In this document: positions 1-64,000 of the stretch, in pieces
Layout of the letters: every line of letters begins with the position of its first letter
How positions within the stretch are numbered: position 1 is the first letter of the stretch
Source of the DNA: Candidatus Lindowbacteria bacterium RIFCSPLOWO2_12_FULL_62_27
Lineage (GTDB): Bacteria > Lindowbacteria > 2-12-FULL-62-27
Length of the DNA: 64,000 nt
Direction: 5' to 3'
Assembly: GCA_001784175.1 (NCBI GenBank)
Contig: MFPR01000041.1
Span: 57,449-121,448 of the forward strand
Made by a program: the position numbers and the translations under genes
Notes under the pieces: model-generated
What the model saw: the letters and a program-made list of their open reading frames with translations, nothing else
What the model was told of the DNA's origin: nothing
Database searches by the model: none

Positions 1-1254
1 ATCCCGGGGCTTCGCAAGGAACTCCAGGGGATCATCAAACAGCACGGAGCGAGAAAACTTTCGGAGGTCACGGTCGAGCAGGCCTGTGCGGGCCTCCGGA
101 GCGTCCATAGCCTGTTGTGCGACACGTCCGAAGTGGACCCGAACCGCGGCCTGCTCGTCCGGGGCACGCCGATCTCGGAGCTGACCAATCGCCTTCCCGA
201 AGAAATTTTCTATTTCCTTCTGACTGGCGACATCCCGGACGCCGACGCGCTCAAGTCTCTTCAGAACGATCTCCGCAAGCGCGCCGACGTGCCGGACCGT
301 GTCTGGACCGTGGTCAACGCGGTGGCCGAGGAGGCGCACCCGATGCGGATGACGAGCATCGCGACGCTGAGCCTCGGAACAGAATCGGTGTTCCGGCGGC
401 GATACGATGAGGGGATGAAGAAGGAGGAGTACTGGGAAGCCGCCTTGGAGGACGCGCTGACGCTTCTGGCGCGCCTGCCGCAGATTGCGGCGGCCATCTA
501 CCGGCGCCGGTACAAGCTGGGCCGGCGCATCCCCTCGGACCCTAAACTGGACTGGGCCGCCGACTATGCGCAGATGCTGGGCGTGCCGGACCCGAAAGGC
601 GAGTTCGCCCGGCTCATGCGGCTCTACATGACCCTGCACTGCGACCACGAAGGCGGCAACGCGAGCGCGTTCACGAGCCATGTGGTTTCCTCGACGCTGT
701 CCGATCCCTACTACGCCGTGAGCGCCGGCTTCAACGCGCTGGCGGGGCCGCTGCACGGGCTGGCGAACCAGGAATGTCTGGAATTCGTGCTTGGGATTCA
801 TAAAAAATTCAAAGGCGCGCCGACGGAGGACGAATACCGGGACTACTGCTGGGATGTTCTGAACAGCGGCCGCGTGATTCCTGGCTACGGCCATGCCGTC
901 CTGCGCGTGACCGACCCGCGGTTCACGGCGTTTCATCAATTCGGCAAGCTGGTCTGCCCGAACGACGAGGTGTTCCGGATCGTGGACATGGGCTACAAGG
1001 TCATTCCGGAGGTTCTGAAGAAACAGGGCAAGGCGAAGAACACCTGGCCGAACGTTGACGCCGGGTCGGGCGCGCTCTTGTATCATTTTGGCGTGACCCA
1101 GGCGACGTACTACACGGTATTCTTCGCCGTGTCCCGCGCCCTCGGGCTTCTGGCGCAGCTCGTGTTGGACCGCGCGATGCTCATCCCGCTGACGCGCCCG
1201 AAATCGTTCCCGACCGCGTGGCTCAAGACCTTCATCAATCAATCCGATGTATGA
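1..1254 (+). CDS. gltA: Citrate synthase, eukaryote-like type (5' end outside window)
   Basis: Condenses acetyl-CoA and oxaloacetate to citrate, the entry step of the TCA cycle, in the cytoplasm. The frame is open from base 1 and already reads like the family (LSEVTVEQA, then [11 protein letters not shown]), so the true start lies upstream; the TTG at 115 is not a believable start. The three catalytic residues of the family are in their motifs: His in [10 protein letters not shown], His in PGYGHAVLR and Asp in NVDAGSG. The sequence follows the mitochondrial-type homodimeric enzyme ([32 protein letters not shown]) rather than the hexameric E. coli type; such eukaryote-like forms are known in some bacteria, for example Geobacteraceae. 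The stop overlaps the isocitrate dehydrogenase start by 8 bases, indicating co-translation. Confidence 0.95.
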
Positions 1255-2497
1255 CAAACTGACACCGCCGGCCGACGGCACACCGATCACCATCGGCCGC
1301 GGCGGAAAATTGCACGTGCCCGACCGGCCGGTCATTCCGATGATCGACGGCGACGGGATCGGCCCCGACATTTCCCGGGCCACGCGCCGCGTGATCGACG
1401 CGGCGGTGGAGAAGTATTCGGGCGGGGCGAAAAAAATCGTCTGGTTTCCCGTCTTTGCCGGCGAAACCGCGATCGCGAAGTACAACGACTTCCTTCCGAA
1501 AGACACGCTGACCGCGATCAAGACCTACATCGTGGCCCTGAAAGGCCCCCTGACCACGCCGATCGGCGGCGGGTTTCGCAGCCTGAACGTGGCGCTTCGG
1601 CAGGAACTCGATCTCTACGCATGCGTCCGGCCCGTCCGGTATTTCCGGGGGGTCGGCTCGCCGGTGAAAAAGCCTCAACTGATGGACATGGTGATTTACC
1701 GGGAGAACACGGAGGATGTCTACGCCGGCGTCGAGTGGGAGAAGGGGACGCCGGAGGCGGCCAAGATCATCGAATTTCTGAAAACACACATGGGCGTCGG
1801 CAAAAAGGTCCGGGACGACGCCGGGATCGGGATCAAGCCCATCAGCGAAACCGGCACCAAGCGGCTGGTCCGGCACGCCATCCGGTATGCGATCAAGCAC
1901 AAGCGCCGGCGCGTCACGCTGGTGCACAAGGGCAACATCATGAAATACACCGAGGGCGCCTTCCGGCTGTGGGGCTACGAGGTGGCGAAGGATGAATTCG
2001 GAGAAGCGGTGGTGACGGAGGAGGAAGTGCAGAAAAATTTCGGCGGGACGCCGCCGAAGGGGAAGATCGTCATCAATGACCGGATCGCCGACAGCATGTT
2101 CCAGCAGATCCTCCTTCGGCCGGACGAATATGACATCCTTGCCACGCCCAACCTGAACGGCGATTACCTCTCGGACGCCTGCGCCGCCACCGTCGGAGGA
2201 TTGGGGATGGCGCCGGGCGCCAACATGGGCGACGTCTTCGCGGTCTTCGAAGCGACGCACGGCACGGCGCCAAAATACGCGAACCTCGACAAGGTCAACC
2301 CCGGATCGCTCCTCTTGTCCGGCGTGATGATGCTGGAGTATCTGGGCTGGCTGAAACCGGCGAAGGCGATCGTGAAGGGCCTGCAGGGCGCGATCAAGTC
2401 GAAGCGCGTGACCTACGATCTGGCGCGCCAGATGAAGCGCGCGACGGAAGTGAAGACATCGGAATTCGCCGAAGAAATCGTGAGGCATCTTCCATGA
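1247..2497 (+). CDS. icd: Isocitrate dehydrogenase (NADP+)
   Basis: Oxidatively decarboxylates isocitrate to 2-oxoglutarate. The 416-residue length is usual for the E. coli-type enzyme. Substrate-site motifs are clear: [18 protein letters not shown], containing the serine that is phosphorylated in E. coli Icd, and [11 protein letters not shown]. The NADP-specificity residues known from E. coli (Lys-Tyr, then Val, in [10 protein letters not shown]; Tyr and Arg in VTYDLARQM) are all present, so NADP+ rather than NAD+ is predicted. The ATG at 1247 overlaps the citrate synthase stop by 8 bases, and the stop overlaps the mdh start by 4 bases (ATGA). No kinase/phosphatase AceK is visible in the window. 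Confidence 0.96.
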
Positions 2498-3438
2498 CAT
2501 TGCGCCGGCGAAAAATCACAGTGGTGGGCGCGGGAAACGTGGGGGCGTCGGCCGCGCTGTATCTGGCCGAGCGGGAACTCGGGGATGTCGCGCTGGTCGA
2601 CGTGGTCGAGGGGATTCCGGAGGGCAAAGGCCTTGACCTTTTGCAATACGGGCCGGTCGGCCGCTTCGACAGCCGGGTGACCGGCTCGCAGGACAGCCGG
2701 TTGATGGAAGGCTCGGACGTCGTGGTCGTGACGGCGGGCGTGGCGCGCAAGCCGGGCATGACGCGGCTCGATCTTCTCCAGACCAACGCGCGGATCATCC
2801 AGTCAGTGGCGAAAAACATCCAGGCGCATGCGCCGGACGCGATCGTGATCGTGATCACGAATCCGCTCGACGTCATGACTTATCTTCTTTGGAAACTTAC
2901 CGGATTTCCCGCCCATCGCGTCGTCGGCCAGGCGGGCGTTCTGGACGGCGCGCGGTTTTCGGCCTTCATCGCGCAGGAACTCGACGTGTCGGTCGAGGAC
3001 ATCTCGACGCTGGTTTTGGGCGGACACGGGGACGACATGGTCCCGCTGGTCCGCTACACGACGGTGTCCGGCATTCCGCTGGCGGACCTTCTGCCGGCCG
3101 ACCGGATCACCGCGCTGGTCGACCGCGCGCGAAACGGCGGCGCGGAGATCGTGAAATTGCTGAAGACCGGCAGCGCCTACTACGCGCCGGCCGCTTCGGG
3201 CGTGCAGATGGTCGAAGCGGTGGTGAAGGACAAGAAGCGCATCCTGGCCTGTTCGGCGCACCTGAGCGGCCAGTACGGCCTGTCGGACGTCTACATCGGC
3301 GTGCCGGTCGTGCTGGGCGGCGGGGGCGTCGAGAAGATCATCGAACTCAAGCTGACCGACGCCGAGCGGGCGGCGCTGCACAATTCCGCCAAAATCTACA
3401 AAGAGGCCATCGCGGACGCGCTCAAAGTGGTTGCATGA
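2494..3438 (+). CDS. mdh: Malate dehydrogenase (LDH-like type)
   Basis: Interconverts malate and oxaloacetate with NAD(H), supplying oxaloacetate to the citrate synthase encoded two genes upstream. The 314-residue protein starts with a Rossmann motif ([10 protein letters not shown]) and an acidic residue at the end of beta-2 (VALVDVVEG), as in NAD enzymes. The substrate loop has Arg in [10 protein letters not shown], where lactate dehydrogenases carry Gln, which supports malate specificity. Further motifs are [11 protein letters not shown], the Asp in GVLDGARF and the catalytic His in [10 protein letters not shown]. The start overlaps the icd stop by 4 bases and the stop overlaps the next start by 4, so gltA-icd-mdh and the next gene form one coupled run. 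Confidence 0.96.
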
Positions 3439-4433
3439 GACTCGGCCGCGATTTCACCAATCTCCTCGAGTACGAGTATCTCTCGCCGGAGGACCGCGAG
3501 GCGTTTCTGGCCGGGAAGCTCACCGTGTCGGATATGGACGCGACGGTTCAGATCAAGGTCAAGGCGGACATCGCGCGCCAGTGCCAAGTCGCGGCCGAAA
3601 CCGGGCTTCAGCACGTCGAACTCGACGGCGGCATCCCCAACCCGTATCTGTCCCTGACGCGGGAGGACCTCCGAAAAGCGCGTGTGGCCGCGGAGAAACA
3701 CGAGATCACGCTCTCGATGCACCTGCCCTACACGTTCGTCTCCGCCGCCACGTGCGGATTTCAGGAGGAGGACCGTCGAACGGCCGTGGACTATCTGAAA
3801 CGCTATCTGGACGTCGCCGCGGAGTTGGGATGCCGGTTCACCGTCATGCATCCGGGACAGATTCCATTCTATCAGGCGGTCGGCCGCTATCTGGAAATAT
3901 CCAACCGCGCGCTCGTCGCGACCTTGACGGAACTGGGTGAGCACTCCGACAAAAAAAACATGCCGCTTCACATGGAAAACAACACCTTCTGGGACGGCCG
4001 GCTCTACACGGCGGACGAGTGCCTGCCGATCTTCGAGGAGGTGCGGCGCCGCGGAGTGAACCTGAAATTCTGTTTCGACCTGGCGCACGAATTCACCGGA
4101 TTCAAGACGCTGGCTGAGATTCCCGAAACTCCGGAGGAACGGTACCGGATCGTTCCGAACGATCTGTACCTTGGAATCCAGATCGGAGATTTCATTCCGG
4201 AAGGCCGCCTGTTTCACCCGCCGATGCACCGGCTTTGCGGCCGGCTCAAACGCGAGCATCTCGTGCGCATGTTCCGGATCTTTCGCGAGAAAGGCGTGCA
4301 GTACGTGGTGATCGAGAGCGCCGTGCGCGAACGGGAGGACCTGATCCATGCGTTCGAGCTTCAGGCCGAGGAGGCGCGGTTCGTGCGGGACGTGTTCAAT
4401 GAAGCGATGGCGCCTCAAGCCACCCTTCGGTAA
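3435..4433 (+). CDS. Sugar phosphate isomerase/epimerase-like TIM-barrel protein
   Basis: Xylose isomerase-like TIM-barrel (AP endonuclease family 2 fold), 332 residues from the ATG at 3435. An open frame continues upstream inside mdh, but the ATG at 3435 overlaps the mdh stop as ATGA and begins the recognisable domain. Barrel-strand motifs with likely metal or substrate ligands are HVELDGG, SMHLPYTF, TVMHPGQIPF, LHMENNTFW and FCFDLAHEF; the His, Glu and Asp in these fit a divalent-metal site. The substrate cannot be told from sequence; this fold covers sugar isomerases, epimerases and endonuclease IV. Its place at the end of the TCA run suggests co-expression but gives no pathway. Confidence 0.75.
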   Translation: MRLGRDFTNLLEYEYLSPEDREAFLAGKLTVSDMDATVQIKVKADIARQCQVAAETGLQHVELDGGIPNPYLSLTREDLRKARVAAEKHEITLSMHLPYTFVSAATCGFQEEDRRTAVDYLKRYLDVAAELGCRFTVMHPGQIPFYQAVGRYLEISNRALVATLTELGEHSDKKNMPLHMENNTFWDGRLYTADECLPIFEEVRRRGVNLKFCFDLAHEFTGFKTLAEIPETPEERYRIVPNDLYLGIQIGDFIPEGRLFHPPMHRLCGRLKREHLVRMFRIFREKGVQYVVIESAVREREDLIHAFELQAEEARFVRDVFNEAMAPQATLR

Positions 4434-4442
4434 TTTCAAATC

Positions 4443-4817
4443 ATGATTCGCAAGGTTCTCAAATGGTCGTGTGTGGGTCTTTTGGCCATCCTCGCGGCCG
4501 GGATCGCCTATCTGGCCGTCCAGCCCGACCCCGGACCGTACCTGGTGGCGCTGCGGTCCGACACGCCGGAGCAGGCGGGGCGGGCGCTGGATGCGATTTT
4601 GGCCGCCGAAGTCGACACGCCGTCCGGGTCGATCCAGTATGACGGCGCGACCTTCCCGCCCGTCTCGACGGAGGACCTCGCGATGCTGGGCCTGAGGTTC
4701 TACCGGAAGGCGACCGGCCAGGCGCGGGAGCCGATGAAGGGGGACACGTCGACATGGATGGATTATTCCGAGCGTGTTCGGCGCGCCGTGATCGTGCGGA
4801 GGCGGCCATCACGGTAG
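4443..4817 (+). CDS. Small membrane-anchored hypothetical protein
   Basis: A 124-residue protein that I do not recognise. It has a positively charged start (MIRKVLK), one hydrophobic segment at about residues 8-27, and then a soluble part outside the cytoplasm rich in Asp, Glu and Pro, ending in an Arg-rich tail (VRRRPSR). It lies 9 bases after the TIM-barrel gene and 16 bases before the first GH57 gene, so it is probably transcribed with them. Codon use matches its neighbours. An overlapping frame is also open, but only this one has a membrane-protein pattern and fills the gap between two certain genes. Confidence 0.6.
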   Translation: MIRKVLKWSCVGLLAILAAGIAYLAVQPDPGPYLVALRSDTPEQAGRALDAILAAEVDTPSGSIQYDGATFPPVSTEDLAMLGLRFYRKATGQAREPMKGDTSTWMDYSERVRRAVIVRRRPSR

Positions 4818-4833
4818 GCGGGGCGGTTCAACC

Positions 4834-6954
4834 GTGTCCATTCTGATTTTTCTCTGGCACATGCACCAGCCGGAATATGCGGACCCCAACACGGGCGAAT
4901 TCGTTCTTCCGTGGACCCGGCTTCACGCGGTGAAGGACTACGACGAGTTCGCCGACGTTCTGGCGGACCACCCCGGTATCCGGTCGACCGTCAACCTGAC
5001 GCCGGTTCTCTGCGGGCAGATCGAGTCGATCGCGGCCGGCGTGAAGGACGTGTACCAGATTTTGTCCGAGAAGCCGGCCTCGTATCTGACGCAGATCGAG
5101 CGCGAGTTCATCCTGTCGAATTTTTTCAAGGCGAATTTCGAAACGATGATCCGGCCCTACGAGCGGTACTCGGAACTCTATTTCGAACGAGGCCGCAACG
5201 CCACGCCCGCGCATATCCACGAGGCCGCAAAGACGTTCGGCGTCCAGAAACTGCGGGACCTGCAAGTCTGGGCGAACCTGGCATGGAGCGGCGTGAGGAA
5301 CCGGCAGAAAGAGCCGGTGATCCGGGAGCTGATCGCCAAGGGCCGGCATTACACGGACGAGGAAAAAGAGACGCTCATGGACGTTCACCGGCGCATCTGC
5401 TCCGGCGTGCTGGCCAAGTACCGGCGGCTCCAGGAGGCGGGGATCATCGAAATTTCCACCACGCCCTACTATCACCCGATCCTGCCGATCCTCCTCGACA
5501 TGAAAGATGCGCAGATCGCGCATCCGGGCCTGGCGCTTCCCCGTCAGACGCGGCCCTTCGCCGACGACGCGCGGTGGCAGGTCGAGTCGGCACTCGCGTA
5601 CGCCGAACGGACCTTCGGCCGGCGGCCCGCGGGCATGTGGCCGTCGGAAGGATCGGTTTCTGAAAAGACGTGTGATCTTCTGGCCTCGTGCGGTGTGCGG
5701 TGGTCGGCGACGGACGAACGGATTCTGGAAAAGAGTCTCAACGGAGCGGCGGTCTCCTCCTCGCCGCCGGCGCTCGCGCGTCCCTATGTGTTCGAAACGG
5801 CGCACGGCCCGATCCGGCTGTTTTTCCGGAACCACGATCTTTCGGATCGGATCGGGTTCACGTACGGCGCCATGCCGGTGGAGGACGCGGTCTCCGATTT
5901 TGTCGCGCGCGTCGAGTCGGCCGGCGGCGGCGCGGGCGCGGACACGGCGGTCAGCGTGATCCTGGACGGCGAGAACGCCTGGGAATATTTCCGGGGCGGC
6001 AGTTGCCAGCCTTTTTTGAGCGCGCTATTCACCCGGCTGAAACAATCGGGCATCGTCACCCGGACGTGCGGCGACTGCGCGTCTTCCGATCAGCCGGCGG
6101 CCGAGCCTCTGCCGCGTCTTTCGCCGGGTTCGTGGATCAACGGGAATTTCAACATCTGGATCGGCCATCCGGAGGACAACGCCGGCTGGGACGCGGTACA
6201 GACCGTGCGAATCGCGGTCGACCGCATGCCGGCGGGCGCCGCGAGGGACCGCGCGATGAAACTTCTGAGGATCGCGGAAGGCAGCGACTGGTACTGGTGG
6301 TTCGGAGACGATCACAGTTCGGAGGACGATCCGATGTTCGACCGGCTCTTTCGGGACAACCTGATCGCCGCGTGCCGCCTGGCGGGCGCCACCGTCCCTC
6401 CGGAACTGATGGCGCCGATCAAGCGGGCGCAGATGGTAACGGAAGCCAAACCGGCGACGGAACCGTTCACGCCGGCCATCGACGGAATGATCCGTCCCTT
6501 CTACGAATGGCTCGGCGCGGGCCGCGTGGATATCAGTTACATCGCCGGCGCGATGCACAAGGCGATTTATCATCTGGAGCGGTTCTACTGGGGATTCGAC
6601 GAAACGTCGTTTTATTTTTGTCTTGAGATGACCGCCGTTCCGCCGGGCGCGGAGGTCCGCCTGTTTTTCCGGACGGACGGCGGCGAGTTCACGGCCATCC
6701 TGCCGGTTTCCGACAGCGCCGGCATCGCACGGCTCGTGTGTCCGGACGGCGAGTGCCGACTGACGAGCGCGTACCGGGAGGTTCTCGAGGTGGAGGTTCC
6801 TCTCTCGGTGCTGAAGCTGTCGCCGGGCCGGCATGCATCCCTGGCGATTTCGGTGGTGGTGGAGGAGATGGAGATCGAGCGCTGGCCCGTGGGCAAGGTT
6901 TTCGACCTGCAGGTTCCGGATCCACTCTACTTCTCGGCGCAGTGGGTCGTCTGA
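4834..6954 (+). CDS. Glycoside hydrolase family 57 (amylase/amylopullulanase-like)
   Basis: Alpha-glucan-acting enzyme, 706 residues, from a GTG start. The GH57 conserved regions appear in order: FLWHMHQPEY at the N-terminus; EISTTPYYHPILPIL; GMWPSEGSVS, with the family nucleophile at Glu272; VILDGENAWEYF, with the acid/base at Asp378; and DWYWWFGDDHSSED. The C-terminal ~200 residues form a beta-rich domain of the kind that follows GH57 barrels. There is no signal peptide, so it should act in the cytoplasm, on glycogen or maltodextrin. The stop overlaps the next GH57 start by one base (TGATG) in a run with galT and glgA. The exact specificity (amylase, pullulanase or branching) is not resolved. 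Confidence 0.9.
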   Translation: MSILIFLWHMHQPEYADPNTGEFVLPWTRLHAVKDYDEFADVLADHPGIRSTVNLTPVLCGQIESIAAGVKDVYQILSEKPASYLTQIEREFILSNFFKANFETMIRPYERYSELYFERGRNATPAHIHEAAKTFGVQKLRDLQVWANLAWSGVRNRQKEPVIRELIAKGRHYTDEEKETLMDVHRRICSGVLAKYRRLQEAGIIEISTTPYYHPILPILLDMKDAQIAHPGLALPRQTRPFADDARWQVESALAYAERTFGRRPAGMWPSEGSVSEKTCDLLASCGVRWSATDERILEKSLNGAAVSSSPPALARPYVFETAHGPIRLFFRNHDLSDRIGFTYGAMPVEDAVSDFVARVESAGGGAGADTAVSVILDGENAWEYFRGGSCQPFLSALFTRLKQSGIVTRTCGDCASSDQPAAEPLPRLSPGSWINGNFNIWIGHPEDNAGWDAVQTVRIAVDRMPAGAARDRAMKLLRIAEGSDWYWWFGDDHSSEDDPMFDRLFRDNLIAACRLAGATVPPELMAPIKRAQMVTEAKPATEPFTPAIDGMIRPFYEWLGAGRVDISYIAGAMHKAIYHLERFYWGFDETSFYFCLEMTAVPPGAEVRLFFRTDGGEFTAILPVSDSAGIARLVCPDGECRLTSAYREVLEVEVPLSVLKLSPGRHASLAISVVVEEMEIERWPVGKVFDLQVPDPLYFSAQWVV

Positions 6955-8933
6955 TGCCGCCGCTGTCCGTGATTTTTGGTCTCCACGCCCACGAACCTGT
7001 CGGCCAGAGCGTTTCGCAGGTGGACCGGACGGTGGACGGCGATATCCTGCCGTTTCTGGAGGCGGTTTCGGCGATCCCCGCGTTCAAGTGCGCCGCCCAT
7101 CTGTCCGGATCGCTCTTGCGGCTCATCGAAGGCCGTCGCGCCGATGTGATGGATATGCTCAAGCGCCTGATCGGCCGCGGCCAGTTGGAACTTCTGGGCG
7201 GCGGTTTTTATGAGCCGATTCTAACGACCCTCACCGTCGCCGATCAGACCGGCCAGATCCGCCGCTTCGGCGATTATCTTCAGCGCCAGTTCGGCGTCCG
7301 GCCCGCCGGCGGCTGGCTGCCGGAGCAGGTGTGGGAGCCGCATCTGTGCAAGCCGCTGCAGGAGGCCGGCGTGAAGTTCGTGCTGATGGACGACCCGCAT
7401 TTTGCGGCGGCGGGCGTGCCGGCGGATGAGGTCCACGGCCTTTTCGTGACGGAGGAATCGGGCCACCGGCTCGGCGTCTTTCCGATTGACTCCGGCCTCA
7501 AAAATCTCATTCCCGATAAATCGCCGAAAGAGACGATCAATTACCTTGAGAACCTCTCCGAAGAGCATCCCGGCACGGTCGTGGCATTCATGGGGGATGG
7601 CGCGGTCGCCGCGCGGCTCATCCCCGCGCTGGCGCGCGAAAAATTCCTGGCGCCCGTCACTCCGACTGAGTGGGCGGCCGGCCACGCGCCGCGCCGGCTC
7701 CTCTACGTGCCCAGCGCCTCCTCGGCGGAAATGTCCGAATGGATCCTCCCGCCCGGCCTGGAGGACGAATACGCCGGATTCAAATCCCAGGTTGTCCGGC
7801 ACACGCGCGCGTCGGCCCAGCGGCTTTTTTTGCGCGGGGGTTTCTGGCGCGCCTTTCTGACCAAGTACGCCGAATCGAACTGGATGCAGAAACGCGTCTT
7901 CGCCGCCGCCACGAAAATGGGCCCGGTCCTCGAAAAACTTGGCGCCGACCGGGAGGCGCGCGCGATCCGGGACTTGTTGGACCGCGCCGCCTGTCACGAC
8001 GCGTACTGGCACGGCGCGGGCGCGGGCCGCGGGAACGGCCCGGCGGGCGGATTCTACGCGCCGCCGATCCGCGCGGCGGTCTGGCGGAATTTGCTGGAGG
8101 CGGAAACGCGGTTTTCAAAAAAGATGGGCCTGTTTCCCGCCTGTTTCTCCGACGACATCGACTGCGACGGCGAGCCGGAATGGATGGTCTACACCGAATC
8201 CTGGGTCATTGGCTTCAAGCCGCGTCTCGGCGGCGGGATGATCGAATGGTCCTACCGGCCGGCCTTGCACAACTTTCAGAACACGGTCACGCGACGGCCC
8301 GAGCGGGACCACGCGCAACTTGAGCGGCATCCGCGCCTCGTGTACGACCGGTATCGAAAAGCGAGCGGCCTGGTGTACGCGCTGGACAGCGGCGTGCGGT
8401 TCGAGCAGTTCGCCCGGCAGGACCTGCCCGAGCAGGCGCCGGCGGTGGGAGAGACCCAGGCGAAGGCGGAAGAAAAAGCCGAGTCGTTCTCGCTGAAATT
8501 CCGCCGGGAGGCCGGTCCGTTTGTGTTTGAAAAACATGTTGTGATTTCCAAGCATGAAAGTAAACTCTCGTTGCAGGTGTCTGTCTGCGCGTCGCCGGGC
8601 TCGGCGCCTTGGCGGCTGGGGCTCGGCTTCGAACTTTTTTACGCCCGCTTGGAGGACCTGGTCGTTGAGGGGTCGCTTCTGGAAGGGTCGGCCAGGAGCC
8701 GGAGCGTGTCGGTGACGGACCGCGGCGGGGGCACAACGGTCGTGATGAAATTCGACCGGGAAGTGGAAGTGTGGCTGGCGCCGGTCTGGACGATTTCAAA
8801 ATCCATGGACGGCGTCCAGGAGACCTTTCAGGGAATTTCCGTGCTTTTCCTGGGAGACGACGCCGGGGCCGGCGTGAAACAGGAGTTGACCATGAACGTG
8901 GAGGTGAAATCCATTGCCGGAACTCAGGCGTGA
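6954..8933 (+). CDS. Glycoside hydrolase family 57, 4-alpha-glucanotransferase-like with DUF1925/DUF1926-type domains
   Basis: 659 residues from the ATG at 6954; the open frame extends back to 6738, but that part lies inside the preceding gene. It resembles archaeal-type 4-alpha-glucanotransferases: FGLHAHEP at the N-terminus, LELLGGGFYEPIL, and GWLPEQVWEP with the expected nucleophile at Glu124. The middle motif with AYWHG and GGFYAPPIRAAV and the C-terminal beta-domain (DIDCDGEPEWMVYTES, then GGGMIEWSYRP) match the accessory domains of that family. The region expected to hold the acid/base Asp, usually DDGEKFG-like, reads FMGDGAVAAR, so activity may be altered. No signal peptide. Likely works with the other GH57 and GlgA in glycogen turnover. 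Confidence 0.85.
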   Translation: MPPLSVIFGLHAHEPVGQSVSQVDRTVDGDILPFLEAVSAIPAFKCAAHLSGSLLRLIEGRRADVMDMLKRLIGRGQLELLGGGFYEPILTTLTVADQTGQIRRFGDYLQRQFGVRPAGGWLPEQVWEPHLCKPLQEAGVKFVLMDDPHFAAAGVPADEVHGLFVTEESGHRLGVFPIDSGLKNLIPDKSPKETINYLENLSEEHPGTVVAFMGDGAVAARLIPALAREKFLAPVTPTEWAAGHAPRRLLYVPSASSAEMSEWILPPGLEDEYAGFKSQVVRHTRASAQRLFLRGGFWRAFLTKYAESNWMQKRVFAAATKMGPVLEKLGADREARAIRDLLDRAACHDAYWHGAGAGRGNGPAGGFYAPPIRAAVWRNLLEAETRFSKKMGLFPACFSDDIDCDGEPEWMVYTESWVIGFKPRLGGGMIEWSYRPALHNFQNTVTRRPERDHAQLERHPRLVYDRYRKASGLVYALDSGVRFEQFARQDLPEQAPAVGETQAKAEEKAESFSLKFRREAGPFVFEKHVVISKHESKLSLQVSVCASPGSAPWRLGLGFELFYARLEDLVVEGSLLEGSARSRSVSVTDRGGGTTVVMKFDREVEVWLAPVWTISKSMDGVQETFQGISVLFLGDDAGAGVKQELTMNVEVKSIAGTQA

Positions 8934-9948
8934 CCCGCTGTCGCACCGGTGGGTGATCATTGCAACCGAGCGGGCGATGCGCCCGAGCGATTTCAAGGTG
9001 GAAAATCCGAAACCGGCTGCGAGCATCTGCCCGTTCTGTCCGGGAAACGAGCACCTGACGCCGCCGGAAATCACGGCGGTCCGGCCGTCCGGCTCGGCCG
9101 CCAACAAATCCGGCTGGTCGCTCCGTGTCATTCCCAACAAATTCCCGGCCCTCCGCATCGAGGGCGAGCTTGGCCGCAAGGGATACGGGATGTACGACAA
9201 GATGAACGGGATCGGCGCGCATGAGGTGATCATCGAAACGGCGGACCACAGACTCGACCTGCCGGATTATCCGCAGTCCCAGATGGAAATGGTCCTCCGG
9301 TCCTACCGGGACAGAATATCCGATTTGAAAAAGGACCCGCGGTTCAAATACATGCTCGTCTTCAAAAACAGCGGCATCCACGCCGGCGCCAGCCTCGACC
9401 ATCCCCATTCCCAGCTCATCGCCGTCCCCGTTACGCCCAAACGCGTGTCGGAGGAACTCTTCTATTGCCGGGACTATTACGAATACAAGGAGCGGTGCCT
9501 CCTGTGCGACATCATCTCCCAGGAACAGCTCCTGGAAGAACGGCTGGTCGTGGCCGAGGAGAACATGATCGCGTACGTGCCGTACGCCCCGCGGTTTCCC
9601 TTCGAAGTCCACGTGTTGCCGCGCCGGCACATGCACGACTACTGCGGCGTGTCCGACCGCGAGATCGGGTCGCTGGCGTACGTATTGAAGACGGTCCTCA
9701 AGAAGATCCGGCAGGCGCTCGGCGATCCCGCGTACAATTACATCATCCACACCTCGCCTGTCACCCTGCCCCGGCCCGGCCATCCCGAGATGTGGGGCAC
9801 CATCGAACTCGATTATCACTGGCACATCGAGATCATTCCGAGACTTACCCGGGTCGCGGGATTCGAGTGGGGCACCGGCTTTTACATCAACCCGGTCGCG
9901 CCGGAGAATGCCGCGAAGTTTTTGCGTGAAGAGAATGTGGATGCTTGA
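8914..9948 (+). CDS. galT: Galactose-1-phosphate uridylyltransferase family protein
   Basis: Exchanges hexose-1-phosphate with UDP-hexose (the Leloir reaction) through a uridylylated histidine. The 344-residue protein starts at a TTG at 8914 (PELRRDPLSHRWV is the typical family opening), overlapping the previous gene by 20 bases. The metal-binding Cys pair lies in ICPFCPGNE and the active-site HPH in SLDHPHSQL. A second Cys pair (CLLCD) opens the second half, and HVLPRRHMHDY and HWHIEIIPR belong to the HIT-like folds. In this cluster of glucan genes its true substrate could be glucose-1-phosphate or another sugar phosphate. glgA begins 3 bases after its stop. Confidence 0.88.
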   Translation: MPELRRDPLSHRWVIIATERAMRPSDFKVENPKPAASICPFCPGNEHLTPPEITAVRPSGSAANKSGWSLRVIPNKFPALRIEGELGRKGYGMYDKMNGIGAHEVIIETADHRLDLPDYPQSQMEMVLRSYRDRISDLKKDPRFKYMLVFKNSGIHAGASLDHPHSQLIAVPVTPKRVSEELFYCRDYYEYKERCLLCDIISQEQLLEERLVVAEENMIAYVPYAPRFPFEVHVLPRRHMHDYCGVSDREIGSLAYVLKTVLKKIRQALGDPAYNYIIHTSPVTLPRPGHPEMWGTIELDYHWHIEIIPRLTRVAGFEWGTGFYINPVAPENAAKFLREENVDA

Positions 9949-9951
9949 GGC

Positions 9952-11436
9952 ATGAAAATCGCGTTCTTCTCCTCCGAGGTCGCGCCGTTTTCCAAAACCG
10001 GGGGGCTCGCCGATGTTTCCGGGACGCTCCCGCAGATTCTTGCGGCCGAGGGACACGAGGTGGTCGTGGTGACGCCGCTGTACGCCTGCGTCGACCGGAC
10101 GCGCCACGGGCTTCGCCACACCTCCGGGCGCGGCGAAGCGCCGGGTCTGGGCGGGGCGGAGATCTGGGAAGGCACGCTGGGCGCGGGTGGGCGCAGCACG
10201 GCCCGGGTGCTGTTTCTCAGCGCCGCCGCGTTCGACCGCGCGAACCTGTACCAGGAAACGGGGCGGGATTATCCGGACAACGATGTGCGGTTTTCCTATT
10301 TTTCCCGCGCGGCGCTCCTCCTGCTGAAGCATGTGTCCTTCGCGCCGGACGTCATTCATGCGAACGACTGGCAGACGGCGCTCGTGCCCGTTTACCTGAA
10401 AACGCACTTTTTGTCGGACGAATTCTTCTCCCGGTGCGGCACGGTCCTCTCGATCCACAATCTGGCGTATCAGGGCGTGTTCGAAGCCGACCGGTGGCGT
10501 GCGCTGGGACTGCCGGACCGGCTGTTTCGAATGGAGGCGTTGGAATTTTACGGCAAGATCAATTTGCTGAAAGGCGGGCTCGTTTTTTCCGACATTCTGT
10601 CGACCGTGAGTCCGCGCTATGCGCGGGAAATCCAGACGCAATCGAACGGCGCCGGCCTCGACGGCGTGCTCCAGTCTCGTGCCGGCACGCTGGTCGGGAT
10701 CCTGAACGGCATCGAGTATGCGGACTGGGACCCTTCGCGGGACGACAATCCGTTTCCGCCGTATGGACCGGAACGGATGGCGGGCAAATCGACCGCCAAA
10801 AAGATTCTGCTGGAACAGTTTGGCCTGGACAGCGGCGCCGGCGGAGGCGACCCGGCGCCGGCGTTGCTCGGAAGCGTCACGCGGCTCGACCCTCAAAAAG
10901 GCTGTGATATTCTGCTCCGGGGGCTGTTCCATATCCTGCCGAGAACCAACGCCCGGTTCGTGATGCTCGGAAGCGGCGCGCGGGACCTGGAGGCGGCGTT
11001 TGCGAACCTGGCGCGCCAGTTTCCGGGCCGGGTCGGGGTGGCGCTGAAGTTCGACCCGAAACTGGCGAAACTGGTCTATGCTGGCAGCGATCTTTTTCTG
11101 ATGCCGTCGAAATACGAGCCCTGCGGCCTCGGCCAGATGATCGCCATGGCCTATGGCACCGTTCCCGTGGTCCGCCTGACGGGGGGGTTGGCGGACACCG
11201 TCCGGCCCTATGACGAAAATTCCGGGAAAGGAAACGGATTCGGATTTGAGAGTTACACGGCGGAGGCCCTGAGCCGCACCGTCCAGAGAGCGCTGCATAT
11301 CTATCGGCAGAAATCTTTGTTTTCCGCATTACAACAGAACGCCTTGCGGGAGCGGTTCACGTGGGGACAGGCCGCACGGTCGTATCTCGACGTGTATTCC
11401 CGCGCGATTCGGATTCGCGCGAAAGGAGGGGAGTAA
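9952..11436 (+). CDS. glgA: Glycogen (starch) synthase, GT5
   Basis: Transfers glucose from ADP-glucose (or UDP-glucose) to a growing alpha-1,4-glucan in the cytoplasm. 494 residues, GT-B fold. The N-terminal FSSEVAPFSKTGGLADVSG holds the nucleotide-sugar-binding KTGGL motif. HANDWQTALVP and LSIHNLAYQG are typical of the N-lobe, and the C-lobe contains SVTRLDPQKG, PSKYEPCGLGQM with the conserved Glu, and a second GGL motif in RLTGGLADTV. It sits directly after galT and two GH57 genes, giving a compact glycogen metabolism operon; no glgC or glgB is seen within the window. Confidence 0.95.
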   Translation: MKIAFFSSEVAPFSKTGGLADVSGTLPQILAAEGHEVVVVTPLYACVDRTRHGLRHTSGRGEAPGLGGAEIWEGTLGAGGRSTARVLFLSAAAFDRANLYQETGRDYPDNDVRFSYFSRAALLLLKHVSFAPDVIHANDWQTALVPVYLKTHFLSDEFFSRCGTVLSIHNLAYQGVFEADRWRALGLPDRLFRMEALEFYGKINLLKGGLVFSDILSTVSPRYAREIQTQSNGAGLDGVLQSRAGTLVGILNGIEYADWDPSRDDNPFPPYGPERMAGKSTAKKILLEQFGLDSGAGGGDPAPALLGSVTRLDPQKGCDILLRGLFHILPRTNARFVMLGSGARDLEAAFANLARQFPGRVGVALKFDPKLAKLVYAGSDLFLMPSKYEPCGLGQMIAMAYGTVPVVRLTGGLADTVRPYDENSGKGNGFGFESYTAEALSRTVQRALHIYRQKSLFSALQQNALRERFTWGQAARSYLDVYSRAIRIRAKGGE

Positions 11437-11439
11437 GCG

Positions 11440-11685
11440 ATGGCTGTCAAAATGGCTGAAAAGGCCGAGCCGGTATCCCTGGTTTATGAAATCGGGGAAA
11501 GCGCCGGCAAGGTGTACCAGTATTTGTCGAAGAAGGAAGAGGGCGACACGCCCGCGCAGATCGCGAAAGCGACTGGACTTGAGTCGACCATGAGCGCCAT
11601 GGCCGTGGGCTGGCTGTCCCGCGAGAACAACGTCAGCGTGGAGCGGGCCGGCAGGAAAATTCAGGTGCGGTTGATCGGCCGCTGA
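11440..11685 (+). CDS. Small winged helix-turn-helix protein (DUF2582-like)
   Basis: An 81-residue protein whose middle reads as a compact winged helix: GKVYQYLSKKEEG, TPAQIAKATGLESTMSAMAVGWLSRE as the helix-turn-helix, and a beta wing (VSVERAGRKIQVRLI). This pattern fits the DUF2582 winged-helix family, found as stand-alone small proteins in several uncultured bacterial phyla. It could bind DNA or act as a protein-interaction module; no target is visible. The ATG at 11440 has a strong ribosome-binding site (AAAGGAGGGG) a few bases upstream, within the glgA 3' end. It lies 3 bases after glgA, so it is presumably co-transcribed. Confidence 0.75.
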   Translation: MAVKMAEKAEPVSLVYEIGESAGKVYQYLSKKEEGDTPAQIAKATGLESTMSAMAVGWLSRENNVSVERAGRKIQVRLIGR

Positions 11686-11710
11686 ACGGCGGCGCACAGG
11701 TGGTGAAGGA

Positions 11711-12451
11711 TTGAAGAAAATCTGGATCATTCTCCTCATCGTGGCGGGCGTGGCGATCGGTGTCGCATCGGTGGGGTACTTTTTTTTCTGGGAGGACCTG
11801 CGGCTCCTGTTCGGCGCGGCGCCCAGAGGCGGGGAAAAAGTCTCCGGTGGCGGGAAGGTGGACCTGGTCGCCGAATTTGTCGCGATCGAGTCCGGTTCCA
11901 AATCTCCGTCCACTCCGGCCGCGGGACCGGCCCCCTCGGCGCCGGCGGACGCGGGGCCCGAGGGGGATGGTCTGGATCTCGGCGGGGAAGGCGCGGGGGA
12001 AGAGGCGGCGGAGGAGCCAGAGGAGCCGGAGGAGAAACCAAAACCGCCCGAGCCCAAACCGGAGCCGGTCCCGACGATCGAGCGAAAACCGGCCGGGACC
12101 GCGTTGGAAAAACCGTCGCCGGCCAAGCCCAGGGTCCCGGCACCGCCCGGGTCAGCGCCCCCGGCGCCCCAAGTGCCGGCGTCTCCGACGCCGGCCTCCG
12201 CGTCCGTCGCCGTCCAGAAGAAAGCGCAGGGACTGATCCAGCGCCGCAAGTACGCCGAGGCCGAGGTGGTTCTCAAACAGTACCTGGCCGCCAACCCTCA
12301 GGACGGGGATGTCCACTTCATGATGGGATTTCTGCTCATTCAGCAAAACCGCAAGGGCCAGGCGGTCTCACATTTTCAATTCGCGTTCCAAGCCGCCCGG
12401 GATCCCCAGATCCGCCAGTTGTCGGAACAATATCTTAAAAAGTTGCGCTGA
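11711..12451 (+). CDS. Membrane-anchored Pro-rich protein with C-terminal TPR-like domain
   Basis: 246 residues from a TTG start at 11711 (the only start that includes the membrane helix). Residues ~3-24 form a transmembrane anchor (IWIILLIVAGVAIG). A long acidic and proline-rich linker (about residues 55-165, with PEEPEEKPKPPEPKPEP) follows. The last ~75 residues are helical and TPR-like (AQGLIQRRKYAEAEVVLKQ, then GDVHFMMGFLLIQQNRKGQA). The likely role is a periplasm-spanning scaffold or assembly protein; no specific partner can be named. It lies 25 bases after the winged-helix gene and 8 bases before the ABC ATPase gene. Confidence 0.6.
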   Translation: MKKIWIILLIVAGVAIGVASVGYFFFWEDLRLLFGAAPRGGEKVSGGGKVDLVAEFVAIESGSKSPSTPAAGPAPSAPADAGPEGDGLDLGGEGAGEEAAEEPEEPEEKPKPPEPKPEPVPTIERKPAGTALEKPSPAKPRVPAPPGSAPPAPQVPASPTPASASVAVQKKAQGLIQRRKYAEAEVVLKQYLAANPQDGDVHFMMGFLLIQQNRKGQAVSHFQFAFQAARDPQIRQLSEQYLKKLR

Positions 12452-12459
12452 TATTTTTT

Positions 12460-13182
12460 TTGGCCCACCTCGAACTTCGCAACCTGACAAAACGATTCAA
12501 CCGTCTCACGGCGGTGGACCGGCTGAACCTCGCCGTGAATCGCGGAGAGGTGTACGCGCTGCTCGGCCCGAACGGCGCCGGCAAGACGACGACGCTGCGG
12601 ATGATCGCCGGCCTCACGCCGCCGACCTCGGGGGACATCCTCGTCGACGGCAGGAACCTGCGGGACCATCCAACGGAAATCAAATCCGATTTCTTCTTCA
12701 TTCCCGACCGCCCCTATCTCTACGACAAACTGACGGGCCGGGAGTATCTGGAATTTCTGATCAATATTTACGGGCGCGGGCGGATCGACGCCGTGGCCGG
12801 CCTCTTTCGGGAGTTCGAAATCGATGCCCGGCTCGATCACCTGGTCGAATCCTACTCCCACGGCATGCGCCAGAAACTCCTGCTCTCCGCGGCCTTCATG
12901 CTCGACCCCGCGATGCTGATCATCGATGAGCCGCTGGTGGGCCTCGACCCGAAAAGCATGGTGGTCCTGCGGCGGAAAATCGCCAACTTCGCGGGGGACA
13001 ACCGCGTCGCCTTCATCTCAACCCATCAGCTCTCCATGGCCGAATCGGTTGCGACCCGCATCGGCATCCTCCACCACGGCCGGCTCCTCGCGGAAGGCTC
13101 CGTGCCGGAAATCCGGGACCGCGCCCGGTCCGGAACGCTGGAGGAGGCGTTTTTGAGTTTGACGGAAGAAATTTCAGACTAA
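12460..13182 (+). CDS. ABC transporter ATP-binding protein
   Basis: A 240-residue nucleotide-binding subunit of an ABC system. The start is TTG at 12460. Walker A is GPNGAGKTTT, the signature loop is degenerate (YSHGMRQKLLL in place of LSGGQ), Walker B with the catalytic Glu is MLIIDEPLVGLDP, and the switch His lies in ISTHQLSMAE. It most resembles ATPases of ABC-2-type exporters. No permease gene is adjacent: upstream are glycogen genes and downstream is a convergent phosphoesterase that its 3' end overlaps by 9 bases. The partner permease must be elsewhere, unless the protein has a non-transport role. Confidence 0.9.
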   Translation: MAHLELRNLTKRFNRLTAVDRLNLAVNRGEVYALLGPNGAGKTTTLRMIAGLTPPTSGDILVDGRNLRDHPTEIKSDFFFIPDRPYLYDKLTGREYLEFLINIYGRGRIDAVAGLFREFEIDARLDHLVESYSHGMRQKLLLSAAFMLDPAMLIIDEPLVGLDPKSMVVLRRKIANFAGDNRVAFISTHQLSMAESVATRIGILHHGRLLAEGSVPEIRDRARSGTLEEAFLSLTEEISD

Positions 13183-14346
13183 AACGATCTTCGTCAGTTC
13201 CGCTGGCGCGCCGATGCGCAGCGGCGGGCCCCAGGTGCCGGCGCCGCGGCTGACATAAATCTGCGTGTGGCCGTGCCGGTGCAGGCCGCTCAGATAGGGT
13301 TGCGCCGCCATCACCAGTGCGCCGAATGGCCATATCTGCCCGCCATGGGTGTGTCCGGAAAGCTGCAAATCAATTCCCGCTTCTGCGGCGTCCCAGACCT
13401 CGCGCGGCTGATGCGCGAGAAGGATGGCCGGCGCGTCCGCCGGGCGCGCCGCGAGGGCGCGGCGCACATCCGGCGCGTTTGCCGGCGTTGTCGCAAACTG
13501 CCGCAGGCCCGCCCGGTCCGGAATACCGGCCAAGTACACGGCCGACGCCACCATGAAACCCGAATTGTTCAGGATCGTCATGCCGAGTTTCCGGATGGCC
13601 TCGAGCCACACCTGCGTGTCGACGTAATATTCGTGATTGCCTGTCACAAAGAAAACGCCGTGCGTTGCGGTGAGATTCCGAAGCGGCGCCACCGTCCGGC
13701 CGATTTCGCCGGGATTGCCGTCCACAAGATCCCCCGTCACGACGATGAGATCCGGCCGGAGGGCGTTGACGCGTTCGACCACGCGCCGGACGAAGCTTTC
13801 CGGAGTCCATGGCGCAATGTGGAGGTCGGTCAATTGCACGATCGTGAATCCCTGCGCTCCGGCCGGCAGCCGGTCGAGTTTGACGGGCACTTCCAGAAGT
13901 TCCGGGTCCTCGAAGGCGCTGTAGACGCCGTGCAGAACGCCGCCGGCGCCGATCGTGAGCGTTCCCGTTGCGAGCGTCCGCGAGAGAAACTGCCGGCGGG
14001 CCGGATCGAATACCGGCTGGCGGGTGATCCAGGATTTGATTCGAAGTCCAACCCAGATCAAGCCGCCCGTCGCTCTCAGGCAGACGAGGAAAAACAGGAT
14101 TCCCATCCAGGAAATCAGCAACAAATAGGCCATCCGATTCAGCGGTTCCGGCAACAGGCGGCGCAGAAAGAAACTCATCGGGACCAGCGCCGTCAATCCC
14201 GCCAGCGCCCAGCCGAGCCGCTGAATCCATCGCGGCGGGAGACGGACATCCCGGACAAACCGCATCCAGAAATAGCCGTGCATCACGGCTGAGGCCGCCG
14301 TGAGCAGTCCCAGCCACATGACCCACAACAGCCAGGGCCGGTTCAC
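13174..14346 (-). CDS. Membrane-anchored metallophosphoesterase
   Basis: 390 residues. The N-terminal ~130 residues contain three or four membrane helices (first about residues 5-27). A calcineurin-like metallophosphoesterase domain follows from about residue 155, with all metal-ligand motifs: QLTDLHIAP, VTGDLVDG, FVTGNHEYY, LLAHQPREV and SGHTHGGQIWPFG. This architecture is shared with YaeI-like enzymes and some LpxG-type UDP-diacylglucosamine hydrolases, so a membrane-lipid or envelope substrate is plausible but not shown. It begins 16 bases after the RND permease stop, so it is probably the last gene of the TetR-controlled efflux operon. A related Tat-exported enzyme is encoded at 22914. 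Confidence 0.85.
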   Translation of the reverse strand: MNRPWLLWVMWLGLLTAASAVMHGYFWMRFVRDVRLPPRWIQRLGWALAGLTALVPMSFFLRRLLPEPLNRMAYLLLISWMGILFFLVCLRATGGLIWVGLRIKSWITRQPVFDPARRQFLSRTLATGTLTIGAGGVLHGVYSAFEDPELLEVPVKLDRLPAGAQGFTIVQLTDLHIAPWTPESFVRRVVERVNALRPDLIVVTGDLVDGNPGEIGRTVAPLRNLTATHGVFFVTGNHEYYVDTQVWLEAIRKLGMTILNNSGFMVASAVYLAGIPDRAGLRQFATTPANAPDVRRALAARPADAPAILLAHQPREVWDAAEAGIDLQLSGHTHGGQIWPFGALVMAAQPYLSGLHRHGHTQIYVSRGAGTWGPPLRIGAPAELTKIVLV

Positions 14347-14362
14347 TGCGCGCCGCCGCCGG

Positions 14363-17469
<3,107 letters not shown>

Positions 17470-17470
<1 letters not shown>

Positions 17471-18873
17471 TACCGGCCCGCCGGTTCCTGAATGCGGACG
17501 GGGATGCCGTCGCGAATTTTCTGAATGCCCGCGACCACGACCGATTCGCCCTCGTGCAGGCCGTCGAGAATCTGGACTTTCCCCGGGCGGCGAAGCCCGA
17601 GGGTCACTTCCCGCATGCGGGCGACGCCGCCCTCGATGACGAACGCGTGGAATTTTCCGCCCTGCGGAACAATCGCCGATTCCGGCACCACGCGGGCATC
17701 TGGAAAATCTCCGACTGTGATGCGGACGTCGGCAAAGAGGCCTGGTTTGAGGCGCCGGCTTGGATTCTGGATGCGCATTTTCATCAGCACACTGCGGGTC
17801 TTCTCATCCACCGTCGGGTCGATGTAGTAGACCGTTCCGCGAAAGAGATCGTCCGGCCAGGGCGTCACGCGAAGTTCCGCCGCCTGGCCGGACCGGATCC
17901 GGCTCAGATACCGTTCCGGTACATGGAAGGCCGACTTGACCGAAGAAAGGTCCACCAGCTCGAACATGAGCGCGCCCTTGTCGACAAAATCGCCCACGGC
18001 CACGCGCCGGACCGACAGGACGCCGTCCATGGGCGCGATCAGCGTCAGGTCGTTCATCCGCGCTTGCTGAAGATTCAATTCGGCCTGCGCACGCTGAACT
18101 TCCGGATGAACATCCACCGGCGCGTCATCCCCGGCCGCGTCGCCGAGCGACGCTTGGAGCGCTTGTTCCGCAGCGTGCGCCGCCGCAAGCGCCGCCCGGG
18201 CCTGTTTGACGAGCGGGTGTCGCTCGTGCGTTTCCTCGCCGTCGACGCCCGAAAGAGACGCGTCCGCGGCGGCCACGTCTGCTTCGGCCTGTTTGACCGT
18301 CGTGATGGCGCGTTCGAGATCGTCCTGCGTTTTGAATTCCTTCTCGAACAGCGCGCGTGTCCGGTTTTCGTCCTGCCGGGCGCGTTCGAGAACGGCGCGC
18401 GCCCTCACGCGGCGCGCGAGCGTCTCGCGCACGGTCTGCCGGGCCTGATCGATCCCGGCCTGGGCCTGCAGGATCTGGGCGCGCGCCGAGGCGAGTTGTT
18501 TGCGCTGCTGCAGCACGGTCTGCCGGATTTGGAGGAGCCGCGCCGAGGCGACCTCGATATCCTGTTGCAGTTTGGCCGGGTCGAGTTCGACGAGGATGTC
18601 GCCTTTTTTCACTGTCTGACCCTCGTCGAATCCCAGCCGGACGATCCGGCCGGCGACCTCGGGTTTCACCTGCACCACTTCGCTTGCTTCGAGCGTCCCC
18701 ACGGTTTCGATGGTCTCGACCATCCTTTCCGTCGCCACGGGCGCCACCTCGACGAGCGGCGGTGGCGGACCGGCCGCCGGCTTGTCGGCCGCTCCGGGGG
18801 TGGAGAGCTTGGACCCGCAGGCCGCAAGGATCGCGGCCCCGATGAGTGCGAGGAAAATGCGACCCTTATTCAT
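17470..18873 (-). CDS. RND periplasmic adaptor (membrane fusion protein), lipoprotein
   Basis: Links the RND pump to the outer-membrane channel. 467 residues. The N-terminus is a lipoprotein signal (IGAAILAAC, then Gly-Ser), predicting lipid attachment at Cys19. The biotinyl-lipoyl half-motif GRIVRLGFDEGQTVKKGDIL is followed by a long alpha-hairpin (about residues 110-270), longer than in AcrA because of extra heptads and a charged insertion (GVDGEETHERHP). The second lipoyl half (LTLIAPMDGVLSVRRVAVGD) and the beta-barrel and membrane-proximal domains follow. It overlaps the permease by one base and the TolC-like gene by four. Confidence 0.93.
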
Positions 18874-20159
18874 TCGGCCGTTCCCAGCTCGCCGAGTGCG
18901 AGTTCGAATTTGCGGCGCGCCAGTTTCAAATCCGCGTCCGTGTCCGCCTCCTGAACCTCCGCCGCCACCAGCGCGGTGTGGGCGTCCGCCACCTCCACCG
19001 CCGTCGAGAGTCCCTCACGGAACTGCGCGATGACCCGCTCGTAATTTTCGCGCGCCGCCCCCACTCCCTTCCGGGACGCCGCACGGATTGCCCGGAGCGC
19101 GTCGATCTCCAGCATCGCCTGCCGCACTTCAAGATCGATCTCGCGCGCCATGCGCTCAAGTTCGAGCTGATGCTGTTCGACACGAATCTCCGCCTTTTCG
19201 ACCTCGGCGTTTCTTCCGAATCCGTCGAAGATGTCATACTCGACTTTGGCCTGGACCTGCCAGTTGTCCTTCTCGCGAAACGAACTGACCTTCTGGGTGC
19301 GCGTGTAATTTCCGGCAAGTTTTGCGGAAGGAAAAAATCCGGCGCGGGCGGTCCGAATTCCCTCCTGAGCTTCTTTCAGCCGAAGTTCGGCGATCCGGTG
19401 TTCGGGCCGCAGGCGAATCGCACGCGCCACGTAGGGATCGGGCGTTTTGTCGTCCGGCCGCGCCTCGTCCGTTTCAGGGTCCGGCTCGTCCAGCACGGGT
19501 CCCTCCACGGGACGGCCGACGACGAAACCGAGCCGCGCGCGAAACACAGCCACGTCGTTTTCCGCCCGCACCACGTCGCGCTCCGCCGCAGTCAGCGCGA
19601 CTTCCGACCGGATCACCTCCGTGCGCGTCGCCGTCCCGGCCTCCTTGCGTGCCGCCGCGAGCGCGAGCTGGTCGCGGGCCAGTTCGACGGCGCGCCGGGC
19701 AATCGTCTGCCGGTGCTGGGCGCGCAGGAGAGAAAAATACTCGACCGCGACCTCGAAGAGCCGCGCCTGCTTCACCAGCCGGACCTCCTCCTGCTGAACG
19801 GCCACCTCAACGCGGGCCGCGCGCAGCGTCGCCCATTCCTTCCCGCCGCCATAGAGCGGCTGGCTGACATCGAACCGGAAATCCGTATTGTCCTTGAACG
19901 TCACGAATCCCCCAACCCCGGCCTCGCGATTGCGGGACTGCGTGAAGGCGGCCGTAATACCCGGCAGCACGGCCGCCCGGGCCAGCCGGATGTTCTGCCG
20001 GGCCTCCGCGACCTGCGCCTCGGTGATCCGGATATCTTCATTCTTCTTGAGCGCGAGCTGAAACGCCTGCTCAAGAGACAGCGCGCCTTCCGCGCCGGCG
20101 CTGATCGAAATCAGCGCCATGAGGAAGACAACGCCCCACACGGTCCTTCGCCGGTTCAC
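18870..20159 (-). CDS. TolC-like outer membrane efflux protein
   Basis: Outer-membrane channel of the tripartite exporter, 429 residues. A signal peptide is present at the N-terminus (VWGVVFLMALISISAGAEG). Two structural repeats of the OEP family follow: LSLEQAFQLALKKNEDI and the matching second-half segment PYVARAIRLRPEHRIAELRLKEAQEGIRTARAGFFP (residues shown in two blocks: PYVARAIRLRPEHRIAEL, RLKEAQEGIRTARAGFFP). The rest is long coiled helices and short barrel strands. The start overlaps the tetR stop by 4 bases and the stop overlaps the adaptor start by 4. It is therefore the first structural gene after the regulator and a dedicated partner of this pump. Confidence 0.92.
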   Translation of the reverse strand: MNRRRTVWGVVFLMALISISAGAEGALSLEQAFQLALKKNEDIRITEAQVAEARQNIRLARAAVLPGITAAFTQSRNREAGVGGFVTFKDNTDFRFDVSQPLYGGGKEWATLRAARVEVAVQQEEVRLVKQARLFEVAVEYFSLLRAQHRQTIARRAVELARDQLALAAARKEAGTATRTEVIRSEVALTAAERDVVRAENDVAVFRARLGFVVGRPVEGPVLDEPDPETDEARPDDKTPDPYVARAIRLRPEHRIAELRLKEAQEGIRTARAGFFPSAKLAGNYTRTQKVSSFREKDNWQVQAKVEYDIFDGFGRNAEVEKAEIRVEQHQLELERMAREIDLEVRQAMLEIDALRAIRAASRKGVGAARENYERVIAQFREGLSTAVEVADAHTALVAAEVQEADTDADLKLARRKFELALGELGTAE

Positions 20160-20737
20160 GATTTTCTCCGATTTCCCTTGAAACCCCGCAAGAACAGATT
20201 GGCGAGGAACGCGGCCTCGCGGGCAGGATGAATTTTTTCATTGGCGATCCCGATTTTCTGCCGGAGCAGCCCGAAGACCATCCCGTGAAAAACGGCCGCC
20301 TCGGGCAGACGGGACCGGCCGCCCAGAAGTTCCGCAAGGCGCAGGTTTTTGCGCCGGATCACCCCGGCCATGGCAACGCGGACCGCCGGAATGGCCAGCG
20401 TGCCTTCGCGAACAAAGAGTTTCATGAAATCGGGCCGGTCCGAAAAATATTCGAGGGTCAGGCGTGCGATGACCCGAAGCGACCCCTCCAGCCCGCCGGC
20501 CGCCGGGCGTCCCTCCGAAAGGCGGGCGTCCAATTCATCGGCCGTCCGTAGCAGAAGCGCCGTGAGGAGCCCCTCCTTATCCCGAAAATGGCGGTAGACC
20601 GTCCCCTTGCCGATCCCAGCCGCCGAACAGACATCATCGACGGTCGACCGGTAATACCCCTGTTTCGAAAACACCCGCCCTGCGGCTTCAAGTATGCCGT
20701 CGGCCGCCACCGGCCGCCTCCCACGTGCAGGTTTCAT
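20156..20737 (-). CDS. TetR/AcrR-family transcriptional regulator
   Basis: 193 residues from the ATG at 20737. The open frame runs further upstream to 21013, but that part reads backwards through the operator, the promoter and the inverted repeat of the neighbouring mobile element and is not coding. The N-terminal helix-turn-helix is typical: ILEAAGRVFSKQGYYRST, then VDDVCSAAGIGKGTVYRHF. The C-terminal helical part is a ligand and dimer domain that I cannot assign to a ligand. It is the first gene of the efflux operon, 4 bases overlapping tolC, and a long palindrome lies 23 bases upstream of its start, so it probably represses itself and the pump until an exported compound binds. Confidence 0.9.
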   Translation of the reverse strand: MKPARGRRPVAADGILEAAGRVFSKQGYYRSTVDDVCSAAGIGKGTVYRHFRDKEGLLTALLLRTADELDARLSEGRPAAGGLEGSLRVIARLTLEYFSDRPDFMKLFVREGTLAIPAVRVAMAGVIRRKNLRLAELLGGRSRLPEAAVFHGMVFGLLRQKIGIANEKIHPAREAAFLANLFLRGFKGNRRKS

Positions 20738-20760
20738 CCGCGACTCCCACTGTCCCAGAC

Positions 20761-20792
20761 TTATTTCGGACTGACCAGTCAGTCCGAAATAA
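20761..20792. promoter_or_regulatory. Putative TetR operator palindrome
   Basis: A perfect inverted repeat with 15-base arms (TTATTTCGGACTGAC and its reverse complement) around a 2-base centre. The inner core GACTGACCAGTCAGTC has the form of operators bound by many TetR/AcrR regulators. It starts at the edge of the -10 box of the minus-strand promoter and covers the expected transcription start, so a bound repressor would block transcription of tetR and the efflux genes. Confidence 0.9.
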
Positions 20793-20820
20793 CTGTACGG
20801 CATTTCACCCCTGCTGTCAA
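20792..20820 (-). promoter_or_regulatory. Sigma-70-type promoter of the tetR-efflux operon
   Basis: On the minus strand, TTGACA (20820-20815) is followed after 17 bases by TACAGT (20797-20792). The -35 is perfect and the -10 has the key first T, second A and last T. The palindromic operator begins at the last base of the -10 box. Transcription would start near 20785 and give a ~48-base leader before tetR. Confidence 0.82.
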
Positions 20821-20867
20821 TACCCGGTTTCGGCGGCGGCTCATGATCCCAGGAATAGAGACGCGTA

Positions 20868-20908
20868 GAAACGGGGTCGGGGAAACGGGGGTCGGAAACG
20901 GGGGTCAG
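20868..20908. repeat. Short G-rich tandem repeat left of the RAYT element
   Basis: Three near-copies of a 13-14 base unit (GAAACGGGGGTCG type) run into the left inverted repeat of the RAYT element. The right side has a different but similarly patterned set of tandem units, as if both ends had expanded by slippage or repeated insertion. Confidence 0.7.
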
Positions 20909-21872
20909 ACCTATGTTTATGAGTTTATTTTTCACACGATATGATGTAGGAGTGGTGCATGAGCCGTGCAGTTCGTGTGGATATTGAAGGATGCTGGTAT
21001 CATGTCGTGGCAAGAGGCAACGAGCGGCGGTCGATTTTCACCTCTGATGAAGAACGGGGCTATTATCTGCGGTTGCTGGATGAAGTGACGCGATTGAGTG
21101 GGGCTTCCTTTAGCGCCTACAGTCTGGTTCCCAATCATGTTCATCTGTTGATCCATCGAGGCCGTCAAAGCCTAGCGAGGATGATGCAGAGGCTTCACGG
21201 CAATTATGCCGGCCATTTTAACCGGCGGCATCGCCGCAAGGGGCATCTGTTTGAAGGCCGTTATCACGCCTATCTGGTGACTCACGATAGATATCTTGCG
21301 GCCCTTGTCCGATACATTCATCGTAACCTGCCCGAAGCCGGTTTGGGAAAAGAGAATTGGAACAGGTTATGGTCAAGTCACCGTCTTTACATCAATCAGA
21401 ATCAGAGACCGTGGACTCAGTGGCGACCGGCGCCTGGATACGGGGGTGCCCGAGGGACTCGATCCTACCGCGAGTTAATGGGTGATTCTGCAGGGAGCGC
21501 TCTACCGCCATTTGTGCCGGAACGCCCATGGGCTTATGGGACGGCTGGTTCATGGAGGAAGTACGAGCGCCGTAAAGAGGGAAGGGAAGGAAGAAAGCGC
21601 CGTGAGCTGAGGGGGGTTGAGGCACTGGAGCGTGTGATCGAGAAGGTCGCTAAGCACCGTCGTGTCTCCGTAATATCGTTGCAGTCTGACAGCAGACTGC
21701 GGGCGATCACAAAAGTCCGAAACGAGGCGATTTTGAATTGTCTGGCTGCCGGCCATGGGCCGACAGAAATCAGCCGTTACTTCCAGAGATGCCCTGCGTC
21801 CATCACAACAGTGGTTCGCCGTTACGGCGATCCGCGTAAAGAAAATAAACTTATAAACATAGGTCTGACCCC
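20901..21872. mobile_element. RAYT-type element bounded by 29-base inverted repeats
   Basis: The left end (20901-20929) and right end (21844-21872) are inverted copies of each other, 29 bases with one mismatch (GGGGTCAGACCTATGTTTAT at the outer side). They flank a single gene for a tyrosine-recombinase-like (Y1, HUH) REP-associated transposase. The right repeat is read as the transposase C-terminus (LINIGLTP), and the left repeat would encode the same peptide on the minus strand. This is how RAYT genes usually sit between the REP sequences they process. Base composition is lower in GC than the flanking efflux genes. Confidence 0.82.
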
Positions 21873-21876
21873 ATGA
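20959..21876 (+). CDS. REP-associated tyrosine transposase (RAYT, Y1_Tnp domain)
   Basis: Single-strand DNA transposase of the HUH/Y1 superfamily, 305 residues. ATG at 20959 with AGGAG 6 bases upstream. The domain opening WYHVVARGNERRSIF, the HUH motif in LVPNHVHLLIHRG and KGHLFEGRYHAYLV are characteristic; the catalytic Tyr is expected in LVRYIHRNLPEAG. The C-terminal third holds a DnaA-C-like helix-turn-helix (VIEKVAKHRRVSV, then TEISRYFQRCPASITTVVRR), also usual in long RAYTs. The gene looks intact. Its last codons are part of the right inverted repeat. Confidence 0.92.
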   Translation: MSRAVRVDIEGCWYHVVARGNERRSIFTSDEERGYYLRLLDEVTRLSGASFSAYSLVPNHVHLLIHRGRQSLARMMQRLHGNYAGHFNRRHRRKGHLFEGRYHAYLVTHDRYLAALVRYIHRNLPEAGLGKENWNRLWSSHRLYINQNQRPWTQWRPAPGYGGARGTRSYRELMGDSAGSALPPFVPERPWAYGTAGSWRKYERRKEGREGRKRRELRGVEALERVIEKVAKHRRVSVISLQSDSRLRAITKVRNEAILNCLAAGHGPTEISRYFQRCPASITTVVRRYGDPRKENKLINIGLTP

Positions 21877-21926
21877 CCCCTAGGTCTGACCCCATGACCC
21901 CCCCATGACCCCCATGACCCCCATGA
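21861..21926. repeat. Tandem repeat right of the RAYT element
   Basis: Two 21-base copies of AGGTCTGACCCCATGACCCC plus one base (21861-21881, 21882-21902) are followed by shorter CCATGACCCCC units to about 21926. The first copy overlaps the right inverted repeat of the RAYT element, so the array is probably a by-product of its activity. Confidence 0.8.
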
Positions 21927-21934
21927 AGTGAAAT

Positions 21935-22921
21935 ATGCCATCTCAGTTGAGAAGTAAAGAATCGACACTCCGGTTTGTTGGAATGATCCTCATTCTGGTC
22001 ACGGTCTTACTGTGGACGGGACAGGTCGTGATCTCTCTCACCATGCTTGATGAGCAGACAATCGAAAACCGGCTGGATGTGGCCATCGCTGTGACCCCTG
22101 TCGTCAAACAACCTTGGAAGACGGAATGGTTTATACCGGGAATCTATAAATGTGTCGGTTTCTCATTCACGCCTGAATCCGATATACCCATTCCCGCTCA
22201 TCAGAAAATCACTTTCCTATCGCACAACCGGATGCGCATCAACGGAGTCATTGTCAGGCAGGACGACGGAAAACGATTCCGGGTCCAGATGGAGGGGACA
22301 GATATCTGGATAACAAGGGACAGCATTCGAACGGGGGCGGAAATCCGCCAGGAAGATATCGACAGTTTGGAGCGATCACCGCATAGTTTCGCCGGTCGGC
22401 GAATGTTGTGGTCATTCCTACTCACAGGTGTTTTCGGAATCACCGGGGTGATCATTCTATTGTATGTGGATAGAAAAGGGAGGCTTGCAGCGGCTCCTTC
22501 AAGCGAACAAGCGGAGGCGATTGCGGTTATTTCAGGCCGACGCCTGAAAATCGCACGACTTTCATTCGCGGTCACGTGGGCGCTGGCCGCAGCATTCGCA
22601 ACATCCATGATAGGAACAACCATTGGACCTTGGTTTGTCCGCCGATATTTTGAACCAGCCATACACGAGGTTATTCTCGAAGATATGTATGACTGGCCCC
22701 TCATCAATATTATTCTCCTCATCCTGCCTGCCATCATCTACTCGTATTTCTACAAATTCGTCTTCAACTGTTACTCAGACAAGGATGGATGGAACAGGAT
22801 GATCCGGGACCTCATGACTGATTCGCCTTACTCCAAGCCGATTATCTGCGGCGGATTTTTCGCGGGACTTGTCATGCCGACGGTTTATGCGTTGGTGAGG
22901 TATTTTGTATTTCATGGATAA
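21935..22921 (+). CDS. Hypothetical multi-pass membrane protein
   Basis: A 328-residue protein that I do not recognise. One membrane helix near the N-terminus (residues ~14-35, VGMILILVTVLLWTGQVVIS) is followed by a ~120-residue beta-rich extracytoplasmic part (about residues 45-150). Helices then follow around 157-175 (SFLLTGVFGITGVIILLY), 210-230, 255-278 (LINIILLILPAIIYSYFYKF) and 305-322. The start lies just right of the RAYT tandem repeat, and the 3' end overlaps the phosphoesterase gene, so these two are probably one unit. GC content is lower than in the flanking blocks, which fits acquisition together with the RAYT region. Confidence 0.65.
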   Translation: MPSQLRSKESTLRFVGMILILVTVLLWTGQVVISLTMLDEQTIENRLDVAIAVTPVVKQPWKTEWFIPGIYKCVGFSFTPESDIPIPAHQKITFLSHNRMRINGVIVRQDDGKRFRVQMEGTDIWITRDSIRTGAEIRQEDIDSLERSPHSFAGRRMLWSFLLTGVFGITGVIILLYVDRKGRLAAAPSSEQAEAIAVISGRRLKIARLSFAVTWALAAAFATSMIGTTIGPWFVRRYFEPAIHEVILEDMYDWPLINIILLILPAIIYSYFYKFVFNCYSDKDGWNRMIRDLMTDSPYSKPIICGGFFAGLVMPTVYALVRYFVFHG

Positions 22922-23795
22922 TGCTTCGACCCTGTCACGACGCGTTTTTTTAAAAGGCACACTGGCCGCTGCCGCGGTTGTGGGGGCTGGCTGCGCGATT
23001 GACGGAGTTTTCGGCGAACCGAACTGGATAGAATGTCCAGAGGTGCCGGTTGCTGTTCCAAGTCTTCTGAAGGCGTTTGTCGGATACCGGATATTGCATG
23101 TCACAGACATCCACATGGGCACGCCCGGGTCAGAAGACCGGCTGCATAGGCTGGTTGAAATATGCAACAGGACGGGCTGCGATCTGATCGCGTTTACCGG
23201 AGATTTCGTCTCCTTCAAGAAATCGATCGGCGGGCTCTCCGAGGCGTTGTCGCAGATCAAGCGTCCGCCCAACGGGATGGTTGCAGTGCTTGGCAATCAC
23301 GATCACTGGACAGACCATAATGCCCTGCGAAAGACGCTTGAGCGTCATGGGATCGAAGATCTGACGAACCGTGGACTGCCCATTGAGCGGGCGGGCAGCG
23401 CTCTATGGATCTGCGGCACGGGCGACCTGTGGGAGGACAGGGTGGACGTTTCCACGGCCGTGAAGGATGCGCCGCCGGATATCACGCGGATTCTTTTGTC
23501 CCACAATCCGGACGTGGCTGAAACGCACGTGTTCCCGGAGCATCGGATATCGCTTCAACTTTCCGGACATACCCACGGCGGCCAGGTCAAGATTCCGTTC
23601 GGCCCGGCGCCCCTGGTCCCTTCGGCTTACGGCCAGAAATATCGTGCCGGCCTGGTCAAAGCCCCCCACACGCAGGTATTCGTGTCCAAAGGAGTCGGCG
23701 TCATCAGTCCCCCTGTGCGATTCAACTGCCGCCCGGAAGTCCCGATCCTGCGTCTCGTTTCATGTGGGATTGACCGTGGCCCCGGCGCACTGTAG
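22914..23795 (+). CDS. Tat-exported metallophosphoesterase
   Basis: 293 residues from ATG 22914 (TTG 22905 is an alternative start closer to the GGTGAGG ribosome-binding site). The N-terminus is a twin-arginine signal (SRRVFLKGTLAAAAVVGAG), predicting folded export to the periplasm. The calcineurin-like domain has every metal motif: HVTDIHMG, FTGDFVS, VLGNHDHW, LLSHNPDV and SGHTHGGQVKIPFG. It is related to the membrane-anchored enzyme at 13174. The YaeI/YkuE group of lipid-envelope phosphoesterases is the nearest comparison; the substrate is unknown. Its start overlaps the membrane-protein gene by 8 bases. Confidence 0.87.
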   Translation: MDNASTLSRRVFLKGTLAAAAVVGAGCAIDGVFGEPNWIECPEVPVAVPSLLKAFVGYRILHVTDIHMGTPGSEDRLHRLVEICNRTGCDLIAFTGDFVSFKKSIGGLSEALSQIKRPPNGMVAVLGNHDHWTDHNALRKTLERHGIEDLTNRGLPIERAGSALWICGTGDLWEDRVDVSTAVKDAPPDITRILLSHNPDVAETHVFPEHRISLQLSGHTHGGQVKIPFGPAPLVPSAYGQKYRAGLVKAPHTQVFVSKGVGVISPPVRFNCRPEVPILRLVSCGIDRGPGAL

Positions 23796-23806
23796 GATGC
23801 AGCGTC

Positions 23807-25027
23807 ATGGAGACAGAGACGTTTCAGGATTTTCAGGATTTTCAGAGCCTGGCCCTGCCGGAGGCCCTGAAGGAGAATGTGGCGCATCTTGGGTTTCAGG
23901 CGCCGACGCCCATCCAGGCCCAGACCATTCCCCGGATTCTGTCCGGGCGCGACCTCATCGGGCAGTCGCAGACGGGCAGCGGCAAGACGGCGGCGTACCT
24001 CGTGCCGGTGATCGCGCAGTTGAACGCCGCCCTGCCCGTGGTCCAGGCGATCGTCCTGACCCCGACCCGTGAACTGTGCGTGCAGGTCGCCGAGGTCGCG
24101 AACGACCTCGTCGCGAACACGGGCCTGCGCGTCATGGCGATCTTCGGCGGATTTTCGCTCGACATCCAGTGCGCCGCGCTCCGCCAGGGTGTGCAGCTGG
24201 TGCTGGGCACGCCGGGCCGGGTCAAGGACCTGATGATGCGCGGCCGGCTGGACCTGTCGGGCGTGCGGCATTTCATTCTGGACGAGGCCGACGAGATGCT
24301 TGACATGGGATTTTTGAACGACATCACCTACATCGCGAACCGCACGCCGAAAGTCCGGCAGAACCTGCTGTTTTCCGCCACGATGGCGCCGCCCGTCAAA
24401 CAGCTCATCAACGACTACATGAATCACCCGGAGCACATCGAAATCCAGCAGGTCACGCGCACGGCCGACACGCTCTCGCACCTCTTTGTCCGGGCGCAGG
24501 GCCACGATAAGGACCGTGTGTTGCGGTCGCTGTTGTCGGAGTTCCGGCCGGACGCCGCGCTGATTTTCAGCAACAAGAAACATGCCGTGCCCCGGATCGC
24601 CCGCGCCCTCCGGGGTGGGGCGATGCCGGTCGAATATCTGCACGGGGGGCTCGAGCAGGAGGACCGGATGCGGATCATGAGACAGTTTCGGGACGGCCGG
24701 ATTCAAGTGCTGGTATGTACCGACGTCGCGGCGCGCGGCCTCGACGTTCTTTCCGTGGGCCTCGTCGTCAACTACGATATCCCGCCCGACCCCGACATCT
24801 ACGTCCACCGCGTGGGCCGGACGGGCCGGATCGGCGAGAAGGGCACGGCGGTGAGCCTGGTGGCCAATCACGAGATGGCCCTCCTGCACCGCATCGAGTC
24901 CCACGCGCGGATCCGGATGCAGCCCTACGCGCCGGCGGGCGAGCCGGCGAGCTCGAAATCCTCCTCAGACTCGAAGAATTCCCGCCGGAAGAGAGGGCAC
25001 GACCGGCATTCCGGCCGGCGCCGGTGA
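23807..25027 (+). CDS. DEAD-box ATP-dependent RNA helicase
   Basis: Unwinds RNA duplexes (ribosome assembly, mRNA decay or cold response in known relatives). 406 residues with all core motifs: Q-motif (GFQAPTPIQ), motif I SQTGSGKT, PTRELC, the DEAD box in ILDEADEML, FSATMAP, VCTDVAARGLDV and HRVGRTGR. It opens with an odd FQDFQDFQ tandem. It ends with a basic, Ser-rich tail (NSRRKRGHDRHSGRRR), common in RNA-binding members. The last ~100 bases overlap, on the opposite strand, the 3' end of the DNA glycosylase gene, so the basic tail is antisense to that enzyme's cysteine cluster. Confidence 0.95.
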   Translation: METETFQDFQDFQSLALPEALKENVAHLGFQAPTPIQAQTIPRILSGRDLIGQSQTGSGKTAAYLVPVIAQLNAALPVVQAIVLTPTRELCVQVAEVANDLVANTGLRVMAIFGGFSLDIQCAALRQGVQLVLGTPGRVKDLMMRGRLDLSGVRHFILDEADEMLDMGFLNDITYIANRTPKVRQNLLFSATMAPPVKQLINDYMNHPEHIEIQQVTRTADTLSHLFVRAQGHDKDRVLRSLLSEFRPDAALIFSNKKHAVPRIARALRGGAMPVEYLHGGLEQEDRMRIMRQFRDGRIQVLVCTDVAARGLDVLSVGLVVNYDIPPDPDIYVHRVGRTGRIGEKGTAVSLVANHEMALLHRIESHARIRMQPYAPAGEPASSKSSSDSKNSRRKRGHDRHSGRRR

Positions 25028-25758
25028 CAGGATCGTTTTCCGATTTCGACGATCTGCGCGTGATAGTCGTTCCACAGCGGCGCGCGCCGCGGCAGGTTTG
25101 ACTCGAACCACGCGCGGATCTCGTCATAGGGTTCTGCGCCGCTTAAGAAACCGTGCCGGCTGAAAATCCGCCGCGTGTACGCGTCCACCACAAAAACGGG
25201 CTGTTCCAGCGCATAGAGTAAAATGGAGTCGGCCGTTTCCGGGCCGATCCCGTGGACGCTCAATAGCCGTTCGCGCGCAAGCGCCGTTTTCCATCGCATC
25301 ATCGACGTCATTGGGTTCGACCCGATGCCATGGATGGCATCGTACCCGGAGCGGTCATGGATGGACCGCTTGACGGAGGGTGCGGGCGCGTGGTCCCGCA
25401 AAAATCGGACAAAGGCTTTCAACTTTTTCGCCTTCTGATTGAAATACCCGGACGAGCGTATCAGCCGTGCCAGCCGGCTGCACGGGATTCTCCGGAGGCC
25501 CGGGACTGAGAGGACGCCCCGGCGATGGAGTTCCATCATCGCCTTTGAGACGTTGGTCCACGCGGTATTTTGCGTGAGGATCGCTCCGACCGCAATTTCA
25601 ACCCGCTGCCGTTCCGTCAGCCGTTTCCGGTCCGGATCGTACGCCGGCCGGGCTTCGGACCCGGCGCCTCGCCGGAACACCGGCCACCAGCCGCGCGGAC
25701 CGTGGGCGCGTTTCATGGCGGCATAGATGCCCGTCAGGATTTTCCGCATTACCCCCAT
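24925..25758 (-). CDS. Endonuclease III-superfamily DNA glycosylase (MagIII-like)
   Basis: HhH-GPD base-excision glycosylase, 277 residues from the ATG at 25758 (AGAGGA ribosome-binding site upstream; the frame extends to 25866 without family similarity). Motifs: GAILTQNTAWTNV, LARLIRSSGYFNQKAKKL, and the helix-hairpin-helix VHGIGPETADSILLYA with the catalytic Asp in VVDAYTRR. The lyase lysine of EndoIII is Glu here (GPETAD), so a monofunctional alkyl-base glycosylase is more likely. The C-terminal [4Fe-4S] cluster has three cysteines (C-X6-C-X2-C) but no fourth at the usual spacing. A ~30-residue insertion with palindromic DNA sits before the HhH. Confidence 0.82.
   Translation of the reverse strand: MGVMRKILTGIYAAMKRAHGPRGWWPVFRRGAGSEARPAYDPDRKRLTERQRVEIAVGAILTQNTAWTNVSKAMMELHRRGVLSVPGLRRIPCSRLARLIRSSGYFNQKAKKLKAFVRFLRDHAPAPSVKRSIHDRSGYDAIHGIGSNPMTSMMRWKTALARERLLSVHGIGPETADSILLYALEQPVFVVDAYTRRIFSRHGFLSGAEPYDEIRAWFESNLPRRAPLWNDYHAQIVEIGKRSCHRRRPECRSCPLFRREFFESEEDFELAGSPAGA
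25324..25370. repeat. Two adjacent palindromes inside the glycosylase gene
   Basis: GATGCCAT-GG-ATGGCATC (25324-25341) is a perfect 8-base-arm palindrome. Nine bases later AGCGGTC-ATGGATG-GACCGCT (25350-25370) forms a 7-base-arm hairpin. Both contain CATGGATGG. They fall in a stretch coding for residues that have no counterpart in the family and keep the frame, which resembles an in-frame palindromic-element insertion. Confidence 0.6.
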
Positions 25759-25968
25759 CTTATCCTCTTTGTAATTTGGATTACAGCGTGGAAGCGGGAA
25801 GTTCTGGAGCCCCGAGAATTCTCCTTGACCTTTTCGCCCGGATGATCTAGGGTCTGCGACCGCCAAGGTGCTCGGGTGGGCATGATCCGCATCTTTCTTG
25901 CGCTTACCTGATAGGGCTCCGCGGACGGGAATCGGAACATCGAAGATTCAACTAAACATGGAGATGCC

Positions 25969-28149
25969 ATGGGCGACGGATTACACCATCCGCCGGTGGG
26001 GGTTCTTCTTGCCATCGGGCGGAAATATGCGGCGATTCTGACCACGGTCGGGATTTGTTTTCTGTTCTGCGTTTTGGCGCGGCCCGCGGCCGCCGTGGAC
26101 GCGGGCGCGGTCGCCGTCCGGGTGGACGAGTTCAAGAGCGACGTGACGGTGGCGATCACCAAGGTCAACGGCCGGACCGTGGTCGAGGTCCTGAAACGCG
26201 AGATCGAGAAGGCGATGGAGGCCGACGGGGCGTTCCGGGTCGAGGCGACGGCGCAGTCTTCGCTGAACGGCACGATCCGTGAACTGACCGTCGGGGACAT
26301 CCGATTAAACGACGCGGGCCAGGTCATTCAAAAACGCGTGAAAGTACGGCTGGATTTCGCCGCGCTGAACGAGGTTTCCGGCCGCGAAGCCATCCATCGA
26401 ATCAACTTCACCAGAGAACTTGAATACTATACCGAACTTTATTCGCTTGATCTCGGAAAAACCGACAAGCGCATGTTCGAGGAGAAATTTCTGCCCGACC
26501 TGGCCAGGGCGATCCTGGCGGAGTTGAAGCGCGTGCGCAAGAAATTGCCGCAAGTCAAAGGCAAGACCATCACCCTGTCCAAAGACGAACAGGGCGAGCT
26601 GAACCAGATCGGCAAGGGCGCGCGGAAGCTCGTGAGCGGGACGGTGGAACTGGACAACGAGCGGATCAACATCGCCAAGGGCGACGTCACGGCGGGCGGC
26701 GCGGCGTACCGGCACACGAGCCGGATCATCCAGACGACGACGGTGAAACTCGAACCGGTGCAGTGGGACGAGTCGGAACTCAAAGGCGTGACGATCGTCA
26801 AAGACCAGCCGAACGACCTGCGGAATGTGACGATGCAGCAGGGACTGCTCGAGTACAAGATCGACGCGGACAACCAGCTCAAGGCCGGCACGGTGAGCGC
26901 GTCGCTGTCGAAGATGGCGTTCGACCAGACGGTGAAGGGCCTGACGTTCGAGCGGAAGATGAAGTTCGGCGAGTACGACCAGACGTGGATGCTGATGGGC
27001 GGGAGGGAGTTCAAGTCGAACGGGAGCGGGGATCTGCCTCGGTACAGTTACGGATCGTACTGGAAGTCATCCTTTGGCGCCGCCGGCGACGTCCAGTTCA
27101 CGGTCGACTTCACGCGCGACCGCGACCCGTCGGTCGTGTCGGGCGCGCGGCAGGACTTCGACAACCGCATCTACGGCGTGAGCGGGAAATTCAAGACGCC
27201 GGTCGGCACGGAACTGGCGTACGACCTCGCTCGCTCGAAACACCGGGCGGACGACCAGCTCGACACGCAGACGCTGTACGGCAGCGTCCATGACGTGAAA
27301 CTGACGCAGAAACTCAAAAATCTGACGGTGAAAGGCGAATACTTTTTCGGCGACGAGAAATTCACGACGGTGTTCGGCAGCGCGACGACGGACCGCAAAA
27401 AGGTCGGTTACGGCGCGGACCTGCCGGCGACGCTGGGGCCGGTGGAGGTCAAACTGGCGGCGGATATGTCGCGGACGACCAAGATCACCGCGAAATCGAC
27501 GACGGACGTCCTCGCGCAGGGGTCGGCGAATTTCACGCTGGCGCCGTTCAAGGACATGGACAACAAATATATGAAGGACATGTCGCTGACGCACGAGCAG
27601 TCGATGCGGCATTCGTACGACGACGTGCTGGACGGGACGGCGCAGTCCAAGGACAACGACAATTACAGATTCGGGTACGGCCTGACGAACAAATTCGGCG
27701 ACGCCTACACGCTGGGCCTCAAATTCGACGAGGAGCATGAGCACAACCGGCTGACGGGCGGGTTGTTTCTGACGAAGGAATACAAATGGGACAACACGAT
27801 CTCGCGGACGCTGTGGGAGAAGGTCAAGGCCGACCTCAAGGCGAACTACCGCGACAAATTCGCGGGCGGGACGACCGACCGATTTCTCACCTACGGCGGG
27901 ACGTTTTCGCGCGAGTGGGACACGCTCAAGGCGCAGTTCGACTATCTGCACGACGTCAAGCGCGGCACGACGAGGAGCCAGAACACGACGAAAGACCGGT
28001 TCACGCTGGATCTGTCCTACGCCAGGGATATCGGGCATTACAAAACGACGACCACGCTTCGCGGCGACTACGAGCGAAATCACTTCACGGATTTCAGCAA
28101 TAAATACAACAAACTGACGACCACCGTGAACGTCAAGATCAATTTTTAG
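25969..28149 (+). CDS. Exported protein with LptE-like N-terminal domain and beta-barrel C-terminus
   Basis: 726 residues with a signal peptide (GICFLFCVLARPAAA). Residues ~45-175 resemble the LptE/LPS-assembly lipoprotein fold: VLKREIEKAMEADGAFRV, SSLNGTIREL, a strand-rich part, then FLPDLARAILAELKRV. From about residue 225 on the protein is almost all amphipathic strands with alternating aromatic residues (KVGYGADLPATL, YKWDNTISRTLW, FTLDLSYARD), ending in VNVKINF with a terminal Phe, as in outer-membrane beta-barrels. There is no lipobox. I infer an outer-membrane protein; a role in envelope assembly is only a guess. ATG at 25969 has GGAG upstream. Confidence 0.65.
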   Translation: MGDGLHHPPVGVLLAIGRKYAAILTTVGICFLFCVLARPAAAVDAGAVAVRVDEFKSDVTVAITKVNGRTVVEVLKREIEKAMEADGAFRVEATAQSSLNGTIRELTVGDIRLNDAGQVIQKRVKVRLDFAALNEVSGREAIHRINFTRELEYYTELYSLDLGKTDKRMFEEKFLPDLARAILAELKRVRKKLPQVKGKTITLSKDEQGELNQIGKGARKLVSGTVELDNERINIAKGDVTAGGAAYRHTSRIIQTTTVKLEPVQWDESELKGVTIVKDQPNDLRNVTMQQGLLEYKIDADNQLKAGTVSASLSKMAFDQTVKGLTFERKMKFGEYDQTWMLMGGREFKSNGSGDLPRYSYGSYWKSSFGAAGDVQFTVDFTRDRDPSVVSGARQDFDNRIYGVSGKFKTPVGTELAYDLARSKHRADDQLDTQTLYGSVHDVKLTQKLKNLTVKGEYFFGDEKFTTVFGSATTDRKKVGYGADLPATLGPVEVKLAADMSRTTKITAKSTTDVLAQGSANFTLAPFKDMDNKYMKDMSLTHEQSMRHSYDDVLDGTAQSKDNDNYRFGYGLTNKFGDAYTLGLKFDEEHEHNRLTGGLFLTKEYKWDNTISRTLWEKVKADLKANYRDKFAGGTTDRFLTYGGTFSREWDTLKAQFDYLHDVKRGTTRSQNTTKDRFTLDLSYARDIGHYKTTTTLRGDYERNHFTDFSNKYNKLTTTVNVKINF

Positions 28150-28171
28150 GGCGAATTCCGAGTGCTCCCCG

Positions 28172-29947
28172 ATGCGATCTGACGCGAAAATGACGAACCC
28201 CGTGTACGGCCTGTTCGGACGCTTCGTTCCGCCCGCCGCGCTCGTGGCGGCCCTCTGCTTTTCCTTCCCCGCGTTCGCCGACCTGCCGGTGCCCGTCCGA
28301 AGCCCGAACGTCGAAGTCGGCAGTCCCAAATCGCCCCGCGCCGTCTACGCGCCCGGTGAAGTCGCCGGCATCGAGGTCAAGGTGAAAAACAAGAGCGCGA
28401 TGGAAATCCAAGCCATCATCCTGCTTGACATCGTCCTTCCCGACGGCGCTACGCAGCAGCTTCGATCGGATGTTCAGGCCGTCGACGCGCGCAAATCCAA
28501 AACCGTCTCCGTCCAATACGCGATCCCGGCCGACGCGCCGAACGGAACGTATTACGCCCGCGTCTACATCCGGAATCCCTACATCCGCGAACCGTACTAC
28601 GTAGACGATGCGGTGAAGGTCTTTGAGGTAAAAGGGGGCCGCGCATTGGACACGGAAGTTGAGATTGTGGAGAAGACCGTCGCGTCGGATGCCGACTGGC
28701 CCGGAGCGGCGGAGGGTTCCGGAATTCCCGTGAAGTCGATGCCGTTCGCGCCGAAGCAGAAGTCGGTGGCCTCGACCCTTACGCCGGAATTCACATGGCC
28801 CCGGCATCCGCAGGCGGTTTCTTACAAGGTCTATGTATCGAAAGTTCCCTTCTCCAGCGCCAACGTCATCATGGCCCAGGGCGTGACCGACCTCAAGTAT
28901 ACATTCGATCCGGAGGATGCATCGCTGCCTTTGGCCGACGGCCGGACCTATGCGTTCACGATCCTTCCGAAAAATTCGGCCGGCGCCACGATGGTCGGCG
29001 ATCTCAACGGGTTCTTCAGCACATTCACCGTTCAACTGTCCGCGCCCTCGGCCGCCAAAAAGGATGCACTCGACATCAAACTCAACGACATTTCCACGAC
29101 GGCCGCGTCGTCCGGAACCGAGGTTTACTGGAACAAGGAAGATGTCCCGGCCGGCACGTTGACGATTTCCGGCACGGTCCCGAACTTCACCGACGTGGGC
29201 CGGCTGCCCGAGTCGGACGAACCGTCGTACTGGCTGGCCGCGGAGGACGCCGGCAAGATCGTCGCCGAGCAGTCGTTGGCCAACGAGAAAATCCGAAAGG
29301 TGTGGATATCGACCGACAACGGCGCGAATTTCGCACTGCTCACGCTCGAAAAGGTGGATGCCTCAACCGGCGCATTCAGCCATGTCATCAAGCTTACCGC
29401 GAGCGCCGACTATTATCTCAAATTCAAAGTCGAAACGACGACGGGCCGATCCGCCGTCATCGAACCGAGCGGCGTCAAGATCATCCACTACAAGCATGCG
29501 GACCAGGCGGAAGCGCTCAAGGAACTATTGAACAATCTCAAGAACGCGCTGGTCAACAACGACCGCGCCGCGCTGATGGATATCATTCACCCGGACTGGA
29601 TCAGCACCGACGCCGATTTCGTGGACAAGAGCAAATTTGAAAATACGATCCGCGAGTTGTTCACCAAGACCACGACCACCCTGATCACCTGGTCGACCGA
29701 AAATACCGACATCATCTCTCCGGGCCGCCGGGTCACGCTGACCTGCACGTGGCGGCAGAAGATGACGCATCCGACATTCAACGCGACACGCGACATCAAC
29801 ACGACTCTGCGGCTGGACGTGCGCAGGGAAAACGGCAAGTGGCTCATCCGCGAGGATATCGACCTCGTGATCTTCCGCGCGAATTTCGGCATGACCCTGA
29901 CCGTCAATCCCCATGGATTGCTGCCTCCGGGCTATGGCACGCGATAA
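28172..29947 (+). CDS. Secreted multidomain protein: NEW3-like beta-sandwich, fibronectin-like part, SnoaL-like C-terminus
   Basis: 591 residues. A signal peptide ends near PAFA at about residue 36. A NEW3-like beta-sandwich follows (YAPGEVAGIEVKVKNKS to YVDDAVKVFEV, residues ~50-150), the kind found in archaeal and bacterial surface proteins. Next is a fibronectin-like segment (TPEFTWPRHPQAVSYKVYVS, residues ~205-290), then another beta region. The C-terminal ~130 residues look like a SnoaL/DUF4440-type fold: ALKELLNNLKNALVNNDRAAL, then TTTLITWSTENTDI and GKWLIREDIDL. The gene starts 22 bases after the barrel protein and is followed at once by the NHL protein. No catalytic site is evident; a surface or matrix role is likely. 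Confidence 0.65.
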   Translation: MRSDAKMTNPVYGLFGRFVPPAALVAALCFSFPAFADLPVPVRSPNVEVGSPKSPRAVYAPGEVAGIEVKVKNKSAMEIQAIILLDIVLPDGATQQLRSDVQAVDARKSKTVSVQYAIPADAPNGTYYARVYIRNPYIREPYYVDDAVKVFEVKGGRALDTEVEIVEKTVASDADWPGAAEGSGIPVKSMPFAPKQKSVASTLTPEFTWPRHPQAVSYKVYVSKVPFSSANVIMAQGVTDLKYTFDPEDASLPLADGRTYAFTILPKNSAGATMVGDLNGFFSTFTVQLSAPSAAKKDALDIKLNDISTTAASSGTEVYWNKEDVPAGTLTISGTVPNFTDVGRLPESDEPSYWLAAEDAGKIVAEQSLANEKIRKVWISTDNGANFALLTLEKVDASTGAFSHVIKLTASADYYLKFKVETTTGRSAVIEPSGVKIIHYKHADQAEALKELLNNLKNALVNNDRAALMDIIHPDWISTDADFVDKSKFENTIRELFTKTTTTLITWSTENTDIISPGRRVTLTCTWRQKMTHPTFNATRDINTTLRLDVRRENGKWLIREDIDLVIFRANFGMTLTVNPHGLLPPGYGTR

Positions 29948-29954
29948 CGAGCGG

Positions 29955-32714
29955 ATGATTCGCCGGGCTTTCGCCGGAATCGTGGCAGCCGGCCTGCTGA
30001 TTGCGCTGTCTCCGGCATTCGTCCACGCCGTGCCGAACGACACCATCGCTGACCGCGTCCTCGGCCAGCCTGGATTTGAGTCGGCAACCACCGAGACTTC
30101 CGCGACCGGCATGACCCGGCCGATCGGTATTGCCGTCGACGCCAGGGGGCGACTGTATGTGTCCGAAGAGCTCAACAACCGCATCCTCGTTTTCGACAGT
30201 CCCGCGGCCGGGGATACCACGGCGGACACCGTCCTCGGCCAGGCGAATTTCACGACCGGTGACTCGCTCATCTCGCGCACCGGCCTGTCGTTTCCCACCG
30301 GCATGGCGTTCGACTCGTTCGGGCGGCTCTATGTGTCCGAGTTCAGAAACCACCGCGTTCTCATTTACGACAGTCCGACATCGGGCGACACGACGGCCGA
30401 CACGGTTCTCGGCCAGGCTAATTTTACGACGGCCATCGCCGCCACAACCCGAACCGGAATGAGCGGCCCAAGCGGCGTCGCGATTGACGCCTTTGGGCGC
30501 CTCTATGTCTCCGAGTTCACCAACAACCGCATTCTCATTTTCGACAGCCCGACATCGGGCGACACGACGGCCGACACGGTTCTGGGCCAGCCCAACTTTA
30601 CGACAAGCGTTGACATCACGACCCGCGACGGCATGTCGGCCCCGGACGGAATTGCGCTGGATACATTTGGCCGGCTCTACGTCGCCGACCGGGGCAACAA
30701 TCGCATTCTGATTTTCGACACACCTGCGTCAGGCGACACGACGGCCGACACGCTTCTTGGCCAGCCCAATTATATAACGGCCACCCCCACGACGACTGCG
30801 AACGGCTTGCGAGTCCCGCGCGGACTCGCGATCGACGCCGCCGGACGACTGTATGTCGCGGACAGGGACAACCATCGCGTTCTCATTTTCGATAATCCGG
30901 CGAATGACACGACCGCCGACACCGTCCTCGGCGAGCCGGACTTCCTGACTCGGGGCGCCACCACGAATTCATCCGGCATGAGCAGTCCCGCCGGCGTCGC
31001 CGTCGATACCGCGGGACGTCTCTACGTGGCCGACCGGTCGAACAGCCGCGTTCTTGTTTTCTTCGCGAATCCGCGCATTTCGCAGACGACGCGATCGAAC
31101 AACCATCAGCGCGGGCAAATCTATGCGGCATTGTCCCTGCCATTCGAGTTCGCCGGGAAAGACAGCGACGGCATCGCGCTGTCGGGCCGGACGCCGGCCT
31201 ACAGCGTGTCGTTCGCTCCGTCCGGCGCGAGTGGATATTCTCTTGATACGTTGGGCATCAGGTCGACATCCGCCTCGGGTACCGCGGCCGTCCGCCTGAC
31301 GCTCGGCGACAAAAACGGCGTCTATCAGGTGACAGCCACGATCGACGACACGACCGCCGTGTTCACGGCATATTCGGATTCGATCAACATCTCGGCCCAA
31401 ACCTGGACGATGTTCGGCCCGAACAAAAATCCGACGACCGCCACCCGCGCAGGCGTCATCGAGGACGACGGATTCGGCACGCTCGATTCAGTCTCCACGA
31501 CTCTATCAAGCGGCTACGTTGTCTACTGGTCGAATCCGGCGATATCGCCCGACTCCGCGTACGGCCTCTTTGTCACGCCGGCGACCATCGACACGGGGCG
31601 GTCCTACTGGCTCTACAGCGCCGCCGCCAAAACGCTCGACGTCGACGGCACGGTGCTGACGGAAACGCTGTCCATCCGCATCTCTCCGGGCTGGAACATG
31701 GTTTCGAATCCGTTTCCGTATTTCATTGATTTCGACTCCGACATCCAGTTTCAAGTGGACGGCGGAACCAAGAAAAGCCCGCAGCTCGCGCAAACCGACA
31801 GCATCGCCGACGGCGTGATCTTCTGGTATGACAACGCCAACACGACCTTCCGCTGGGGCCCGCGCGCAAGTCCGGCGTCGTCCACCGCCGCGACCGCGTC
31901 GAGCCTTCAGCTCAAGCCTTTCACAGGCTACGAAATCTACGCGCACCAAACCTGCACGATGCACTTTTACCCTAACCCGCGGGATCCTGCCTCGTCGACG
32001 GTGTTGAATCAGACACCGGCGCCCAGATACACGGCGGAGAACCCCCTCTCCCCCGCAGGGGGAGAGGGTTGGGGTGAGGGGGTCCGGTCCGCCTTTTCCT
32101 CGTATTATTCAAGCGGCGGAACGTCGGACTGGGAAATCCAGCTCTCCGCGTCCGGCACAAACGGCTCGCAAACCGCAGGCGACATCGACAACTACGTGGG
32201 CGTTCGCGCGGCCGGTTCGCTCACCGTGCGGGACGCCCCCGCATCGCCGGGCGGCGGAATGGGTTTGAGCGTGGCGCCGTACGGACAGGCGGGAACCTAC
32301 GCGCTTCATTACGCCGTGTCCCCCGCGGACGCGACGTGGGACGTGAACGTGTATTCCTCCGCCGTCGGGAACGTGACGATTTCCGCTTCGGGATTGTCGG
32401 GCTTGCCCTCGACCGTCTCATCGCTTTTGCTGCAGGACCTGACAACGGGAACCGTTACCGACATGAAAACTTCGCCTTACACCTACGCATCTTCAGCCGC
32501 CGAAACGCGCATATTCCATCTCTCGGCAACGGGCGTCCTGCCGAGTTCGTCCTCGTCCGTCAAGGCGATCTACCCTGCGGCCTGTCTCATCGCCAAAACG
32601 TTCAACGCCGCCGGATGCGCCGGCTTCGCGCATCCCTTCCGCCGCCTGCGGGATTTTCTGCTCGGATCGCCCTGCGGCCGCGCTCTCGTGGAAACCTATT
32701 ACCGCATCTACTAA
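29955..32714 (+). CDS. Secreted six-bladed NHL propeller protein with CFI-box-like C-terminus
   Basis: 919 residues from ATG 29955, chosen because the signal peptide (MIRRAFAGIVAAGLLIAL) begins there. Six NHL-type repeats of ~50-58 residues follow (for example GIALDTFGRLYVADRGNNRI and TTADTVLGQANFTT), encoded at about 30108-31080; some units share long identical DNA. A beta-rich central part follows (residues ~375-690). The C-terminal end CLIAKTF, then FRRLRDFLLGSPCGRALVETYYRIY (shown as FRRLRDFLLG and SPCGRALVETYYRIY), looks like a degenerate CFI-box C-terminal sorting helix of secreted proteins. The segment at 32042-32083 encodes PLSPAGGEGWGEG, an inserted repeat. Function not known; likely cell-surface. 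Confidence 0.75.
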   Translation: MIRRAFAGIVAAGLLIALSPAFVHAVPNDTIADRVLGQPGFESATTETSATGMTRPIGIAVDARGRLYVSEELNNRILVFDSPAAGDTTADTVLGQANFTTGDSLISRTGLSFPTGMAFDSFGRLYVSEFRNHRVLIYDSPTSGDTTADTVLGQANFTTAIAATTRTGMSGPSGVAIDAFGRLYVSEFTNNRILIFDSPTSGDTTADTVLGQPNFTTSVDITTRDGMSAPDGIALDTFGRLYVADRGNNRILIFDTPASGDTTADTLLGQPNYITATPTTTANGLRVPRGLAIDAAGRLYVADRDNHRVLIFDNPANDTTADTVLGEPDFLTRGATTNSSGMSSPAGVAVDTAGRLYVADRSNSRVLVFFANPRISQTTRSNNHQRGQIYAALSLPFEFAGKDSDGIALSGRTPAYSVSFAPSGASGYSLDTLGIRSTSASGTAAVRLTLGDKNGVYQVTATIDDTTAVFTAYSDSINISAQTWTMFGPNKNPTTATRAGVIEDDGFGTLDSVSTTLSSGYVVYWSNPAISPDSAYGLFVTPATIDTGRSYWLYSAAAKTLDVDGTVLTETLSIRISPGWNMVSNPFPYFIDFDSDIQFQVDGGTKKSPQLAQTDSIADGVIFWYDNANTTFRWGPRASPASSTAATASSLQLKPFTGYEIYAHQTCTMHFYPNPRDPASSTVLNQTPAPRYTAENPLSPAGGEGWGEGVRSAFSSYYSSGGTSDWEIQLSASGTNGSQTAGDIDNYVGVRAAGSLTVRDAPASPGGGMGLSVAPYGQAGTYALHYAVSPADATWDVNVYSSAVGNVTISASGLSGLPSTVSSLLLQDLTTGTVTDMKTSPYTYASSAAETRIFHLSATGVLPSSSSSVKAIYPAACLIAKTFNAAGCAGFAHPFRRLRDFLLGSPCGRALVETYYRIY
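32042..32083. repeat. Palindromic C/G-rich repeat inserted in frame
   Basis: A hairpin with perfect 11-base arms, CCCTCTCCCCC-GCA-GGGGGAGAGGG (32044-32068), is followed by TTGGGGTGAGGGGG. This is a very common interspersed repeat type in bacterial genomes, often translated as PLSPAGGEGWGEG, as here. It interrupts the beta-region of the NHL protein without breaking the frame. A related fragment appears at the window end (~63964-63990). Confidence 0.8.
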
Positions 32715-32730
32715 CCGATATGGAGGAATG

Positions 32731-33225
32731 ATGACCGTGCAACAGGGAGTTGACAACAGGACGGACACCGCCGATCGAAAAGTGAAATTGGGACGCGTCG
32801 CCTATGGCGCCGCCACCATCGCGGCTTTCGATATTCTTGCAGGCGAACCGATACTCAAAATCGAAGGCCCGGAGGTCTCGGTTCCAGACCGATACACCAT
32901 CCAGATTGACGAGGATACTCATATCGTTCCGGATGAGATGGCCGGCCGATATCTCAATCACCATTGTTCGCCAAACGCACGTTTTGATTTCGACACCTGG
33001 ACGCTCGTGGCGACGCGATTCATCAAACAGGGAGAGGAGATCGCATTCAACTATCTCACCACGGAATGGGACATGGCCGCCCCCTTCGACTGTTTCTGCG
33101 AATCCAGGGCATGTTTCGGCAGGATCGCCGGCTACAAGAATCTGACGGACGCGCAGAAGTCGCAGTGCGAACCGTGGTGCTCTCCGTTCCTCCGGTCGAA
33201 AATGGCCGCCGCTGTCCGGCCGTGA
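32731..33225 (+). CDS. SET-domain protein (putative protein lysine methyltransferase)
   Basis: 164 residues. ATG at 32731 is best placed behind GGAGG (32722-32726); an adjacent ATG at 32728 is too close. The SET core has the SAM and pseudoknot motifs: YLNHHCSPNARF (the NHxCxPN box) and EEIAFNYLTTEWDM, with GRVAYGAATIAAFDILAGEP as the opening strands. A post-SET-like cysteine cluster follows (CFCESRACFG, then CEPWC), which in relatives binds zinc and closes the active site. Bacterial SET proteins methylate lysines in proteins; the substrate is unknown. The stop overlaps the GTG start of the decarboxylase by 4 bases, so the two are co-translated. Confidence 0.85.
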   Translation: MTVQQGVDNRTDTADRKVKLGRVAYGAATIAAFDILAGEPILKIEGPEVSVPDRYTIQIDEDTHIVPDEMAGRYLNHHCSPNARFDFDTWTLVATRFIKQGEEIAFNYLTTEWDMAAPFDCFCESRACFGRIAGYKNLTDAQKSQCEPWCSPFLRSKMAAAVRP

Positions 33226-34442
33226 AAGAAACGGCCACCCTGCCGTGGTGGTGTGACCGGCGCCTGATCCCGGAGGGATCGGGGCTCGTCTTGAACGGCG
33301 CGCCCGTCGCCGATCTGGCGTCGTCGCTCGGCACGCCCCTCTATCTCTACAGCGCGTCGCGCGTGCGGGACCGGCTGGCGGGCCTTCGCGAATCGCTCGC
33401 GTCGGTCGGCCTCGACAGCCGCATATACTACGCGATGAAGGCCAATCGCCACCCGGGCCTTCTCGACCTGATCCGCGCCGAGCGTGACGTCGGCATCGAC
33501 GCCTGCTCGCCCCGTGAAGTCGAAACGGCGATCGAGGCGGGATTTCGGCCCGGGGAGATTTCCCTCACGGCCTCGATGCTCAGCAACCGCGACCTCGCCG
33601 CGCTGGCGGCGAGCCGCGTCCACGTGAACCTCGATACCGTTTCCGCGATCCGGCGGTTCGGCCGCGCGGCCCCGCGCGGCGCGCGGATCGGACTACGCGT
33701 CGATCCCGGAGTCGACGCCGGATACGCCGTCGCCGCCTCCAAACTCTCTTACGGCCGGGCCAAACTGGGACTGCCGGCCGCGCGGTTGCCGGATGCTCTC
33801 GATGAGGCCGAACGGGCGGGCCTTGCGGTCGATACGCTCCACATGCATCTCGGATGGGGACTGCAGGAAAGCGACGCGGGCGCGTTCGATCAGGCGTTGG
33901 CTGTGCTGGCCGCGCAAATTCCCAAGATTCCCGATTTGCAAGTCGTCAATATTGGCGGCGGGCTCGGCGCGCGACATCGCGAGGATGATCGTCCGCTCGC
34001 GCTTGACGCGTGGGCCGCGGCCGTTCGCCGGCGCCTCGGCGGGAGCGGCCTGACACTGGCCTGCGAGCCCGGCACCCTGCTGGTCGCCGCCGCCGGCGTC
34101 CTGGTGGTTGAAGTCAACACGGTGAACGAAAAGGACGGCCGGACGTGGGTGGGCGTCGACGCGGGACACAACATCAACGTCTATCCGCTGCACTACAAGA
34201 TTCCGCTCGAGGTCGTACATGTGACTCGTCCGCTCGATTCGCCCGCGCGCGTGGTGACGATCGTCGGCAATATCAACGAAGCCGGTGACGTCTTCGCCCA
34301 AGACGTGCGGCTCCCCGAAATCCGCGAGGGCGATCTGCTCGCCTTCCTGCCGGCCGGGGCCTACGGGGCGAGCATGTCGAGCGACCACTGTCTGCGCGGA
34401 AACCCGCGTGAATTTCTCATCGACAAGGAGGGCGGGTCCTGA
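33222..34442 (+). CDS. PLP-dependent decarboxylase, diaminopimelate/ornithine decarboxylase family
   Basis: Fold-type III PLP enzyme, 406 residues from a GTG at 33222 that overlaps the SET gene as GTGA. The PLP lysine is Lys73 in YYAMKANRHP. Other motifs: HMHLGWGLQ (usually HxHxGS), VVNIGGGLG for phosphate binding, and CEPGTLLVAAAGVL. The cross-subunit motif normally reading CESGD in DapDC is NINEAGD here, so the catalytic Cys is replaced; the closing motif is GAYGASMSSDHC. These changes suggest a substrate other than meso-diaminopimelate, or a decarboxylase-like enzyme acting on a different amino acid. The coupling with a SET methyltransferase and a transporter is unusual. Confidence 0.83.
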   Translation: MKETATLPWWCDRRLIPEGSGLVLNGAPVADLASSLGTPLYLYSASRVRDRLAGLRESLASVGLDSRIYYAMKANRHPGLLDLIRAERDVGIDACSPREVETAIEAGFRPGEISLTASMLSNRDLAALAASRVHVNLDTVSAIRRFGRAAPRGARIGLRVDPGVDAGYAVAASKLSYGRAKLGLPAARLPDALDEAERAGLAVDTLHMHLGWGLQESDAGAFDQALAVLAAQIPKIPDLQVVNIGGGLGARHREDDRPLALDAWAAAVRRRLGGSGLTLACEPGTLLVAAAGVLVVEVNTVNEKDGRTWVGVDAGHNINVYPLHYKIPLEVVHVTRPLDSPARVVTIVGNINEAGDVFAQDVRLPEIREGDLLAFLPAGAYGASMSSDHCLRGNPREFLIDKEGGS

Positions 34443-34447
34443 CGTCT

Positions 34448-36778
34448 TTGGTGAGCGGGATCCTCGGCGTCTGCCGGATCGAGCGCGAAGACGCCCCGGC
34501 GTTCGTCCGGATGGCCCTGCTGGTCCTGCCGGCGTCGGCCGTGATCGCGGCGCTCCAGGTCATCACGTATTCGCTCTTCGTGTTCCATGTCGGCATGGCG
34601 TCGATCTCCTGGCGATACATCTTCTCCGCGGTCTTTCTGTGCGTCTTCGGCGGATTCGCGATGCCGGCGCTCGCCGGCGCCGATTCGTTCAGGGGATACC
34701 GGCGAACGGTCCTCGGTTGTTCGATCTCTCTCGGAGTCTGTGCGCTGTCCATGGGCGCCCACCGGCCGATCGTCTTCTACCTGGCGTCGGCCATCGCCGC
34801 GCTGACGGAGGCGCTGAGTTATTTCGTCTTCTGGAAAATGATTTACGAGGTCTGCGAAAGTGATCGGGCGGACCGGATCTTCTCCCCGGTCGTCGGCCTT
34901 TCCGTCCTCGGCGGCGCGATCGGGTGCATCGGCACCGGGATCATCGTCGAGTCGATCGACGCGTCGCTTCTGCTGTTCGTTTCCGCAGTCTTGCTGCCGA
35001 CGACGCTCCTCGCGGCCCGCGCGCTCGAGCGCGTCGCGTACGCGGGCGACCCGAAGCCGGGCGCGGCGCCCTGGAGCGAACTCAAGGAAACGGTGCGTGC
35101 TGTGCGCCATCAACCGCTGGCGCGCCTGCTCATCATCGGCATGCTCATCAGCGTCGGCATCTCGTGCCTGTCGGACTGCCTGTACAACGTCATGGTCGTC
35201 TGGAAGTTCACTCTCAACGGAGAAATTCTCGAGCAGAAGCTCGTGTCCTTCTACGCGTATTTCGACGCCATCACGGCGATCCTCACGGTCGCCGTCTACT
35301 TCTTCCTGATCGGTCCGATCATGAATCGCCTCGGCGCGGCGCGCGCCCAATTGCTTCTTCCGGGCGTTCTCTGCTCGGGGTTCAGCCTGGTCGTCGTCGC
35401 CGGAGTCCTCAAGGAAACGGCCGTGACGCTGGGCCTCACGCTCGGCATGCGCCTCGGCCAACTGCTCTGCGCCAACAGCGTCCACGCCTACGCGATCGAT
35501 CCCATCGATGACGCCGCGCTGGAGAATGAGAGTTCCGCGACCAAGGACCTCCGGAACGCAACGATCCTGCAAATATCCTACTGCGTCTCCGGCGTCGCCA
35601 TCCTGCTCACCGAAACCGTCCCCCTCGTGTATTTGGCCGGCCTCTCGATGGCGGCCGCCGCCGTGTACCTCGGCGTCGCGCTTCGCATGAAACGCGTCTA
35701 CCTGGAGGAACAAGAGGAGGATCCCGGCGCGGGAGTGCTCTTTCCGGCGGCGCGCGCCATCGTCCTTGCGATCGCCGGCACACTCGCGGCGGCGGTCGTG
35801 GCGTATGCCGTCATGTACGCTCTTTCGTTCAGGTCGGTTGGGGTCGAGGCCGTGAAAACTGCCGCCGCTCCGGCCGGGGCGCAAACCGGCGCCGCTCCCG
35901 CGTCGGGACAGGCGGCAGTCGATGAGGGGACGCGGGTGGAGATCCGTGAACGGGAGACGGCGACGGCGGGCGCGCGCGCGGCCGCCGAGGAAGCCGGCGA
36001 GGCGCACGCGAAGGCCGAGGCGCGGGTCGACGAGGCCGCTGCGAAATTGGAAGTTCTCGTCGGCGGCATGAAAGACAATCCGCTGTTGAAATCCCTGACC
36101 CAGCACCAGAACTTTTTCGATCAGAGCCAGGGTCTGAACAAACTCCTGCGGGATCTTCGAGACGAGGCCCGGCGGACCGGCCGGCGCTTTCAGGAACTGT
36201 CCGACACCGCCGCCTATCTCGCGGACCTTGTCGAGCTGGCCCGAAACCCCGGCGGCCCCATGGCCGCGAAATATCCGCGGGAAGCTGAACTTGTGCGGGC
36301 CTCGATCGCGCGCCGAAACGCGGAACCCGCCGACGCCGGGGAGTCGGGCGCGCCGGAGATCGTCTTCCGCGTCGAACCCGGCGTGCTCGTGCTTTCGACG
36401 GAAAACAGTGCCTCGAAATCCATCTCGGGCCTGTCGGTCACCCTCGCGGGCGGGGGATTCAAGGACGGCGACGTCATTGTGATGCAGGTTGACGCGCCGG
36501 GAGAACCGTGGTCGTGGAAATTCACAGCCGGAGAGCCGTTCAACGTCTCCTCGCGCCTCAAGCGATATTCGATCGACCTGTCGGCGTCCGGCCGCGCGGA
36601 GCGATCGGGTGCCGGCATCGCGATCGCGGCCGATTGTGTCGTCACCTTTACGGACGTCGCCATGGTCGGCGAATACGCGTGGACGGGGTCGATCGCCGTT
36701 TTCCGTGACGGCCGGCGGATTGGCTCGCGTCCGTTCAAACTCGTCGTGACGCCGGGCGCGGCGGTCACAGGCCCGTGA
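34448..36778 (+). CDS. MFS-like transporter (ATP/ADP-translocase-like) with coiled-coil and beta-sandwich C-terminus
   Basis: 776 residues from TTG or the adjacent GTG at 34448-34453. The first ~430 residues hold about 12 membrane helices (VLPASAVIAALQVITYSLFV; FSPVVGLSVLGGAIGCIGTG; LLIIGMLISVGISCLSDCLY; SYCVSGVAILLTETVPLVYL) in an arrangement like MFS and Npt/Tlc nucleotide transporters. One more helix near residues 438-460 leads to an Ala/Glu-rich coiled coil (ERETATAGARAAAEEAG, residues ~495-545), more helices, then a beta-sandwich (residues ~635-775). Substrate unknown; nucleotide or amine transport is only a possibility. Its stop overlaps the giant gene start by 4 bases (GTGA). Confidence 0.7.
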   Translation: MVSGILGVCRIEREDAPAFVRMALLVLPASAVIAALQVITYSLFVFHVGMASISWRYIFSAVFLCVFGGFAMPALAGADSFRGYRRTVLGCSISLGVCALSMGAHRPIVFYLASAIAALTEALSYFVFWKMIYEVCESDRADRIFSPVVGLSVLGGAIGCIGTGIIVESIDASLLLFVSAVLLPTTLLAARALERVAYAGDPKPGAAPWSELKETVRAVRHQPLARLLIIGMLISVGISCLSDCLYNVMVVWKFTLNGEILEQKLVSFYAYFDAITAILTVAVYFFLIGPIMNRLGAARAQLLLPGVLCSGFSLVVVAGVLKETAVTLGLTLGMRLGQLLCANSVHAYAIDPIDDAALENESSATKDLRNATILQISYCVSGVAILLTETVPLVYLAGLSMAAAAVYLGVALRMKRVYLEEQEEDPGAGVLFPAARAIVLAIAGTLAAAVVAYAVMYALSFRSVGVEAVKTAAAPAGAQTGAAPASGQAAVDEGTRVEIRERETATAGARAAAEEAGEAHAKAEARVDEAAAKLEVLVGGMKDNPLLKSLTQHQNFFDQSQGLNKLLRDLRDEARRTGRRFQELSDTAAYLADLVELARNPGGPMAAKYPREAELVRASIARRNAEPADAGESGAPEIVFRVEPGVLVLSTENSASKSISGLSVTLAGGGFKDGDVIVMQVDAPGEPWSWKFTAGEPFNVSSRLKRYSIDLSASGRAERSGAGIAIAADCVVTFTDVAMVGEYAWTGSIAVFRDGRRIGSRPFKLVVTPGAAVTGP

Positions 36779-39700
36779 ATCGATCCCGAAAACGGATTCG
36801 TGCGAATCGGGCGCCGGCCCTGCTTTTTTTACTCCTGATCGCTTTTCCCGCCCTTGCCGCCGACATCACCGGCAGGGCGCTCGTCCCGCTGAAAGACGGC
36901 TCGCAGGCGTATGTATTCCTCCTGAACAACTACGACCGGACCCGGGACGGGGAAATTTACGTCATCGTCACCTCGGGCGGAACGCGCACCGCGTACAAGC
37001 CGCAGGAGAATATTCTCGACGCGCCCGCGCAGAAGGGGAGCTGGGGCGTCAAACTCAGGGGCGATGTCCAGATCTCGATGGTCGAGGTCGTGCTCTACGG
37101 AAACCCGCCCGCGCCGGTTTCCGCGCCCGTCCTCGCGTTGCCTCCCGCCCTTGCGGGCAAATGGACGCTCTCCGACCGTATGGCCGGCGCGCTCACGCTG
37201 AAACTCGAGGCCGAGGGCGACGCGGCGAAGGGATACACGCTGACCGGCAAGGCATCGGTCAAGGACGCGGGCGAGTTCGCCGTCACCGGCACGTGGAATC
37301 CGGCGAAGCCCAGCGCGCCCCTCATCATCGAAACCTCGAATGTTTTCAAACAACTCCTCGAAGGGCTGCTCGGCCAGTCGTACCCGGCGGACGCATTTTC
37401 GCTCGGAGAAAAAATCACCGCGATAATCAACCTCCCGACGGAATGGACCGCGCAGCTTAAGAAGGGCATCAAATCGCAGGACGACCTCAAGGCATTCTCC
37501 GCCGGACAGGTGGCGGTAGGCATCGCGGTTCCGTTCACGCTGAAAATCGACCCGACAAAACCGGCGTTCAACCTGATGGCGAGGATCAACCCGGTGGCCA
37601 AGACGGTGAGCCTGTCTCTTGGCGCGGGACAGAAATGGGATAAGCCGTTTGACTTTCTGCCTGTGTCGTTCGACCAGATCGCGCTGACAACCGATTTCAA
37701 ATTCGAGAGCCTGAACGCGAAGGCGGCCGGCAACATCGAGTTCTTCGGACTGATTCCGGTGGATTTGGATATGATCACACTCAAGGGCATGAAGCCGGAC
37801 TTGAAACTCACGATCAAGCCAGACGTGAACATCCTCATCGGCGCGCTGGGCAAGCTCGAAATTCCGGTTGAGCTCAAAGATATTTTCCTGCCGGTACTCA
37901 ACAAGCTCGAGTTCGGGACGTTTAATCTCGGCGGCTTGGGCGACCTCGGCATCAGCGGCAAACTGCCGTCGCTGAAGATGGACTTTAAAATCAAGACGTT
38001 GCATTTCGACCGCACGTTCAATCTCGACATGCCCGAATTCAGTTTCCGGAAACCGGCCCTCTTCATCGCCGAGCTTGGCAAGATCGTCCTGCCGGAACTC
38101 AAGGCGAACTTCGACATCATCCTGGCGGATCTGGCGTTTGACGGGCTGATCGGCAAATGGACGCTGGCGGACTTGAGCATCGATGTTGGATCGATCAAGG
38201 TCACGGCCGAGGGCGACCCGATGGCGGGCTATGACCTCGCGTGCGCGATCACGGTGAAGGACGTCGGCACGATGAACGCCGTCGGCAAATGGAGCCCGGC
38301 CGCGCCGCTTGCGCCCGTCACGTTTCATGTTGACAACATCTTCAAGTCCGCGTTCGAGGGGCTACTGGGCGGCGCGTATCCGTCGGAGGCGTTTTCGCTC
38401 GACGAGAAAATCGACGTGACGGTGGGGCTCGACCCGAATTGGGTGGAACAATTGAAAAAAGGATCGAAAGGCGCGACGACCATCAAGACCGGGACCTACA
38501 CCCTGGTCGCGAAGATGCCGTTCAAATTAAAACTCGACCCGATGAAGCCGATGTTCAATCTGACGGCGACGATCGACGCCGTGGCGAAGACCGTGGCCGT
38601 GGGGCTGGACGAAGGTCAGAAGTGGGATCAGCCATTCGATTTCCTGCCGGTCACGTTCGACAAGATCGACCTCACATCCGATTTTAAATTCGAGAGCCTG
38701 AACGCGAAGGCGGCCGGCAACATCGAATTTTTCGGAGCGATCCCGGCGAGTCTCGATATGATCACGCTCAAGGGCATGAAGCCGGACCTGAAACTCACGA
38801 TCAAGCCCGACGTGAACATCCTCATCGGCGCGCTGGGCAAACTCGACATCCCGATTGAGCTGAAAGACATCTTTATCCCGCTTCTCGATAAATTCGAGTT
38901 TGGCGCGTTTGAGCTCGGCGGGATCGGCGACCTCGGCATCAGCGGGAAACTGCCGTCGCTCAAAATGGACTTCAAACTCAAACTCCCGAACTTCGAGCAC
39001 ACCTTCAAATTGGACATGCCCGAATTCAATTTCCGCAAGCCCGATCTCTTCACCGCCGAACTCGGTAAAATCGTTCTGCCCGTCCTCCAGGCGAATCTGC
39101 CCGATATCACAATGGGCCTGGCGCTCGAGCTTGCAACGGGCAAATGGCCGCTGGTGGATTTGAATATCGACCTCGTGAAACTGAAACTCGACGCGGAAGG
39201 CGATCCGACCAAGGGATTCACGCTCGACGGCGTCATCACCGTCAAGGATCTCGGCGACTTCAAAGTGAACGGCCTCTGGGGCAAGGACGATCCTTCAAAA
39301 GTCGTGTTCGACGTGGACAACGCCGCCCAGTCAGTTTTAGACGCGACGATCGGCAAGGCCGTGCCGAAGGACTGGTTCAAGATGGGCGACAAGATAACCG
39401 TGACGGCGACGCTCGACAAGGAGTGGTCGGACCAGCTCACGAAGGGCGCCAAGGCGGCGAACCCGTTTGACAAGGGAAACTTTACAGTCGATATCTCGTT
39501 CCCGCTCACGCTGAAATTCGACCCGACGAAAGATGCGTTCAAACTGACCGCGCACATCGACCCGCAGGCCAAGACGGCGACGATTGGCCTCGACGCGGGG
39601 CAGACGTGGTCGGACCCGTTCGGATATCTTCCCGTGACGTTCACCCAAATTGACATGGCGTCGGACGTGAAGTTCTCGAAGATAGCGATGACGTCGACCG

Positions 39701-42700
39701 CCGACATGACGTTCATCAAGCCGATCCCGCTCAAGCTCGACGCGACGATCGCAAACGGCGCGGTGACGAATTTCAAACTCATCGTGACCCCGCCCGCGGA
39801 TTTTCCAAGCGCGGTCCTGAATGCCATGAAGATTCCGGGGAACCTGTCGCTGTCTCTCGACGACGTGAAGTGGGCGCTTGACGAAATTCTGAAAAATATC
39901 AAAATGGGCGAGATCACCATCTCCGCGCCCGACTTCAACGCCAAGGTCGCCGACATCGGCCTGAAATTCAGCGTCGACCTGCCGAGCTGGAAATATGATT
40001 TCGATTTCAAGGCGCCGGGAGTCAATCTGAAGAATCTCGACAAATTCTACGTCGATTTCGGCAACTATGTCGTCCCGGTTCTGGTCGCGAACTTCGACAA
40101 AATCACGGCGGGATTGATCTTCAAGGGCATCGCGGGCAAGTGGCCGCTGGGCGATGTTGACCTTGGCATCGCGTCGGCGAACCTCGAGGCCGAAGGTGAC
40201 CCGACTAAGGGCTACACCCTCACGGGCAAGATCACGGTCGTGGAAGCGGGCGATTTCACCATCAACGGATTCTGGAGCCCGTCCACGCCGCTCGATCCGA
40301 TCAACTTCAAAGCGGACAACCTCTTCAAGACCGCCATGGACAAGCGTCTCGACCAGCTTGTTCCGAAGGACTGGATCAAACTCGACGAGAAGATCAACAT
40401 CAAAGTCGGCCTTTCGGAATCGTGGGTCAACAAATTGCAGCGCGGCGGCAGAGCGGACGCGAAGACGCCGGCGGCCGGCGGGGACAAATTTACCCTTGAG
40501 GTGTCGATGCCGCTCAAGATGATACTTGATCCGAAAAAACCGCCGTTCAATATGACTGCGTCGTACCAGCCGCTGAACGACGTCATCTCGCTCTCGCTCG
40601 ACGACGGCCAGGTTTGGGAAAAGCCGCTCGATATTCTGCCCGTCAGATTCGACAAACTCGCGCTCGGGGCCGACCCGTCCCTCACCACGCTCACCGTGAA
40701 CACGTCCGGCAAACTGGATTTTCTCGTGCCGTGCGACGTTGTTCTCGTGATGGAGACGAAAAAAGGCGCCGCCCCGAGTTACACGGTCAACCTGAAACCC
40801 GCGGCGGGCACGAACATCGTCAAGGCGATTCTCGACGGCAGAGTTCCGCCCGCAAGTCTCGCGCTGGTTAACGGCCTTCTGCCGAACACCGTGGTCGAGG
40901 AAATCAGCGTCGCCATGGACGCGACAAAATCAAAGCCGGATATCCGGCTGAAGTTCACGATGTCGAAGGAGTCGCTCTCCCAGACGTTCGATATTCTGGT
41001 GAAGGAAGCAGACATGAGCAATTCGGGCGACTTCTCCGCCAAGGCGGCGCCGCAAATTCTCGATCAGCTTTCCGGCGGCACAATCGGCGCGGCCACGACG
41101 GAACTGTTGGACAAACTCGGATTGAGCGGCGACTGGACGATCATCGATCTCAACATCGCGAGCCAGCTGATCCTGAAAGTGAACGTCAAGGGGTCGCCCG
41201 CGAAGGGCTACGACATCACGTCGGACATCAAACCGCTCGTCTTCGACCAGTTCAAACTGACGGGCCGATGGGACCCGGCGAAACCGGCCGACCCGGTTAC
41301 GCTCACCGCGGACAAAAATGTTTTCAAACCGGTCTTCGACAAGACCATCGGCAAACAACTTCCCACAGGCTGGATGGTATTGAAGGACGAACTCTTTGTG
41401 GTCATCACGTTCCCGTCGGCCATCACGGACGCGCTCACATCCGGCGGGTCGGCCGGCGCCGGCGCGACAACCGGCGCGGACGGTATCGACATGGAAATCG
41501 GGTTCCCGATGGAACTGAAGATCGATCCGACGAAAGAAAAGAGGCTTGACATGATCGGAAGTGTTCTGCCGATGAAATCGCAGGCGCAGTTGGCTCTCGC
41601 CGCTGGACAGGTCTGGGACAAGCCGTTTGGATTCGTGCCCGCGACATTCAATACGTTTACGGCCGCGTCGGATCCGAGTTTCACGCAGATCACGATCCAT
41701 GGCGAAGGCACATCGGACTTCCTCGAGGGCGAGAAAATCGACTTCAAAATCGACATCGTGTCCGTCCAGGGACAGAAACCCACACTGGAAATCAATGCGA
41801 CGCCCACGCCGGGCATGGCCAAGGCGATGATGAAGAAGGCGAATATTCCGGCCTCTTTGCAGGACTGCATCGCGACGATCGAGTTGAACAAGATCGACAT
41901 GTCCGCGGATTTTTCGAGTGTCATCAACGGCGTGGTTCCGTACTGCAAGCTCTCGTTCACGTTGAATCATCCGCTTGCGGGGAGGCTGAACATTGATGTC
42001 GGACTGCCGGCCGGCGATATGAAAGATCCGGCGGGATTCGCGAAGACAGTCGCGGAGAACGTGGTCAGTCAGCTTGAAAATATCGTGTCGCAGGTCGTCG
42101 GAAACGTCAGCAAAAAACTCGAGAACGCCGCGAAGGATCCCGTCGGCACCGCCAAAGATCTCGCCAACACCGCCGGCAACACAGCGCAGGACATCGCCGC
42201 GTCAACAAAGGATTTCTTCAAGGATCCGGGCCGGAACACGGTGGATCTCGCCAAAAATGCCGCGAAGATGGCCGAAGATCTCGGCAAGCAGGTCGTGTCC
42301 AATGTAACCGCCAAGCTCGAAAAAATCGCCGAAGATCCGATCGGCGCCGCCATCGAGGCCGCGCAGGCCGCTTACGACGCGGCGGTGAGCGTCGCCAACA
42401 GCATCGCGGACTTCTTTTCGGATATCGGCAGTGCGATCGTAGACTTCTTCGGCGGCGGGGACGACGGCCCCAGCGACGAGGAGATCGCCGCGCAGGAGGC
42501 GGCGGACAAAGCGAAGGCGGATGCGCAGAAAAAATTGAATGATTTGTACATAGAACAGATGAACAAGCGGATTGCGGAAATACTTCGCAACGCCGACTTC
42601 GAAAATTGCAAGAAAGCCATCGCCGCCGCGACAACCATGCAGGAGGCCGAGAAGATCGCGTACAACGACTTCCAGCCGGCCTATTCGCATCTGTTGAACT

Positions 42701-45700
42701 CGGACAAGACTCAATTGTACGAAGAGGTCAAGAAGAAGGCGATGTCCATCGCGCCGCCGCCATCCGAGTCGATGGCCTGGTGGCGGAACAAGATGTCCGA
42801 CGCCGAAATCTGGTGGCTCGACGACGGGATCAAATTCATCGACGGCAAGGAATTTCCGAACAACACATGGTTCTCGAATGTCTCCGGCCTCTCGGCGGCG
42901 GACAAGGCCGCGCTGAAGAGCGAGATGAAAGCGAAACAGCCAGCCAAGCTTCTGAAGTGGCAGACGAAGTATATTCGCGATTATCGCGAGGGCATGGACT
43001 GGGCCTTCACGATTCAGGATGTGCTGAATCAGATTGAGTGGATCAACAATGACATCATGAACCGCCTCAACCAGGACCAGGTCGCCGATCTGAAAAAATA
43101 TGCGGATGCCGCGATCGCAAGGGTCAACGCCGCATGGCTGGAAAAGTTCACGGACCAGATAAACGGCGCGAGCACTGAATATCGGCTGTATGAGGTGCAG
43201 TCCGATATGGAGATCAGCTACAACCTGACGGCGCCGCAAAAGGCGGTCTTGAAGAAAAAAATTGCCGCGCTCCTGCCCAACATCAAGACACAGGGGCCGA
43301 TCAACGCGATGAGGAATATGGAGAAACGGATCGCGGAGGAAATGAATTTCGCAGTCCTCAAAGGGCTTGACGAGCGTCTGACTGCGGGCCCGTTGGAAAT
43401 GCCGTTCGCCGCGAATTCCGTGGAAGACGTTATAACGCAGATTAAATTGAGCCACGATGATGCGCTTGACGCGGATTTGAGCGTATTGTCCGACGATTCA
43501 AAGGAAATCCTGGGCGGGCTGATCCGGCAACGCATATACAGTCTGCGCGGAATACACGACGCCGTGGTGAATGTGCAACTGAAGCGCATATCTAATATGA
43601 TGCTTGGCTCCGAAATTGAACTCCTGAGCTACCAAATAGACGGCCGCGCCGCCCCCGATCTCTCTTATTTGGGCGATGACAACAAAAAGAAATTGCGGGA
43701 TGAAATCCAAAAGCGATTTAATCAGGCGCCTATCCGTCAGAAGGCGTTTGATGAGATGTATCTGGCAATCGATAATGCGGCGACTTGGGCGGATCTTACA
43801 AAACTCCAGGACGCTCTCTCCGGAAAGAGCGTTGAGGGCTTGCCGGTTATTTTGAACCTGACCGAACTCGACATCGAGCGGCTGACCGAGAGGGTCACGG
43901 AAAAGCTGGACGTCATCAATACTGAACTGAAGAAGTTCCGCGCGGGAATCGCCGCCGCGACCACGAACGCCGATATCAAGTCATGGAAAGGAAAGATTGA
44001 TGAAAACAAATCGCTGGCCGCCGACCAGAAGAAGGCGCTGAAAGACGAGGCCGACGCGAAATTCGCGGAACTAGCCGCGAAGGAATTAAAAAGCATGCAG
44101 GACGGCATCACCGCCGCGACGACAAGCGCCGATATCAGCACGTGGGAATGGTCGATCGACAACAGCGACTTGCTCACCGCCGACCAGAAAAAGACGTTGA
44201 AATCGCAGTCCAAAGCGAAGCGCATTCCGCTCCTCATCTCCTACCCTTTCGATCAGACGATGGACATCGCCAACCTCAACCGGTGGAAAGGCATGCTCAA
44301 CGGCACGGCCATCGACCGGTATCCGGTCACGCTGGATTATCTGAAAGAGCCCGAGGTCACGATGATCAAGGAAAACATTCTCTCGCTGACTGCGGATCAG
44401 AAGGCCGGCTACCTGAAGACAATCGAAGAGCGCCTGGTCATCGCGAACAAGGAGCGTGAAGAATACGTGGCCGCCGCCAAGGCCAAGACCGCCAGCCTGA
44501 CGAAGTACGCAGAATTGGTCGAGCACAAAGATCATATCAAAACGTCTTCGGGTCTACCGGATGACATCAAGGCGACGCTGACGGGCGAAGTGGACGTGAA
44601 AATCCAGTCGCTCTTCGGCGCGGAACTCGACGGGTATATGGCCACGTTCCGTAGCGCCCTCGTGGATGCCGACGGTATGTCCTCCGAGAAGCGCACGTTG
44701 CGGCTGAAAGCTATCGAAGACTATCTCAATGGCTATTATGCGTCTCTCACCGGGCTTCCGAACATAAAGTTCATGACCGCGGACCAGATCGCGATGATGA
44801 AGAAGGAAGTCGCGCTGGCGAAAAATCCCCCGAGCGCCACGGACCGCGCGGCCGTGGTCAAAAAATACACCGACGCCATCGCGGCGGCAAAGGATGAAGC
44901 GGCCATCAAAACCCTGAAGGCGCAGATCGAGTCGGACTCGACGCTCTTATGGTCCGACAAATATCCTCTGATCGGGTCGATCAACGCGAAAACGGTCATG
45001 AAGCTGACCATGCCGGAGAACGTCAAGGTCGGCAAGGAGATCAGGCTGAACATTTCCGGCGGCTGGGCGCCGTTTAAGTACGAACTCGAACGCAATAGGT
45101 CCGGAGCCTCCTTCGTCGGCGACGTCTACAAGACCGGATCGTTTGCGACGGCCATGAATGAAATGGGAAATATCATTGTCGTCACCGACGCGACCGGACA
45201 GACCCAGAAAGCGAATGTCCGCACCATCGCGGGCATTACCGTCAGCCCGTCGGGAAAAACCAGCGTGATGGCGGGGGGCAGTATCACGTTTACCGCTCCC
45301 GGCGGCGTCGGAACTCCCAGTTTTTCCCTGGACCCGAACAATTCGAATGGTTTCATCAATGAACAGACGGGCGTCTATACCGCGGGCACAGGAAAATCGA
45401 ATGTGGAGGATGGGATCAAGGCTCGCGACTTCGACTTCAACTCCGATGTCGTCACGGTGTTTGTTTATCCCAAGCCGACGGCGCAAGTCAGCGACGATCG
45501 CGCAAAAACGTTCCGGGACCGGCTGGCCGCCGCGAATTCGGTCGAGGCCGCTGAATTGGTGAAGACGGAACTCAACGCGGATACTCTGCTGACGCAGGAG
45601 AAGAAGGCCGAGTTGATCAAGGAGGCCGATGCCCGGGCAAGTCTTCCCGATCTGAAGGAAAAGGCGCAGAAAGAGGCGCTCGCGAACTTCCCGAAAAAAC

Positions 45701-47388
45701 TTAAGGATTGGATCGCCACGGAATCGAGCGCGGATCGCCTTGATGTGGTCGGCCGATATATTTTTAACTACATTCAGTATCCCACCCCCGCGCCGTCCGG
45801 CATGGATTGGCTGATCGACGGGCTCAAGTACTATTCGGACGCGGAATTGAGCGATTTGTCCAAGGAATGCTCTCTGCCGGGATCGATCAAGACCATCCGC
45901 GGATGGTTGGAGGATCCGATGACGTCGACAGAAACGGTACGGTGGAGAATCAAAGGATTCAATTATTCGGATGCGAAGAAGGAGAAACTCCTCCTCGAGG
46001 TCGACGCGTGGGTCGCCACGGTGGATACATCGACCAAGGCCGCGTATGACGCGAAGGCCAAGGCGGCGAAAGAGGCCGAACAAGCGGCGATGGATGCCAA
46101 GATCGCCGACGTGACCGCCAAATCGGAGATGCGCATTTCGATCACGTCCCTGTATCAGAGCATATTGTACCGGGCGCCCACGGCGATGGAATTGGCAAAC
46201 AACGAAGGATATTTTGCTTCTTTCGGTCTCGCCGATATCGCCAACAGTCTATTGACGTCGGACGGATTCAAGAATCTATCCGCCGCCGAAAAAATTAAAT
46301 CCCTGTACCGATTCATTCTGCGGAGAGACGCCGATGCGGACGGAACGGCGTACTACGGCGCGTCGGGCAAGTCGACCGCTGAAATCGCCAAGGCTCTGTA
46401 TGAAAGCGATGAACACAAAAAACTCGCGGAGGATAAAAAGACGCTTATCAAAGATGTGCTTACAAAGTACGGAGTCAATTTGAGCGCATCTTCCGCGGCA
46501 ACGACAACTGCAATGACAACCGCTACAAGTTACACCCCGTCCGCAACGAACCTTGCCAAAGGCAAATCCGCGTCCGGCAGTGCGGCCTGCGGGACGAGCG
46601 AAGGCCCTGAAAAGGCGGTCAACGGAACGTCGAGCGGCGGCAATTCCGACAAATGGTGTTCGCTCGCTGATCAAAAATATCTGGATGTCGATCTGGGCGC
46701 GTCCTATTCCATCACCGAATTTGTCGTCGCGCACGCGGGCGCGGGCAGCGAGGATGCGTCGTTCAACACGAAAGACTTCTCCTTCTCGGTCAGCGCGGAC
46801 AAGACGACGTGGACGGACATTTTGACGGTGAGCGGAAACACAAGCAACGTAACGAAACACGCGGTTCAGGGCACAGGACAATATGTCCGGTTGAACATCA
46901 AGACGCCGACCCAGACAACGGACAAAGCCGCGCGAATTTATGAGTTCGAAGTCAACGGCACGATTGTCCCGGCTGTGTCCAACCTCGCCAAAGGAAAAAC
47001 AGCGACCGGCAGCGCCAGTTGCGCCTCGTCCGAAGGGCCCGAAAAGGCGGTCAACGGGAGCAAATCGGATAAATGGTGTTCGAAGGCGGATCAGAAATTT
47101 CTCGAGGTCGACCTCGGCGCGCCGTACTCCATCACGGAGTTTGTCGTCGCGCACGCGGCCGAGGGCGGAGAGGGCTCGTCGTACAACACAAAAGATTTTA
47201 AAATCTCGGTCAGCGCGGACAAATCGTCTTGGACCGAGAGTGTCAACGTGAGCGGAAACACCAGCAATCTCACGAAACATGCGGTTACGAACACGACGGG
47301 CCAGTATGTTAAATTGACCATCACGACGCCGACCCAGACGGCGGACCCGGCCGCGCGCATTTACGAGTTTGAGGTGATCGGACGATGA
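36775..47388 (+). CDS. Giant secreted repeat protein (3537 residues) with five ~331-residue repeats, DUF4214 and two discoidin domains
   Basis: GTG start, signal peptide (ALLFLLLIAFPALA). Residues ~129-1776: five tandem repeats of ~331 residues, each opening with G-K/D-W and containing LEAEGDP-KGY and FNLTA motifs; I know no family for them. Residues ~1777-1915: amphipathic apolipoprotein-like helices (NVSKKLENAAKDPVGTAKD). Residues ~1915-2740: degenerate ~50-residue helical repeats (AATTSADISTWEWSID, LTADQKKTLK). Residues ~2742-2899: two Ig-like modules also seen in the ubiquitin-domain protein. More helices, then a DUF4214 domain (~3121-3232, LYQSILYRAPTAMELANNEG) and two F5/8 type C (discoidin) domains (~3259-3396 and 3403-3537). 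Likely an extracellular adhesin or fibre. Coupled to neighbours on both sides. Confidence 0.85.
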   Translation: MNRSRKRIRANRAPALLFLLLIAFPALAADITGRALVPLKDGSQAYVFLLNNYDRTRDGEIYVIVTSGGTRTAYKPQENILDAPAQKGSWGVKLRGDVQISMVEVVLYGNPPAPVSAPVLALPPALAGKWTLSDRMAGALTLKLEAEGDAAKGYTLTGKASVKDAGEFAVTGTWNPAKPSAPLIIETSNVFKQLLEGLLGQSYPADAFSLGEKITAIINLPTEWTAQLKKGIKSQDDLKAFSAGQVAVGIAVPFTLKIDPTKPAFNLMARINPVAKTVSLSLGAGQKWDKPFDFLPVSFDQIALTTDFKFESLNAKAAGNIEFFGLIPVDLDMITLKGMKPDLKLTIKPDVNILIGALGKLEIPVELKDIFLPVLNKLEFGTFNLGGLGDLGISGKLPSLKMDFKIKTLHFDRTFNLDMPEFSFRKPALFIAELGKIVLPELKANFDIILADLAFDGLIGKWTLADLSIDVGSIKVTAEGDPMAGYDLACAITVKDVGTMNAVGKWSPAAPLAPVTFHVDNIFKSAFEGLLGGAYPSEAFSLDEKIDVTVGLDPNWVEQLKKGSKGATTIKTGTYTLVAKMPFKLKLDPMKPMFNLTATIDAVAKTVAVGLDEGQKWDQPFDFLPVTFDKIDLTSDFKFESLNAKAAGNIEFFGAIPASLDMITLKGMKPDLKLTIKPDVNILIGALGKLDIPIELKDIFIPLLDKFEFGAFELGGIGDLGISGKLPSLKMDFKLKLPNFEHTFKLDMPEFNFRKPDLFTAELGKIVLPVLQANLPDITMGLALELATGKWPLVDLNIDLVKLKLDAEGDPTKGFTLDGVITVKDLGDFKVNGLWGKDDPSKVVFDVDNAAQSVLDATIGKAVPKDWFKMGDKITVTATLDKEWSDQLTKGAKAANPFDKGNFTVDISFPLTLKFDPTKDAFKLTAHIDPQAKTATIGLDAGQTWSDPFGYLPVTFTQIDMASDVKFSKIAMTSTADMTFIKPIPLKLDATIANGAVTNFKLIVTPPADFPSAVLNAMKIPGNLSLSLDDVKWALDEILKNIKMGEITISAPDFNAKVADIGLKFSVDLPSWKYDFDFKAPGVNLKNLDKFYVDFGNYVVPVLVANFDKITAGLIFKGIAGKWPLGDVDLGIASANLEAEGDPTKGYTLTGKITVVEAGDFTINGFWSPSTPLDPINFKADNLFKTAMDKRLDQLVPKDWIKLDEKINIKVGLSESWVNKLQRGGRADAKTPAAGGDKFTLEVSMPLKMILDPKKPPFNMTASYQPLNDVISLSLDDGQVWEKPLDILPVRFDKLALGADPSLTTLTVNTSGKLDFLVPCDVVLVMETKKGAAPSYTVNLKPAAGTNIVKAILDGRVPPASLALVNGLLPNTVVEEISVAMDATKSKPDIRLKFTMSKESLSQTFDILVKEADMSNSGDFSAKAAPQILDQLSGGTIGAATTELLDKLGLSGDWTIIDLNIASQLILKVNVKGSPAKGYDITSDIKPLVFDQFKLTGRWDPAKPADPVTLTADKNVFKPVFDKTIGKQLPTGWMVLKDELFVVITFPSAITDALTSGGSAGAGATTGADGIDMEIGFPMELKIDPTKEKRLDMIGSVLPMKSQAQLALAAGQVWDKPFGFVPATFNTFTAASDPSFTQITIHGEGTSDFLEGEKIDFKIDIVSVQGQKPTLEINATPTPGMAKAMMKKANIPASLQDCIATIELNKIDMSADFSSVINGVVPYCKLSFTLNHPLAGRLNIDVGLPAGDMKDPAGFAKTVAENVVSQLENIVSQVVGNVSKKLENAAKDPVGTAKDLANTAGNTAQDIAASTKDFFKDPGRNTVDLAKNAAKMAEDLGKQVVSNVTAKLEKIAEDPIGAAIEAAQAAYDAAVSVANSIADFFSDIGSAIVDFFGGGDDGPSDEEIAAQEAADKAKADAQKKLNDLYIEQMNKRIAEILRNADFENCKKAIAAATTMQEAEKIAYNDFQPAYSHLLNSDKTQLYEEVKKKAMSIAPPPSESMAWWRNKMSDAEIWWLDDGIKFIDGKEFPNNTWFSNVSGLSAADKAALKSEMKAKQPAKLLKWQTKYIRDYREGMDWAFTIQDVLNQIEWINNDIMNRLNQDQVADLKKYADAAIARVNAAWLEKFTDQINGASTEYRLYEVQSDMEISYNLTAPQKAVLKKKIAALLPNIKTQGPINAMRNMEKRIAEEMNFAVLKGLDERLTAGPLEMPFAANSVEDVITQIKLSHDDALDADLSVLSDDSKEILGGLIRQRIYSLRGIHDAVVNVQLKRISNMMLGSEIELLSYQIDGRAAPDLSYLGDDNKKKLRDEIQKRFNQAPIRQKAFDEMYLAIDNAATWADLTKLQDALSGKSVEGLPVILNLTELDIERLTERVTEKLDVINTELKKFRAGIAAATTNADIKSWKGKIDENKSLAADQKKALKDEADAKFAELAAKELKSMQDGITAATTSADISTWEWSIDNSDLLTADQKKTLKSQSKAKRIPLLISYPFDQTMDIANLNRWKGMLNGTAIDRYPVTLDYLKEPEVTMIKENILSLTADQKAGYLKTIEERLVIANKEREEYVAAAKAKTASLTKYAELVEHKDHIKTSSGLPDDIKATLTGEVDVKIQSLFGAELDGYMATFRSALVDADGMSSEKRTLRLKAIEDYLNGYYASLTGLPNIKFMTADQIAMMKKEVALAKNPPSATDRAAVVKKYTDAIAAAKDEAAIKTLKAQIESDSTLLWSDKYPLIGSINAKTVMKLTMPENVKVGKEIRLNISGGWAPFKYELERNRSGASFVGDVYKTGSFATAMNEMGNIIVVTDATGQTQKANVRTIAGITVSPSGKTSVMAGGSITFTAPGGVGTPSFSLDPNNSNGFINEQTGVYTAGTGKSNVEDGIKARDFDFNSDVVTVFVYPKPTAQVSDDRAKTFRDRLAAANSVEAAELVKTELNADTLLTQEKKAELIKEADARASLPDLKEKAQKEALANFPKKLKDWIATESSADRLDVVGRYIFNYIQYPTPAPSGMDWLIDGLKYYSDAELSDLSKECSLPGSIKTIRGWLEDPMTSTETVRWRIKGFNYSDAKKEKLLLEVDAWVATVDTSTKAAYDAKAKAAKEAEQAAMDAKIADVTAKSEMRISITSLYQSILYRAPTAMELANNEGYFASFGLADIANSLLTSDGFKNLSAAEKIKSLYRFILRRDADADGTAYYGASGKSTAEIAKALYESDEHKKLAEDKKTLIKDVLTKYGVNLSASSAATTTAMTTATSYTPSATNLAKGKSASGSAACGTSEGPEKAVNGTSSGGNSDKWCSLADQKYLDVDLGASYSITEFVVAHAGAGSEDASFNTKDFSFSVSADKTTWTDILTVSGNTSNVTKHAVQGTGQYVRLNIKTPTQTTDKAARIYEFEVNGTIVPAVSNLAKGKTATGSASCASSEGPEKAVNGSKSDKWCSKADQKFLEVDLGAPYSITEFVVAHAAEGGEGSSYNTKDFKISVSADKSSWTESVNVSGNTSNLTKHAVTNTTGQYVKLTITTPTQTADPAARIYEFEVIGR
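37159..42100 (+). repeat. Five tandem ~993-base coding repeats
   Basis: Units begin at 37159, 38152, 39139, 40135 and 41128, giving spacings of 993, 987, 996 and 993 bases. Units 1 and 2 are the most alike at the DNA level: both encode SLNAKAAGNIEFFG and TLKGMKPDLKLTIKPDVN with few base changes, so their duplication is the most recent. Units 3 to 5 have diverged further. Confidence 0.85.
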
Positions 47389-48320
47389 GGCGCCGGATTC
47401 TCGTCGCGGCCGTCGCGCTTATGGTGCCGTATTCCGCGTGGGCGGGATCGCGCGCCAAAGACGCCGCAACCCCTTTCGGCGGGAACAAGAACCCCACGAA
47501 GGCGGATGTTGTGCGCGTCGTCGGCGACGCGACGCGCAAGACGGCGGCGGGGATGACGGACAAACTGGCCGGCGACTACAGCGCCTTTCTCGTGGGGGCG
47601 GCGAACGTGATGGATGACAGAAGAATCGTCAAGCCCGCCTATCGCGACGTGTTTCTCTCCACGCAAAAAGATACGGTGATCAACGCGATGCTGAATTCCT
47701 ACGACACCTTCGCCGCCGCCACGCTGTCGGCGTGGATGAAAAAGGCGCCGGGACTTCGGTGGACGGTTTCCACCGCGCTCCAATCGGAACGCGACCGCCT
47801 CGTGGACTTTTTCCTTCAGGAACCCGAGTTGATCATCCGAGTTGCGCGTTCCGTCCAGTCCTCGCGCGCAAAAGCGGGACTCCATCCGGATTCAGTGCCG
47901 GACGTCATCCGAACGAAAGTGGATGAAGCCGCCGCGGCGGACACGCAGGAGAACTTCACGCGCCTGCTCTACCGCGCCGCCGCGCTCGGCGACACGGAAG
48001 TTGGGCGGGCGATCCGCGGGCGAGTCCGGAGACTTGCGACGGACCTGACGGACGGCCTGACGGCCGCCTACGTCAAATTCCGCGTGGAGTTCGACGCGAC
48101 GCTGACCGAAAACAAAATCACCGACACCGCCGTGCGCGGTTCACTGTTTCGCCCGAAAAGGGCCGACGTTCTCGCCGCGCTGATGAAACAATACGACGCC
48201 TTCGCCGCCAAAACCCAATCCGCCTTCAAAGCCGCCGGCCCGGCCGTCCGGAGCGCGGTCGCGGACGAGCTTGCCGCCACGCGCGAGAAGTTCAACGCGA
48301 CGTTCAAGGCCGAACAATGA
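47385..48320 (+). CDS. Secreted helical protein, paralogue A
   Basis: 311 residues with a signal peptide (ILVAAVALMVPYSAWA). The mature protein is predicted all-helical and contains two copies of a ~55-residue unit: DKLAGDYSAFLVGAANVMDD to DTFAAATLSAWMKKAPG, and VKFRVEFDATLTENKITD to DAFAAKTQSAFKAAG. No family recognised. A diverged paralogue with the same two-unit plan is encoded at 48928, with an ORF6N gene between them. ATG at 47385 overlaps the giant-protein stop by 4 bases (ATGA), so its synthesis is tied to the giant protein; a chaperone, linker or cap role for that protein is a guess. Confidence 0.72.
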   Translation: MRRRILVAAVALMVPYSAWAGSRAKDAATPFGGNKNPTKADVVRVVGDATRKTAAGMTDKLAGDYSAFLVGAANVMDDRRIVKPAYRDVFLSTQKDTVINAMLNSYDTFAAATLSAWMKKAPGLRWTVSTALQSERDRLVDFFLQEPELIIRVARSVQSSRAKAGLHPDSVPDVIRTKVDEAAAADTQENFTRLLYRAAALGDTEVGRAIRGRVRRLATDLTDGLTAAYVKFRVEFDATLTENKITDTAVRGSLFRPKRADVLAALMKQYDAFAAKTQSAFKAAGPAVRSAVADELAATREKFNATFKAEQ

Positions 48321-48931
48321 AATATTCTCGAAAAGTCCCAACGGAAAAATCCATGATCATGCGCCCTGTCACCGCTGAGATCGAGCGGCGGATTTTTACG
48401 ATTCGCGGGCGGAGGGTGATGCTGGACGCCGATCTGGCGAAAGTGTATGGGGTGACCACGGCCAGATTGAACGAGCAGGTGAAGCGGAATCCCGATCGAT
48501 TCCCGCCGGATTTGGTGTTCCAAATCACGCGCCGGGAGTGGGCTGTTTTGATATCGCAATTTGCGACATCAAAGATCCGCGGCGGCCGCAGAAAACTTCC
48601 TTATGTGTTCACAAAAGATGGAGCGGTGATGATCGCAACTGTCCTCAAGAGTCCACGTGCAGCCATGGTCACACTGCAGGTTGTACGGGCTTTTAATCGC
48701 ATGCAGGCCATTTTGGATACGCATGCGGACATCGGCATCAAGATACGAGAACTCGAAAAGACCATCAGCCGGAAGTTCCGAAAACATGAAAAGTCCATCG
48801 AGATTATTTTTGGCGCGCTGAATCAATTGATGAACCCGCCCCAAACGCCCGTCGTCGGGTTTGTCGTTGACGGGGGCGACAAAGACAATTCCTCTCTTGG
48901 ACGAAGAGACCGGAGGCGAAAATCCAAATGA
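48317..48931 (+). CDS. ORF6N-domain protein
   Basis: 204 residues. Residues ~20-105 are an ORF6N domain as found in phage anti-repressor-like and mobile orphan genes: RRIFTIRGRRVMLDADLAKV, VKRNPDRFPPDLVF, LPYVFTKDGAVMIATVL. A helical middle (IKIRELEKTISRKFRKHEKS) and a basic tail (GRRDRRRKSK) follow. Predicted cytoplasmic and DNA-binding, unlike its exported neighbours. It sits exactly between two paralogous secreted-protein genes and overlaps each by 4 bases (ATGA on both sides), so it looks like a mobile gene that landed between them yet is now translationally coupled. Base composition is more AT-rich than its neighbours. Confidence 0.87.
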   Translation: MKYSRKVPTEKSMIMRPVTAEIERRIFTIRGRRVMLDADLAKVYGVTTARLNEQVKRNPDRFPPDLVFQITRREWAVLISQFATSKIRGGRRKLPYVFTKDGAVMIATVLKSPRAAMVTLQVVRAFNRMQAILDTHADIGIKIRELEKTISRKFRKHEKSIEIIFGALNQLMNPPQTPVVGFVVDGGDKDNSSLGRRDRRRKSK

Positions 48932-49872
48932 ACAGACATAGCTGGTTGCTGGGTCGACGGGGTCATTCTGACACTTTGACACTTTCGACTGCGGTGCTCA
49001 TCCTGTCGTTGATCGTGCTGACCGGCGCTCCGGCTCTGGCGGCGGATTCCGCGCGGGAGTTGCGCGACCTCGTGACCGGGACGCAAAACTCCGCGACCGC
49101 GCTTGCGGACAAGACGGCGGAGGACTTCCTCGCTTATCTCGTCCGCGTGAACGCGTCGCTGGACGAAAAGAAAATCACGAAGCCCGAACACCGCGCGGCG
49201 GTGATCGCCCCGGCGGCGAACGAGCTGGCGGACTCGATGCTCGCCGAGTTCGATGCGTTCGGCGTGAAACTGCTCGCCGGGTGGCGCAAGAAAGCTCCGC
49301 AGTTGTCTCCAATCGTATCGGAGATGCTGGACGACGAAGCGGACCGCCTGACCGAGTTTCTCCGTGCCGATCCGATGATGTTGGTCAGCCGCGCCGCGCG
49401 CACGTCGCGGTTGAGGGTTCAGGAACCGATCCGGCAGGGCATGGAATCGATGGCCGCCGCGGTGGAAGCTGCCGATTCGGGCCCGGGATTCATGCGGCGG
49501 CTTCAGCGCGCTCAGATCGTGGGCGACCGCGAAGTCGCCCGCGTGGTGCGGCGACGCGTGGGCCGGGAGGCGCAAAAGGTCGGAGACCGGATCGCGGACG
49601 CGTACCTGACATTTTTCCTCGCGTCGCAGAAATCATTGAATGAGTCGGCCATCTACGACAGCGCCGCCCGCCGGTCGATCCTCGAGCCGCAATCCAAAGC
49701 CGTGTCCGACTCGATGCTCGCCGACTTCGATGCCTTCACTGTCGCGACCAAGCAGGCCTTCGCGGGCGCCGGCGAGATCGTCCCGGTCGCCGCAACCGCC
49801 GCGCTGGACGAGGGCGAAACGCCCGACGGGAGCAACATCCGGCGTGCGCTGGACATGCAGGCGAAAAGGTGA
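48928..49872 (+). CDS. Secreted helical protein, paralogue B
   Basis: 314 residues. An extended signal peptide with a hydrophobic core (STAVLILSLIVLTGAPALAA) follows ~20 polar residues. It aligns along its length with the protein encoded at 47385: DKTAEDFLAYLVRVNASLDE against DKLAGDYSAFLVGAANVMDD, and KKAPQLSPIVSEMLDDEADR against KKAPGLRWTVSTALQSERDR. It has the same internal duplication (second copy YLTFFLASQKSLNESAIYDS to DAFTVATKQAFAGAG). Function unknown. Overlaps the ORF6N gene by 4 bases; the next gene begins 7 bases after its stop. Confidence 0.72.
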   Translation: MNRHSWLLGRRGHSDTLTLSTAVLILSLIVLTGAPALAADSARELRDLVTGTQNSATALADKTAEDFLAYLVRVNASLDEKKITKPEHRAAVIAPAANELADSMLAEFDAFGVKLLAGWRKKAPQLSPIVSEMLDDEADRLTEFLRADPMMLVSRAARTSRLRVQEPIRQGMESMAAAVEAADSGPGFMRRLQRAQIVGDREVARVVRRRVGREAQKVGDRIADAYLTFFLASQKSLNESAIYDSAARRSILEPQSKAVSDSMLADFDAFTVATKQAFAGAGEIVPVAATAALDEGETPDGSNIRRALDMQAKR

Positions 49873-49879
49873 AGACGCG

Positions 49880-50638
49880 ATGAGGCCGGCGATCCTTCGC
49901 GCGCCTGTTTCAGCCCTTCTCCTCGCCGGCGGATTCGTCTTGTTCGGACTCGCCCGCAGCGCGGACGCGGCCATGGCCATGCCGGCGTCCGGAGGCAGGC
50001 CGGGCTTAGGCCGGGGTGCGCTGATCCTTTCCAGCCTCGCCCCGTTTGCCGAGCCGGCCGGGGACGAGGGCGCGATGTATCTCGTGAGCGCCGGTCCGAT
50101 CAAGCCGGGCGTGACCCTCGGCCCGGACTCCCGGCCCATCACGCTTATGGCTGCGCAGGCCGTTGGCGTGGCCCGCGCGACGGGCAATCCCAAGGCATAC
50201 ACCATCCAGCCCGGCGAATTCACGTTCAATACGGAGGGCGCGATCAGCAAGGCGTTTGGGGACGCCGTCATTTCCTTCGTCGACGCCGCAGGCCAATCGT
50301 CCCTGGTCTTCGATGGGACCGAAATCGTGGCGCTTGCGATCGTTCCGGTATCGGCCGGCGCGGCGCAATATCAGGAAAAGCTGAATAACACGAAGGCGAT
50401 CGCGGCGCATCCGGAGAACGACCCGGTCACCGTGACGATGACCCCCTTCGTCCAGCCCGGCGGGAATACCTTCGTGTTCTCGAACATCACCGTCACCTAC
50501 GCCGGCGTGGAGTTCTTGAGAAAACACGAGTGGTCCGTGTCGCTGAGAATTTTCGGCGGCCTGAACCTGAAACTGATCGCCGAGACCCCGCCAAACTCGC
50601 TCAAATTCATCTTCCTCCCGGGAGAGCCCCAGCCGTGA
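49880..50638 (+). CDS. Exported hypothetical protein, beta-rich
   Basis: 252 residues from ATG 49880; the frame is open back to 49640, but that part overlaps paralogue B. Signal peptide: VSALLLAGGFVLFGLARSADA. The mature part is beta-rich with small hydrophobic strands (AMYLVSAGPIKPGVTL; EIVALAIVPVSAG; NTFVFSNITVTYAGVEFL). I do not recognise a family. It is the last gene of the coupled cluster that begins at 32731. Downstream lies a degraded mobile-type region. Confidence 0.65.
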   Translation: MRPAILRAPVSALLLAGGFVLFGLARSADAAMAMPASGGRPGLGRGALILSSLAPFAEPAGDEGAMYLVSAGPIKPGVTLGPDSRPITLMAAQAVGVARATGNPKAYTIQPGEFTFNTEGAISKAFGDAVISFVDAAGQSSLVFDGTEIVALAIVPVSAGAAQYQEKLNNTKAIAAHPENDPVTVTMTPFVQPGGNTFVFSNITVTYAGVEFLRKHEWSVSLRIFGGLNLKLIAETPPNSLKFIFLPGEPQP

Positions 50639-50663
50639 AGAGGACATTCGCGTCGTTTTCTCG

Positions 50664-50744
50664 GAGCGATTGTAACAAAGCGGCGTCCTCTGCATTCCCC
50701 GCGGCGAATTTTTGAGGACGATTCATCCCCTCAAGAAATTGACT
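50664..50744 (+). pseudogene. 3' remnant of a second AAA/DUF4143 ATPase gene
   Basis: These 81 bases match the 3' end of the intact ATPase gene (52018-52098) at about 66 of 81 positions. Translated in the same frame they read ERL-stop-QSGVLCIPRGEFL then IHPLKKL, against ERLKQGGVLCLPCDEFL then IHPHKKL. The internal stop and the lack of any upstream coding part show it is a decayed copy, left by an earlier insertion or by recombination between tandem copies. Confidence 0.8.
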
Positions 50745-50804
50745 CCTTCGGGAACTCGACAACCTCAGCCCGGCGATGATATGTAAGGTCTTGAGCATGG
50801 AAGC

Positions 50805-50853
50805 GAGCCCGTAGCTCAGTCGGTAGAGCAGCGGCCTTTTAAGCCGAGTCCGT
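50805..50853 (+). tRNA. Truncated tRNA-Lys (TTT), 5' two-thirds only
   Basis: GAGCCCG could be the 5' acceptor strand. A normal D-arm follows (GCTC-AGTCGGTA-GAGC), then an anticodon arm with loop CTTTTAA (anticodon TTT) and a stem with one mismatch at its base (G-A). After that the sequence departs: no T-arm (GGTTCGA) and no matching CGGGCTC 3' acceptor strand follow. It is probably a tRNA fragment cut by insertion of the downstream segment, and not functional. Confidence 0.65.
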
Positions 50854-50888
50854 GTATCTGAATATCCAGGCAGCGCGACTATAATCCT

Positions 50889-50917
50889 TTGACATGCCCC
50901 TGGGAGTAGGTTACAAT
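50889..50917 (+). promoter_or_regulatory. Strong sigma-70-type promoter for the ATPase-kinase-regulator operon
   Basis: TTGACA (50889-50894), 17-base spacer, TACAAT (50912-50917): a perfect -35 and five of six -10 positions. Transcription would begin near 50924, ~26 bases before ATG 50950. It lies just past the point where the tRNA is interrupted, so it probably arrived with the inserted ATPase gene. Confidence 0.8.
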
Positions 50918-50949
50918 CTGGATATGTCAATTCCAATTTGCGAGACAAA

Positions 50950-52110
50950 ATGGAAGTAATCAACCGATTCGTGTCAGAAGCCGGGCAGAGCTTTTTCCTG
51001 TTCGGTCCGCGGGGAACGGGGAAGTCCACATGGGTCAGGCGGCGGTTCGGCGCCGCGCTTCGAATCGACCTTCTCGCGCCGGACGTTTTCCGCGAGTACA
51101 GCGCCCGGCCGGAACGCTTAAGAGAGCTGGCCGCGGGGAACCCCCGCGCCCGGGTGATCGTCATCGACGAGGTCCAGAAAGTCCCTGATCTCTTGGGCGT
51201 TGTTCACGGGTTGATCGAGGAAAAGCGGGGCCTGCGTTTCGTGCTGACGGGATCCAGTTCCCGAAAACTGAAACGCTCCGGCGTGGATCTCATGGCCGGC
51301 CGCGCCGTCATCCGGACGATCCACCCGTTCATGGCGGCGGAACTCGACAACCGGTTTCATTTTGAAAAGGCGCTCCGGATCGGACTTCTGCCCCTGGTCT
51401 GGAACTCACCGGATCCCGCGGAGGTTTTGAAAACCTACGCCGCCCTGTACGTCCGGGAAGAGGTCCAGATGGAGGGATTGGTTCGCAACGTCGGGAATTT
51501 TTCCCGGTTCCTGGAAGCGGTCAGTTTCAGTCATGCTGCGATTCTGAATATCAGCAACCTGTCCCGGGAATGCGGGGTCGAGCGCAAGACCGTTGAGGGC
51601 TATGTATCGATCCTGGAGGATTTGCTGTTGGGATTTCGCCTGCCGGTTTTTACTAAACGCGCCCGCCGGGCGGTGAGCATGCATCCCAAATTCTTTTTGT
51701 TCGACGCCGGCGTGTTTCGGTCCTTGCGGCCCACCGGCCCTCTTGATCGGCCGGCGGAAATCGACGGCGCCGCCCTGGAGGGACTGGTGGCCCAGCATCT
51801 GCGGGCCTGGATCGATTACCGGCGCGCCCGAAATCAGCTTTTTTTCTGGCGAAGCCGCGCCGGTCTCGAGGTCGATTTCGTCGTGTATGGCCCGGACGGC
51901 TTCCTGGCGATCGAAGTTAAAAATACTAACCGGATTCGCCCGGAGGATTTGCGCGGCCTGAAGAGCTTCAAAGACGAATATCCGCAAAGCCAAGCCATCC
52001 TTTTGTATCGCGGAACAGAGCGATTGAAACAAGGCGGCGTCCTCTGCCTTCCATGCGATGAATTTTTGAGCGGGATTCACCCCCACAAAAAATTGATGAC
52101 GGCGACATGA
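50950..52110 (+). CDS. AAA ATPase with DUF4143 C-terminal domain
   Basis: 386 residues from ATG 50950 (a TTG at 50938 is possible). The P-loop AAA_14 domain has Walker A FGPRGTGKST, Walker B RVIVIDEVQKV and sensor VLTGSSSRKL. The DUF4143 half follows with a winged-helix-like part (ISNLSRECGVERKTVEGYVS) and a nuclease-like fold end (AGLEVDFVVYGPDGFLAIEVKN), where the D and E-x-K residues resemble a PD-(D/E)xK site. Such genes are frequent, mobile and multi-copy in archaea and bacteria; their function is not settled. The stop overlaps the histidine kinase start by 4 bases. A decayed copy of its 3' end lies 1354 bases upstream. Confidence 0.9.
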   Translation: MEVINRFVSEAGQSFFLFGPRGTGKSTWVRRRFGAALRIDLLAPDVFREYSARPERLRELAAGNPRARVIVIDEVQKVPDLLGVVHGLIEEKRGLRFVLTGSSSRKLKRSGVDLMAGRAVIRTIHPFMAAELDNRFHFEKALRIGLLPLVWNSPDPAEVLKTYAALYVREEVQMEGLVRNVGNFSRFLEAVSFSHAAILNISNLSRECGVERKTVEGYVSILEDLLLGFRLPVFTKRARRAVSMHPKFFLFDAGVFRSLRPTGPLDRPAEIDGAALEGLVAQHLRAWIDYRRARNQLFFWRSRAGLEVDFVVYGPDGFLAIEVKNTNRIRPEDLRGLKSFKDEYPQSQAILLYRGTERLKQGGVLCLPCDEFLSGIHPHKKLMTAT

Positions 52111-53288
52111 GGGCGGTCAAGGGTCAGGTCGAACTGGTCGTCCGGATGTGCCGGAAGGTCTTGGCGAAGGAAAGCGTCCACGGGCAATTGATGGAAATTT
52201 GCCGGGAAATTCGAAGACATTTCGGATTTTCGCGCGTGGTCATTTTTCTCGTCGATGAAGTCTTGCGCCAGATTCGCGGCGCGGCGGGCAGCGGTCTGCG
52301 GCTGACCTACATCCGCAGTCAGGCGTTTCCGATCGAGAACCGCGGGGGGATCGAAATCCCCAACGCGATTTCGCGGTGCGCGGCGACCGGGAGGCCGGAG
52401 ACCTGCCGGCTCCGGATTGCCGACGCCGGGTATCGAAAATTTGTGCGCGGAAAATCGCCCTTGAACAGAACCTACGCGAAAGAATACGCGCTTCTGCCCC
52501 TCAAGGTTCGGGGCCGGACATTTGCGGTGATCGCGGTGTCGGTCATGGAGGGGGAAGGCACGCTCACGGACGAAACCGTCGCCACGCTTGCGTCATTCGC
52601 CGATTTCGTGTCGCTCGTGATTCTGCAGGCGAAGGAATTGCAGGAGCGGCGGCGGCTGGAGCGGGAGATCGAGTCGGTCAGCGAGCAGATCCAGCGCCGG
52701 CTGGGCCAGGATTTCCATGATGGCCTTGGCCAGGACCTCACCGGCATCCGCATGCGCGCGGAGCTGATGGAGGAGCGCCTGAACGGCGTGTCGGCCGAGG
52801 CCGCGGCCGACGCACAACGAATTGTCAAGTTGGCCAGGCAGGCCGTCGAACGCGCGAGAAAATTGTCACGGGGGTTGTATCCGGTGACGCTCGAACGGCA
52901 TGGACTCCTGTCGGCGCTACAGGAGCTGGCGGACAGCGCGACGCTGATGTACGGCATTCGATGTTCGGTGTCGGCTCCGCGGAGAATCGACATTCGCAAG
53001 AGCACAACCGCCATTCAGCTTTACCGGATCGCCCAGGAATCGGTGCACAACGCCGTCAAGCATGGCCGGGCGGGCCGCGTGACCGTTGGACTGTTACGGC
53101 GGAAAGGCCGCGGCGTACTCGAGATCACAGATGACGGCACGGGCTTCGACACACACACAAAATCCACGGGCATGGGGTTGAATGTCATGCGCCACCGGGC
53201 TGAACTCATCGACGGCGAACTGCGCATCCGCGCGATGCGGCCGTCCGGCACTCGGGTGCTGTGCCGGTTCCCTCTGCCATCCAAATGA
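52107..53288 (+). CDS. Soluble sensor histidine kinase, NarL/LiaS type with GAF-like domain
   Basis: 393 residues, no membrane segment. Residues ~10-175 form a GAF-like sensor (HFGFSRVVIFLVDEVLRQIR; EYALLPLKVRGRTFAVIAVS). A coiled linker follows, then the HisKA_3 box RLGQDFHDGLGQDLTGI with the phospho-acceptor His204. The HATPase_c domain has QLYRIAQESVHNAVKHG (N box), EITDDGTGFD and STGMGLNVMRHRA. It probably senses a cytoplasmic or diffusible signal and phosphorylates the regulator encoded next, whose start overlaps its stop by 4 bases. It is also coupled to the ATPase upstream, an uncommon partnership. Confidence 0.93.
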   Translation: MRAVKGQVELVVRMCRKVLAKESVHGQLMEICREIRRHFGFSRVVIFLVDEVLRQIRGAAGSGLRLTYIRSQAFPIENRGGIEIPNAISRCAATGRPETCRLRIADAGYRKFVRGKSPLNRTYAKEYALLPLKVRGRTFAVIAVSVMEGEGTLTDETVATLASFADFVSLVILQAKELQERRRLEREIESVSEQIQRRLGQDFHDGLGQDLTGIRMRAELMEERLNGVSAEAAADAQRIVKLARQAVERARKLSRGLYPVTLERHGLLSALQELADSATLMYGIRCSVSAPRRIDIRKSTTAIQLYRIAQESVHNAVKHGRAGRVTVGLLRRKGRGVLEITDDGTGFDTHTKSTGMGLNVMRHRAELIDGELRIRAMRPSGTRVLCRFPLPSK

Positions 53289-53956
53289 AAAAATCCCGGG
53301 TGCGACCCGAGTCTTCTTCCGTGCGGATTCTGATCGTGGACGATCATCCGGTCGTCCGCGAGGGTATCGCGGAACGCATTCGCCGGGAACAGGGCTGGTC
53401 GGTATGCGGAGAGGCCGAAGATGGCCCCGGCGCAATTGACATGGTCCGAAAACGGGCGCCGGATCTGGCCACGGTTGACCTTACGCTGAAAACCGGAGGC
53501 GGGCTCGAATTGATCAAGACGCTCAAATCCATTCGCCCCAAACTGAAAGTCGTTGTGGTGTCCATGCACGATGAGGCGCTCTATGCCGAACGCGCCATCC
53601 GCGCGGGCGCCTCGGGCTACGTGTCGAAGCAGGAGCCGATGTCGGAAATCGTGCGGGCGATTCGGACGGTTCTCGCGGGCGACATCGCCGTGAGCGAAGG
53701 GTTCGGCCGGAAAGTCCTTCAGGATTGGGCGGAATCAACGCCGAAGCGCGGATCAAAACCGGTCGAATCTTTGAGCGACCGCGAGCTGGAGATTTTGCGT
53801 CTGATCGGCGGCGGTCTCGCCACCCGGCAGATCGCGGCGGAATTGAACATCGGCGTCAAAACGGTCGAGACGTATCGCCTGCGGCTTAAGAAGAAACTGA
53901 AACTCACATCCGCCGCCGCGCTGGTCCGTTACGCCGCGCGGAACATCGAGGGATAA
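53285..53956 (+). CDS. NarL/LuxR-family response regulator
   Basis: 223 residues from ATG 53285, which overlaps the kinase stop as ATGA (an upstream in-frame start at 53261 is less likely). The receiver domain has RILIVDDHPVVREG, the phosphorylated Asp65 in LATVDLTLKTGG, the switch Ser in VVVVSMHDEA and the Lys in YVSKQEPM. The C-terminal LuxR-type helix-turn-helix reads LSDRELEILRLIGGG, then IAAELNIGVKTVETYRLRLK. It should be a DNA-binding regulator controlled by the neighbouring kinase; target genes are not evident. Confidence 0.95.
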   Translation: MKKSRVRPESSSVRILIVDDHPVVREGIAERIRREQGWSVCGEAEDGPGAIDMVRKRAPDLATVDLTLKTGGGLELIKTLKSIRPKLKVVVVSMHDEALYAERAIRAGASGYVSKQEPMSEIVRAIRTVLAGDIAVSEGFGRKVLQDWAESTPKRGSKPVESLSDRELEILRLIGGGLATRQIAAELNIGVKTVETYRLRLKKKLKLTSAAALVRYAARNIEG

Positions 53957-53978
53957 GCCGACCGCCGGCTTTGATTTT
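53955..53978 (+). terminator. Possible rho-independent terminator
   Basis: AAGCCG-ACCGC-CGGCTT forms a 6-base-pair stem with a 5-base loop directly after the response regulator stop, followed by TGATTTT. The stem is short and the U-tract is interrupted, so it is a modest candidate. It sits between the regulator gene and the convergent DUF2442 gene. Confidence 0.45.
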
Positions 53979-54001
53979 GGGCATTCGTTGATCAGGCGGC
54001 C

Positions 54002-54262
54002 TTAACGATAAACCAACGGATACCGGGCGGGGTCCCGGAGCGCGGACACTTCCAAATCGACGTCGAGTTTGGGCCAGTGGAGGTGGGTATCGTGGAGGAT
54101 TCGGACTTGGGACACATCGCTGATCCTCGCGCCTTTGAACCACGGATAGTTTTTGTATGGAAGGAAATGCTCTTCGCCGGCCAGCCACAGCCAGATGCCG
54201 TGGTTGGAAACGTTGGTCACTTCAACTTTTGAAGTGTTTCCGCCACGCGTTTTTAATTTCAT
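54002..54262 (-). CDS. DUF2442-like small protein
   Basis: 86 residues from ATG 54262, with GGGAGAG a few bases upstream (on the minus strand). The frame extends further up, but only the part from MKLKTRGGN onward matches the DUF2442 pattern (VEVTNVSNHGIWLWLAGEEH, then FPLY-like FLPYKNYPWFKGARISDV and LHWPKLDVDLEV). DUF2442 proteins commonly sit beside DUF4160 proteins, as here, and the pair is suspected to be toxin-antitoxin-like or mobile; this is not established. The start lies 41 bases inside the DUF4160 gene. Confidence 0.8.
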   Translation of the reverse strand: MKLKTRGGNTSKVEVTNVSNHGIWLWLAGEEHFLPYKNYPWFKGARISDVSQVRILHDTHLHWPKLDVDLEVSALRDPARYPLVYR

Positions 54263-54461
54263 CTTTTCTCTCCCGGACGATTTTTCGGGCTTCGTCCACC
54301 CGCTTCTTTGACAATCCATAATTCTTCGCAAGAACAACGGACGGTTCCAACCAAAACTTTGCTTCCCCGTCGGCGCAATACACGTGAACGTGCATCCGTT
54401 TTTCTTCCAGCGAAAAAAAGAAGAACCGGTATCCCTTCCGCCTGAAAACTGTCGGACTCAT
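54222..54461 (-). CDS. DUF4160-domain small protein
   Basis: 79 residues: SPTVFRRKGYRFFFFSLEEK, MHVHVYCADGEAKFWLEP and YGLSKKRVDEARKIVRERKD match the short DUF4160 family (usually 75-90 residues) end to end. It is the first gene of a two-gene unit with the DUF2442 gene, which it overlaps by 41 bases. The promoter just upstream leaves almost no leader, so translation may be leaderless. Function is unknown; pairs like this are often carried on mobile DNA, consistent with the neighbouring insertion sequence. Confidence 0.85.
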   Translation of the reverse strand: MSPTVFRRKGYRFFFFSLEEKRMHVHVYCADGEAKFWLEPSVVLAKNYGLSKKRVDEARKIVRERKDEIKNAWRKHFKS

Positions 54462-54466
54462 TGTAC

Positions 54467-54495
54467 ATTATCGCATGGCCGTTGACGGTTGTAAA
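54467..54495 (-). promoter_or_regulatory. Promoter of the DUF4160-DUF2442 pair
   Basis: On the minus strand, TTTACA (54495-54490), 17-base spacer, GATAAT (54472-54467): five of six matches in each box. Only five bases separate the -10 box from the ATG at 54461, so transcription would begin at or just inside the start codon, implying a leaderless transcript. Confidence 0.7.
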
Positions 54496-54797
54496 TTTGT
54501 CTTGCCTGACGGCAGCGATTCCGCATATGGACGGCGGACCGCTACTGGCGTGATCGATTTTGTTCAAATTCGCATGGCCGCAGTTGTTCCTCCTTCCTCC
54601 ACAACTGAAATCAACTGAAAAGGGGACAGTGAACTGGGGCTGGTTCAACTACGAAATGACGCGAATGATCGCGAAAGAAGACAGTTTACCTGTGAATCAT
54701 TTCGCGTATATTCGCGCCTTTCGTAGTTGAAGGTTTCCAATCCGCCGTCTACTGCGGGATTCCATCAACCGAAAGGAAAATAATCGCCGGATCCCTG
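54496..54797. other. Non-coding gap between the DUF4160 gene and the insertion sequence
   Basis: No gene found. It contains short repeats (CAACTGAAA twice near 54601-54620) and a long imperfect inverted repeat at 54644-54731, described separately. The right part runs into the transposase 3' end without a recognisable terminal repeat. Confidence 0.6.
54644..54731. repeat. 88-base imperfect inverted repeat
   Basis: The outer arms TTCAACTACGAAA and TTTCGTAGTTGAA are perfect (13 bases). Inside, GCGAATGATCGCGAAA and TTTCGCGTATATTCGC continue the pairing with mismatches, giving ~33-base arms around a ~20-base loop. It looks like a MITE-like or hairpin element next to the insertion sequence; no coding potential. 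Confidence 0.75.
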
Positions 54798-56057
54798 TCA
54801 TGATGTATCCGGTATAATGTCCGACCCGGCATAGAAATTCGCTTTGATCCGATCCACCCAATATCGGATGCTCTTGTCAATGCGCATGGCCGCCTTCACA
54901 TTCAGACGAATGAAAGCATGAAATAAATTGTACGCCACGAATAATAACAGCCAGATCACCGTCATCGCGTTCACGTCATGTTTGTAGACGTGGTCGGCGT
55001 GCCACTCGTTCACCAATTCGTTGAACCCTTCGTTCTCCACCGCCCAGCGGCGGTGTCCGCCTTTCACCGCCGCGCGACTTGGGAATTTCTCCTTCGACAA
55101 CGTCATCACCCACCACCATCCGGCCGTCTTCACCTCCAACCGCCCGTCTTTCTGCCTTCGAATAGTTTGTGTCTCAACCGTCCGCACCACCCGCACCGGC
55201 CGATCCATCGCGTCCCACGACTCAAAGCCCTCCAGGTCCCAGCACCGGTAGACCTTTCCGTCTTCCTCCCACTGCTCCGGCGTCATCTTGTCCATCAGCC
55301 CCTCCGCGTCCCTCAGCACTTCCCGCCGTTCGTCCTTCAACACCGCCATCGCGTCCTTCCCATAGTCCAGACACATTTTGAAAAACGGCGCACGGGCATA
55401 CAAACTGTCCGCCACCACCTTGTCGAAACTCCGGCCATAATCACGGATCACCCGCTCCAGGCACCTCACCGAGCACGCGACCTCGTCCTCGCCTCCAGCC
55501 TGCATCTCCATGTCCAACAAAATCGTCCATTCTCCGCAAACCCACATCGCCGTCACACACCGATGGTAATACTGGACCCGGTCCTCTTCCGACATGTGGA
55601 TCGTCCGTTCCAGACAGTCCGGACAGCACCTGAGAAAACTGGCGCTGATCTCATGCCCGTCCACCACCACCTGCCCCCGCCCCTCTTCAAACGCTTTCCG
55701 AAACGCCTTGTTTCGTTTCATCTTCCGGATCAATTTCCGACTCACCACGCGCAAATCTTTCGTCTCCACACTCGCCGTGATCCGCCCCATCTGATCCGCT
55801 TTCGGCAATCGTCCTCCTACCCACCGTTTGGCAAACCCTCCCCATTGATGCTGCTCCAGCGCGTTGAAACTCCCCACCCTCGCCAGCAACATCACCAAGA
55901 GCCCACGCGCCACAGCCGGCGTCTGGTACTCCCCCTCGCCCTTGCGCGTGTCGCCCACCTGCCGGATCATCTCCGACAGCCCATAGACCCGATCCGCGTA
56001 CTTCAATAATCTCCGAAGAATCTCCTCTATCCCTCCCGTTCTCTCAACTTCCACCAC
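54798..56057 (-). CDS. DDE-type transposase of an IS with an accessory gene
   Basis: 419 residues. An RNase-H-like transposase: first Asp in GQVVVDGHEISAS, second Asp in KVVADSLYARAPF, and Glu in RRWAVENEGFNELVNEW, the last in a form close to IS4-type (R...E) signatures. A CxxC pair (RCCPDCLE) lies after the first Asp. The C-terminus has a hydrophobic segment (VIWLLLFVAYNLFHAF) common in such transposases. The gene appears intact. Its start lies 31 bases inside the DUF6788-like gene, and the two make up the element; I found no clear terminal inverted repeats. Confidence 0.85.
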   Translation of the reverse strand: MVEVERTGGIEEILRRLLKYADRVYGLSEMIRQVGDTRKGEGEYQTPAVARGLLVMLLARVGSFNALEQHQWGGFAKRWVGGRLPKADQMGRITASVETKDLRVVSRKLIRKMKRNKAFRKAFEEGRGQVVVDGHEISASFLRCCPDCLERTIHMSEEDRVQYYHRCVTAMWVCGEWTILLDMEMQAGGEDEVACSVRCLERVIRDYGRSFDKVVADSLYARAPFFKMCLDYGKDAMAVLKDERREVLRDAEGLMDKMTPEQWEEDGKVYRCWDLEGFESWDAMDRPVRVVRTVETQTIRRQKDGRLEVKTAGWWWVMTLSKEKFPSRAAVKGGHRRWAVENEGFNELVNEWHADHVYKHDVNAMTVIWLLLFVAYNLFHAFIRLNVKAAMRIDKSIRYWVDRIKANFYAGSDIIPDTS

Positions 56058-56350
56058 TGCACACGTGAAATCTTCTCCAAAAGATCCGTGGCCTCACGAT
56101 ATTCCTTGATCCACATCCGAACTCGTTTCTCCCATGCTTTGGGCACATAGACTTGCCGGCGTTTGCCGTTGTCACTTCGTTCCAGCACCAGTTGTACGTG
56201 CTTTTCACCCCTCGTGCATTTACATCCTGCCTTGCCGCATGTCCCTTCCCGCACGCACAATGTACCGCGCAGGTATTCCCTCCGGTGAACCACTTTGGCC
56301 AGCCGGGCTCTCCATTCCCGTTCGGCCGATGTCATTTGACTTCGACGCAT
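56027..56350 (-). CDS. IS accessory protein, DUF6788-like
   Basis: 107 residues from ATG 56350, with an excellent ribosome-binding site (AAGGAGG, 7 bases upstream). The sequence YLRGTLCVREGTCGKAGCKC has a paired-cysteine motif (RxGTCGKxGCKC) and is followed by VYVPKAWEKRVRMWIKEYRE, the pattern of DUF6788-type small proteins found beside transposase genes. It probably binds DNA or zinc and aids the transposase encoded immediately downstream with a 31-base overlap. Its promoter lies at 56405-56378 on the minus strand. Confidence 0.8.
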   Translation of the reverse strand: MRRSQMTSAEREWRARLAKVVHRREYLRGTLCVREGTCGKAGCKCTRGEKHVQLVLERSDNGKRRQVYVPKAWEKRVRMWIKEYREATDLLEKISRVQWWKLREREG

Positions 56351-56361
56351 GGGGCCCTCCT

Positions 56362-56389
56362 TTCTGATATGTCTGTTAACATATCAGAA
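56362..56389. promoter_or_regulatory. Palindrome over the IS promoter
   Basis: TTCTGATATGT-CTGTTA-ACATATCAGAA: perfect 11-base arms with a 6-base centre. It covers the -10 box and transcription start of the element's promoter and ends 11 bases before ATG 56350, with the ribosome-binding site between. It is a likely operator for self-limiting transposase expression, or a subterminal hairpin of the element. Confidence 0.7.
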
Positions 56390-56405
56390 TTGTATCAAAA
56401 GTCAA
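56378..56405 (-). promoter_or_regulatory. Promoter of the insertion sequence genes
   Basis: On the minus strand, TTGACT (56405-56400), 16-base spacer, TATGTT (56383-56378). The -10 lies inside the palindrome at 56362-56389, which suits repression of transposition genes. Confidence 0.6.
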
Positions 56406-56740
56406 CACCTTTTTCAAATGCGAATTTGCCCGTCTATCCGATGATTTCGATTCTGTCCGCCTGGGAAGGACTTACGGCCTTACTGGCCCCTTATTTGCGG
56501 AATCGCTGGCCTGACGGATTGGGCGGGATCAACAGTTCGAGGGATAATTTTTCATAGCGGCAAGGCATGTCAGGGATTCCCTGACATCATTATCCTCCCT
56601 TCCCTGAATTGACGGCCCCACCGCCTGAAGAGACTTTCAAATAATTTAATGAAGACCGAAATCGAGCCGTATCGTATTCGTATTTTTTTTGATACAAAGA
56701 TTGAACTAAGGTACGGACTTTGCACAGGAGGAGAGGCCTT
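56406..56740. other. Non-coding region between the IS and the FecR-domain gene
   Basis: No convincing gene; reading frames here are short and unlike any family. It holds a near-perfect palindrome, TGTCAGGGA-T-TCCCTGACA (56568-56586), and an AT-rich stretch (56638-56710) that probably contains the promoter of the following gene. A weak candidate is TTGATA near 56690 with a poor -10. Confidence 0.5.
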
Positions 56741-57700
56741 CTGAATACATCTAGTGTCCATGCGCCCGCCGGCTTCCTGCGGCTCGGCGCGCTTCTCGTT
56801 TCCATTCTCTGGCTGGCGGCGCCTTTTGCCGACGCCGCCGAAATCCTCTCCGGCAAACTGTCCGACGTCCGCGGCGACGTGAGAATCCAGCGGCGCGGGT
56901 CGAACATCACGTCTCTGGCGCCCTCCGGCACACGCGTCGAGCCGGGTGACGCCGTCATCACCGGCATGGCGGGCCGCGCCAGGATCGCGATGAAACATGG
57001 CGTCCTCCACGTCGATCCGGCCAGTCGGGTTGTCCTCATGCGCGGCCTCGCCGGGCGGTCCGAGGTATTCGCCGAATTCGCGATGCCGTTCGGGTCCGTG
57101 ACGGCGCATATTAATATGGAGAAGGGCAAGGAACACTGGTTCGACATCCTGACCCTCAACACGCGCGCTCGCGGCCGGGGACACAAGGAAGGGGCGCAAC
57201 TCGTCGTCCATCACGAAGCCGGCGCGACGACCGTGACCGACAGCGCTTCCGGCCGGTGGGAACAACTCCCGATGATCCTGCCCAACGAGCCGCCCGCCGT
57301 TCAGGCCGTTCTCACCGATGCCGCCAACGCAACAACCTTGGTCAAAACATATCTCGACAGTGCATTGAGCGAATCGGTGCTCCGGGCCGTGGATGTCGCG
57401 GCCCAGCCGGGCGCGCCGGATCTGATGGCAGTTCAAATCGTGCCCGCGCCGGTCGTGGAACCAGCTCCTGTCGAACCGCCTCCCGCGAAACCGGCGGAAA
57501 GTCCAAAGCCTGCGCCCAAGCCTGAACCGCCCGCGGCGCCCGCACCACAGCCGCCGCCCGCGCCAGAGCCTCCACCCGCTCCTGCGCCGCCACCACCGCC
57601 TCCGCCGCAAACGCCGCCGCTCAAGTTGACGTTGACGCCGCAAGAAGGCAAAGGCGCCGTGCTTTCCAATTCCGCGACCGTAACGTCCGAGAACAAATAA
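56741..57700 (+). CDS. Secreted FecR-domain protein with proline-rich C-terminus
   Basis: About 319 residues. There is no ATG or GTG in a suitable place; CTG at 56741 sits 7 bases after GGAGGAG and is the best start (TTG 56720 would place the ribosome-binding site inside the gene). Signal peptide: [19 protein letters not shown] FecR-type beta-domain follows ([46 protein letters not shown]). From about residue 220 to 300 it is almost pure Pro/Ala/Glu ([20 protein letters not shown]), a likely wall-spanning or extended linker. It ends one base before the ubiquitin-domain protein gene, so the two are probably co-expressed and may interact. Confidence 0.78.
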
Positions 57701-57701
57701 G

Positions 57702-60700
57702 ATGCGCTCGATGCTTGCCCGGAACCGCTGGTCGCGCTTCCTCATCCTGTTGCCTGTAGTCTGTTTCCTGTTGCCTTTCTTTTCGGACACCGCGCTGGCC
57801 ATGCAGATTTTCGTCAAGACGCAGACCGGCAAAACCATCACGCTCGATGTCGAACCCTCGGACGCCATCGAGAACATCAAAGCGAAAATTCAGGACAAGG
57901 AAGGCATTGCGCCGGGCGAACAGAAACTGATCTTTGCGGGAAAACAACTCGAGGATGGCCGGACGCTCTCCGACTACAACATCCAAAAAGAATCGACGCT
58001 CCACTTGGTGGTGAAAAAGGCGCAAGCGCCGGCCGGGAATCTCAAGATCAGGCTGTGGGCCTACGCGGGCGCGACGGTAAGCGCCGCGACGTCCGGCGGC
58101 GTCCCGCCTTACACATACTCGATCTCAACCAATAACTCCGGCGCGGCGATCTCCTCCGACGGCCTCTACACGGCCGGGCCGACATCGGGCGTGAGCGACA
58201 TCATCCGCGTCACCGACGCGGACGGGACGTACCTCGAGGGCGAGGTCGAAGTCCGGATCGTGCCCGCTCCGAAACTCACCATCGTCTCCATCACCGCCGC
58301 GCAGGAAAAATATAATCCGGGCGACAAGGTCACGGGCGAGATCATGATTAAAAACAGCGGCACGGCCGACGCCGATGCCGTCGTCGACCTCGGGGTTGCC
58401 AGTCCGAATGGAAAAGAATCGTACAAAATCGACAACCTGGCGGCCGCGGTGGAGAAGGGCGCCGAGAAGGCGGTCGCGTATTCGTTCGAACTCAAATCGG
58501 ACGCGGCCGACGGACAATACAAGGCAAACGCCATCGCAAAGATCGGCTCGCAAACCGCCGCGGAGTTGGCCGACGTCCATGTGTTCATCGTCGTTCCGAA
58601 GCCCAAGCCCAAACCGCCGGTCAACACGGTTGCGCCGCAAATCAGCGGCGGCACAAAGGCCGGTGAAAAACTCACGTGCGGCACGGGCGAATGGACCGGC
58701 GATCCGACGATAGAATACAGCTACCAGTGGCAGAGGGAAGGCAAGGAGATTTCCGGCGTGTCGAGCGCCGAATATGTCATCCAGAACGTGGACCCCGGCC
58801 TCGCGCTCACCTGCGTCGTGACGGCGAAGAATGATGCCGGATCGGCATCGAAGCCCGCCCAGAATTCGATCGCTGTCGTACTTGAGCCAGTCACGATCGA
58901 ACCGGCGAACGTGACTCTGGAGGCGGGAGATGCCGTAACCTTCACCGGCAAAGGCGGTCGGGCTCCGTACACGTTCGAAGCTTCTAGTAAGACTATCGAT
59001 GCGTCGACAGGCAAATACACAGCACCGGCAAGCTCGACAGGCGGGTCTGCTGATATTTACGATGTGAACGTCTTCGACGACCAAAAAACCGGAGCTCGCG
59101 CCGAGGTTTATATCATTCCTCCGAAATTATCCGCTTTCATCACGACGGACAAGAAAAGTTATCTGCCGGGAGAAGAAGTCCGTGTCACAGTCACTGTCAA
59201 GAGCGCAAGTTATTGTGATTGGCAGACGTCCGTCTGGGGTATTTCTGTAAAACAGGGTGACGCGCATTCGGGATATGGAAAAGCTGATTTGAATGGGATT
59301 CTTATTGTTCCGAAGGGTGGTGAGACATCGTACAAATTTACTTTCAAAGTGAACACTAACGGCGTGAAATATGGCACGTATTCGGTTGCTGCGAATTTCA
59401 AGCCAACCGTTAAGGCAGACCATATCAAAGACGTACGTATCGCATTGAATCCAGACCCAGTCCAATTCGAAGTCATCGCGCCCCCGACACCTCCGGCCAA
59501 CACCGAAGCGCCGAAAATTAGCGGCGACGGACTCGTGGATGGCGAGGCCGGGATTGACGTGAAACTTACGTGCTCGACGGGCGAGTGGACGGGCGATCCG
59601 ACGATCGCGTATTCATATCAGTGGACGAGGGACGGAAAAGACATCACCGACGCGACAAACGCCGACTACACGACGACCAAGGACGACGCCGGCATGAAAC
59701 TGAAATGCGTCGTGACCGCGAAAAACGATGAGGGGAAGGCGGCGAAAGAAAGTTCGAACTCCGCAACCATCGTCGTTCCGGATCTGGTGATCGACCCGAC
59801 GGAGGCGACGATATCGGAGGAGCAGTCGGTGACGTTCACCGCAAGCGGCGGGTACGGCAAATATACATTCTCCATCGCGGAAAACAAATCGCGCGGAAAT
59901 GGGATTAAGGTGAGGGGGGCCAACAATAAATTCATCTATACGGCAGGCGAGCTGGCCATCGACAACGTGCAGGACGTGGTGGCGGTGAAGGACGAATTGG
60001 GCAAGGAGGCCAAAGCGGTTGTCACCGTAAAGCCGGAGGAGCCGGTCAACTCGGTTGCTCCGCAAATCAGCGGCGACGGACTCGTGGACGGCGAGGCCGG
60101 GATTGATGTGAAACTTACATGCTCGACGGGAGATTGGGTGAGCGATCTGGAAATTACCTACTGGTTTCAGTGGCGTCGGGACGGCAAGCCAATCGACGGC
60201 GCGAATTCGGCCGGCTACACGACGACCCAGGACGACGCCGGCACGAAACTGAAATGCGTCGTGTCCGCGCATAACGATGCGGGGATGAACTTGAAGGAAA
60301 GTTCCAATTCGGTCACCGTCAAGGCGGCGGAGCTGACGATTTCACCGGCGCAGGAAAGCGCTACCGCGGGCGCGGTGATCACGCTTCAGGCGGCCGGCGG
60401 CGAGCCGCCCTACGAATTCAGTTTCATCGAAAACAATTCAAACGCGGAGCTGACTCGAGACGAGGAGGCCACGGATCTATCGCCGGACATCTACTACACC
60501 GCCGGCGCGCCGGAGATGGATGTGATCGATCAGGTTCAGGTCAAGGACAAGCTCGGCGCCACCGCGGTTGCGTCGCTGACCGTCACCGCTCCGCCTCCGG
60601 TGGATAATGGCGATGGACAGGGCGAGGGCGGCGGATCCAATCAAAACGATTACTATGACAACGACGGCGACGACGGCGGCGGATCCAACATCGGCGGCGG

Positions 60701-63700
60701 CGGGTCGAAAGGCCCCTACAAGAAGGGGGCGACGGTCAAGGCGATCAACGCCAACAATCCGAGCCAGGTTGTCACCGGCGAGATCCTCGACGACAACGGG
60801 AACTTCTTCCTCACCGTCCCGTGGTCCGGCCCGACCCTCATACGGATATCCGGCCCCTTCGTGGACGAATTCACCGGCGAAGTGAAGACGATCGACGAGC
60901 CGATCGAGGGGGTCGTGAACGCCCAGAACCACGACACGGTTAACTGTTCCATTCACATCCCCTCGACCATCGCGAGCAACATCGTGGAGGACAAAATGAA
61001 AGCCGACCCGTCCAAAAAAATCACGCCCGTGGACGTCGTCTCGGCGAACCGCAAAGTGGGCAAGATGCTCGGCCTCTCGGGCGACATCGACGTCAGCCGG
61101 ATCGACATCCGGGACACCTCCATTCCGAATGCGGAAAAGCTCCTGAACTTCCAGATCTCCGTCGCCGCCAACGCGGGAGTCGAGAAGGCGATCGAGGCCG
61201 CGAAGCAGATCGCGGTAGAATTTGCGCGGAATAAACCGGCGGGCTCGTCGCGCGGCGGCGTGGTCAAGGCGGCCGAATTGAAGAAGACGCTGGAGAATAT
61301 CGAGGCGGGACGAAATATCTCCGTAAAAACGGAAAGCGGCAAAACGATCAGCGTTGCTCCGGCCACCGTCATCAAGAACGTCGTCGTGCAACGCCGGCCG
61401 CCGCCCCGGCCAGTGGCCGAGCCCGCCAAAAAGCCCGGCGCGAAGGAGAGATTGAGCGACAAGATGGTTCCGCCCGGATACAAATATGAATTGATCTACA
61501 AGGACAATTCGGGTCAGCAGAAATCGCGGATATACAAAGAGGGCGAACGGCTGTTCGCCGACGACATGGCGGAATTCATCAAGATCAAAGTCCTGCGCGC
61601 CGATACGGCGCCGGCCGAGCCCGCCGATGCCCGGATCAACGAGGCCAAAAAAATTCTGGCGGGAATGGCCGACGCGTTGAACAAAAAAGATGTCAGCGGC
61701 ATGACCGCCCCGGTCGCGCCTGACGCGATCGTGACGATGAATGGCAGGCGGTCCGACGGCGCGGGCCTGCGGCAACTGCTCGATGCGGCGCTTCCCCTCC
61801 TGGACAATGTCCAATGGAACCTGCAAATCCAATCGGCAGCGGTCGACCCCAAAACCGGAAACGTCCGTGTGCGGGTGACGTCGTCGTATTCGGCCGAACT
61901 CATGGAACCGGTCGGCGTGACGCGCGAGTCGCTGCCGAAACCGGAAGAGGTCAAGGCCTATCAGATGCGGCTCCTGGAATCGTTGCGGTCCACTTCCGAC
62001 GAAATCTATGAATTCAAATCAACCACCGCCGGCCTGCAACTGGTCGAGATGGTCTCCGGTCTGCCCTTCAGCGCCGACCTGGCCGACAAAATCTCCAGCC
62101 TCATGGCGGCGTGGCGGGTGAAAGTCACGGTGTTCGGGCTGTTCGATCATCTGGAACAGAACAATCTCGCAAAATTCTCGGAACTCATCGCTGAAGCCTT
62201 CGTCAACAACGACGACAACAATTTCAAACACAACCGCGCCGATTTTATCGAGTCCATCAAAGCCGACCTCGACCACCTCACGGCGATTGACCACGGCGTC
62301 CGCGTCGAGGACATCCAGTTCACCGCGGACCATTCCATCGCGCGCGTCCCCGTCACGTGGGACCGCCGCGCCCGCATCGCCAACACGCGCTCGGAGTGGA
62401 CGGTCAAAAATCAGAAAACGACGCTGACGCTGACAAACGGCGGTCTGTTCAGGCTCGCGCAGATCGAAGGCAAGCCCCTGTTCGGCAACTCGAGCCGCCT
62501 GACGCGAAAGACCTTGATCCGCGCGGGCGAACTCGACGGCGTGACGGTGACGAAAGCGGTCGTCATCGGCGACGGGCGGGACACCGCGGCCGCGACGAGC
62601 GCCGACGTGCCGGAAATGCCGGCGGAGAACATCTCAAGCCTCAACATAAGCACAGAGATCAGCAACGGGACCATCTCTTCCAATCCAACGGTTGATCAGA
62701 CGTGGAAGGGCAACATCACGATCACCTCGAACATCACGATCCCCTCCGGGATCAAGATCACCGTCGTATCGGGCGCTGTCATCACGCTGTCCGACAACGT
62801 GACGATTACCGTCGCGGGAACATTGGAGCCGACCAGCGCGACGTTCACGTCCGGGACAACGTGCGGCCTCACGATCTCCAGCGGCGGGACCGTGACGTCG
62901 GCCGGCACAAGCTACACATGGGGCAACAACTCGACAATCACCGTCGCGTCCGGCGGGACGGCGACGTTCACCAGCGGCACGTGGTCCATGGGCACGGGCA
63001 CGACCATCGCCGCCAGCGGCACGCTCTCGGCGACGAGCGCCACGTTCAAGGCGGCCTCGACAAGGTGGGGCGGGATGACGATCGCGTCCGGATCGGCCGT
63101 GACGATCACGAGTTGCACGATGAAGGAAGCCGACACGCTCATCATCACGACCGCCGCCAGCCCGACGATTTCCAGCAACACGCTCAATCCTGTCCGGTGC
63201 GCCATCCAGGTCAAATCGAGCGGGTCTCCCGTCATTACGGGGAACACCATCACGTCTCTGTCGGGGTCGTTCATTGCCGCCATGGCGCTCGATGTCGGCG
63301 TCAATTCTTCCGCCAGCATTTCTTTCAGCAACAACACCATCACGAAACTCGGGTCGGCCGTTCCCAATGTGAGTATCGATTACAACGCCAATATCCAGAT
63401 TCGGTCGGGTTTCACCGGCACATTCACGTCCTCGGGCAACCGATTGACCGGCGATCACACCGGCGCGGTGTCCGGCACGGCGCTCAATACGTATGGCGTT
63501 ATTCTCGCCACGGACGCCGGTTCGGCCACATTCACAAATGATGTCTTTAACGAGTTTGCGGTTGGACTCGAAAACCGCGGATCTGATAATGATTATACCG
63601 GCGCGGACCAGGGCATTTCCCTCACCTTCACGAACTGCGACTTCACGCACAACAGATTGGATGGACTAAACGGAGGGAACGCCACCGCCGACGGTACGCC

Positions 63701-63863
63701 GTCCATCACGCTGACCGGCTGTTTCTTCAAGGGTAACGGCGACGACCACGGAACACAGGCGGTCAACACGGGCACCACCGTGCCGGACGCCGTCAACGGC
63801 GCGGACGACACCTACATGGACGTGACGTCCGTCACAAATCCGCGGTCGAGCGCGAACAACTGA
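57702..63863 (+). CDS. Giant secreted protein with N-terminal ubiquitin domain (2053 residues)
   Basis: Residues 1-33: signal peptide ending TALA. 34-109: ubiquitin domain ([40 protein letters not shown]). Then ~113-187: Ig-like module A; 190-297: NEW3-like; 307-393: Ig-like ([11 protein letters not shown]); 396-475: module A; 475-597: another beta-sandwich; 599-695, 695-778, 781-876 and 877-966: alternating Ig-like and A modules; 967-1003: Asp/Gly-rich linker; ~1003-1090: regulatory-type beta domain; ~1090-1260: helical; 1309-1400 and 1475-1593: SnoaL/DUF4440-like; 1647-2053: right-handed beta-helix ([20 protein letters not shown]). Predicted extracellular. No enzyme motif is certain. Starts one base after the FecR gene stop. 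Confidence 0.88.
57801..58028 (+). other. Ubiquitin domain coding segment
   Basis: 76 codons that align without gaps to human ubiquitin from Met1; I count 62 identical residues. Differences are L8Q, E16D, T22A, V26I, P37A, D39G, Q40E, R42K, and the tail L71V, R72K, L73K, R74A, G75Q, G76A. All seven lysines, Ile44 and Val70 are kept; Leu8 of the hydrophobic patch is lost, and so is the Gly-Gly needed for activation and conjugation. The predicted signal peptidase site lies exactly before Met1. Codons are G/C-ending like the host genes. Confidence 0.95.
59497..60330 (+). repeat. Duplicated Ig-like domain segments in the ubiquitin-domain protein
   Basis: The segments starting near 59517 and 60063 are almost identical for ~60 bases: both encode [20 protein letters not shown] with four or so base changes, and then diverge gradually. 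An older relative lies at 58618. This is recent in-gene duplication of a two-module unit. Confidence 0.85.
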
Positions 63864-64000
63864 CATGACAACCCTCCCCTTCCCGCCTTCCCGCCTTCCT
63901 TATAAAAAATGGGTCTTCCGGTTTTCCTGTGGGTAAAAGAGAGGCATTTTATCGGGAGACGCGCCCCCTCTCCCGAACCCTCTACCCCACATTCCCCCTT
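63864..64000. other. Window-end intergenic sequence
   Basis: No gene seen in these 137 bases. TTCCCGCC occurs in tandem near 63880-63897, and the last ~35 bases (CCCCCTCTCCCGAACCCTC, then ACCCCAC) resemble one arm of the palindromic repeat at 32042-32083. Confidence 0.55.

Follow-up and report, generated by a model that had tools for sequence, protein, structure and literature searches.

A eukaryote-type ubiquitin forms the mature N-terminus of a large, predicted exported protein of a Candidatus Lindowbacteria bacterium, encoded within a 64,000-nucleotide stretch of DNA that was analysed as a whole and is referred to here as the window. On sequence evidence the protein belongs with the exported bacterial ubiquitins, in a form joined to larger proteins of which many carry a surface anchor; this little-known group is widespread across phyla, and its use outside cells is largely undescribed. 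Whether its ubiquitin head serves as a non-covalent extracellular binding module for a putative ligand is a question on which we stand evenly balanced. The gene, its upstream neighbour and the parts of its product are laid out in window coordinates as follows.

56720-57700, forward strand: upstream gene, predicted exported protein with a Pro-rich tail (open reading frame translation)
57702-63863, forward strand: ubiquitin-head open reading frame, 2053 residues
57702-57800, forward strand: predicted Sec signal peptide, 33 residues, judged from sequence features
57801-58028, forward strand: ubiquitin domain (Pfam PF00240, identity to human ubiquitin, AlphaFold2 model, Foldseek match)
57801-58016, forward strand: folded part of the ubiquitin
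58017-58028, forward strand: degenerate tail in place of LRGG
58044-58259, forward strand: domain 2, all-beta (alignment of family copies; model strands 82-152)
58311-58544, forward strand: MG2-like beta-sandwich stretch (Pfam PF01835, E 6e-08)
59556-59777, forward strand: top-scoring Ig-like repeat of the stalk (Pfam Ig_2, Ig_3, fn3; translation)
61665-61883, forward strand: SnoaL-like stretch (Pfam), inside the region of residues 1278-1688
63063-63548, forward strand: C-terminal right-handed beta-helix (Pfam PF13229, E 8.9e-06)

The predicted signal peptide combines a positive N-end and a hydrophobic core with an A-L-A cleavage site that abuts ubiquitin Met1 (the leader ends DTALA), and the initial annotation, which had set the ubiquitin directly after a TALA terminus, was correct in both arrangement and coordinates. 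Pfam PF00240 matches residues 36-106 with 96.7 bits, against a cut-off of 25.4 bits (E 6.6e-28). Alignment bears out the earlier count of 62 residues in 76 identical to human ubiquitin (82%, ungapped), all of which lie within residues 1-72, as well as the retention of seven lysines (K6, K11, K27, K29, K33, K48 and K63), the replacement of Gly-Gly and the change of Leu8 to Gln. The 14 differences from human are L8Q, E16D, T22A, V26I, P37A, D39G, Q40E, R42K, L71V, R72K, L73K, R74A, G75Q and G76A. With KAQA standing where the C-terminal LRGG should be, the domain is not a conjugatable modifier. An AlphaFold2 model spanning mature residues 1-168 has a ubiquitin fold, confidently predicted with pLDDT 91-96 over residues 1-70, and the modelled domain superposes on solved ubiquitins at 0.4-0.7 Å over 71-73 residues (Foldseek). 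Chance is excluded as the source of this match.

Large Ig-repeat bacterial adhesins are built from a signal peptide, repeated Ig-like domains and a beta-helix. The window protein has the same parts, including several similar Ig-like copies along its stalk (for example at residues ~320-390, 605-700 and 785-880), but its tip is a eukaryote-type ubiquitin and it lacks a recognised C-terminal anchor, a Pfam profile search having returned no barrel, SLH, CTERM, sorting or membrane/wall match. We therefore infer its surface location, and the earlier description of a giant surface protein holds for the size and only in part for the surface.

The family of the window bacterium comprises three genomes, each from a different genus, and the gene is present in every one (three copies in the window genome, two in G001 and one in G002), while 57 more distant genomes examined have no ubiquitin-head gene. 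All six family copies run from signal peptide to ubiquitin to domain 2. Identity between copies is 74-86% for the ubiquitin (one divergent short copy left out), 47-76% for domain 2 (50-76% without the divergent short copy) and, that copy again left out, 27-43% for the best matching stretches of the remainder. In this family no other part of the protein is as well conserved as the ubiquitin, which suggests a function, with the caveat that a compact ubiquitin core changes slowly in any setting. Residue 8 is Gln or Ala in three of the six copies, and one copy carries I44K. The region of residues 1278-1688 of the window protein corresponds in G002 to a gene of its own, lying downstream of the one for ubiquitin (L102, reverse strand, 7296-9623; 48% identity), so the family also shuffles C-terminal parts. 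In the window genome (4.39 Mb, 44 contigs, 94% complete) the second and third of the three ubiquitin-head loci (L098 on contig C39 and L099 on C9) lie less than 1 kb from contig ends, which suggests assembly breaks at repeats; the third copy is short (332 residues) and strongly diverged, down to 56% identity.

A single base separates the stop codon of the upstream gene from the start codon of the ubiquitin gene. The upstream product has no Pfam match, and its gene recurs at the equivalent position of three relative loci with 40-51% identity; at a fourth, where the contig ends, its tail alone is seen. Elsewhere in the neighbourhood, a second giant protein is encoded by a 3537-residue open reading frame (window 36775-47388) with F5/8 type C domains and DUF4214, and a transposase-like frame (window 54798-56057, reverse strand; DDE_Tnp_1, E 1.6e-06) lies between kinase/regulator genes and the ubiquitin gene pair. 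A search for anti-phage defence gave no match. The surprise of the match and the GC content of the ubiquitin part, 0.526 compared with 0.597 in the rest of the gene, might suggest that assembly or contamination had misjoined a eukaryotic ubiquitin stretch to a bacterial gene. We give this next to no credence, given that the same join appears in six copies from three genera, that the upstream gene is conserved and that the window ubiquitin is well diverged from human. Other carrier genomes examined hold exactly one copy in 22 of 24 cases, and two copies in the remaining two, unlike eukaryotic contamination, and many carriers are isolates. Six family copies, single copies in most carrier genomes and isolate carriers together rule out contamination or a chimera.

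The initial annotation had held close bacterial homologues to be rare. Scanning 84,980 species genomes for just two short peptide patterns, both drawn from the six family copies, instead confirmed at least 191 relatives, 80 of which were kept. After duplicate removal, 126 ubiquitin occurrences were gathered among the matches listed, 100 of them, likewise among the matches listed, with a hydrophobic segment and small-residue cleavage site directly before Met1. Carriers span at least 14 phyla (Pseudomonadota, Bacillota, Bacteroidota, Verrucomicrobiota, Actinomycetota, Planctomycetota, Acidobacteriota, Myxococcota, Bdellovibrionota, Campylobacterota, Chlorobiota, Synergistota, Lentisphaerota and Methanothrix-like archaea) and include about 19 named isolates. 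With the architecture present in every genome of the family and in many phyla, the proposal that a laterally acquired eukaryote-type ubiquitin became the N-terminal module of an exported protein is supported. Within families the distribution is patchy, with 9 of 197, 3 of 295, 6 of 74 and 12 of 295 species carrying the gene. Ubiquitin genes of other kinds were also encountered. Three actinobacterial metagenome-assembled genomes (L046, L047 and L083) hold tandem ubiquitin genes without a signal peptide, each followed by the same domain of ~150 residues (STGVVTYQ...), apparently a different and intracellular bacterial ubiquitin-fusion family. In a Myxococcaceae metagenome-assembled genome (L036, 716-1486), adjacent genes, both without a signal peptide, encode ubiquitins of two sorts, one a divergent ubiquitin-like domain and the other near-canonical with LRGG at its end.

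The usual picture of ubiquitin is of a modifier inside eukaryotic cells, with one celebrated secreted exception, in Bacteroides fragilis. Prokaryotes have small modifiers of their own on the beta-grasp theme, Pup, UBact, Bil, TtuB and SAMP, which are conjugated in the cytoplasm and have diverged much further. The likeness of the window ubiquitin to these stops at the small modifier/beta-grasp theme, as it is non-conjugatable and predicted to be exported. The signal peptide of the B. fragilis protein, BfUbb, ends exactly at Met1; the secreted protein has no Gly-Gly and is lethal to other B. fragilis strains, and its authors described it as one of few bacterial ubiquitins or as unique (PMC3352274, PMC5705921). 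The window protein resembles BfUbb in having a signal peptide directly before Met1, a eukaryote-like ubiquitin without Gly-Gly and a bacterial genome. BfUbb comes without conjugation machinery, and none was detected in the window genome, where the searches for E2, UCH and RING are weak evidence, the controls being silent too. Unlike BfUbb, which is a free protein of 76 residues, 63% identical to human ubiquitin and ending in Cys, it is closer to human and heads a chain of 2053 residues. Secreted ubiquitin-extension effectors of plant-parasitic nematodes, as described in PMC5705921, likewise pair an exported ubiquitin with a replaced C-terminal extension, but they are eukaryotic, their extension has 12 residues and they have no surface stalk.

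By analogy with BfUbb, a ubiquitin head on a stalk or autotransporter could poison competitors by binding an exported or periplasmic protein. BfUbb is the only experimentally studied exported bacterial ubiquitin, and its tail-less form, start at Met1 and killing of conspecific strains would all suit such a role, as would the tie between BfUbb sensitivity and Tyr119 of a peptidyl-prolyl isomerase (a later study, as cited in PMC12396204). The patchy occurrence, from 3 of 295 to 6 of 74 species per family, and the carriage by phages described below would also suit a competition factor. However, BfUbb is small and freely secreted with a narrow intraspecies action, and bovine ubiquitin is inactive; the gene is kept in all three genera of the window family, unlike a strain-variable toxin, and no immunity-gene pairing was identified. 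We consider antagonism of this kind improbable.

What follows the ubiquitin differs widely between carriers. Among the matches listed, 74 full proteins include 13 with an autotransporter barrel, seven with fn3, five each with SLH, IPTL-CTERM and InlB-type repeats, and two with a T9SS Por_Secre_tail. The downstream regions, again among the matches listed, form at least 45 unrelated clusters at E 1e-5, some of which span phyla, such as one joining Pseudomonas with Akkermansiaceae. One head common to different envelope types argues that the head itself is selected. At ~8 loci in several phyla the exported ubiquitin stands alone, like BfUbb.

Site rates computed over 96 exported ubiquitins, with buried and exposed positions in sets that we assumed from general knowledge of ubiquitin structure, average 0.09 at buried residues, 0.35 at those exposed within 1-72 and 2.71 in the tail (73-76). 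Mean identity to human is 0.27 in the tail, near random, and 0.94 at the six exposed lysines; L050 was left out of the identity comparison as an insertion shifts its register, its figure of 8% not being divergence. The E1/DUB-facing set (36, 40, 42, 49 and 70-72) evolves at a rate of 0.92, ahead of the remaining exposed sites (p=0.0014). The Ile44 patch has no advantage in conservation over exposed sites elsewhere (p=0.50), so that specific conservation of this patch was not seen. Exposed Q2, K6, T12, K29, K33, D58, N60, Q62 and E64 have rates as low as those of the core, conservation being inflated at positions 1-8 and 23-30, where the scan patterns lie. The pattern says that conjugation and tail recognition have been abandoned and the other surface retained.

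A structural explanation may be considered, in which a fast-folding, stable and protease-resistant ubiquitin emerges first from the export channel, blocks back-sliding and shields the free end of the protein with no ligand involved. The ubiquitin is always at the mature N-terminus and sits there on unrelated partners, its buried residues are the most conserved class and its conjugation features are gone, all as expected of such a cap or export ratchet. The slow exposed residues are not, stand-alone exported ubiquitins have nothing to cap, and the only one of these that has been studied is a toxin (PMC5705921). The very stable cap suggested by the initial annotation thus leaves both the stand-alone forms and the surface conservation unexplained, and we regard it as an unlikely explanation, if one to be taken seriously.

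The initial annotation had also proposed a chain acceptor, or a decoy for eukaryotic E3s and deubiquitinases, for which no positive evidence was found. Protists are common in the rumen and gut. Several carrier records name rumen or gut samples, and the lysines, each of the seven being kept in 92-99% of copies and all present in the window copy, would allow a part in the ubiquitin system of protist grazers or animal hosts, whether as acceptor or as decoy for E3s, deubiquitinases or ubiquitin-binding proteins. The surface lysines are conserved, as is most of the exposed surface. Against such a part, the E1/DUB-facing surface is relaxed beyond other exposed sites, the Ile44 patch is not specially conserved and is altered in several family copies, and the protein, if exported as predicted, is outside the compartment where E1, E2 and E3 enzymes work. 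The window genome moreover belongs to a deep lineage, and a relative (L068) was binned from groundwater. Engagement with a eukaryotic ubiquitin system therefore seems very unlikely. Within the host there is no evidence of a conjugation system, several control searches being silent too: the window genome matches ThiF once and Prok-JAB once clearly, two families that most control bacteria have as well. Searches for E2, UCH and RING were negative, which at 94% completeness and with equally silent controls is weak evidence.

Across 84 genes the GC3 of the ubiquitin part tracks that of the remainder of the same gene (r=0.90), and most ubiquitin pairs are close to saturation at synonymous sites; together these indicate that most copies are not very recent imports. 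Near identity and an intact eukaryotic surface point to a probable eukaryotic source for the exported ubiquitins. The phylogeny for which the initial annotation had called was built from 72 columns: with 77 of 109 inner branches unsupported and human, yeast and giant-virus-type sequences mixed among the bacterial rows, it does not separate one capture from many, and a single resolved origin is not recoverable from it. In IMG/VR phage contigs, a signal peptide-ubiquitin gene occurs as a 151-residue frame adjoining terminase and portal genes (L092-L094, L159), as a frame of 481-486 residues flanked by tail and tape-measure genes (L095, L164), and at L160 (5896-6816) in the vicinity of genes for a terminase and a methyltransferase. 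A ubiquitin gene that lacks the signal peptide adjoins those of a phage primase and helicase (L165, 6001-6738). Ruminococcus albus 7 carries its exported-ubiquitin gene on a 421-kb megaplasmid. GenBank phages gave no match. Two other IMG/VR contigs (L088, L089) hold eukaryotic-virus-type multi-ubiquitin genes with Gly-Gly linkers.

Our preferred model is that bacteria captured a eukaryote-type ubiquitin, gave it an export signal and stripped its conjugation tail, so that it would stand as an exposed N-terminal head on an exported stalk of domain 2, Ig-like repeats and beta-helix. Outside the cell its likeliest role would be that of a compact non-covalent binding head, rather than of a modifier, a substrate or an acceptor of chains. 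The cassette of signal peptide and ubiquitin would have spread among bacteria, partly via phages and a megaplasmid, and recombined onto whichever anchor the recipient envelope uses. Counted in favour of the binding head are its recurrence, diverse partners, loss of the tail, constraint within the family, old residence, the lack of a detected conjugation set and the carriers of transfer. Other points count against it. Repeated and fairly recent captures of a near-invariant eukaryotic ubiquitin may account for part of the low amino-acid divergence, and ubiquitin, with its compact core, is by nature slow to change. The conservation at positions 1-8 and 23-30 is inflated by the scan patterns, and the third window-genome copy is both drifted and short. 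More broadly, exported non-conjugatable ubiquitin may be a general bacterial extracellular recognition head, captured from eukaryotes, carried by lateral transfer and phages into at least 14 phyla, mounted on all major anchor types and contacting grazers, hosts or competitors through a surface other than the E1/DUB face; this extension is tentative, and we hold it to be somewhat doubtful.

The literature searched, which mostly left subscription journals outside and so is not proof of novelty, contained no paper on an exported ubiquitin fused to surface anchors. Culturable carriers suitable for testing the model include Saccharibacillus, Paenibacillus, Cohnella, Dyella, Sphingomonas, Flavobacterium, Loktanella, Rhodopirellula and Ruminococcus albus. 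If exported ubiquitin is a recurrent head of bacterial surface proteins, ubiquitin would have a second, non-covalent and extracellular career, and these proteins would form a collection of conjugation-dead ubiquitins made by nature, from which one could read the faces that persist once the conjugation cascade is gone.
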